Of a stretch of DNA of 33,798 nucleotides, positions 1-33,798 are shown piece after piece. Made by a program: the position numbers and the translations under genes. The notes below the pieces were generated by a model. The model had not been told where the DNA came from, ran no database searches, and saw only the letters and a list, made by a program, of their open reading frames with translations. Each line of letters starts with the position of its first letter. Position 1 is the first letter of the stretch. The stretch comes from an uncultured Ruminococcus sp. (GTDB lineage: Bacteria; Bacillota; Clostridia; Oscillospirales; Acutalibacteraceae): NCBI GenBank assembly GCA_902794395.1, contig CADBHB010000019.1:1-33798 (forward strand). The letters are read 5' to 3'.

Positions 1-10
1 GGGGCTTTTC

Positions 11-286
11 TTATGCTACGCTGAAACGGCGGCTTGCGCTCTGCTTGGTGTACTGCTTGTACATTTCGGCGTGTTCACGCTTGAATGTGGTGGTATCAAA
101 GCGGTTAGTCAAAACAGAAGTCCAATGAACAGTGAATCTACCGGCTGTCATCTGTTCGGTTTGTTGTGCAAGCATTTCCGCTTTGATTTCATCCTTCAGG
201 GCTTCGGCTTCTGCCTTGGCTTCGGCTGCAAGCTGTTCCCATTCCTGCATTTTTCTGATCTTGGTTTCCATTTCGTTGATACTCAT
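11..286 (-). CDS. Small mobile-element protein with coiled-coil N-terminus
   Basis: 91 residues, function not recognised. The first ~40 residues are rich in Glu, Lys and Ala and should form a coiled coil. The C-terminal half (from about residue 48) is a compact basic domain with the pattern NRFDTTTFKREH and ending SRRFSVA; similar tails are familiar from small phage and integrative-element proteins, often near recombination genes, but this is recall, not a search. The ATG at 286 is preceded by GAGG at good spacing, and a consensus promoter lies about 130 bases upstream (416-444). It is transcribed away from the regulator at 610, so it is probably the first gene of the element's leftward unit, which continues outside the window. 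Confidence 0.7.
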   Translation of the reverse strand: MSINEMETKIRKMQEWEQLAAEAKAEAEALKDEIKAEMLAQQTEQMTAGRFTVHWTSVLTNRFDTTTFKREHAEMYKQYTKQSASRRFSVA

Positions 287-415
287 TGTGTTTACCTCAC
301 TTTATATAATATTATTGGGGCTGCCTGATTTCCGGTGTCTTACGCCCCTGCACCATATCGCATTTACAGGATAACTGGGTTTCTTCGTCGGGTTTCCGTC
401 CCCTTCATTGTCTAT

Positions 416-444
416 ATTATACATCTAAATGAATGTAATGTCAA
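416..444 (-). promoter_or_regulatory. Consensus leftward promoter of the mobile element
   Basis: On the minus strand TTGACA (439-444) and TATAAT (416-421) are separated by exactly 17 bases, a perfect sigma-A promoter. A GATGTA hexamer (420-425 read on the minus strand) overlaps the -10 box. It should drive the 91-residue gene ending at 11, with a leader of about 120 bases. Confidence 0.8.
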
Positions 445-451
445 TAGAAAA

Positions 452-513
452 TACATCTTTTTTGATGTAAATAATAACCAAACATTTACATTTATTTTTG
501 TGTAATATTACAC
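452..513. promoter_or_regulatory. Candidate operator cluster between divergent promoters
   Basis: An inverted repeat TACATC-T6-GATGTA occupies 452-469. A 14-base perfect palindrome GTGTAATATTACAC lies at 500-513, abutting the -35 box of the rightward promoter. Further GATGTA hexamers sit in the leftward -10 (420-425) and directly after the rightward -35 (521-526). Dyads placed over two divergent promoters beside a small HTH gene are the usual layout of an autoregulated genetic switch. That the protein at 610-819 binds them is inference. Confidence 0.55.
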
Positions 514-542
514 TTGTATTGATGTAGATTTTCTGCTATAAT
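514..542 (+). promoter_or_regulatory. Rightward promoter of the HTH regulator
   Basis: TTGTAT (514-519), 17-base spacer and TATAAT (537-542). The GATGTA hexamer at 521-526 lies inside the spacer, where a bound repressor would block polymerase. Confidence 0.7.
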
Positions 543-609
543 AAGGGTACAATGAAAAAGGTGCAGCCTGATGACTGCGCCCCCAAAAGGATGGAAAGAA
601 GGTTATAGT

Positions 610-819
610 ATGCCTATGCGGTATAAATTTGATGTGTTGCAAGCCCTCAAAGATAAAGGGTACAATACAAATGTACTGCGAAAAAACAAACTGCTTGCAG
701 AAGGTGCATTGCAACGTCTGCGCCATTCTGAGCCGGTCAGCTGGTCAAGCCTTGAACAGATTTGCACTTTGCTTGATTGTCAGCCGGGTGATCTGTTGGA
801 GTGTGTCAAAAATGAATGA
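610..819 (+). CDS. XRE/Cro-type helix-turn-helix regulator
   Basis: 69 residues from the ATG at 610. An in-frame ATG at 571 would add 13 residues. I prefer 610 because AAGAAGG lies just upstream and because small Cro/CI-family proteins of this kind (YozG-like) begin directly with the basic first helix, here MPMRYKFDVLQALKDKG. The HTH covers about residues 8-60: a first helix (FDVLQALKDKGYN), a recognition region with LLAEGALQRLR, and the typical end LEQICTLLDCQPGDLLE. It probably binds the dyads at 416-526 and controls both divergent promoters. It overlaps the next gene by 8 bases, so the two are co-translated. Confidence 0.8.
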   Translation: MPMRYKFDVLQALKDKGYNTNVLRKNKLLAEGALQRLRHSEPVSWSSLEQICTLLDCQPGDLLECVKNE

Positions 820-976
820 TCTGAAGCATGAAGTGATCTATAAGGATGGAGCATACACCATCACGGCAAACATCACGCAAAAAGACCTTGCCGCTCTCCT
901 GATGCGGTCTGATGTTCAGCTGATAAGCGTGAACGCTCCAAAGAAACCTTATTACCCACGCAAACGGAAGAAATAA
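812..976 (+). CDS. Small basic-tailed mobile-element protein
   Basis: 54 residues, not recognised. The ATG at 812 lies inside the end of the HTH gene (ATGAATGA overlap), which indicates translational coupling. The sequence starts MNDLKHEVIYKDG, has a central stretch NITQKDLAALLMRSDV that could be a short amphipathic helix, and ends in the very basic KKPYYPRKRKK. Such partners of element-borne XRE regulators are common in Clostridia but usually unnamed. The same frame stays open upstream to 629, but that part overlaps the regulator and has no ribosome site. Confidence 0.6.
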   Translation: MNDLKHEVIYKDGAYTITANITQKDLAALLMRSDVQLISVNAPKKPYYPRKRKK

Positions 977-980
977 AAAC

Positions 981-1018
981 ATATCCCACGCCTTGCATTA
1001 TTCCTTGGTGTGGGATAT
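981..1018 (+). terminator. Hairpin after the regulator pair, possible terminator
   Basis: A 12-base-pair stem (981-992 with 1007-1018, core ATATCCCAC/GTGGGATAT, one G-U pair) with a 14-base loop lies four bases after the stop at 976. The tail AATCATTTTG is only weakly T-rich, so termination may be partial. Confidence 0.45.
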
Positions 1019-1143
1019 AATCATTTTGTGATATGCCGCTGTTTTGCCGAATTTCGCCCTGTATGGCGTTTATGCGTAAAACAGTAAAGTTATCGGTACA
1101 GCGGCAAAAGTTGAACACAAGCAAAATATAAAGGGGATATGAT

Positions 1144-1279
1144 ATGAGTAATGCAAGCAGAACAAAAGCAAGGCTGTATTTGGAGCAGCTTGCAACCTTT
1201 GATTTGTTGATTGACGGCGCACAACATCGCTTTAGATGCAATCGCTGACATTCTCGCCGCTGAAAAAGCAGCTGCATAA
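1144..1279 (+). pseudogene. Small element gene interrupted by a +1 frameshift
   Basis: A strong ribosome site (AAGGGG at 1131-1136) precedes the ATG at 1144. The frame reads MSNASRTKARLYLEQLATFD, then LLID, and then runs to a TGA at 1246-1248 with unconvincing residues. Dropping one G from the GACGGCGC at 1213-1220 restores a plausible frame ending AHNIALDAIADILAAEKAAA and TAA at 1277-1279, giving a 44-residue acidic-tailed protein. The simplest reading is a one-base insertion in a real small gene. A sequencing error or a programmed shift cannot be excluded. Function unknown. Confidence 0.5.
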
Positions 1280-1458
1280 TATAAACTCTACCTGAAAACC
1301 TTACAAAACCCAACATTCAAAACGCTATTGGTAAAGCAATGGCAGAAAGAAAAACTTGACTAAAGTTGACCTTGAAATACTATATACGCATACCGCTTCA
1401 TCGTTGAACTTCTAACACACAACTAACAAAAAGCCCCAAAAGCGGCTTAAACACTGGC
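1280..1458. other. Non-coding end of the mobile element
   Basis: No gene is supported. A short open stretch around 1285-1362 reads LPENLTKPNIQNAIGKAMAE and a few more residues before a stop, without a start codon or ribosome site; it may be the residue of a lost gene. A run AAAAAGCCCCAAAAGCGGCTT (part of 1427-1449) could form a weak hairpin. Confidence 0.35.
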
Positions 1459-1482
1459 TTATCCGGTTATCAGCTCCATAAA
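1459..1482 (+). other. Attachment-site candidate: copy of a tRNA 3' end
   Basis: The bases ATCCGGTTATCAGCTCCA followed by TAAA fit the last 18 positions of a tRNA: end of the T loop, T-stem strand CCGGT, acceptor strand TATCAGC, discriminator T, CCA. The acceptor strand matches what is common in clostridial tRNA-Thr (5' GCTGATA). No tRNA body lies upstream. Integrative elements that enter tRNA 3' ends leave exactly such a partial copy at the far end, and a strong hairpin, possibly the original tRNA terminator, follows at 1485. I read this as the right end of the element. The isoacceptor is a guess. Confidence 0.5.
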
Positions 1483-1701
1483 TTAAAACAATCAGGGACA
1501 TCCGTTGGATGTCCCTGATTGTTTTATCTCTGCGGTTAACCGGATTTGAAGGCGAGCGTGCCCGGGGCAGATGAACTTATATCTTTGCACACGCCGCAGT
1601 CAACAAGCTGAAACGATTCGGGACAACCCGCAGCAGGTTATCAGCTCCATAAAAATCAGGTATTCACCCGAATACCTACTTGAAAACCGGATTTGAAGGT
1701 G
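1463..1701 (+). repeat. Two diverged copies: tRNA-like tail, hairpin, AACCGGATTTGAAGG
   Basis: GGTTATCAGCTCCATAAA occurs near 1464-1481 and again near 1637-1654. Each copy is followed by a different hairpin (1485-1525; AGGTATTC-ACCC-GAATACCT at 1658-1677) and then by ACCGGATTTGAAGG (about 1539-1552 and 1687-1700). The last block is the reverse complement of a tRNA T-arm (TTCAAATCCGGTT). Repeated, partly inverted tRNA scraps suggest past insertions at the same site. Confidence 0.5.
1485..1525. terminator. Perfect 19-bp hairpin, bidirectional terminator candidate
   Basis: The strand 1485-1503 pairs without mismatch with 1507-1525 around a 3-base loop GTT. The stem base is AAAA/TTTT, so either strand would give a U-rich end. 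It lies 7 bases after the tRNA-like tail. Confidence 0.65.
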
Positions 1702-1744
1702 ACGAGTACGACCGCCGCCGGTGGCGGATGAAGGGAGTACGAGG

Positions 1745-2056
1745 AAGCGCCCACCGGCGCTTCGGGCAAGCGCCGCCCCTACGACATACATCAACCTTTC
1801 CTTAGCATCGTAGGGGAGCTTTCTCAACCTTTGGAAAAACAGTTATAGAAAAAACAAAGCACAACGGCGGGTCAAATCTTCATGGCATGACCCGCCGTTG
1901 ATGACGTTATAGAATAATAATAAGTTCTCCATAGGCGGAGAATGTGCCCACCGGCGCCCGCCGTTGATGACGATATGGAATAATTATAAGTTCTCCATAG
2001 GTGGAGTGATGCAACGTTCCGTTGCCGGAGAATGCGCCCACCGGCGCCCCACCGGC
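1745..2056. repeat. Hairpin-rich intergenic repeats
   Basis: The stretch from 1701 to the YfhO stop at 2081 carries no supported gene. The motif GCCCACCGGCGC recurs at about 1749, 1946 and 2036. At 1745-1762 it forms AAGCGCC-CACC-GGCGCTT. A longer unit beginning CCCGCCGTTGATGACG and containing AAGTTCTCCATAGG occurs at 1891-1956 and again from 1957 to about 2053. The second copy has an inserted palindromic block GCAACGTTCCGTTGC. A separate inverted repeat CCCCTACGA/TCGTAGGGG flanks about 1775-1816. Confidence 0.6.
1848..1900 (-). terminator. Rho-independent terminator for leftward transcription
   Basis: A perfect 13-bp stem (1862-1874 with 1888-1900, CAACGGCGGGTCA and its complement) is followed on the minus strand by TGCTTTGTTTTTTC. 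It lies 180 bases past the stop of the YfhO-family gene and is probably its terminator, with the repeats in the 3' untranslated region. Confidence 0.65.
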
Positions 2057-2080
2057 ACCTCTCCGGCGCGCGGCGCCGAA

Positions 2081-4939
2081 TTACTCCTCGGCTTTTGCCT
2101 TGAACGCCTTGTCCTTAGCGAAATCGGGAATGAGCTTCTTTTTGAATACATAGGTGAACACGCAGAACGCCGCGAATACCAGCGCGCAGACTATCGACAG
2201 GCACAGTCCCGGCACAAAGCCGTTGGGCTTGTATTTTAACGTTATGCTGTGGCTGCCCTTGGTTATCGGAAACGCCACCAGAGCATCGCCCACGGGGGTT
2301 ATGTCGGTCTTTTTGCCGTCAACATACACCGTCCAGCCCTTTTCGTAGGGCACCGAGGTGAGGAACAAGCCGTCGCGCTGAGCGTCTATCTTGCCCTCAA
2401 GCTTGGCTCCGTTGTTGAAGTAGGTGGGCGTCATGGAATTATCAAGCAGCATTTGATACGCCTGCTCAAACACGGGCTGGTTGAGCGCCACCAAATACAC
2501 CTTGGCGCTGCCGCTCGCGTTTGTTTTCAGCGCCGCCGACACCGCGATGTCGTCGCCCTTGTTGAAGTAGCCCATGGCGGTTATAGCCTTGTTGTTGGCG
2601 TTGTACTCCTTGGGAAGCTGGTCTTTGCCGAGGCAGAGGTGGATTGACGAGCTGTTTGAAACGTCCGCGTACAACAGATACAAGCCGTTTGCGGGGGCGT
2701 TGTAGTGCCACTTGAGATTGGAGGTCTGAGAGCTGTCCTTGGTTGAGAAGCCGTAGCTGTTGTCGCCGTTTTTGGTAACGGTGGCGTTGGTGTGCTCCTC
2801 GTAGGTCACCTCGGCGGGGATATACACCGGCTCGTTAATGCCGGTAGCAAGGCGGAAAAACTCGCCCTGGGTGTCAAAGGGATTATAGGAGTTTTCCTTT
2901 GGGTTGGGCTGCCAGTTGAGCAGCGCATTGTTGACTATCATTCCGTTGGGCACAAAGTGGGTATTCTCGAGCAGATGCACACTGCCGGAGGTCGCTACCT
3001 CCTTGAGGTCGTAGGTATTAGCCACGTTGTCCTGCCGCGAGATGAGATACTTTACATTCATAAAGAGATTTGTGACGGGCGAGCCCTCGTAGTAGATATA
3101 GCGGTTGCCTGCCTGCCAGCCCGAAAGACCGAAGTTTGAAAAGAAGATGGTCATTTTTTCGTTAGCCATCGAGTTGAACATCGTCAGACCGCGGTAGTGG
3201 TTCAAAGCGCCGTCGTTCAGGGTGCTGGTGCGTATCATCTCGGCGCGCCACAAGCCCTTGTTGTCGTCCTCGCGGTGGTTCATCTCTGACACTATCGCGT
3301 CTACATAATGCTCGCGGTCGGGATAAACGGGGGTATTTTGAGCGCTGACCATGTCGGTCACGCCGGTCACATTTACGCCGAAATAGGCGGTGTAGCCGCT
3401 CTGCGCCACCACTATTACCACCAGCGACGCCGCGACCGCCTGCCGCGGGATAACGCGCTTGGAATACAGCAGCATAAGCACTATCAGCACACCGAACAGC
3501 ACCGCCATAGCCGCCAGCGTGGGGTCTACCCAGCCCATGCGGTTGACGCGGTTGTTATGCTCGTTCGTGCCCACCTTTGAGGCAAACATGTTAAACACGC
3601 CCTGGTCGTAGGGCCCGTCGCCGTCGGGGCTTTTGGTGCCGGTGTAGTTGAACTCAAGCGACCACATGAAAAAGCTGAGCAAGCCCGCGATTATGACGTT
3701 CATCAGGTTTATCTTGCGTATGTTCATATAGGCGCGGAAGCCCATGACTATGATAACAAAGCTGACCAAATAGGAGAAGCGGTAGTATATCATGTTCGGG
3801 AAGTGGAAGCCGTGCCAGATATAGTCGAGCTGACGGATGGCAAAGCTGACAAAGAGGAATATCAGCATGCCCATGCTTACCAGCTTTTCCCTGAGCTTTA
3901 TCTCCTTGGTAGTAAGGCTGAGCAGCGCGAAGAACAGAGGCACCGCTCCGCAGCATACGTTGGGCAAGCCGTCGATCTCTTTGTTGTTGGGCGCCGAGAA
4001 GTTGATAAGGTTGCCCGCCATGCTCTTCAGCAACTTAAGCAAGCCCAGAAAATCGTTGCTGCCGCTGATGTTGTGGGTGTTCAGCTCAAACTTCTGCGGG
4101 AATTTTAAGTCGCTGGCGTGGGTGTTTTGCAGCGCCATAAACGTAGGCAGCAGGAAAAACGCGGCCATTCCCACGCCCAGCAGGGTAAACACAGCGAATT
4201 TGAGGAAGTTTACCGCGAGCACCCGCGGGTTTTGCCAGCGGATGATTGAGTACGCGATAAAAATAAGCAGAATGAAAATGCAGGAGAAATACGCGATATA
4301 GTAATTGGTGACCAGCGACAGTGCCAGCATTACCGTATACAGTCGGAACCTGTTTTCGGTGAGCAGCTTTACCGCGCCCAGCGCCACCAGCGGGGTGATA
4401 GCCACGGTGTCCAGCCAGATGGTGTTCCAGTAATAGCCCATAAAGAAGGCGCAGAACGAGAAGCAGGTGCCGAAGATCAGCAGCGATATGTCCTCGCGCT
4501 GAAAAACGCTCTTGAGAAAATACGCCATAAAGCTGCCCGCGAGAGCTATCTTCACTGCGACCGAGATCATAAGGAACTCGCGCAGATAATCGGGCGACAC
4601 AAAGAACGACAAAAAGTTCATGGGGCTTGCCAAGTAGTAGGACATCAGCGAGAAGTAATTTACTCCTCCGCCTACCGACCATCCCCAAAACAGCCCTTCG
4701 CCGTTTTGCAGCCTGCCCTGAAAATCCTCGAGGAACGGGTAGTACTGGTGCCACATGTCTGTCACCAATATCTGCTTTGTAGCCTTGCCCAGCGGGGCGA
4801 CGTCCATCATACCGAAGGCGGTCAGCATAAGCGCCAGCGGCACCAGGAACGCAAGCCACACAAATATATTGCGTTTGCCAAACGCCCGCAGTTTTTCGGG
4901 GATAGTTTCCGGCGCGCGTAAGGTTTTTATCATCGACAT
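2081..4939 (-). CDS. YfhO-family polytopic membrane protein, GT-C transferase
   Basis: 952 residues from the ATG at 4939 (GGAGG ten bases upstream). An upstream in-frame GTG at 4963 would place that ribosome site inside the gene and is rejected. The N-terminal half is strongly hydrophobic with many membrane segments (first at ~25-44). The first external loop holds TDMWHQYYPF with Asp61, the acidic loop residue typical of GT-C enzymes. A long soluble extracytoplasmic part follows, and one membrane helix near 910-932 precedes a basic tail. YfhO of Bacillus subtilis moves a sugar from undecaprenyl phosphate to lipoteichoic acid. The divergent neighbours supply the matching lipid-sugar synthase and flippase candidates, so the same role, on an unknown acceptor, is likely. 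Confidence 0.85.
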   Translation of the reverse strand: MSMIKTLRAPETIPEKLRAFGKRNIFVWLAFLVPLALMLTAFGMMDVAPLGKATKQILVTDMWHQYYPFLEDFQGRLQNGEGLFWGWSVGGGVNYFSLMSYYLASPMNFLSFFVSPDYLREFLMISVAVKIALAGSFMAYFLKSVFQREDISLLIFGTCFSFCAFFMGYYWNTIWLDTVAITPLVALGAVKLLTENRFRLYTVMLALSLVTNYYIAYFSCIFILLIFIAYSIIRWQNPRVLAVNFLKFAVFTLLGVGMAAFFLLPTFMALQNTHASDLKFPQKFELNTHNISGSNDFLGLLKLLKSMAGNLINFSAPNNKEIDGLPNVCCGAVPLFFALLSLTTKEIKLREKLVSMGMLIFLFVSFAIRQLDYIWHGFHFPNMIYYRFSYLVSFVIIVMGFRAYMNIRKINLMNVIIAGLLSFFMWSLEFNYTGTKSPDGDGPYDQGVFNMFASKVGTNEHNNRVNRMGWVDPTLAAMAVLFGVLIVLMLLYSKRVIPRQAVAASLVVIVVAQSGYTAYFGVNVTGVTDMVSAQNTPVYPDREHYVDAIVSEMNHREDDNKGLWRAEMIRTSTLNDGALNHYRGLTMFNSMANEKMTIFFSNFGLSGWQAGNRYIYYEGSPVTNLFMNVKYLISRQDNVANTYDLKEVATSGSVHLLENTHFVPNGMIVNNALLNWQPNPKENSYNPFDTQGEFFRLATGINEPVYIPAEVTYEEHTNATVTKNGDNSYGFSTKDSSQTSNLKWHYNAPANGLYLLYADVSNSSSIHLCLGKDQLPKEYNANNKAITAMGYFNKGDDIAVSAALKTNASGSAKVYLVALNQPVFEQAYQMLLDNSMTPTYFNNGAKLEGKIDAQRDGLFLTSVPYEKGWTVYVDGKKTDITPVGDALVAFPITKGSHSITLKYKPNGFVPGLCLSIVCALVFAAFCVFTYVFKKKLIPDFAKDKAFKAKAEE

Positions 4940-4979
4940 ATAAGGTAAACCTCCGTTGATCACATATTTATACTTTTAT

Positions 4980-5008
4980 ATTGTAACACGTTTTTGCGCA
5001 AAGGTAAA
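4980..5008 (-). promoter_or_regulatory. Promoter of the YfhO-family gene
   Basis: On the minus strand TTTACC (5003-5008), a 17-base spacer and TACAAT (4980-4985) with an extended TG one base before it. Confidence 0.6.
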
Positions 5009-5047
5009 CAAAAACTTTGCGGGTTTTCAAAGAATTTTTTAAAACAG

Positions 5048-5077
5048 TTGGACATTTGCCGCCGACTTTGGTATAAT
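5048..5077 (+). promoter_or_regulatory. Promoter of the GT2-Cache-GtrA unit
   Basis: TTGGAC (5048-5053), an 18-base spacer and TATAAT (5072-5077). It is back to back with the YfhO promoter, with about 40 bases between the two -35 boxes, so one regulator could serve both. Confidence 0.65.
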
Positions 5078-5093
5078 GTATTCGGTGATAATA

Positions 5094-6050
5094 ATGAAAA
5101 CGATAGATTTGGTCGTACCCTGCTACAACGAGGAGGAGGGGCTTGAGCATTTTGTGCTGGAGACCAACAAGGTTATAGCCTCGCTTCCCTCCTGCCGCTT
5201 CCGCTTTATCCTGGTAAACGACGGCAGCCGCGACAAGACCTTCTTGGTGATGAAGCAGCTGGCGCGCCGCTTTGACAATATAAAATACATCTCTTTTTCC
5301 CGAAATTTCGGCAAGGAAGCCGCCATGTACGCGGGACTGAGGCACACCACCGCCGACTATGTGGTGGTGATGGACGCCGACCTGCAGCACCCGCCCGAGG
5401 TCTTTCCCCAAATGCTGGAGGCTATGGAGGAGGGCTTTGACTGCTGCGCCACCAAGCGCGACGAGCGCGAAGGCGAAAGCTTTTTCCGCGGGATATTCTC
5501 GAAGCTGTTTTTCAGGCTGAGCAACCGCCTGACCGACGTAAAAAACCCCTACGGCGCCATGGACTACCGCATGATGACACGCCAGATGGTAGACGCTATT
5601 TTGGAGCTGAGCGAGGTGCAGCGCTTTTCAAAGGGCATATTCTCATGGGTAGGCTTTGACACCAAGTGGATATCCTTCTCCACGGTAGACCGTCAGCACG
5701 GCAAAACCAGCTGGAAATTCTCCTCTCTGTTCAAATACGCCATCGACGGCATCACCTGCTTTTCGGTAGCGCCGCTGCGCTTCACCGCGGTAATGGGCGC
5801 CGTTATCTTCTTTATATCGCTGATCTACATTTTGATAACGCTGATACAAACGCTGTTTTTCGGCATAACCACGCCCGGTTATGTCACCACCCTCTGCGCC
5901 GTGCTGTTTTTGGGCGGCATAACGGAAATGTCCATAGGCATCCTGGGCGAGTACATCGGCAGGATATACATGGAAGCAAAAGACAGACCCATATACATCA
6001 CCAAATTCTCTAATTTTGAGGAGGATAACACAAAAGAAAGCGAGGAATGA
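5094..6050 (+). CDS. GT2 polyprenyl-phosphate glycosyltransferase (CsbB/GtrB type)
   Basis: 318 residues. It should transfer a sugar from a nucleotide donor to undecaprenyl phosphate on the cytoplasmic face. The GT-A domain shows VPCYNEE at residues 8-14, VNDGS at 41-45 and the metal-binding DAD at 94-96 followed by LQHPPE, the usual DPM1/GtrB pattern. Two membrane helices lie in the C-terminal quarter, the second leading into GEYIGRIYMEAKDRP, typical of CsbB, GtrB and ArnC. The start at 5094 is chosen because an ATG at 5076 lies within the -10 box; GGTGA precedes 5094. It heads a unit with the Cache protein (3 bases later) and GtrA protein, divergent from YfhO. Confidence 0.88.
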   Translation: MKTIDLVVPCYNEEEGLEHFVLETNKVIASLPSCRFRFILVNDGSRDKTFLVMKQLARRFDNIKYISFSRNFGKEAAMYAGLRHTTADYVVVMDADLQHPPEVFPQMLEAMEEGFDCCATKRDEREGESFFRGIFSKLFFRLSNRLTDVKNPYGAMDYRMMTRQMVDAILELSEVQRFSKGIFSWVGFDTKWISFSTVDRQHGKTSWKFSSLFKYAIDGITCFSVAPLRFTAVMGAVIFFISLIYILITLIQTLFFGITTPGYVTTLCAVLFLGGITEMSIGILGEYIGRIYMEAKDRPIYITKFSNFEEDNTKESEE

Positions 6051-6053
6051 TTT

Positions 6054-6941
6054 ATGAGCAAGGCCCCTGAAAAAACCGTAGGCAGAACCTTTGCCGCCAT
6101 ACTGCTGGCAATACTTATCGCTGTAAGCTGCGCCGTAAGCTTTATCGCGGTGATACCGCTCGGCAACAAACACGCCGCTTTGAATCAGGCGTCCGACAAC
6201 GCGAGGCGTCAGCTGCAGCGCTATGAGGTGAACGCCGCGCGTATGCAGTCAAAATTTGCCGACTCAATGTTCAGCAAGGCTATCTCAGCCTCTCTCGCCT
6301 ACACGGGCGAAGGCGCGGATCTGAAAAAGATAGCGGACACCCTGCTGCTGAAGAGCGTTAACATCACCGACGAAAACGGCGTTATCACCGCCGCCTATCC
6401 CGAAGACCTGCTCGGCAAGCGGCTCAAGGACATGGACGACACCATAGCCCTCAACCCGATCGCCAAAAACATAGTGCTCAAAAAGGTGGGCAAGATCATC
6501 CCCCAGGGCAACGGCAAATATCTGGTGTATGTAGGCGCGGCGCGCGTTGACCTGCCGGAAGGCAAAACCGGCGCGGTAGTTGTGACCGCCGTTACCGACA
6601 CCTATGAGGAGGCATACGGCGCGAACGTAGCCGACGAATGCGGCGACAACGTGATTTTGGAGAAAAACGGCGAAACCTTCAGCAACAGCTTTGCCGAGGC
6701 GAAGGACAAGACCATCTCCTCTCTTGCCGGAAGCAACAACGGCAAGCCCTTCAAGCTGACTCTCGGCGGCAAGACCTACGACGCCAAGGTCATCAACGAA
6801 GGCGAGTTCAAGGCACTGGTCGCGGCGGAAGCCAAGGACAACAGCCTTTTGACCTTCCTTATCATCGCCGCTGCCGACCTTATCCTTCTGGGCGTGGGCT
6901 GTGTGCTGCTGTTTGTTTTAAGGAAACCTAAGAATGAGTAA
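6054..6941 (+). CDS. Two-helix membrane protein with external Cache-like domain
   Basis: 295 residues, family not recognised with certainty. A membrane helix at about residues 12-35 and another near 268-290 enclose roughly 230 external residues. The piece DENGVITAAYPEDLLGKRL has the look of the Cache (extracellular PAS-like) ligand-binding fold of sensor proteins. Unlike a histidine kinase or chemoreceptor it ends a few residues after the second helix (RKPKNE), so there is no signalling output. It lies 3 bases after the GT2 gene and overlaps the GtrA gene by 8 bases, so its job is probably tied to the lipid-sugar pathway, for instance sensing or scaffolding. That role is inference. Confidence 0.65.
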   Translation: MSKAPEKTVGRTFAAILLAILIAVSCAVSFIAVIPLGNKHAALNQASDNARRQLQRYEVNAARMQSKFADSMFSKAISASLAYTGEGADLKKIADTLLLKSVNITDENGVITAAYPEDLLGKRLKDMDDTIALNPIAKNIVLKKVGKIIPQGNGKYLVYVGAARVDLPEGKTGAVVVTAVTDTYEEAYGANVADECGDNVILEKNGETFSNSFAEAKDKTISSLAGSNNGKPFKLTLGGKTYDAKVINEGEFKALVAAEAKDNSLLTFLIIAAADLILLGVGCVLLFVLRKPKNE

Positions 6942-7383
6942 ACTAAAGTCCTTTTTTGACATCAAATTTTTAAAATTTCTTCTGGTCGGCGTAATCAACA
7001 CCGCCGTAGGAGAAGGCATAGTTCTGCTGCTCCTGCACCTAGCGGGCTGGAAACAGTTTTCCTGGGGCGCGGGCGCGGCGGCGTTTGTCGGCACCGTTAT
7101 CGGCAGCGTAGTCAGCTACTTTTTGAATAAGTACTTCACATTTAAAAATAAGGAAAAGGGCGTAAAGCCCATGCTGCGCTTCACTCTGAACATCGGCGTT
7201 TGTCTGCTTATCCGCGTAGTCACGGCAACCATCGTCAGCAACCTTTGCAGGGCGGCGGGACTTTCGCTTTTCGGCATGAGCGTCAACACCTTCGCGGCAA
7301 ACGCAAGCTGGGCGGTAGGCGCCTGCGTATTCGTAGGCTGCAACTATATAGGACAGCGCTTCTTCGCCTTTAAAGAAAAGTAG
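6934..7383 (+). CDS. GtrA-family membrane protein, lipid-sugar flippase candidate
   Basis: 149 residues with four predicted membrane helices. The start (KFLKFLLVGVINTAVG) and the motif SYFLNKYFTFKNK after the second helix are hallmarks of the GtrA family, as is the closing YIGQRFFAFK. GtrA/GtcA proteins are thought to move undecaprenyl-phosphate sugars across the membrane. The gene overlaps the Cache gene by 8 bases and completes the CsbB-GtcA-YfhO set with the divergent gene at 2081-4939. A terminator follows at 7422. Confidence 0.88.
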   Translation: MSKLKSFFDIKFLKFLLVGVINTAVGEGIVLLLLHLAGWKQFSWGAGAAAFVGTVIGSVVSYFLNKYFTFKNKEKGVKPMLRFTLNIGVCLLIRVVTATIVSNLCRAAGLSLFGMSVNTFAANASWAVGACVFVGCNYIGQRFFAFKEK

Positions 7384-7421
7384 ATTGTTAGTTTTTTGAT
7401 TTTTGGAATTTATAACGTCAA

Positions 7422-7456
7422 AACAGGCACGCCGAAGCGTGCCTGTTGCTTTTTTA
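7422..7456 (+). terminator. Terminator between convergent units
   Basis: The stem AACAGGCACGC (7422-7432), loop CGAA and GCGTGCCTGTT (7437-7447) are followed by GCTTTTTT. On the other strand the tail is TTTTGACG, so it may also end the leftward rfbB operon, less efficiently. Confidence 0.85.
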
Positions 7457-7470
7457 TGCGGTTGTCGGGA

Positions 7471-8520
7471 TCAAACCGAATACATCTTGTCGTAGTAGTT
7501 CATGTACTCGCCCGAGGTAATCTTGTTCATCCAAGCCTCGTTGGCGAGGTACCACTCGATGGTTTCGGCTATGCCCTGCTCAAAGGTGTAGGCGGGCGCC
7601 CAGCCGAGCTGAGTGGTGATCTTGGTGTTGTCGATGGCGTAGCGGCGGTCGTGACCGGGACGGTCCTTTACATACTCGATAAGGTCCTCGCTCTTGCCCA
7701 GCGTCTTGATGATGAGCTTGACGATCTCGATGTTAGCCTTCTCGTTGTTGCCGCCGATGTTGTACACCTCGCCGATAACGCCCTTGTGCAGGACGGTGTC
7801 GATGGCGTTGCAGTGGTCGGAAACATGCAGCCAGTCGCGGATCTGCATGCCGTCGCCGTAAACGGGCAGCGCCTTGCCCGACTTGCAGTTGTTTATCATA
7901 AGCGGAATGAGCTTTTCGGGGAACTGGTAGGGTCCGTAGTTGTTGGAGCAGCGGGTGATGTTGACGGGCATACCGAAGGTTTCATGGTAAGCGCGGGTGA
8001 CCATGTCGGCGCTCGCCTTTGAAGCGGAGTAGGGGCTGTTGGGAGAGAGCGGAGTGGTTTCCATGAACATGCCCGTCTTGCCCAGCGCGCCGTACACCTC
8101 GTCGGTGGACACCTGCAGATACTTCACGCCTTCCCTGTACTCGCGGGAGTACTTGTCGTCGGGGTCTACCTTCCAAAAGCGCTTTGCCACATCGAGGAGG
8201 GTCTGGGTGCCGATGACGTTGGTTGTGAGGAATATCTCAGGCTCGGTGATAGAGCGGTCAACATGGCTCTCGGCGGCGAAGTTCACCACCGTGTCGATGT
8301 CGTATTTTTCAAATATCTCGGTCAGCGCGGCTCTGTCGCGTATATCCGCCTTGATAAAGGTGTAGCGCGGGTCGTTTTCGATGTCGGTGAGGTTATCGAG
8401 GTTGCCCGCGTAGGTGAGCGCGTCGATGTTGATGATGTTGTAGTCGTGGCTTTTAAGCATATGGTGGACAAAGTTTGAGCCGATGAAGCCCGCGCCGCCC
8501 GTAACAAGAATGTTTTTCAT
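7471..8520 (-). CDS. rfbB: dTDP-glucose 4,6-dehydratase
   Basis: 349 residues, normal for the family. It converts dTDP-glucose to dTDP-4-keto-6-deoxyglucose using bound NAD+. The NAD-binding motif TGGAGFIG is at residues 7-14, the catalytic T-D-E at 139-141 (STDEVYG) and the YxxxK pair at Tyr164 and Lys168 (YSASK); RCSNNYGPYQFPEKLIP also fits. AAAGGAG precedes the ATG. It is the last gene of the nine-gene leftward unit, 18 bases after rfbA. No rfbC or rfbD homologue is present, and wecE is upstream, so the product most likely feeds the amino sugar pathway rather than rhamnose. Confidence 0.97.
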   Translation of the reverse strand: MKNILVTGGAGFIGSNFVHHMLKSHDYNIINIDALTYAGNLDNLTDIENDPRYTFIKADIRDRAALTEIFEKYDIDTVVNFAAESHVDRSITEPEIFLTTNVIGTQTLLDVAKRFWKVDPDDKYSREYREGVKYLQVSTDEVYGALGKTGMFMETTPLSPNSPYSASKASADMVTRAYHETFGMPVNITRCSNNYGPYQFPEKLIPLMINNCKSGKALPVYGDGMQIRDWLHVSDHCNAIDTVLHKGVIGEVYNIGGNNEKANIEIVKLIIKTLGKSEDLIEYVKDRPGHDRRYAIDNTKITTQLGWAPAYTFEQGIAETIEWYLANEAWMNKITSGEYMNYYDKMYSV

Positions 8521-8538
8521 AGTGTTTCTCCTTTACGA

Positions 8539-9411
8539 TTATGAATGTGCGTCCGCGAGGCTGATGAGATACTGACCGTACTCGGTCATTTTCAGCTCCT
8601 CGCCCAGCTTTCTGAGCTGCTCGATGGTGATATATCCCTTGCGCCAAGCGATCTCCTCTATGCAGCTTATATACAGACCCTGCATCGACTGTATGGTCTG
8701 CACATACTCAGCCGCCTTCAGCAGACCCGCGGGCGTGCCGGTATCAAGCCACGCCATGCCTCTGCCCAGCAGCATTACATTTAGCTCGCCGTTTTCGAGA
8801 TAGAGGCTGTTTACGGAGGAAATCTCAAGCTCGCCGCGCGCGGAGGGCTTGATGCTCTTTGAGTACTCGATGACCTTGTTGTCGTAGAAATAAAGTCCGG
8901 GCACCGCGTAGTTCGACTTGGGCTTCTGAGGCTTTTCCTCAATGGAGATAACCTTGCCGTCCTTGTCAAACTCGACCACGCCGAAGTCCCTGGGATTCAT
9001 AACGGGATAGCCGAACACGGTCGCGCCCTTGAGGTTGTTCCTGACCTTGAGCAGCATATTGGGGAAATTCTGTCCGTAAAACACATTGTCGCCGAGGATG
9101 AGGCAAACGCTGTCGTCGCCGATGAAGTCCTCGCCCAAGATGAACGCCTGAGCCAGTCCGTTGGGCTGCTCCTGCACGGCGTACTCGATGGAAATGCCCA
9201 GCCGCGAACCGTCGCCGAGCAGCTCCCTGTAGATGGGTGTGTCCTCGGGAGTGGAGATCACCAAAATCTCATTGATCTCCGCCAGCATCAAAATGGACAA
9301 CGGATAGTAGATAAGGGGCTTGTCATACACGGGCAACAGCTGCTTTGACACGGTCTTGGTCATGGGATACAGCCTTGTGCCCTTTCCGCCCGCCAAAATA
9401 ATACCTTTCAT
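8539..9411 (-). CDS. rfbA: Glucose-1-phosphate thymidylyltransferase
   Basis: 290 residues. It makes dTDP-glucose from dTTP and glucose 1-phosphate, the first step of dTDP-sugar synthesis. The nucleotide-binding GGKGTRLYP at residues 8-16 is followed by [17 protein letters not shown], both characteristic of RmlA. The central [13 protein letters not shown] and the C-terminal [13 protein letters not shown] are also standard. GGAG lies eight bases before the ATG. It is 12 bases after the preceding membrane-protein gene and 18 before rfbB, in the same operon. Confidence 0.97.
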
Positions 9412-9423
9412 AAAATCATCTCC

Positions 9424-10878
9424 TTAATATAGCTTGATCGGCGCCTTGAAGAACATCCACAAAGTCAGCGCGATAAAGGGAACCAACAGCACGGCGCGCG
9501 CCCACAGCAGCACGCGGCAGTTTTTATCTCCGCCCGCAAGCGGCTTGTCCCTGCGGTCAGGGTGGTTGAACCAGAGCAGCAGCACGGCGCAAATGACCGC
9601 GACTCCCGCGAAAAGCGGCTGAAACGCTATCATCAGCTCGCCTTTGACCTGCATAAAGGTTTCGATGCTGGTGTAGGGTCCCTCGTTGCCCTCGATAACT
9701 CTGTAGCCGAAGAACCGCTGCACCACGGCGTAGTTTATTGTTTTTATGCGGAACAGGCTTGAGCTGTAGCGCACCGCCAGCTTTGCCAGCACGCCCGCCG
9801 CCATAACGGTGTCGATAATGCCGTTGTAAAAGAACATCCTGCGATTGAGCGTTATTGTGATATACAGGAAGGGCACCAGCACCGCCAAGCGGTAGAAGGT
9901 GACCGGCGACAGCACAAGGTTAGCCATATAGGTCAGGGTGACGGTGTAAACGGCAAATTCGCCGAAATAGCGGTCGCCCCCTAAGCTGTCGTGGGAAAAG
10001 TCCCGGGTGTAGCAGTAAAAGTATATCAGCACCAGCGCTATGGCAAAGAAGGAAATTCCGCCGTAAGCGGTGGTGATGTTCGCGGGGAACATATCCTTTA
10101 TCATCATTTGGGAGGGTCCCTCGCTGATGCACTCCTTGTACATCGGAGCGCCCATGAACATCAGCTTTTGCAGCACCATGCCCGAAACGCTGAGCAGCAC
10201 CTTGAGCAGCACCTTTATCAGATCCTTCTCGTACAGCAGCAGCAGCGCCAAAAACGGCAGCAGGAAAAACGGCTTGATCGCTATTGCTGCGGCAGACCAC
10301 GCCAAAAACGACTTCTCTTTGCCGCGCAGCAGCTGATAAACGCCTATCACGGACGGGGTCATCATCAAAATATCATTTTGTCCCGCATAGCAGGTGGCGA
10401 GCAGCAAAAACGACGAGCTCGCCGAAAGGAACATAGCCCACACAGCCATGGCATTGTCACCGGTGAGCAGCAGCACCATCTTTTTGGCGTAGTGCATGAT
10501 GACCAGCGACAGCGCCACCGTAAACAGCTTTGAGTACATCAGCATGAAGGGCGAGGTGGCGATGGGAACGCCGCCAAAGCGCTGCACCGCCCAAATGGGC
10601 AGGTTCCACACCGACCACGGCAGCACCGAAAACAGCTCGCTGCCCATTTTGGCATGCTGGATGTGGTGGACATTTTGCGCGGTATATTCATATAAGTGGC
10701 GGATGTTGCTGTCAAGCGTCACATCCCACACATTGGTAGACCATATGGTCAGGCTTCGCATATCGACATAGGCGGAGGTCAGTATAACAAATACCGCCGT
10801 CACCGCCGCGAGCACCCACTCAAACACGAGCACCCTGTCGCTGCGATAACTGTTCAAAAAGGCTTGCTTTAGCTTCAT
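9424..10878 (-). CDS. Polytopic membrane protein, GT-C-like, second of tandem pair
   Basis: 484 residues with about ten or more hydrophobic segments. It is a clear paralogue of the adjacent 485-residue protein. Shared blocks include MGSELFSVLPWSVWNLP near residues 80-96, a GQNDILMM-type segment, KPFFLLPFLA, PANI-TAYGGISFFAIALVLI and the C-terminal SFQPLFAGV-like region. The layout (one N-terminal helix, a long first external loop, then many helices) suits a GT-C glycosyltransferase using a lipid-phosphate sugar, but no family is recognised and the catalytic residue is not assigned. Its place between the flippase-like genes and rfbA supports a role in transferring the dideoxy amino sugar. GGAGG precedes the ATG by five bases. 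Confidence 0.75.
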   Translation of the reverse strand: MKLKQAFLNSYRSDRVLVFEWVLAAVTAVFVILTSAYVDMRSLTIWSTNVWDVTLDSNIRHLYEYTAQNVHHIQHAKMGSELFSVLPWSVWNLPIWAVQRFGGVPIATSPFMLMYSKLFTVALSLVIMHYAKKMVLLLTGDNAMAVWAMFLSASSSFLLLATCYAGQNDILMMTPSVIGVYQLLRGKEKSFLAWSAAAIAIKPFFLLPFLALLLLYEKDLIKVLLKVLLSVSGMVLQKLMFMGAPMYKECISEGPSQMMIKDMFPANITTAYGGISFFAIALVLIYFYCYTRDFSHDSLGGDRYFGEFAVYTVTLTYMANLVLSPVTFYRLAVLVPFLYITITLNRRMFFYNGIIDTVMAAGVLAKLAVRYSSSLFRIKTINYAVVQRFFGYRVIEGNEGPYTSIETFMQVKGELMIAFQPLFAGVAVICAVLLLWFNHPDRRDKPLAGGDKNCRVLLWARAVLLVPFIALTLWMFFKAPIKLY

Positions 10879-10891
10879 GGCGCCCTCCGGA

Positions 10892-12349
10892 TCAGACGTA
10901 ATATCTTCCGTTTGCCTTAGTGAACAGGTACACGATCAGCAGAGCGAAGGGAACTATGATTAGCGTACGCGCCCAAACCAGCACGCGGTAATGACGGTAG
11001 CCGTAATATTTGAGCTTTACCTGTTTGTCGGGTCGGTTGAGCGCCATCAGCATACCGGCGCAAACGATGGTCACACCCGCGAAAAGCGGCTGGAACGACT
11101 CCATCAGCCCGACCTTATGACCCAAAAAGCGGTCGAGGTTGGCGGCGTAGCCCGCCTTTTTCTCATCGACCTTATAGCCTAACACACGCGCCGTAAGCGA
11201 GTTGTTTACGAACATCACGTTGAACATGATAGAACCGCGCAGAATCATCTTTATAACAAACGCGCCCTGCATGGCTATGTCTATAACCATGTTGTAGAAG
11301 CCCATCTCGGTATTCTGCACCAGCACGATATAGAGGAAGGGCAGCATGACGCCGGCGCGGTAGAACGAGAACGGCGACAGCGACACATAACAGACGTAGG
11401 TAAGCGCTACGATGTACACAGCGTGACGCGCCGCGTTTTGAGTGTCGGTAAGGTAGGCGTCTCTGTCGAAGTCGCGCGAATAAGAGTAAATGAAGATGAG
11501 CACCAGCGCTATGGCGAAAAACGAGATACCGCCGTAAGCCGTGTTGATGTTCGCGGGGAACATCTCCTTCAGCATATCATCGGCGGGACCCGAGTGCATC
11601 GACTCGTAATATCCCGGTGCGCCGCGGAAAAACAGCTTTTGCGCCACCAGACCCGAAACGCCGATAAAGGTGTCGGCAAGGATGTAGAGCACCTTCTTTT
11701 CGGTAAGCACCAGCACAGCCAAAAACGGCAGCAGGAAAAACGGCTTGATGGCTATTGCCAGCACCGACCACGCGATAAACGCGGCGTGCTTGCCACGCAA
11801 CATGCAGTAGATGCCTATGACGGAGGCGCATATCATCAAAATATCGTTTTGTCCCGAGTAGCAGACAGTTAGATAGAGGTAAACCGAGCTTGCGGTAAGG
11901 TACATAGCCCATACGCTCTTTGCCTTGTCGCCTGTTACTATCATGGTTATCTTCTTGGTGTATATCAGCACCACAACGGACACCAGCACCAAAAACAGCT
12001 TGGAATACGCCAGCATCAAAGCCGAGCCGCCTATTTTAGCGCCCGTAGCCCGCTGAATGAAGAACAAAGGCAGGTTCCACACCGACCACGGCAGCACCGA
12101 AAACAGCTCGCTGCCCATGTGGGCGTGGTGGACCTTATACACGTTGCCGGCGGTGTAGGCGTACAGACTGCGTATGTCGCCGTTGGCTATGCTGTGCCAC
12201 ACGTTTACCGACCACTGAGTCAGGCTTTGCAGGTCCCATGTGCTTGAGGTGACAAACACAAACACGCCTGTCACTATCGCAAGCAGCCACTCGGCGAGAT
12301 ACACCTTGTCGCTGCGGTACATCGTTAAAAACTTGTCCTTAAAACTCAT
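10892..12349 (-). CDS. Polytopic membrane protein, GT-C-like, first of tandem pair
   Basis: 485 residues, paralogue of the next gene downstream (13 bases away), with matching landmarks throughout: YRSDKV near residue 12, MGSELFSVLPWSVWNLP near 80-96, CYSGQNDILMICASVIGIY, IAIKPFFLLPFLAVL, PANINTAYGGISFFAIALVLI and SFQPLFAGV. The two are diverged enough that the duplication is old, so both are probably kept for different jobs, such as two acceptors or the two halves of a heterodimer. A GT-C-type external transferase is the best inference. An oligosaccharide polymerase or transporter is possible. GGAG lies six bases before the ATG. Confidence 0.75.
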   Translation of the reverse strand: MSFKDKFLTMYRSDKVYLAEWLLAIVTGVFVFVTSSTWDLQSLTQWSVNVWHSIANGDIRSLYAYTAGNVYKVHHAHMGSELFSVLPWSVWNLPLFFIQRATGAKIGGSALMLAYSKLFLVLVSVVVLIYTKKITMIVTGDKAKSVWAMYLTASSVYLYLTVCYSGQNDILMICASVIGIYCMLRGKHAAFIAWSVLAIAIKPFFLLPFLAVLVLTEKKVLYILADTFIGVSGLVAQKLFFRGAPGYYESMHSGPADDMLKEMFPANINTAYGGISFFAIALVLIFIYSYSRDFDRDAYLTDTQNAARHAVYIVALTYVCYVSLSPFSFYRAGVMLPFLYIVLVQNTEMGFYNMVIDIAMQGAFVIKMILRGSIMFNVMFVNNSLTARVLGYKVDEKKAGYAANLDRFLGHKVGLMESFQPLFAGVTIVCAGMLMALNRPDKQVKLKYYGYRHYRVLVWARTLIIVPFALLIVYLFTKANGRYYV

Positions 12350-12370
12350 ACTGTCTCCTAATCAGCTCCG

Positions 12371-12739
12371 TCATCCGACGGGAATAAATCCGCCCAGCGC
12401 GAATAGCGCTATACCCGCCATCAGCACCAGGATGCCGACGGTTTTCTTTACGGTAAATTTCTCTTTTAGAAAAATATATCCCAGCACCGCCACAAATATA
12501 TAGCCCGCGCTTTCCAAGATCGGACCCATGGATACATCCACATATCGGTAGCAGTACATAGTTATCATCATCGAGCAGAAGAACATTCCGTAGGCGATGA
12601 TAACCAAGGGGTTCAAATACTCTCCCAGCTTGCTGTCATAGGTTTTGTCGGCGCTCTTTTTAAGCAGTATCTGCGAAACGGAGGAGATGAACACCGAGCC
12701 GATGAACACGCAGGAAAAAATCAAAGCCATCTTACTCAT
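12371..12739 (-). CDS. Small EamA/SMR-like protein, flippase subunit B
   Basis: 122 residues with four predicted membrane helices; a half-size EamA/SMR-type protein. Typical features are SQILLKKSADK after helix 1, a Tyr-rich second helix and MGPILESAGYIFVAVLGYIFLKEKFTVKKTVGILVLMAGI, the standard helix 3-4 hairpin of this superfamily. It overlaps the preceding homologous small gene by 8 bases, so the two are made together and probably form a heterodimer, as ArnE and ArnF do when moving undecaprenyl-phosphate aminoarabinose. A second Met at residue 4 is an alternative start. The ArnC-like gene just upstream makes the flippase role more likely than drug export. Confidence 0.8.
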   Translation of the reverse strand: MSKMALIFSCVFIGSVFISSVSQILLKKSADKTYDSKLGEYLNPLVIIAYGMFFCSMMITMYCYRYVDVSMGPILESAGYIFVAVLGYIFLKEKFTVKKTVGILVLMAGIALFALGGFIPVG

Positions 12740-13094
12740 TGTTCGACACCACCATTACCACGCCCGCGAAAACCACCAGCGAGCCGACTATCTTATACCA
12801 TGTTATGGCGTCGCCGAAAACCAGCGCGCCCCACAGCATGCCCCACGCTATGCAAATAGCCTTGTTGGTAAAGGCGACGGTAAGCGGCAGCTTTTTGAGC
12901 ACCTGCTGCCACAGCAGGGCGTAAATGCCCAAAAACAACACCGCCAAGCCCGCGAACAGCAGAAAGTAAAACGAGAACATCGGCTGCTCAAACGCTTTTT
13001 TCATAAACACGCCCACAAACGAGTAGAGCAGCAGGATGAAGTGCAGCACCGCGTAGGTTTTTATATCGAATTTGCGCTTGTTTTTATTTTCCAT
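12732..13094 (-). CDS. Small EamA/SMR-like protein, flippase subunit A
   Basis: 120 residues from the ATG at 13094. The frame is open further upstream, but that part lies within the GT2 gene and GAGG sits nine bases before 13094. Four membrane helices are predicted. The helix 3-4 region reads AFTNKAICIAWGMLWGALVFGDAITWYKIVGSLVVFAGVVMVV, cut here by family pattern rather than exact domain limits. The gene overlaps the GT2 gene by 11 bases and the second small gene by 8 bases, a tightly coupled trio. I infer that the two small proteins form a heterodimeric ArnE/ArnF-like flippase for the GT2 product. Confidence 0.8.
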   Translation of the reverse strand: MENKNKRKFDIKTYAVLHFILLLYSFVGVFMKKAFEQPMFSFYFLLFAGLAVLFLGIYALLWQQVLKKLPLTVAFTNKAICIAWGMLWGALVFGDAITWYKIVGSLVVFAGVVMVVSNNE

Positions 13095-14031
13095 CCTTTT
13101 GATCCTCAAAGCCCACTCTGTCGCGGATGACAAACTGCGGCGAGCGGTTGATGCTAAGGTAGATACGTCCCACATACTCGCCCACCATGCCGAGCATGAG
13201 CATCAACATACCGCCGATGAACAGCATGACCGCCATTGTAGAGCTCCAGCCCAGCAGAGATTCGGGCACAACGATCTTGTGGATTATTACATACACCCCG
13301 AACAGGAATCCCGCCGCGGCGGTGATGAAGCCGATGAAAGTAGCGAAGCGCAGCGGCTTGACCGAAAACGAGGTGAAGCCGTTTATCCACAGCAGCAGCA
13401 GCTTTCTCAGGCTGTAGCCCGAGGTGCCCTCGACGCGCTCGCGGTGGTCGATCTCCACGTTGCACACCTTTTTGGTGGCGCGCAGCAGCAGACCGCTCAT
13501 GTAGGGATAGGGGTTCTCGTAGCGGAGCACCTCGTCCACAACGTAGCGCTTGCAGGCGAAGTAGCTCATTATCTTCAGATCCTTGGGCTTGCTTAGCAGC
13601 CAGCGCGCCATAAGGTCGTTAACCTTGCTGCCCATGTTGCGGAAGCCCGAGTGTTGTTTGTTTTTATACTCGGCGAACACCAGATCGAACTTGTCCAGCT
13701 TGTCTATCAGGCGGAACATCTCGCAGGCGGGCGTCTGTCCGTCGTCGTCCAGACACACCACTATGTCGCCGGTCAGGTAGGTAAAGCCCGCCATGATAGC
13801 GGAATGTTGACCGAAGTTGCGCGACAGGTCCAAGCCCCTTACACGGGAATGGGTGCGCGCCAGCTCCTTGATGGTCTGCATTACGTTGTCGGGCGAATTG
13901 TCGTTGACCAAAATTATCTCCCAGTCGTAGCCGCCGTGAGCGGTCACGGTGGATTCTATCTCATCCACTACCGAGCCGATGGTGTGCTCGGAACGGTAGC
14001 AGGGAATAACAAAGGATATTTTTTCCATCAT
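13084..14031 (-). CDS. GT2 polyprenyl-phosphate glycosyltransferase (ArnC-like)
   Basis: 315 residues starting at 14031 (ATGA overlap with the acetyltransferase stop; a second ATG follows at 14028). It should attach the operon's dTDP-sugar to undecaprenyl phosphate. The GT-A domain shows VIPCYRSE at residues 8-15, LVNDNSPDN at 41-49 and an acidic DDD at 95-97 (CLDDDGQTP) in place of the commoner DAD. SRNFGQHSAIMAG is typical of the family. Two C-terminal membrane helices end in GEYVGRIYLSINRSPQFVI. It differs clearly from the GT2 protein at 5094-6050, so this is a separate system. Three of its neighbours overlap each other, pointing to one assembly line. Confidence 0.88.
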   Translation of the reverse strand: MMEKISFVIPCYRSEHTIGSVVDEIESTVTAHGGYDWEIILVNDNSPDNVMQTIKELARTHSRVRGLDLSRNFGQHSAIMAGFTYLTGDIVVCLDDDGQTPACEMFRLIDKLDKFDLVFAEYKNKQHSGFRNMGSKVNDLMARWLLSKPKDLKIMSYFACKRYVVDEVLRYENPYPYMSGLLLRATKKVCNVEIDHRERVEGTSGYSLRKLLLLWINGFTSFSVKPLRFATFIGFITAAAGFLFGVYVIIHKIVVPESLLGWSSTMAVMLFIGGMLMLMLGMVGEYVGRIYLSINRSPQFVIRDRVGFEDQKDGK

Positions 14032-14561
14032 TCCGTCCCCTTCTTCCATTCTTTACGGAGTATTCCCATAAATACCATGTCATATCCTTTGCCGTCGATA
14101 AGCACGTCCTCGCGGAACCTGCCCTCGTACACAAAGCCCGCGTTTTCGTAGCTTTTTATGGCGCGGGTATTGTCGGCAAAGACGCGCAGGAACACACGGT
14201 TGAGCCCCAGCGTGCCGAAGGCGTAGTCGAGCGCCAGCTTTGCCGCCGCCGAGCCTATGCCCTTGCCGCGGCAGGAATCCTCGCCGATGAAGATGCCGTA
14301 CTCGCACTTTTTGTTTTCCATGTCGATGTCGCGCAGGTAGACGGAGCCCACTTCCTCGTGCGCCTCCTCGTCAACTATCATAAACTGCGCCACATCGCCC
14401 GTCTGCACGCGGTTACGGAACCAGTTGAGGTGCGCCTCGCGGGTAAGGGGCGTGCGGTAGATAAAGTGCTCTACCACCGAAGGGGCGTTGCGCCATTTTA
14501 CGATTTTATCGGTATCCGCCTCGGTGATCGGGCGGATGGAAACAGAATGATCCATAAACAT
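14028..14561 (-). CDS. GNAT N-acetyltransferase, likely acting on the dTDP-amino sugar
   Basis: 177 residues, RimJ/RimL-like GNAT fold. The acetyl-CoA loop is seen in GEDSCRGKGIGSAAAKLALDYAF (residues ~94 onward; R/Q-x-x-G-x-G/A form), followed by LNRVFLRVFADNTRAIKSYENAGF. The ATG at 14561 shares one base with the wecE stop (TAATG); an ATG two codons later has better ribosome-site spacing. In enterobacteria WecD acetylates dTDP-Fuc4N made by WecE. This protein is shorter and of a different GNAT subgroup, closer in style to PseH-type sugar acetylases, so the match in role rests on position between wecE and the GT2 gene. Confidence 0.82.
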   Translation of the reverse strand: MFMDHSVSIRPITEADTDKIVKWRNAPSVVEHFIYRTPLTREAHLNWFRNRVQTGDVAQFMIVDEEAHEEVGSVYLRDIDMENKKCEYGIFIGEDSCRGKGIGSAAAKLALDYAFGTLGLNRVFLRVFADNTRAIKSYENAGFVYEGRFREDVLIDGKGYDMVFMGILRKEWKKGTE

Positions 14562-15691
14562 TAACCCTTATAGAACTTGATAACGGTGTCTATCACCTTT
14601 TGGATGTCCTTGTCGCTGAGTCCGTAGTACATCGGCAGACGCAGCAGACGGTTAGCCTCGGCGGTGGTGTACTTGTCCTCGCCGTGGAAGCGTCCGAACT
14701 TTTGACCTGCGGGAGCGCTGTGCAGCGGGATGTAGTGGAACACCGCGAGAATGTCGTTTTGCTTGAGGAAGGAGATCAGTGCCGTCCTCTCCTCGAGGTC
14801 CTTTGCCTTTAGGTAGAACATGTGCGCGTTGTGTTTGCACTCGGCGGGGATGATCGGGCGCTCGACAAAGCCTTCCTTTTCCAGCTCCTCGAACGCGTCG
14901 TAGTACTTCTGCCAGGACGCCAGGCGGTCGTTGTTTATCTTATCCGCCGCCTGCAGCTGCGCCCAAAGATAGGCGGCGTTCATATCGCTGGGCAGGTAGG
15001 ACGAGCCGTAGTTTACCCAGGTGTACTTGTCTATCTGACCGCGCAGGAACACGCTGCGGTTGGTGCCCTTTTCGCGGAGTATTTCGGCTTCCTCTATCTT
15101 TGAGGGGTCCTTTATCAGAATAGCGCCGCCCTCGCCCATGCTGTAGTTTTTGGTTTCGTGGAAGGAATAGCAGCCGAAGTCGCCGATAGCGCCCAGCGCC
15201 TTTCCTTTGTATTCGGACATCACTGCCTGCGCGGCGTCCTCTACCACATATAGATTGTGGCGCTTGGCTATATCGAGGATGGTGTCCATTTCACAGCCAA
15301 CGCCCGCGTAGTGCACGGGGACGATAGCCTTGGTCTTGTCGGTGATGGCGTCCTCGATCTTGCTCTCGTCGATGTTCATGGTGTCGGGGCGGATGTCCAC
15401 GAACACCAGCTTGGCTCCGCGCAGTGCGAAGGCGTCGGCAGTCGAGCAAAACGTGAACGACGGCAGGATGACCTCGTCGCCGGGCTTGATGTCCAGCAGC
15501 AGCGCCGCCATTTCAAGGGCGTCGGTGCAAGAGGTGGTCAGGAGCGCCTTGGCAGAGCCGGTCTTTTTTTCCAGCCACTGATGGCACTCCTTGGTAAAGG
15601 GGCCGTCGCCGCATATCTTCTGGTTTTTGATAGCCTCCATGATGTATTCGGTCTCTGTTCCCAAAAACGGAGGTACGTTAAACGGAATCAT
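14561..15691 (-). CDS. wecE: dTDP-4-amino-4,6-dideoxygalactose transaminase
   Basis: 376 residues from the ATG at 15691, the same length as Escherichia coli WecE. It transfers an amino group from glutamate to dTDP-4-keto-6-deoxyglucose, giving dTDP-Fuc4N, with PLP as cofactor. Blocks that match my recollection of WecE include SCTDALEMAALLLDIKPGDE, VDIRPDTMNIDESKIEDAIT, VPVHYAGVGCEMDTI and FHYIPLHSAPAGQKFGRFHG. The PLP lysine is Lys181 in HETKNY. AAGGAAGG lies seven to eight bases before this ATG; a longer frame reaching 15727 has no ribosome site. It is first in the operon. Confidence 0.93.
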   Translation of the reverse strand: MIPFNVPPFLGTETEYIMEAIKNQKICGDGPFTKECHQWLEKKTGSAKALLTTSCTDALEMAALLLDIKPGDEVILPSFTFCSTADAFALRGAKLVFVDIRPDTMNIDESKIEDAITDKTKAIVPVHYAGVGCEMDTILDIAKRHNLYVVEDAAQAVMSEYKGKALGAIGDFGCYSFHETKNYSMGEGGAILIKDPSKIEEAEILREKGTNRSVFLRGQIDKYTWVNYGSSYLPSDMNAAYLWAQLQAADKINNDRLASWQKYYDAFEELEKEGFVERPIIPAECKHNAHMFYLKAKDLEERTALISFLKQNDILAVFHYIPLHSAPAGQKFGRFHGEDKYTTAEANRLLRLPMYYGLSDKDIQKVIDTVIKFYKG

Positions 15692-15764
15692 TAAAAATCC
15701 TTCCTTTCCATGCCAAACGCTAAACACGTTCCATATAGACTGATATTACTCCATACATAATAGT

Positions 15765-15793
15765 ATTATATATGAAAATTCAGGAAACATCAA
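15765..15793 (-). promoter_or_regulatory. Promoter of the dideoxy amino sugar operon
   Basis: On the minus strand TTGATG (15788-15793), a 17-base spacer and TATAAT (15765-15770). Transcription would start near 15758, leaving a leader of about 65 bases before wecE. Confidence 0.75.
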
Positions 15794-15906
15794 GTGTTAA
15801 GAGATTTTCTTCTATAGAAATTCCCATTATTTTGTCACTTTTTTTTGGAGAGAATGTCGTGCGAAGCAACACAGCGACGCTCACTTTCTTTCCGAGAGCG
15901 TTTTTC

Positions 15907-15936
15907 CAAAAAGAAAAGCGCCCCCAAAGGAGCGCT
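15907..15936 (-). terminator. Terminator of the acidic-tail membrane protein gene
   Basis: On the minus strand the stem AGCGCTCC-TTTG-GGGGCGCT (15936 to 15917, one G-U pair) is followed by TTTCTTTTTGG. It lies 15 bases after the stop at 15952. Confidence 0.8.
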
Positions 15937-15951
15937 GTCCGACAAAATGAT

Positions 15952-16503
15952 TTAATATGTACTTTCCGAGCCCTGAAGCACTGCTTCCTCTTCCTCTGCC
16001 TCGGCGTTCTCCTCCGCGTCAAGCAGGTCCTCCTCAACGCCGCCCTCAAGCAGAGCGTCGTCATCCTCGTGGTCCTCCGCGTCCTCTGCCTCCTCAGCCA
16101 GCTCGAAGCCGCTGAACACGGTGTAGGGGATGCCGTAACCGAGCGAAACAGCCGCCAGCGTGGTGATAACGCTGAGCTGCGCGGTGTTTTTATCCGCGGC
16201 TATCGCGTCATGGAAGGGCATGAAGGCAGCCAGCGAAATAAGGATGATAAGCGCCGCGGGCAGCACCATAACCAGAAGAGTCACGGGTGAAAAGCGCATT
16301 ACCGCCTTGCCGTCGCCCACTCTGGTAGCGTAGAACAGCAGCAGACCGAACAGCGCGTACACACCTATGCTTATTAGCTGAGCAGCCATAAAGCCGACAG
16401 AATTGGTGAAATTTGAGAAAAAGTTGGCGCAGACGGTATACGCCAAAATCAAAAACGCGGAAAAGAAAAGATTTATATGTTCTTTTTTATCAAGCTTTCT
16501 CAT
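15952..16503 (-). CDS. Four-helix membrane protein with highly acidic tail
   Basis: 183 residues, not recognised. Four hydrophobic segments lie within about residues 10-130. From about residue 133 the chain is almost entirely Glu, Asp and Ala with a few Leu (for example AEEAEDAEDHEDDDALLE), ending GSESTY. A GGGAGG ribosome site precedes the ATG at 16503. The tail is probably cytoplasmic and disordered; it might bind cations or basic proteins, but nothing in the sequence decides this. The gene is 115 bases after prmA and has its own terminator. A weak promoter (TTGCTT, 17 bases, TAAAGT on the minus strand) lies in that gap. Confidence 0.75.
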   Translation of the reverse strand: MRKLDKKEHINLFFSAFLILAYTVCANFFSNFTNSVGFMAAQLISIGVYALFGLLLFYATRVGDGKAVMRFSPVTLLVMVLPAALIILISLAAFMPFHDAIAADKNTAQLSVITTLAAVSLGYGIPYTVFSGFELAEEAEDAEDHEDDDALLEGGVEEDLLDAEENAEAEEEEAVLQGSESTY

Positions 16504-16618
16504 GGAAAAACCTCCCGATTATTTTACGTACAGTATTACTTTAACACATCTTCGCGGAAAAAGCAAGATAAATCATTTCGATTTCCGTGTCGATAGTTTT
16601 GTATTTGCCGCGAAAGCC

Positions 16619-17560
16619 TTACCCGACCGTATCAGCCTGCTTCTTTTTTGCCGCGAAGCAAGCCCAGCCGCCGTCGAAGTGCTCCTCGATGATGTCGAAA
16701 TACTTTGACACCTCGCCCTTGACCTCGTCGGCGCGGGTGTCGATAACGCCGCTCATAATATACACCGCGTCATCCTTCATAAAATCGCTGACGCCCTTTG
16801 ACAGGAAGATAACGGCGTCCGCCACGATGTTGGCGAGCACGATGTCGAACTTGCCCTCCACCTTTTCGGTAAAGCTGCCGTATATCGCCTTGAAGCGGTC
16901 GGTTACGCCGTTCAGCTCCGCGTTGTCACGCGCGGTGTCTACCGCCTTTTCGTCTATGTCCACGCCCACGGCATACTTTGCGCCGCACAGCAGCGCCGCT
17001 ATGCCGAGTATGCCGCTGCCGCAGCCCACGTCAAGCACGCTGTCGCCCGGCTCCATGTACTTCTCGCACATTTCCAGACACAGGCGCGTAGTTTCGTGAC
17101 CGCCCGTGCCGAAGGCAAGCCCGGGGTCGATGTTTAGCACTGTTCTGCCCTGCGCGTCGTAGTTTTCGTACCAGCTTGGCACTATCATAAGACGGCTGCC
17201 CACAGCCAGCGGATGAAAATATTTTTTCCAGTTGTTGCGCCAATCCTCCTCGGCGCAGTCGAGCAGCTCGATCTCATGCGCGATGCCCTCGGCGCCGTAG
17301 CGCGCGCTCAAAAACGCCACCGCCTCGGCGGGAGAAACGCCCGGCTCCAGATAGATGTGCACGAACGCGCGGCTCCTGTCCTTGTTAAGCAGCTCCTCGT
17401 CGATGAGGTCGACATGCGCGATGTCCTCTACCGTCTGCTCCAGATTTTGATAGTCCTCGATATATATGCCGTAGGGCACCACCATATTAGCGATGTCGCC
17501 CGCCTTGTCTATATCCGCGGCATTGACCGCGATCTTTATTTCCGTCCAGTTATTCATCAT
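16619..17560 (-). CDS. prmA: Ribosomal protein L11 methyltransferase
   Basis: 313 residues, usual length. It trimethylates ribosomal protein L11 using S-adenosylmethionine. The C-terminal half is a class I methyltransferase: the SAM loop [15 protein letters not shown], preceded by [17 protein letters not shown], the diagnostic PrmA substrate loop, and followed by VDIDEKAV and LANIVADAV. The N-terminal ~110 residues are the L11-recognition domain. The start at 17560 overlaps the end of dnaJ by 11 bases; a second ATG follows at once. The dnaJ-prmA order is widespread in Firmicutes, so prmA is probably part of the heat-shock unit. Confidence 0.96.
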
Positions 17561-18698
17561 TCTTCAAAAACTTTTTCAGCTTCTCAAAAAAGCCCTTTCT
17601 TCCGGCGTAATTTTTTTCGTTCGTGCTCTTGTCAAAGGCTCTCACCAGCTCCTTTTGCTGGTTGCTGAGACCCCTTGGCACCTCCACTACTATCTTCACA
17701 TACTGGTCGCCTCTGCCTCTGCCGCCCAAGCGCGGGAAGCCCTTGCCCTTCAGCTTAAAGACGTCGTTGGGCTGAGTGCCCTCGTGGATGGTGTACTTTG
17801 CCTTTCCGTCGAGCGTAGGCACCGTGACCTCGGCGCCCAAAGCCGCCTGAGGGAAGGTTATGGGCAGGTCGCACCACACGTCGTCGCCGCGGCGCTCAAA
17901 CAGGTCGTGCCTGCGCACGTTAACATACACGTGCAGATCGCCCGCGGGACCTCCGTTGTAGCCCGCGTTGCCGTGACCGCCGATATTAAGTATCTGCTGG
18001 TCCTTGATGCCAGCGGGGATGGTGACGTCCACCGTGCGGCTCTTTCTCTGTCTGCCCGAGCCGCTGCACTTGCGGCAGGGGTTGTCGATGACCTTGCCCG
18101 TGCCGTGGCAGGCGTCGCAGGAGCGCTGGGTCTGGATGACGCCGAAGGGTGAGCGCTGGTTGATGGTCACCCTGCCCGAGCCTCCGCAGGCGGAGCAGGT
18201 TTTGGGCTGGCTGCCCGCCGCCGCGCCGGTGCCGTGGCACTCGTCGCAGGTGGACACGCTGTTGTAGGTAATGGTCTTTTTGCAGCCCTTGGCGCTCTCC
18301 TCAAAGGTGATAGTGACGCTTGCCTCCACGTCGCTGCCCCGCTGAGGGGCGTTGCCGCGGCTGCGCCGTCCGCCGAAGCCGCCGAAAAAGCTTGAAAAGA
18401 TGTCGTCGATGTCAATGCCGCCGCCAAAGGGACTGCCGTAAGCGCCGCCCGCGCCCGCGCCGTAGTTGGGGTCTACGCCCGCGTGACCGAACTGATCGTA
18501 ACGCGCGCGCTTGTCGCTGTCCGAGAGCACCTCATAAGCCTCGTTGACCTCCTTGAACTTCTCCTCGCACTCCTTGTCGCCCGGGTGAAGGTCGGGGTGG
18601 TATTTTTTCGCGCTCTGTCTGAACGCCTTTTTTATCTCGTCCTCGCTCGCGCCCTTTTGCAGCCCGAGCACCTCGTAGTAATCTCTTTTTTCTGCCAT
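17550..18698 (-). CDS. dnaJ: Chaperone DnaJ (Hsp40)
   Basis: 382 residues. It delivers unfolded proteins to DnaK and stimulates its ATPase. The J domain (about 5-70) has HPD at 34-36. A Gly/Phe-rich linker follows. Next come four zinc-binding CxxCxGxG repeats ([32 protein letters not shown]), then the C-terminal substrate-binding domain with [21 protein letters not shown]. It lies 151 bases downstream of dnaK, with two hairpins between them, and overlaps prmA. Confidence 0.98.
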
Positions 18699-18739
18699 AT
18701 GTTATCCCTCCGTATGTGCGGTATTACATGATTGATATC

Positions 18740-18774
18740 ATATGTAGAGGTGAGCGCCGCTCGCCCCTACATAT
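18740..18774. repeat. Imperfect palindromic repeat between dnaK and dnaJ
   Basis: Sixteen bases on each side pair around a 3-base loop with one mismatch and one G-U: ATATGTAGAGGTGAGC on the left, GCTCGCCCCTACATAT on the right. Its CGCCCCTAC core resembles the GCCGCCCCTACGACATAC at about 1769-1786, so it may be one of a dispersed family of small palindromic elements. It could also affect mRNA processing. Confidence 0.5.
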
Positions 18775-18807
18775 AACATCACCCGAGCCACAGCTTACAG
18801 CGGAAAC

Positions 18808-18830
18808 AGGGCGACAGCGAGTGTCGCCCT
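18808..18830 (-). terminator. Hairpin after dnaK, possible partial terminator or processing site
   Basis: On the minus strand AGGGCGACA pairs with TGTCGCCCT around a 5-base loop, 19 bases after the dnaK stop. The sequence that follows (GTTTCCGCTG) is not a T-run, so full termination is unlikely; it may protect the dnaK message or lower dnaJ expression. Confidence 0.4.
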
Positions 18831-18849
18831 TATTTCCGAAATAATACTA

Positions 18850-20694
<1,845 letters not shown>

Positions 20695-20804
20695 AATGAT
20701 TTCCTCCTATTGTGATCTGATTTTTTATTTGTTTTATATAATGGCGTTTCCGTCCCGTTCGGAACAGTCAGCCGGTTTTGCTTTTTAACGCTTGTGACGC
20801 GGCG

Positions 20805-21350
20805 TCACGTCGCTACCTGAACCATAGCGTGGCGGATGATCTTGTCGCCTATCTTATAGCCAGTCTGGAACACCGCGGCTACCTTGCCGCTGTCCACCTC
20901 GTCGCTGTCCACCATGCCGATGGCGTTGTGCAGGTTGGGATCGAAATCGTCGCCCGCCTTGCCGTAGCTCTCGATTTTCAGCTTTTCAAAGGACTTGTCG
21001 AGCTGGTTGGAGATAAGCTCCACGCCCTTGAGGATCTCGGGGTCGGCGTCCTTTAGGTTGCACAGCGCCATTCTCACGCTGTCAGCCACCGGAAGCAGCT
21101 CCGTGACCGCCTTGGCAGTCGCGTCGTCGTACAGCGACAGCTTTTCGTTGGCGGTGCGCTTGCGGTAGTTGTCATACTCGGCGGCAAGGCGCATATACTT
21201 TTCCTTGCCCGCGGCTACCTCAGCCTCCAGCGCTTCTATCCTTTCGTCCTTTTCGTCCTTTTCTGTCTTTTCCTCTGCCTGCGGCTCCTGCTCGGCAGCC
21301 TGCTTCATCTCTTCAGCTTCGACCGCCTCGTCCTTTTTATTCTTCGACAT
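20805..21350 (-). CDS. grpE: Nucleotide exchange factor GrpE
   Basis: 181 residues. GrpE releases ADP from DnaK. The N-terminal ~40 residues are Glu/Lys-rich and disordered, followed by a long coiled coil (EALEAEVAAGKEKYMRLAAEYDNYRKRT) and a C-terminal beta domain with DPNLHNAIGMVDS and the family signature ending GYKIGDKIIRHAMVQV. Gene order hrcA-grpE-dnaK-dnaJ is the standard Firmicutes arrangement. The stop codon overlaps a GTGACGC-C-GCGTCAC dyad (20794-20808) that lacks a T-tail. Confidence 0.97.
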   Translation of the reverse strand: MSKNKKDEAVEAEEMKQAAEQEPQAEEKTEKDEKDERIEALEAEVAAGKEKYMRLAAEYDNYRKRTANEKLSLYDDATAKAVTELLPVADSVRMALCNLKDADPEILKGVELISNQLDKSFEKLKIESYGKAGDDFDPNLHNAIGMVDSDEVDSGKVAAVFQTGYKIGDKIIRHAMVQVAT

Positions 21351-21369
21351 CGGAACTCCTCCTATCTGC

Positions 21370-22398
21370 TTATTTTTCGATCAGTTCGCCGATCAGCTCG
21401 CTCGCGCACTCGGCTGTGCACCGCAAGATCGACAGCACCCGCGCGTAATCCATGCGCATAGGCGCCAGCACCGCCAGCGCTCCCGAGGGGCTGCCCTCTA
21501 TAGTATACCGCGCCGACGCGACCGCGCTGCGGCAAAGCTCGGTGCGGCTGTTTTCGGTGCCGATAGACACCGACGAGTCCTGCGGCAGCCTTTCCAGCAT
21601 TACCGCCAGGTCGTGTTCGTTCTGCAGAAACTCCCACAGGCGCCGCGCGCCCAGGGGATCGGCGTCGGTCACGTTCATCAGCTTGCCGTAGCCGCTGTGA
21701 AGCACGCTCACCTGAGACGCCTGCTCGCATGCATCCATCATAGCCATAAGCGGCGAGGTCATAAACAGCGAAAGCTCGCCGAAGCCCGCTGCCGCGGTCT
21801 GCACGAACGGCTTGGTAATGGAATCGAGCGGAACGCCCGCGAACACCTTGTTGAGCGCCTGGTCGAACACCCGCAGTATTTCGGGAGTCAGCACGAACTC
21901 GCAGCGGAACAGCCTTGTTTTTATGATGCCGTTGGAGGCGATGACCACCGCCATGGCGGAGTGGGCGCCCGTAGGCACAAAGCTTATTTTCCGCACCCTG
22001 CCGTTTTCGCCGTTGGGCGTGGTGGCAAGCGCTATATAATCTGTCAGGCGCGACAGCACGTTAGCCGCGCCCTGCAAAATAGCCTCGGGCGAGTCGGCGC
22101 TGCGCGAAAGCGCCTCGCGGATATATTCTCTGCCCTGCTCGCCCACGGGCTTCACGCGCATTACGTTGTCCACGTAATAGCGGTAGCCCAGCTCGGTGGG
22201 GACTCTGCCCGCCGAGGTGTGCGGCTGGGCGATATACCCGCGCTCGGTCAGCTCCGCCATATCGTTGCGCACGGTAGCCGAGGACACCTTCATGCCTGTT
22301 TCACCGAGCAGCGACTTGGAACCCACGGGCTCGCCGTCGCGGATAAAGCTTTCCACGATAGTCGAGAGGATCTTCTGCTTTCTCTCGGCAGGTCCCAT
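21370..22398 (-). CDS. hrcA: Heat-inducible transcription repressor HrcA
   Basis: 342 residues from the ATG at 22398 (GAGGTGA just upstream). The frame is open to 22494, but that part contains the CIRCE operator and promoter, so it is untranslated. The N-terminal winged helix shows RKQKILSTIVESFIRDGEPVGSKSL and VSSATVRNDMAELTERGYI. The middle and C-terminal parts carry the HrcA dimerisation and regulatory domain. HrcA binds CIRCE and represses its own operon; GroEL normally keeps it active. Its own operator is 27 bases upstream of the start, so autoregulation is expected here. Confidence 0.98.
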   Translation of the reverse strand: MGPAERKQKILSTIVESFIRDGEPVGSKSLLGETGMKVSSATVRNDMAELTERGYIAQPHTSAGRVPTELGYRYYVDNVMRVKPVGEQGREYIREALSRSADSPEAILQGAANVLSRLTDYIALATTPNGENGRVRKISFVPTGAHSAMAVVIASNGIIKTRLFRCEFVLTPEILRVFDQALNKVFAGVPLDSITKPFVQTAAAGFGELSLFMTSPLMAMMDACEQASQVSVLHSGYGKLMNVTDADPLGARRLWEFLQNEHDLAVMLERLPQDSSVSIGTENSRTELCRSAVASARYTIEGSPSGALAVLAPMRMDYARVLSILRCTAECASELIGELIEK

Positions 22399-22424
22399 AA
22401 GTTTCACCTCTTTGCTCCGAACGA

Positions 22425-22451
22425 TTAGCACTCTCATGTGTTGAGTGCTAA
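22425..22451 (-). promoter_or_regulatory. CIRCE operator
   Basis: Perfect consensus TTAGCACTC (22425-22433), nine bases, GAGTGCTAA (22443-22451). It lies between the hrcA transcription start and the hrcA start codon. Confidence 0.98.
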
Positions 22452-22465
22452 CTCGCTTTATCCAT

Positions 22466-22494
22466 ACTATACTCCCAAAGTCAGAAAAAGTCAA
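22466..22494 (-). promoter_or_regulatory. Promoter of the hrcA heat-shock operon
   Basis: On the minus strand TTGACT (22489-22494), 17-base spacer and TATAGT (22466-22471), directly upstream of CIRCE. Confidence 0.9.
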
Positions 22495-22543
22495 GGGTAT
22501 TTTTGAATTTTTTGAAAAGTTTCACCGTTTCTTCACAAAAGCT

Positions 22544-22572
22544 TTGACAACGCCGCCCGAAAGCGGTATATT
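22544..22572 (+). promoter_or_regulatory. Promoter of small membrane protein gene
   Basis: TTGACA (22544-22549), 17-base spacer and TATATT (22567-22572), divergent from the hrcA promoter. Confidence 0.7.
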
Positions 22573-22594
22573 ATAAGTGAAAGAAGATGATAAT

Positions 22595-22855
22595 ATGCAG
22601 TTTTTGCAAATAATAGGTCCCGTCCTATGGATCGCCCTTGCTCTGCTGGTGGGCAAAACCGGCAAAAAGGAGGGCGCTGTGGCATATGCCATGTCGGGCT
22701 TCTTTGTCTTTATGGCGGTGTGGTACGCGCTGAACAACTATTTCGGCTTTAAAATGTTTGAGGGCGTTTTGGGCGTGGTTTTCAAGGTGCTGCTCGGCGT
22801 ATTCGCGGTGCTGGTGCTGGCAGTCTGGATGTATCACCGCCGCGGCAAAAAATAG
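22595..22855 (+). CDS. Small hydrophobic membrane protein
   Basis: 86 residues, not recognised. The ATG at 22595 is preferred; the frame extends to a GTG at 22577, but that lies at the predicted transcription start. The ribosome site is weak (AGAAGATGA). Predicted helices are at about residues 4-20, 30-48 and 60-80, with basic ends (KTGKKEG and YHRRGKK). It has its own promoter, divergent from hrcA, and no clear terminator before the rpsT promoter. Confidence 0.65.
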   Translation: MQFLQIIGPVLWIALALLVGKTGKKEGAVAYAMSGFFVFMAVWYALNNYFGFKMFEGVLGVVFKVLLGVFAVLVLAVWMYHRRGKK

Positions 22856-22950
22856 CGCCACCACATATACAATCTTTCACGGCAGCCCCCACAATATGTA
22901 GCGTGGAATCGGGATAATCACAAAAAACAGCAGTTTTTTGAAAAAAAAGC

Positions 22951-22979
22951 TTGATTTTCCCGCAGGTTTATGCTATCAT
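22951..22979 (+). promoter_or_regulatory. Promoter of rpsT
   Basis: TTGATT (22951-22956), 17-base spacer and TATCAT (22974-22979). Confidence 0.65.
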
Positions 22980-23016
22980 ATTTACCATATGACCGATACT
23001 TTAAGGAGGTGGGACA

Positions 23017-23277
23017 ATGGCAAACATCAAGTCCGCGAAAAAGCGCGTCAAGGTAATCGCTACAAAAACCGCTCGCAACAAGGCGACCAAGTCGGCTCTC
23101 AAGACCGCTATCAAGAAAGCATACTTCGCTGTTGACACCAATGCTGACAACAAGCAGGAGGCAGTTCGCTTCGCTGTCAAGAAAATCGACCAGGCGGCAG
23201 CCAAGGGTATCCTTCACAAGAATACCGCCGCGAGAAGAAAATCCAATCTTACCAAGCGCCTCAACGCTACCGCGTAA
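23017..23277 (+). CDS. rpsT: 30S ribosomal protein S20
   Basis: 86 residues, normal length and strongly basic. S20 binds 16S rRNA early in 30S assembly. The family start [13 protein letters not shown] and the later [15 protein letters not shown] and [20 protein letters not shown] are all typical. A strong AGGAGGTGGGACA ribosome site precedes the ATG, and a single-gene unit is framed by promoter (22951) and terminator (23304). Confidence 0.98.
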
Positions 23278-23303
23278 GACCGCAAATACCCTCGAATAAA
23301 CCG

Positions 23304-23330
23304 AAAGCAGAGTTTTTCTCTGCTTTTTTT
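23304..23330 (+). terminator. Terminator of rpsT
   Basis: AAAGCAGAG (23304-23312), loop TTTTT, CTCTGCTTT (23318-23326) and a T-run. Confidence 0.92.
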
Positions 23331-23339
23331 GTTTTTCTG

Positions 23340-23368
23340 TTGACATTTTCGCAAAAATTGTATAAAAT
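23340..23368 (+). promoter_or_regulatory. Promoter of the 49-residue membrane protein gene
   Basis: Perfect TTGACA (23340-23345), 17-base spacer and TAAAAT (23363-23368). It starts within ten bases of the rpsT terminator. Confidence 0.7.
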
Positions 23369-23425
23369 GGACATAGTATCTATCGTGTTTCAACAAATAA
23401 TAATCCTAAAAACGGAGGTTCACAC

Positions 23426-23575
23426 ATGAAAAATAAAAGATTATTCTGGATCATCGGTATCGTCACCGTAGTCGCGGCGCTTTCCGCGGCGTTCACCGCC
23501 TTCTTTATTGTGAAGGACAAAAAGAAAAAGGACGACGAGGAGCTTATGGAGTACCTCGACAGCGCCATCGAATAA
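23426..23575 (+). CDS. Single-helix small membrane protein
   Basis: 49 residues, below the usual gene-calling cut-off. A GGAGG ribosome site lies seven bases before the ATG, a good promoter is at 23340, and a strong terminator follows at 23585, so the gene has its own full transcription unit. The protein starts MKNKRLFW, has one membrane helix (about residues 7-29), then VKDKKKKDDEELMEYL with a charged cytoplasmic tail and ends DSAIE. The N-in or N-out orientation is uncertain, though the Lys cluster after the helix favours a cytoplasmic C-terminus. Function unknown. Confidence 0.75.
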   Translation: MKNKRLFWIIGIVTVVAALSAAFTAFFIVKDKKKKDDEELMEYLDSAIE

Positions 23576-23584
23576 GCAAAATGC

Positions 23585-23623
23585 CTGAGGTTGGTCCTCT
23601 TTTCGGACCAACCTTAGTTTTTT
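23585..23623 (+). terminator. Strong terminator directly before the Nif11-like gene
   Basis: A 13-bp stem (23585-23597 with 23605-23617, one G-U) with loop TCTTTTC is followed by TTTTTT. The AGGAGG of the next gene starts at the end of the T-run, so any transcript from upstream that reaches that gene must read through it. Confidence 0.88.
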
Positions 23624-23637
23624 AGGAGGCTTGTACA

Positions 23638-23919
23638 ATGATAGAGCAAGAGCTTGAGCGGCTGCTGAAAGCCGCCAAGGCAGACAAGGGGCTGAAGGAC
23701 AGACTGCTGCTGACGCGCTCTGACGATGACCCGGTAGAGGCTTTCTGCGCGCTGGCGCGCAGGGAGGGCTTTGCCGTGAACGCGGGCGAGCTGTTCGCGC
23801 TGGGACTGACCGAAAACGACGCCAAGCTGCGTTCGGTCAACGGCGGCGGGGTCGGCGCGATTGACGGTTGGGACGACGCATACGAGCAATTTTTCACAGC
23901 TTTGATTTGGACGACCTGA
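23638..23919 (+). CDS. Nif11-like small protein
   Basis: 93 residues. The first ~55 residues fit the Nif11 fold: LERLLKAAKADKGLKDRLLLT, then DDPVEAFCALARREGFAVNAGELFAL. A conserved-looking tail follows, NDAKLRSVNGGGVGAIDGWDDAYEQFF. Nif11-type domains often serve as leaders of ribosomal peptides, with the core after a double glycine. Here the putative core after NGGG has no Cys and only two Thr and no Ser, and no maturation enzyme or transporter lies nearby, so a stand-alone role is more likely. AGGAGG lies ten bases before the ATG. A terminator directly upstream means it either uses read-through or a promoter I could not identify. Confidence 0.7.
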   Translation: MIEQELERLLKAAKADKGLKDRLLLTRSDDDPVEAFCALARREGFAVNAGELFALGLTENDAKLRSVNGGGVGAIDGWDDAYEQFFTALIWTT

Positions 23920-24011
23920 ATTTTGCACTCGCTTTTTGGGGCGTGCCCGCGGGCGCGTCCCTTTGTTTTGCCCGCGCAAGCCGTCGAATTTTGTTGAGAA
24001 TATTTTATTAA

Positions 24012-24041
24012 TTACAAAACTTTAAGAAATTTTTGTATAAT
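24012..24041 (+). promoter_or_regulatory. Promoter of the aquaporin gene
   Basis: TTACAA (24012-24017), 18-base spacer and TATAAT (24036-24041). The ~95-base leader holds a GC hairpin at 24099-24119 (CGGCGGGC, loop AGGGC, GTCCGCCG), 12 bases before AGGAGG. Confidence 0.65.
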
Positions 24042-24141
24042 ACTGCTTGCATTAGCCCAAGTTATGTGATATATTTAGATTATGGAAAAATAATCCACCG
24101 GCGGGCAGGGCGTCCGCCGAAAATCACAAGGAGGAAATTCT

Positions 24142-24954
24142 ATGAAACAAAGTTCCATCAAAAAGTATGTGGCGGAATTTATCGGTACCATGGTGCTGGT
24201 AATGTTCGGCTGCGGCACCGCGATGCTGATGGGCCCCACCCAGAAGGTCGGCTCAAGCATTGACTACGGTATGGTAGCGGGATATCTGGCGACCGCCTTC
24301 GCCTTCGGTCTGGCGATCGTAGCCATGGCGTACAGCATCGGCAACATCTCGGGTTGCCACATCAACCCCGCCGTTTCGCTTGCGATGCTGCTCAACGGCG
24401 AGCTTAGCCTTACTGACTTCATCGGCTACATCATCGCCCAGTTCGCGGGCGCTTTGACCGGCAGCGCACTGCTGGCGGCGATCTTCGGCATGGGTCATGT
24501 GACCGATATGACCGGCGTTGCGCGCACCAAAGAGCAGATAGCTCAAATGGTAGCCAACGGCAAAAAGCTTGAGGACATCACCCCCACCAAGCTCAACGGC
24601 TTCGGCGCCAACAGCATGGCGGGCGTAAACGGCAACCACTTCGCAGGCTTCGTGGTAGAGATCCTGCTCACCTTCGTGTTCGTGCTCGTCATCCTCGGCG
24701 TCACCTCCAAGAAGGCTAAGCACGGCTCCTTCGGCGGTCTGGTAATCGGTCTGTCCCTCGTCGTTGTTCACCTCTTCGGCATCGGTCTCACCGGCACCTC
24801 CGTAAACCCCGCGCGCAGCTTCGGTCCCGCTTTCTGCGCTATGTGCGGCGGCAACTTCGCTCCCATCGCGGCGCTGTGGGCATTCATTTTGGGTCCCTGC
24901 ATCGGTGCGGCAGGCGCGGCTATCTGCTACAAGTTCCTTGAATCAAAGGATTGA
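24142..24954 (+). CDS. aqpZ: Aquaporin, AqpZ-like water channel
   Basis: 270 residues, six membrane helices and two half-helices. The two NPA boxes are at 75-77 (SGCHINPAVS) and 222-225 (TSVNPARS). By alignment to E. coli AqpZ, the selectivity filter residues would be Phe55, His210, Thr219 and Arg225. That set is typical of a narrow water-selective pore and not of a glycerol facilitator. It is about 40 residues longer than AqpZ, mostly because of an insertion around residues 117-165 (TDMTGVARTKEQIAQMVANG and on) between helices 3 and 4. AGGAGG lies ten bases before the ATG. Single-gene unit with promoter and terminator. Confidence 0.93.
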   Translation: MKQSSIKKYVAEFIGTMVLVMFGCGTAMLMGPTQKVGSSIDYGMVAGYLATAFAFGLAIVAMAYSIGNISGCHINPAVSLAMLLNGELSLTDFIGYIIAQFAGALTGSALLAAIFGMGHVTDMTGVARTKEQIAQMVANGKKLEDITPTKLNGFGANSMAGVNGNHFAGFVVEILLTFVFVLVILGVTSKKAKHGSFGGLVIGLSLVVVHLFGIGLTGTSVNPARSFGPAFCAMCGGNFAPIAALWAFILGPCIGAAGAAICYKFLESKD

Positions 24955-24971
24955 TCTCACCGTAAAGAATC

Positions 24972-25002
24972 AGCGGTCAGCCATCGGGCTGACCGCTTTT
25001 TT
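24972..25002 (+). terminator. Terminator of the aquaporin gene
   Basis: AGCGGTCAGCC (24972-24982), loop ATCG, GGCTGACCGCT (24987-24997) and TTTTT. Confidence 0.92.
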
Positions 25003-25071
25003 CTGTTTACGGCAGGCGTCCTCCCCTGCCGCGATTTGGATCGCCGTTTTGGATAACGGATGACGACGCGC

Positions 25072-25992
25072 CTATATTTTATCCTTTATAAGCTTGGCAA
25101 GATACTTTACGGTGTTTTCGCCGGCTATGCCGTTTTGCGCGTAACCGCCGCGCTTGAGCACCTGGTTCACCGCCAGCACAGTGCCGTCGCCGTAGGTGCC
25201 GTTTTCGTCCATGCCCTGCGTGGTTATCTTCAGCTTGCGGGCGATAAGCAGCAGCTCCTTGAGCGCGAGCACGCCCAGATCTCTGTCCATATAACTGTAT
25301 CCCCTGCTGTCCAAAACCTTGCCAGATTTTGCCCAGCCGTTGTAGCCGCCCTGCTTGATTATCGCCGGATAGTCCTTGTAGCATTTGTCTTTGTCGACCA
25401 CGCCGACGCCCGGTATGCTGTTGCTCTCGAGGAAGTTGGTCTCGCCGCCGTATTGCCACATGCCGTAGCTGCCGCGGTAGTCACAGGTGGAATTCCACTG
25501 TGCCACCCAAATATCATAGCGGTCGAGCAGACTTTTGTCGTTGAGCTGATGATTCAGCCAGCTAAGCGCGGAATAGAGCATCGGGTAGTAACCCGCTTTC
25601 TCGATCTCGCTGAGAAACGTCTTGCATATCGCCACCAGCGTGCGGTCGTCGGGCATGCCGTTGCGCGCCTTGTAGCCGTCGCCGTCCTCCATGTCAAAGG
25701 CGACGGGAAAGGTGGGGCGCTTGCCCTTTAGCAGGCGGATGACGTGCCGCGCCTCGCTTTTGGCGTCCTCGGTGTTGAGCGCGTAGGAATAAAGATATGC
25801 TCCCCACGGAACGCCTGCCGCTTCGCATTTTTTCACGTTGTTCTCAAACTGACTGTCATCCTGCACGCTGAGATCGCTGCCGTAGCCGCAGCGGATCATC
25901 GCAAAGTCGTAGCCCGCCTGTTTGACACGTTCGATGCTGATGTCCCCGTTGAGCGAGGAGATGTCAACACCCTTTTTGCCGTTGTAATTCAT
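25072..25992 (-). CDS. GH25 muramidase with C-terminal binding-like domain
   Basis: 306 residues. Residues 5-210 form a glycoside hydrolase family 25 domain, which cuts the MurNAc-GlcNAc bond of peptidoglycan. Asp10 (GVDIS), Asp100 and Glu102 (VAFDMED) are the expected acidic residues, and the domain continues with YDIWVAQWNS and GSYGMWQYGG. The last ~70 residues (about 236-306) hold DENGTYGDGTVLAVNQVLKR and resemble a peptidoglycan-binding module. There is no signal peptide, as in phage endolysins, so export needs a holin, lysis or another route. No phage genes are near. GGAGG lies nine bases before the ATG. Confidence 0.9.
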   Translation of the reverse strand: MNYNGKKGVDISSLNGDISIERVKQAGYDFAMIRCGYGSDLSVQDDSQFENNVKKCEAAGVPWGAYLYSYALNTEDAKSEARHVIRLLKGKRPTFPVAFDMEDGDGYKARNGMPDDRTLVAICKTFLSEIEKAGYYPMLYSALSWLNHQLNDKSLLDRYDIWVAQWNSTCDYRGSYGMWQYGGETNFLESNSIPGVGVVDKDKCYKDYPAIIKQGGYNGWAKSGKVLDSRGYSYMDRDLGVLALKELLLIARKLKITTQGMDENGTYGDGTVLAVNQVLKRGGYAQNGIAGENTVKYLAKLIKDKI

Positions 25993-26117
25993 TCGATTTC
26001 CTCCAATTCTGTTGATTCAGGATCGTTTTTCAAGCTTCCTTTACCTGCAACGTCCTTCATTCCATACTATGAGAGCGACACTATAATGTGACCCCCTCCG
26101 TAAACAGCGAGAAAATC

Positions 26118-26142
26118 AAAAAACTTGCGTAAAACTACGCAA
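26118..26142 (-). terminator. Terminator downstream of nfnB
   Basis: On the minus strand TTGCGTA-GTTT-TACGCAA (26142 to 26125) is followed by GTTTTTTG. Confidence 0.75.
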
Positions 26143-26190
26143 CTTCCTAAAAACTTCTTCCCTTAGGCAAAGCGGTTATCACACGCAAAA

Positions 26191-26222
26191 CGGCCCGGCA
26201 CTCTGATTTGAGAGCCGAGCCG
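26191..26222 (-). terminator. First hairpin after nfnB
   Basis: On the minus strand CGGCTCGGC pairs with GCCGGGCCG (26222 to 26191), with an inner CTC/GAG extension, followed by TTTTGCG. It begins five bases after the nfnB stop and, with the hairpin at 26125, gives a double terminator. Confidence 0.65.
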
Positions 26223-26226
26223 ACAA

Positions 26227-27621
26227 TTATTTTGCTTTGTTTCTGATGTATTCGTCTATAGCCTTGGCGGCGGTCTTGCCTTCGCCCATCGCCAGGATGA
26301 CAGTCGCGGCTCCCGTTACCGCGTCGCCGCCGGCGAACACGCCCTCGCGGGTGGTCCTGCCGTTTTCGTCAACGATTATGCCGCCCCATTTCTGCGTTTC
26401 AAGCCCCTCGGTGGTGGACTTGATGAGCGGGTTGGGCGAGGTGCCGATAGCCATTATAACGCAGTCCGCGTCGAGCAAAAATTCGCTGCCCGGGACCTCT
26501 ATCGGACGGCGTCTGCCGCCCGCGTCCGGCTCGCCGAGCGCCATCTTCTCACAGCGCACCGCCTTTACGAAATCGTCCTCGTTGCCCAGGATCTCAACGG
26601 GGTTGGTGAGCATCATAAACTCAACGCCCTCTTCCTTGGCGTGGTGCACCTCCTCACGTCTGGCGGGAAGCTCCTCCTCGCTGCGGCGGTACATGATATA
26701 CACCTTTTCGGCGCCGATGCGCAGCGCGGAGCGCGCGGCGTCCATAGCCACGTTGCCGCCGCCCACCACTACGACCTTTTTGGCGTGCATGATAGGGGTG
26801 AGAGCGTTGTGCTTGTACGCCTTCATCAGATTGGTGCGGGTGAGGAACTCGTTGGCGGAATATACGCCGCAGAGGTTTTCGCCGGGGATATTCATAAACC
26901 GCGGCAAGCCCGCGCCCGAGCCGATGAACACCGCCTCAAAGCCGTATTCATCCATCAGCTCGTCGATGGACAGCACCTTGCCGATGACCATATTGGTTTC
27001 GATCTTCACGCCCAGCGCGATGAGGTTGTCCACCTCTTTTTGCACTATGGTTTTGGGCAGGCGGAACTCGGGGATGCCGTAGACCAGCACACCGCCCGCC
27101 AGGTGCAGCGCCTCGAACACGGTTACCTCGTATCCCTTTTTGGCGAGGTCGCCGGCGCAGGTGAGTCCCGAGGGGCCCGAGCCGATGACCGCCACCTTTC
27201 TGCCGTTGCTTACGGGCTTTTTGAGCTTTTTGCCGGGCTGAGCGTTGTGGTGATCGGCAACAAAGCGCTCGAGTCTTCCTATGCCCACGGGGTCGCCCTT
27301 GATGCCGCGAACGCAGAGCTTTTCGCACTGGCTCTCCTGCGGACATACCCTGCCGCAGACGGCGGGCAGATTGCTCGCGTCGGAAATTATATCATAGGCG
27401 GCGTCAAAGTCGCCCTTTGCCACCTGAGCGATAAAATCGGGGATCCGGATATGCACAGGACAGCCCGAAACGCAGGGGCGGTGCTTGCAGTTGAGGCAGC
27501 GCGACGCCTCCTCACGCGCCATTTCGGCGGTGTAGCCCTGCGACACCTCAAGGAAGTTGCGTGCCCTTACCTTGGGGTCCTGAGAGGGCATTGGGGTCTT
27601 TTTTGGACTCATGTTGGGCAT
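26227..27621 (-). CDS. nfnB: NfnB / GltA-type flavoprotein subunit
   Basis: 464 residues from the ATG at 27621 (GGAGGTG upstream; the open frame before it lies within nfnA). The N-terminal Cys clusters CLNCKHRPCVSGCPV and CGRVCPQESQCEKLC bind two [4Fe-4S] centres. The FAD loop is VIGSGPSGLTCAGDLAKKGY, the NADPH loop VVVGGGNVAMDAARSALRIG and a second flavin motif GVFAGGDAVTGAATVILAMG. It is homologous to the small subunit of glutamate synthase, but the gene one base upstream is an NfnA-type subunit, not a GltB. Together they match NfnAB, which couples NADH and reduced ferredoxin oxidation to NADP+ reduction. Glutamate synthase is the usual automatic label. Confidence 0.88.
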   Translation of the reverse strand: MPNMSPKKTPMPSQDPKVRARNFLEVSQGYTAEMAREEASRCLNCKHRPCVSGCPVHIRIPDFIAQVAKGDFDAAYDIISDASNLPAVCGRVCPQESQCEKLCVRGIKGDPVGIGRLERFVADHHNAQPGKKLKKPVSNGRKVAVIGSGPSGLTCAGDLAKKGYEVTVFEALHLAGGVLVYGIPEFRLPKTIVQKEVDNLIALGVKIETNMVIGKVLSIDELMDEYGFEAVFIGSGAGLPRFMNIPGENLCGVYSANEFLTRTNLMKAYKHNALTPIMHAKKVVVVGGGNVAMDAARSALRIGAEKVYIMYRRSEEELPARREEVHHAKEEGVEFMMLTNPVEILGNEDDFVKAVRCEKMALGEPDAGGRRRPIEVPGSEFLLDADCVIMAIGTSPNPLIKSTTEGLETQKWGGIIVDENGRTTREGVFAGGDAVTGAATVILAMGEGKTAAKAIDEYIRNKAK

Positions 27622-27622
27622 C

Positions 27623-28465
27623 TCACTCCACCTCCTTGTTAAGCAGATTGCAGGCGGCTTCGTAGGCGTGGCGCTCAAACTTACGGTACATCGCGGTGCG
27701 CTTCATCGCCTCGTCAAAATCGACCTTGAAGCCGTCAAAATCGGGGCCGTCCACGCAGGCGAACTTTGTTTCGCCGCCGACGGTCAGTCGGCAGCCGCCG
27801 CACATGCCCGTGCCGTCTATCATTATCGGGTTCATAGACACCGTGGTGGGTATCTCGAACGGGCGCGTGGTCTCGACCACGAACTTCATCATAAGCAGCG
27901 GTCCGATGGCGATGACCATGTCGTACCGCTCGCCCGATTCGATAAGCGCCTTGAGCGGCGCGGTAACTACGCCCTTTTCGCCGTAGGAGCCATCGTCGGT
28001 CATAATGATGTATTTATCGGAGCACGCCTTGAACTCGTCCTCCAAAATGAGAAAATCCTTGTTGCGGAAGCCGACTATCGAGTGCACCTCGCAGCCCATG
28101 TCGTGCAGCTTTTGGGCGATGGGCATGGCGATGGCGCAGCCTACGCCGCCGCCGACCACGCAGACCTTTTTAAGTCCGTCGAGCTCGGTGGGCTTGCCCA
28201 GAGGTCCCGCGAAATCCGCGAGGCAGTCGCCCTCCTCCAGCGTGTTGAGCTGCCGCGTGGTGGCGCCCACGATCTGGAATATGATGCACACCGTGCCGCG
28301 ATCGGTGTCGGTGCCCGAGATAGTCAGGGGTATCCTCTCGCCGTCCTTGGTGGCGCGCAGTATGACAAACTGTCCGGGCTGCGCTTTTTTGGCGACCAGC
28401 GGCGCCTCGATACGCATGAGGGTGATGTTGCGCGTAAGCGGTCTTTTTTCCGTGATTTTATACAT
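27623..28465 (-). CDS. nfnA: NfnA / ferredoxin-NADP reductase-like subunit
   Basis: 280 residues from the ATG at 28465 (AAAAGGAG upstream). Dihydroorotate dehydrogenase electron-transfer subunit fold: a flavin-binding barrel with RIPLTISG near residue 46, an NAD(H)-binding domain with VVGGGVGCAIAMPIA, and a C-terminal [2Fe-2S] site in GTGMCGGCRLTVGG with a further Cys in KFACVDGPDFDG. The order nfnA-nfnB with a one-base gap matches clostridial NfnAB. The electron-bifurcating assignment is by family and context. Sulfide dehydrogenase (SudAB) is a close homologue and a possible alternative label. Confidence 0.86.
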   Translation of the reverse strand: MYKITEKRPLTRNITLMRIEAPLVAKKAQPGQFVILRATKDGERIPLTISGTDTDRGTVCIIFQIVGATTRQLNTLEEGDCLADFAGPLGKPTELDGLKKVCVVGGGVGCAIAMPIAQKLHDMGCEVHSIVGFRNKDFLILEDEFKACSDKYIIMTDDGSYGEKGVVTAPLKALIESGERYDMVIAIGPLLMMKFVVETTRPFEIPTTVSMNPIMIDGTGMCGGCRLTVGGETKFACVDGPDFDGFKVDFDEAMKRTAMYRKFERHAYEAACNLLNKEVE

Positions 28466-28566
28466 AGCCGTTCTCCTTTTGGGATACAATCCATTATATA
28501 GCTTTCATTTTAACATAACGCTCCCCTTTTTTCAACTGTTTTCTGCGTCAAAACCGCAAATCACGC

Positions 28567-28595
28567 TTTACTCACCGGGGAAAATTTGGTATAAT
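28567..28595 (+). promoter_or_regulatory. Promoter of ldh
   Basis: TTTACT (28567-28572), 17-base spacer and TATAAT (28590-28595). A -10-like TATAAT for nfnA lies on the other strand at 28493-28498, with no clear -35, so the two units are divergent from a ~175-base gap. Confidence 0.75.
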
Positions 28596-28641
28596 GGAAA
28601 TAGCTGAAAAACAATCTTCTAAAAGAAAGGAACGTGAATCT

Positions 28642-29589
28642 ATGGCTAATTTAAAACGAAAGGTCGTGCTGGTGGGCACGGGCATGGTGGGCATGAGCTT
28701 TGCCTACGCCGCACTGAATCAGAGCGTCTGTGACGAGCTGGTGCTTATTGACCTAAACGAGGTGCGCGCCAAGGGCGAGGCGATGGACCTAAACCACGGT
28801 CTGGCGTTCTCAAACTCCAGCATGCAGATCTACTTCGGCGAATACTCCGACTGCTCCGACGCCGACATAGTAGTGATCTGCGCCGGCGTAAATCAAAAGG
28901 AAGGCGAGACCCGCCTGCAGCTGCTCCAGCGCAACTACAAGGTGTTCGACTCTATAGTGCCGCGGGTGGTATCCTCGGGCTTTGAGGGCATTTTCCTGGT
29001 CGCCACCAACCCCGTAGACATAATGACCCGCGTGACCTATGAGCTTTCGGGCTTCAACGCCGCGAAGGTCATAGGCACCGGCACCACGCTGGACACCGCG
29101 CGCCTGCGCTACCTGCTGGGCAACTACTTTGAGGTAGACCCGCGCCATATACACGCCTATGTCATAGGCGAGCACGGCGACAGTGAATTTGTACCGTGGA
29201 GCCAGGCGATAATGGCGGTAAAGCCCGTGTATGCCGTAATGGAAAAGTACCCCGACCGCTACAAGCACGATGACCTGAACACCATTGAAAACGAGGTGCG
29301 CACCGCCGCCTACGAGATAATAAAGGCGAAGGGCAGCACCTACTACGGCATAGGCATGGCGATCTGTCGTATTGTGCGCGCGATCTTCCACAACGAAAAC
29401 AGCGTGTTCACCACCTCTGTACGTCTGCGCGGCGAATACGGACTTAAAAAAGAGGTGTTCATCGGCAATCCCTGTATCATAAACAGCGGCGGCGCGAATC
29501 GCATACTCGAGCTAAAGCTCACCGACGAGGAGGTCGAAAAATTCCGTCGCTCCTACGAGATACTTGACGAAAGCTTCAATTCGATTTGA
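28642..29589 (+). CDS. ldh: L-lactate dehydrogenase
   Basis: 315 residues from the ATG at 28642. An ATG at 28594 lies within the -10 box and is rejected. It interconverts pyruvate and L-lactate with NADH. The NAD loop is VGTGMVGMSFAY at 11-22, the cofactor-specificity Asp lies in LIDLNE, and Gln85 in GVNQKEGETR marks lactate over malate specificity (malate enzymes have Arg there). Catalytic His178 is in the signature GEHGDSE. Fermentative NADH disposal fits an anaerobe. It is divergent from nfnAB, so both genes around this promoter region handle redox balance. Confidence 0.95.
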   Translation: MANLKRKVVLVGTGMVGMSFAYAALNQSVCDELVLIDLNEVRAKGEAMDLNHGLAFSNSSMQIYFGEYSDCSDADIVVICAGVNQKEGETRLQLLQRNYKVFDSIVPRVVSSGFEGIFLVATNPVDIMTRVTYELSGFNAAKVIGTGTTLDTARLRYLLGNYFEVDPRHIHAYVIGEHGDSEFVPWSQAIMAVKPVYAVMEKYPDRYKHDDLNTIENEVRTAAYEIIKAKGSTYYGIGMAICRIVRAIFHNENSVFTTSVRLRGEYGLKKEVFIGNPCIINSGGANRILELKLTDEEVEKFRRSYEILDESFNSI

Positions 29590-29601
29590 CCGTGACAGCA
29601 A

Positions 29602-29634
29602 AAGGCGTGCCCTGAGGCACGCCTTATTTGTTTT
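29602..29634 (+). terminator. Terminator of ldh
   Basis: AAGGCGTGCC (29602-29611), loop CTGA, GGCACGCCTT (29616-29625) and ATTTGTTTT. The reverse strand offers TTTTGCTG, so it may also serve the convergent gene. Confidence 0.88.
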
Positions 29635-29644
29635 GTGTTATCAC

Positions 29645-32600
29645 TTATTCAACGCCGGCAAGTCTTCTCTGGATGGCGGTGAGGTCAAGTACATTCACCT
29701 TGCCGTCGCCGTTGAAGTCGCCGTACTGCAGGAAGATCGCGTAGTCTGGATCGTCCTCGTCTACCATCTCAGCAAGGAAACGCTGGATGCCGGTAGCGTC
29801 CTGCACGGTGAGCGCGCCGTTGCCGTCGAAGTCTCCGACTTGGCGAACAAGCTGTTCAAGCACCGTATCTTGAGCGGTTATCTCCTGTGTGCCCGCGCTG
29901 TCGGCAAAGTACTTGCCACATTCGTCGCACACCCAGTATTCGATGTTGCCCGCGCTGTCAACGGTGGGCTGAACTGCCGCCACGTGGGTAAGAGTATGCG
30001 GCAGACAGGGGATGTCAAAGACGTGTTCGTCCTCGCAGGGCATGTAGACGCCGTTCACGCAGTCGAAGCACTCGCCGCAGATGTCGCAGCGCCAGTAGGC
30101 GTGATTGCCCGTTTCGGCGCAGGTAGCGGGACGCGCCTGAACAAGGCTGAGCTGATGGTTGAGCTGAGGAATGATGAAATATGTTTCCTCGTGACCTTCG
30201 CCGGTACATTGGGCGTTGTCGTAGCTCAGTCCGCAGGCAGCGCAGTACCAGTGCTCACGCATGCCCATCTGCTCGCAGGTGGCTTCTCTGGCGGGGCGGT
30301 AGAACAGCATATTATGCGGCGTACAGGGCGTAACGAACACGCTTTCATCCGCGTAGCCCTCGCCGTAGAGATCTGTATCGCTGTCGAAATAGCGGCCGCA
30401 GTTTGTGCAATACCAGTGCTCAGCCATGCCATCGTGCAGACAATCGGCGGGCGTTCCCGGTACGTAAGTCAAAGAATGTCCGAAAGGTGCCTCCTCGAAA
30501 TAGGTTTCGGGCTGCGGATTAGAGGTGTCCCAGTCGTATTCAAAGCACTGTCCGCAAATGTCGCAACAGTAGTGCGAGCGTATGCCCGACTGTGTACAGC
30601 TTGCGGGCGTGCCGTCAACATAGTAAAGCTGATGACCGGACGGCGGAATATCATAATAGGAAGCGTCGTGCGCTTCTCCCGTACCGTCGGCGTTGTCAAA
30701 GCACAGTCCGCATGTGTTGCAGTACCAGTGACCGCCTACGCCTGCTTCCTGACAGGTTGCGGGATGTCCTTCAACATAGATCAGATCATGTGAGTACGGC
30801 GGAATATCATAATAGGAAGCGTCGTGCGCTTCTCCCGTACCGTCGGGGTTGTCAAAGCACAGTCCGCAGGTGTTGCAGTACCAGTGACCGCCTACGCCGG
30901 CTTCCTGACAGGTTGCGGGATGTCCTTCAACATAGACCAGATTATGTGAGGACGGCGGAATATCATAATAGGAAGCGTCGTGCGCTTCTCCCGTGCCGTC
31001 GGCGTTGTCAAAGCACAGTCCGCAGGTGTTGCAGTACCAGTGACCGCCTACGCCGGCTTCCTGACATGTTGCGGGATGTCCTTCAACATAGACCAGATCA
31101 TGTGAGGACGGCGGGATATCAAAGACGGTTTCATCCGCGTAGCCCTCGCCGTAGAGATCTGTATCGCTGTCGAAATAGCGACCGCAGTTTGTGCAGTACC
31201 AGTGCTCAGCCATGCCCTCGTGCAGACAATCGGCGGGCGTTCCCGGTACGTAAGTCAAAGAATGTCCGAAAGGCGCCTCCTCGAAATAGGTCTCGGGCTG
31301 CGGATTAGAGGTGTCCCAGTCGTACTCAAAGCACTGTCCGCAAATGTCGCAACAGTAGTGCGAGCGTATGCCCGGCTGGGTGCAGCTTGCGGGCACGCTC
31401 TCAACATAGGAGAGCTGATGCATGACGGGCGTCATAAACTGCGTTTCGCTCTCATAGCCCGCGGCATAGGGATCGCTGTCACTTTCAAAATAGCGATGGC
31501 AGTTTTCACAGCACCAGTGCGGCATCATGCCTTCCGTATAGCAGGTGCTCTCCGTTCCGGGAATGTTGATGAAGCTGTGCCCCACGGGGTTTAAGTCCAT
31601 GATGCGGGTCTCGTGATAGACGATGCCGTTATCCATGATCTCAGCTTCAAATTCCACGCCGTGTTCGATATACTGTGTGCAGTCACGCCGCGCGATGTTG
31701 ACGTGAATGGTCGCCTGTGTGGTGATGTATTCGTCCACGGGATAAAGCGACGGGTCAGTAATATACGGATCTGCGGTATCGGATAAGCAATACTCAGAGC
31801 AGTACAGGCGCGCCGGAAGGGTAGTGCCTTCGTAGCTGAGCGCCTCCGATTCGTCGATCCAACCGGTGGTTATCCCCCACCATTCAACCATCGGGATGCT
31901 GTAGGTATGATGCATCACCGTGATTTTGACGGGAGTCATACCTGCCGGCTCCGCGTCCGCGCTGCGGTTGAACGCGTCGATCACGGGGGTGTGTTGATTC
32001 GCGTAAACCATGTTCTGGTTGATCGACTCGCAGCCGAAGGCTCTGTTGCCGATCTCTGTAACTGTTTCGGGGATCTGAAAGGACTGTTCAAAGGTAATAC
32101 CGGCAAAGGCTTCTTCTCCGATGCTTTGCAGACACTGAAGCGGCTCCGATACATTCCAATGACCGCAACCGGCAAACGCCCTGTTTCCGATGCGCTGCAG
32201 CCCATAAAGCGGCTGGTTGATGGTAAGATTCGAGCAGCCCATAAACGCTTCCGGTCCGATCTCACTTATCCCGGGCGAAAACAAAAAGGTGTTCAGCGCA
32301 TAGCAGTTGCGGAACATACCGTCGGGAATGGTTTCCAAATAATTCACGCCGTTTACGGACGACAGCATATAGCAGTTGCTGAACATGCCGGCGCCTGCCG
32401 TCCGCAGGTTGCTCGAAAGCACAACGCTTTGCAGCTGGGAACAGGTTGCGAACGCGTCGCTCCCTACCGTGGTCACGCTGTCCGGCATTGTTACCGACCG
32501 AAGTTCCGTGTTGCCGAAAAAGGCTTGTTCGCCGATCGCCGTTACCGGCAAGTTGTCGATGGTGGCAGGGATCTGTACCTGCTGCTCGTTGCCGGTGTAG

Positions 32601-32740
32601 CCGGTGATACACACTTGCCCGTCGTTGATGGTGTACACATAGGGCAAAGTGTCGTCCGCGAAGGCGTTCAGCGGAGCGACGGCGAATATGCCGCACACCA
32701 TGACGGCGGCAAGCAGCAGGCTGATTATTTTCCGTTTCAT
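29645..32740 (-). CDS. Secreted LRR and Cys-rich repeat protein with dockerin
   Basis: 1031 residues. A signal peptide ends near Ala28 (LNAFA|DD). Residues about 45-245 are BspA-type leucine-rich repeats (LPVTAIGEQAFFGNTELRSV and variants). A Thr/Tyr-rich linker follows. From about 388 to 960 there are eleven repeats of ~52 residues with the pattern H-x-L-x(n)-A-T/S/D-C-x(3)-G-x(3)-HWYCxxCGxxFD; three in the middle are nearly identical. The last 64 residues are a type I dockerin with two calcium loops, GDFDGNGALTVQD and GDFNGDGKVNVLD, each followed by a helix. The protein should dock to a cohesin on the cell surface or a scaffold. No catalytic domain is seen, so adhesion or binding is likely. 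Confidence 0.9.
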   Translation of the reverse strand: MKRKIISLLLAAVMVCGIFAVAPLNAFADDTLPYVYTINDGQVCITGYTGNEQQVQIPATIDNLPVTAIGEQAFFGNTELRSVTMPDSVTTVGSDAFATCSQLQSVVLSSNLRTAGAGMFSNCYMLSSVNGVNYLETIPDGMFRNCYALNTFLFSPGISEIGPEAFMGCSNLTINQPLYGLQRIGNRAFAGCGHWNVSEPLQCLQSIGEEAFAGITFEQSFQIPETVTEIGNRAFGCESINQNMVYANQHTPVIDAFNRSADAEPAGMTPVKITVMHHTYSIPMVEWWGITTGWIDESEALSYEGTTLPARLYCSEYCLSDTADPYITDPSLYPVDEYITTQATIHVNIARRDCTQYIEHGVEFEAEIMDNGIVYHETRIMDLNPVGHSFINIPGTESTCYTEGMMPHWCCENCHRYFESDSDPYAAGYESETQFMTPVMHQLSYVESVPASCTQPGIRSHYCCDICGQCFEYDWDTSNPQPETYFEEAPFGHSLTYVPGTPADCLHEGMAEHWYCTNCGRYFDSDTDLYGEGYADETVFDIPPSSHDLVYVEGHPATCQEAGVGGHWYCNTCGLCFDNADGTGEAHDASYYDIPPSSHNLVYVEGHPATCQEAGVGGHWYCNTCGLCFDNPDGTGEAHDASYYDIPPYSHDLIYVEGHPATCQEAGVGGHWYCNTCGLCFDNADGTGEAHDASYYDIPPSGHQLYYVDGTPASCTQSGIRSHYCCDICGQCFEYDWDTSNPQPETYFEEAPFGHSLTYVPGTPADCLHDGMAEHWYCTNCGRYFDSDTDLYGEGYADESVFVTPCTPHNMLFYRPAREATCEQMGMREHWYCAACGLSYDNAQCTGEGHEETYFIIPQLNHQLSLVQARPATCAETGNHAYWRCDICGECFDCVNGVYMPCEDEHVFDIPCLPHTLTHVAAVQPTVDSAGNIEYWVCDECGKYFADSAGTQEITAQDTVLEQLVRQVGDFDGNGALTVQDATGIQRFLAEMVDEDDPDYAIFLQYGDFNGDGKVNVLDLTAIQRRLAGVE
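30344..31396 (-). repeat. Tandem 156-bp repeats inside a duplicated block
   Basis: Three nearly identical 156-base units start at 30645, 30801 and 30957 (each begins GGAATATCATAATAGG on the plus strand) and end near 31112. On either side lies a near-identical block of about 265 bases (about 30344-30610 and 31130-31396), 786 bases apart. All shifts are multiples of three, so the reading frame is kept. This is recent amplification within the Cys-rich repeat region. Confidence 0.92.
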
Positions 32741-32789
32741 TTTCTCATCTCCTTCTTTAAAAAATTATTGGATATAATCCCTCATTTTC

Positions 32790-32818
32790 ATTATACATGA
32801 TTATCATTATTTTATCAA
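32790..32818 (-). promoter_or_regulatory. Promoter of the dockerin protein gene, Fur-box-like spacer
   Basis: On the minus strand TTGATA (32813-32818), 17-base spacer and TATAAT (32790-32795). The spacer region 32793-32811 reads AATAATGATAATCATGTAT, matching 14 of 19 positions of the classical Fur box, 14 of them in a row. The leader is about 45 bases. Metal control is only a suggestion because the region is AT-rich. Confidence 0.6.
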
Positions 32819-32927
32819 CAACAACCGATAATTTTATCAATTTCGTCAACGCGCTCAAATAATCTTTCCGTATTTGTGAAAAACACCGTAAATCAAGTCC
32901 GTCTTTTTGAAAGAACCGCCTTTTCGC

Positions 32928-32956
32928 TTGCAAAAAGCCGCCCGTCCTGCTATAAT
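32928..32956 (+). promoter_or_regulatory. Promoter of the UPF0340 gene
   Basis: TTGCAA (32928-32933), 17-base spacer and TATAAT (32951-32956), 18 bases before the start codon. Confidence 0.75.
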
Positions 32957-32974
32957 AATGGCGGAGATGATAAT

Positions 32975-33511
32975 ATGAACACCGAAATATACGATCAGGC
33001 AAAGCAGGCGGCGCAGGAGATAATGGAAGCCGCCAAGCTCAAAAAAGGCGATATTCTGGTAGTCGGCTGCTCCTCAAGCGAGGTAGCGGGCGGCGTAATA
33101 GGACATGATTCCAGCCTTGAGACCGCACAGGCGGTATTCAGCGGCATATACGACGCGCTTAACGAAAAGGGCGTATACCTTGCGGCGCAGTGCTGCGAAC
33201 ACCTGAACCGCGCCATCTGCGTAGAGCGCGCGGCGGTGCCCTTTGCCGAGGAGGTCTGCGTTATGCCTCAGCCCAAGGCGGGCGGCTCCTTTGCCACCAC
33301 CGCTTACCGCACGTTTAAAGACCCTGTAATGCTTGAGGAGATACAGGCAGACGCGGGGCTCGACATAGGCGGCACCCTTATCGGTATGCACCTAAAGCGA
33401 GTGGCGGTCCCCGTCAGGCTCAGCCTTGACCATATCGGCAGCGCCGTTTTGCTGGCTGCGCGCACCCGTCCGAAATACATCGGCGGCGAACGCGCCGTAT
33501 ATCCTGTTTAG
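32975..33511 (+). CDS. UPF0340 / DUF436 family protein (YwlG-like)
   Basis: 178 residues from the ATG at 32975; GGAG lies nine bases upstream, and the longer open frame starts before the promoter. Characteristic family pieces are GDILVVGCSSSEVAGGVIGHDSS, ALNEKGVYLAAQCCEHLNRA and QPKAGGSFATTAYRTF, with DAGLDIGGTLIGMHLKRVAVPVR near the C-terminus. The family (B. subtilis YwlG) has no established function to my knowledge. It is a short cytoplasmic protein with several conserved Cys. Single-gene unit with promoter and terminator. Confidence 0.9.
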   Translation: MNTEIYDQAKQAAQEIMEAAKLKKGDILVVGCSSSEVAGGVIGHDSSLETAQAVFSGIYDALNEKGVYLAAQCCEHLNRAICVERAAVPFAEEVCVMPQPKAGGSFATTAYRTFKDPVMLEEIQADAGLDIGGTLIGMHLKRVAVPVRLSLDHIGSAVLLAARTRPKYIGGERAVYPV

Positions 33512-33513
33512 CT

Positions 33514-33537
33514 AAAGCGCCCTTCGGGGCGTTTTCT
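33514..33537 (+). terminator. Terminator of the UPF0340 gene
   Basis: AAAGCGCCC, loop TTCG and GGGCGTTTT (33514-33535, one G-U), followed by CTTAT. Confidence 0.8.
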
Positions 33538-33668
33538 TATAGTGTATGGCACATGGCACACAGCGCACGGCGAAGGGCGGGCTTCGCTATGCATCTGCGC
33601 CTGCGCTGAAAAACATGTGACGAAAACCTGAATTTTTCCAAAATTCCCTATCCAAACGCGGGGTTTTG

Positions 33669-33677
33669 TGTTACAAT
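33669..33677 (+). promoter_or_regulatory. Extended -10 promoter of the ABC transporter gene
   Basis: TG-T-TACAAT at 33669-33677 fits an extended -10. No good -35 box is seen 17-18 bases upstream. The leader to 33714 is about 30 bases. Confidence 0.5.
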
Positions 33678-33713
33678 GTAGAATGAATGATTACAAGCCA
33701 AGGAGTGACACAG

Positions 33714-33798
33714 ATGATAGAGGTGAAACACCTTACCAAGCGCTACGGCAAGATAACCGCCGTCGATGACATCAGCTTCACGGTGGATTCGGGCGAGG
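33714..33798 (+). CDS. ABC transporter ATP-binding protein (5' part only)
   Basis: The first 28 residues, starting MIEVKHLTKRYGKITAVDDI and continuing SFTVDSGE, are the invariant opening of an ABC ATPase, ending just before the Walker A loop. AGGAG lies eight bases before the ATG. The gene runs off the window, so substrate and direction cannot be judged; an ABC-2-type exporter ATPase would fit this style of start. Confidence 0.85.
   Translation, partial: MIEVKHLTKRYGKITAVDDISFTVDSGE

Follow-up and report, generated by a model that had tools for sequence, protein, structure and literature searches.

Our analysis of a 33,798-nucleotide stretch of DNA (the window) from an uncultured Ruminococcus sp., probably a rumen bacterium, points to a compact set of nine genes that probably makes dTDP-Fuc4NAc, loads the sugar onto a lipid, flips it outward and, by means of two GT-C-fold proteins, links it to the cell surface. 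This reading is supported, in profiles and folds, by the families of the enzymes, a GT-C fold in GTC1 and an SMR fold in EamA1, the opposite topology signals of the SMR pair, gene order and co-occurrence. The general scheme of charging, flipping and transfer is already known. We found no description in the literature of a Fuc4N sugar, a split SMR flippase and this GT-C family jointly in Gram-positives.

Operon layout and donor-sugar genes

The operon and its flanking features are as follows.

15765 to 15793, minus strand: sigma-70-type promoter site TTGATG-17-TATAAT, 10 of 12 consensus matches
14561 to 15691, minus strand: wecE, dTDP-4-amino-4,6-dideoxygalactose transaminase (TIGR02379 654.9 bits, cut-off 434.85)
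14028 to 14561, minus strand: GNAT, probable 4-N-acetyltransferase of dTDP-Fuc4N, PseH-like (TIGR03585 94.9 bits)
13084 to 14031, minus strand: GT2, probable undecaprenyl-phosphate Fuc4NAc synthase, ArnC-like by profile
12732 to 13094, minus strand: EamA1/SMR putative half-flippase, N-terminus inside by charge
12371 to 12739, minus strand: EamA2/SMR putative half-flippase, N-terminus outside by charge
10892 to 12349, minus strand: GTC1, predicted GT-C-fold transferase, clade 1 (predicted model matches GT-C transferases)
9424 to 10878, minus strand: GTC2, GTC1 paralogue, clade 2 (51% identical to GTC1)
8539 to 9411, minus strand: rfbA/rmlA, glucose-1-phosphate thymidylyltransferase (TIGR01207 468.7 bits, cut-off 360.65)
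7471 to 8520, minus strand: rfbB/rmlB, dTDP-glucose 4,6-dehydratase (TIGR01181 508 bits, cut-off 365.1)
7422 to 7447, listed for the plus strand: terminator-like stem-loop, 11 pairs, 7 of them G-C, loop of 4
6934 to 7383, plus strand: neighbouring GtrA/GtcA flippase (PF04138 68.7 bits, cut-off 26.1)
5076 to 6050, plus strand: neighbouring CsbB-like GT2 of a second three-component system (PF00535 113 bits)
2081 to 4963, minus strand: neighbouring YfhO (PF09586 494.1 bits, whole profile)

A check of the open reading frames of the window placed all nine genes on the minus strand at these positions, in the order wecE, GNAT, GT2, EamA1, EamA2, GTC1, GTC2, rfbA, rfbB. The initial annotation had described a nine-gene operon with four overlaps and gaps of at most 21 bases, and the spacings, which run from -11 to +21 bases, agree with it: wecE-GNAT -1, GNAT-GT2 -4, GT2-EamA1 -11, EamA1-EamA2 -8, EamA2-GTC1 +21, GTC1-GTC2 +13, GTC2-rfbA +12 and rfbA-rfbB +18. 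The single promoter that it proposed also stands, with a -35/-10 pair at exactly 15765-15793 that is the best of three promoter-like sites between 7000 and 16000. The number of such sites carries no weight because shuffled sequences yield more (mean 5.7 versus 3), and the argument for the promoter rests on its placement, about 70 bases upstream of wecE. The terminator-like stem lies directly past rfbB, between the convergent rfbB and gtrA; the region holds 13 terminator-like sites, against 9.7 in shuffles.

The assignment of RfbA, RfbB and WecE to dTDP-Fuc4N synthesis is borne out by the three TIGRFAM profiles, all over cut-off, and the wecE product gives 584.6 bits with the solved dTDP-4-amino-4,6-dideoxygalactose transaminase 4piw. 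No second rfbA copy was found in the genome. RfbA and RfbB would produce dTDP-4-keto-6-deoxyglucose in the cytoplasm, WecE would convert it to dTDP-Fuc4N, and the GNAT would acetylate the 4-amine to give dTDP-Fuc4NAc. The sugar first proposed was Fuc4N or Fuc4NAc; this can be refined to a probable acetyl cap, added by a PseH-like rather than a WecD-like enzyme. The operon GNAT, which alone was scored, narrowly passes the PseH cut-off of 93.1 and misses that of the WecD model (18.5 bits, cut-off 195.1). WecF (PF07429) was absent in a profile search of the genome, which is 99.3% complete; among 14 control genomes this profile matches E. coli only.

Proposed lipid charging, flipping and transfer

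GT2 would move Fuc4NAc onto undecaprenyl phosphate. By homology only, it is a predicted membrane-anchored GT-A/GT2 polyprenyl-phosphate sugar synthase, with 154 bits against the solved ArnC 9hwj over residues 3-304, 125 bits against the GtrB-type protein sll0501 over residues 4-309, and 172 bits against the ArnC model (NF007986), below its cut-off of 529. Undecaprenyl phosphate as the carrier and acetyl as the final N-cap are parts of the pathway that we infer.

EamA1 and EamA2 would then flip Und-P-Fuc4NAc as an antiparallel SMR-class heterodimer. This putative flippase is not of the GtrA type and consists of an SMR-fold protein, according to the predicted model of EamA1, and a partner of opposite K/R bias: EamA2 matches PF00892 (39.5 bits, cut-off 28.2) and has a bias of -6. 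With membrane borders set by hand, the bias is positive in 24 of 24 EamA1 proteins and negative in 25 of 25 EamA2 proteins. According to a review, proton-coupled SMR exporters carry a central Glu in TM1, often replaced in lipid SMRs (PMC9574504). TM1 is devoid of Asp and Glu in 12/12 EamA1 and 11/12 EamA2 rows; in the remaining row a Glu opens the range. Adjacent genes with opposite bias and the replaced TM1 Glu thus mark the pair as a candidate lipid-type SMR flippase. All 12 EamA1 rows match the ArnE model weakly; the operon EamA1 scores 23.9 bits (cut-off 92), and EamA2 scores 23.6 bits with ArnF (cut-off 99).

GTC1 and GTC2 are indeed the paralogous polytopic proteins first noted, and neither passed the cut-off of any family in Pfam or NCBIfam or matched any NCBIfam model at E<=0.1. 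The initial annotation had considered that profile searches might reveal a polymerase or transporter family; we reject both identities, since no profile was over cut-off and a GT-C fold is predicted instead, for GTC1 by its model and for GTC2 via its identity to GTC1 alone. Asp39 and other invariant columns are retained in both proteins. A 34-row GT-C profile matched none of the solved-structure sequences even at E 10, and the large-protein fold search of the viral fold library gave no match at E<=0.001. Both proteins would transfer Fuc4NAc to an acceptor on the outer surface, probably at two sites or in two linkages, because other operons manage with one alone; the two specificities, like the acceptor, are what we infer.

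Distribution and relation to known systems

The order wecE-GNAT-GT2-EamA1-EamA2-GTC is kept in 20 of 23 close relatives (L056-L078), which puts the arrangement beyond chance; rfbA comes next in 16 of the 23, and rfbA-rfbB in 12. Contig ends truncate L066 and L069, and L076 is arranged differently. The initial description needs one amendment, in that two GT-C genes are not the norm: a single one is present in 19/20 relatives with the full order, and L056 shares the pair with the window. Rows of the core tree had at least 4 of 5 proteins present (23 rows in one analysis, 22 in another), and the grouping of the window with L056 was chosen for the AU test once the tree had been inspected.

Loci in which the GT2 and flippase genes accompany other sugars and lack wecE, which would have told against the original proposal, are mostly absent. 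WecE is present in 14/14 genomes with EamA1 and 14/17 with GT2 in a 394-genome sample, the samples of separate searches being taken as identical from their equal size and handles and the WecE threshold being E<=1e-120; kinship was handled by counting genera alone. One exception is a MAG of about 1.0 Mb (L083/G591) with GT2 and the SMR pair, in which no WecE was found. As the EamA1 profile was built from 12 of 24 rows, from operons nearly all with wecE, it shows this subfamily, not all SMR pairs, to be confined to WecE genomes. The per-locus genome search for WecE, at a threshold of E<=1e-100, covered 30 of 31 loci, L085 being in the same genome as L086.

The GT-C family itself cannot be equated with Fuc4N, an idea that we rejected because 4 of 6 genomes positive in an order-wide profile search lack WecE. 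A 633-aa relative adjoins a CsbB-like GT2 (G509), and a 624-aa relative lies near another, with dTDP-4-dehydrorhamnose epimerase, rfbA and rfbB about 4-10 kb away (G331). After a 692-aa relative and one intervening gene come rfbA, rfbB, RmlD-type and RmlC-type genes (G496), and G487 has a lone 477-aa relative with a GT87 score of 24.7 bits, just under the cut-off of 25. Partial GT-C sequences from G196, which has one or two GT-C genes at a contig break, were excluded from the alignments.

The operon was first seen as an Arn-like assembly line in a Gram-positive. The scheme is upheld and membership in Arn is not, as all five Arn cut-offs tested failed, including ArnB (WecE 198.1 bits, cut-off 631) and ArnA (RfbB 24.7 bits, cut-off 777). 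Our results support the three-component (multi-component transmembrane) glycosylation systems as a better class. Arn, which adds aminoarabinose to lipid A in Gram-negatives, shares the 4-amino sugar, an ArnC-like GT2, a paired SMR and a GT-C transferase, but uses a UDP-pentose instead of a dTDP-hexose. The Arn pathway includes formylation and deformylation steps, in place of which this operon has a GNAT. The Fuc4NAc branch of ECA has RfbA, RfbB and WecE to dTDP-Fuc4N in common; here, however, a PseH-like GNAT replaces WecD, WecF is missing, and a monophosphate lipid seems to be the carrier of the sugar, whereas in ECA it is added to a repeat unit. Three-component systems (CsbB-GtcA-YfhO, GtlA-GtcA-GtlB, GacI-GacK-GacL and others) are alike in GT2 charging of polyprenyl phosphate, a flippase and an external GT-C. 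In Table 1 of a review, their sugars are Gal, Glc, GlcNAc or unknown and their flippases GtrA-type, Wzx-type or unknown (PMC8035078). In contrast, this operon encodes its own dTDP-amino sugar, a split SMR pair and a GT-C that is in no Pfam or NCBIfam family. Pentofuranose three-component systems of Citrobacter youngae O1/O2 have a similar small four-helix flippase, likened by the authors to EmrE and ArnE, and a GT-C enzyme, but differ in a PRPP-derived donor, a single flippase gene whose product is modelled as a dimer, and a Gram-negative O antigen (PMC11127046).

Acceptor, alternative readings and wider meaning

We guess that the acceptor is a polymer of the cell wall that LCP enzymes attach. 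Type I lipoteichoic acid is unlikely, because no sulfatase-domain (LtaS-type) gene was found in the genome. Inspection by eye, not by profile, of the surroundings of its three LCP genes revealed no obvious wall-polymer cluster. A protein acceptor for the same pathway, as in the Pgf operon of Streptococcus mutans (PgfS, PgfM1, PgfE, PgfM2), is a somewhat unlikely alternative, with secreted dockerin-type proteins as candidates. In its favour, GT2 reaches 153.4 bits with the PgfS model. Pgf likewise has one membrane-bound GT-A and two related polytopic proteins, reported to have graded effects on adhesin glycosylation (PMC5856776); the window encodes a secreted protein with a dockerin domain (29645-32740; PF00404 31.2 bits, cut-off 22.9), and L067 and L073 have dockerin proteins downstream of the operon. 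However, the Pgf operon encodes an epimerase but lacks genes for amino sugars, and its acceptors are adhesins; the GT2 score with the PgfS model falls below the cut-off of 500, and the missing NCBIfam matches of the GT-C proteins, their usual single copy and the lack of any particular protein tied to the operon also argue against it.

The single copy in most relatives, together with the invariant columns shared by both proteins, makes it unlikely that GTC1 and GTC2 are the acceptor-binding and catalytic subunits of one heterodimeric enzyme, even though their genes are adjacent, 13 bases apart, the pair is common to the window and L056, and a review speculates that small GT-C enzymes might work with another protein that binds the acceptor (PMC8035078). 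Cytoplasmic transferases might instead build Fuc4NAc into a Wzx/Wzy- or ABC-exported polysaccharide, with GT2, the SMR pair and GT-C serving another sugar. In one genome (L047/G398) WecE does sit in what resembles a capsule cluster, genes for other dTDP-sugars are found close to wider GT-C relatives, and Fuc4N is predicted in the capsule and flagellin of Clostridium butyricum (PMC13317340, PMC12342839). We regard this as very improbable, as the operon has no further glycosyltransferase, the genome has no WecF, and GT2 and the SMR pair track WecE in the 394-genome sample. It is harder still to believe that the two small SMR proteins export drugs or metabolites and are in the operon by chance: their fold class would allow it and EamA2 scores alike with the EbrA (25.8 bits) and ArnF models, but the tie of the EamA1 subfamily to WecE and the TM1 residues speak against it.

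If surface attachment of Fuc4NAc by this operon is true, external glycosylation in Gram-positives would reach beyond the reviewed hexoses and include a 4-amino-4,6-dideoxy sugar that comes with a donor pathway, a flippase and a GT-C type of its own. Bacillota would also gain a paired SMR flippase of the lipid type, lipid SMRs being placed mainly in Proteobacteria by the review (PMC9574504). The operon offers compact, self-contained material for testing the flipping of Und-P-sugars by split SMR pairs, and is useful for the question of what sets the GT-C acceptor, because natural operons differ in just the GT-C gene. More tentatively, Clostridia may share an Und-P-Fuc4N decoration chassis (WecE, ArnC-like GT2, split SMR) with exchangeable N-cap and GT-C slots. 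The N-cap slot would hold either an acetyl from the GNAT or, with an ATP-grasp ligase, an amino acid or a different acyl group, and the GT-C slot clade 1, clade 2, both, or YfhO and other types. The GNAT and the ligase never occur together among the 19 loci read, which the ATP-grasp query covered and which lie outside L056-L078. Were this chassis real, a GT-C swap between operon backbones would alter the site or manner of sugar attachment, like serotype-converting gtr genes, perhaps under phage or host pressure.

An ordinary YfhO/CsbB/GtrA three-component set adjoins the nine-gene operon. Some neighbouring gene functions were read by eye from first residues, save where a Pfam score is given, and CsbB is named by its position beside YfhO and GtrA; this GT2 is 27% identical to that of the operon. 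We rejected selection as the meaning of fast GT-C evolution, as the adjoining YfhO too diverges faster than its CsbB (65.8% versus 91.6% identity between the window and L060).

Operon layout, donor sugar and amine cap

Nine consecutive minus-strand genes span 15691 to 7471 of the window, as read from its open reading frames, with four overlaps and remaining gaps of 12 to 21 bases.

15793-15765, minus strand: sigma-70-type promoter site, the one good site ahead of all nine genes
7422-7447: stem-loop past the end of the nine-gene operon

In the details checked (place, spacing and promoter site), the operon is as the initial annotation described it. The donor sugar genes clear their profiles: WecE scores 654.9 bits against TIGR02379 (cut-off 434.85), RfbA 468.7 against TIGR01207 (360.65) and RfbB 508 against TIGR01181 (365.1). 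The solved structures closest to WecE are 4piw (584.6 bits; presumably the E. coli enzyme) and 6blg (569.4 bits), both dTDP-4-amino-4,6-dideoxygalactose transaminases; the next, QdtB, reaches only 166.7 bits. In the window's genome, WecF is absent and no second rfbA was found, three weak unassigned matches scoring 26 to 41.5 bits.

With 94.9 bits the GNAT clears the PseH cut-off of 93.1 by 1.8 bits; its score with the WecD model, 18.5 bits, falls short of the 195.1 required. Since PseH, by its family name, acetylates a different 4-amino-4,6-dideoxy nucleotide sugar, the natural reading is that the GNAT would acetylate dTDP-Fuc4N. A survey of 19 loci around wecE with one ATP-grasp query found a GNAT in three, an ATP-grasp ligase in 13, neither in three and both in none, which suggests that the amine is capped differently in other clostridia, where the ligase replaces the GNAT (loci L041-L043, L045, L048-L050, L052-L055, L079 and L080). 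The ATP-grasp matches are weak in five of the 13 (62-137 bits); a Pfam check on two of the 13 returned PF13535 at 82.5 and 96.6 bits.

In Table 1 of a review of Gram-positive systems of the same architecture, the sugars are Gal, Glc, GlcNAc or unknown and the flippases GtrA, Wzx or unknown (PMC8035078). Fuc4N has been predicted for the flagellin (PMC13317340) and the capsule (PMC12342839) of C. butyricum. Among the open-licence papers listed, most of them judged by their listing, we recognised none that describes wecE, an SMR pair and a GT-C protein together in a Gram-positive. Of the proposed likeness to Arn, the Gram-negative aminoarabinose lipid A system, the manner of working is supported but membership is not.

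Relatives of the operon and partners of WecE

Matches to GTC1 occurred in six of 200 genomes of the window's family. A four-row GT-C alignment, run against genome contigs, produced 71 pattern hits and led to 31 confirmed loci; 17 of these have RUG isolate names in their titles (which we take to mean rumen uncultured genomes) and one names cattle abomasum. Among the 23 close loci (L056-L078), 20 keep the order wecE-GNAT-GT2-EamA1-EamA2-GTC; rfbA comes next in 16 and rfbA-rfbB in 12. Contig ends cut the operon at L066 and L069, and L076 holds only GTC-rfbA-rfbB. Because the 183-aa gene upstream in the window also precedes the operon in 11 of the 23, the operon appears to keep a constant genomic position across much of the group. 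Three sampled genomes of the window's own genus lack wecE.

Co-occurrence counts rank the partners of WecE: the putative flippase subfamily is tightest, GT2 second and GT-C loosest. The order was sampled with 394 genomes: 17 carry WecE (E<=1e-120), 14 a member of the EamA1 subfamily and 17 GT2 (E<=1e-60). WecE accompanies EamA1 in 14/14 genomes (p 3e-23; 9/9 by genus) and GT2 in 14/17 (p 2e-20; 8/10 by genus). The GT-C profile matches six of the 394, just two with WecE (p 0.02, or 0.19 without the window's own genome); the window's own proteins score 712 and 725 bits, two pieces in the WecE-bearing genome G196 score 196 and 183, and the four WecE-less genomes 44 to 190. Counted from loci, WecE is present in 28 of 30 genomes with GTC relatives (27 over the cut-off), and in 5/7 distant ones. 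The two exceptions are G591 (locus L083) and G592 (L084). In G591, of about 1.0 Mb, GTC, GT2 and the SMR pair are present and WecE was not found.

L083, 9989-13008: GTC-GT2-EamA1-EamA2 run in a Bacilli MAG, followed by a 2565-aa reading frame

Either the MAG that holds L083 is incomplete, or this machinery acts there on another sugar. Members of the wider GT-C family probably act on other sugars too, because in two of the four WecE-less GT-C genomes, G331 and G496, the stretch around the GT-C gene (624 aa at L106 and 692 aa at L108, both distant relatives) holds rfbA, rfbB and a dTDP-4-dehydrorhamnose epimerase gene; WecE was not found in either genome at E<=1e-120. On account of these rhamnose-type neighbours we hold our overall reading, in which GT2, SMR pair and GT-C would carry Fuc4NAc to an outer acceptor, slightly less firmly, as likely.

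An Oscillospiraceae genome carries two GTC genes on different contigs (L017/L018 in G011; L085/L086), one copy within wecE-GT2-GTC and the other alone, near what appear by eye to be two very long RNA polymerase subunit-like genes.

The paired GT-C genes

The GT-C tree resolves a GTC1 clade (15 rows, 100/99) and a GTC2 clade (6 rows, 100/98). Single-copy operons carry a GTC1-type, GTC2-type or third-type gene, and in this set only the window and L056 have both. Their GT-C genes are mutual nearest relatives (79 and 81% identical, against 46-64% for the other 22 loci), whereas the tree of five core proteins groups the window with L057 and L060 and places L056 elsewhere; the window's WecE is 79.0% identical to that of L056 and 91.5% to that of L057. 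A tree constrained to join the window and L056, a grouping picked for testing once the unconstrained tree was known, is worse by 129 log-likelihood units (p-AU 1.8e-8). The simplest reading is that a two-gene GT-C cassette has moved from one operon backbone to another.

Acceptor and surroundings

The window's genome encodes three LCP proteins, and no sulfatase-domain protein such as LtaS was found in it. A third GT2, of CsbB type (L022, contig C4 near 65 kb), adjoins AMP-binding and MBOAT genes, which we take to resemble D-alanylation (dlt) sets. Together these observations favour, and do not decide for, a wall polymer that LCP proteins attach, or else a protein, as acceptor over type I lipoteichoic acid.

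2081-7383: second three-component set adjoining the operon, with YfhO, a CsbB-like GT2, a protein without family and GtrA
29645-32740, minus strand: protein of 1031 aa that looks secreted, carrying BspA-type leucine-rich repeats and, at its C-terminus, a type I dockerin

By its predicted gene content, the adjoining set is an ordinary three-component glycosylation set; three of its genes are convergent with the operon, and its YfhO gene is divergent from those three. A Pfam search at E<=0.01 gave nothing for the protein without family (6054-6941), which is just 40.9% identical in L060, the only one of the 23 loci where the same neighbours are seen, as far as flanks reach. The 1031-aa protein matches PF13306 (the repeats; 122.5 bits) and PF00404 (the dockerin; 31.2 bits, cut-off 22.9), and repeating units bearing cysteine are visible by eye; judged by these predicted domains, the host is dockerin-bearing.
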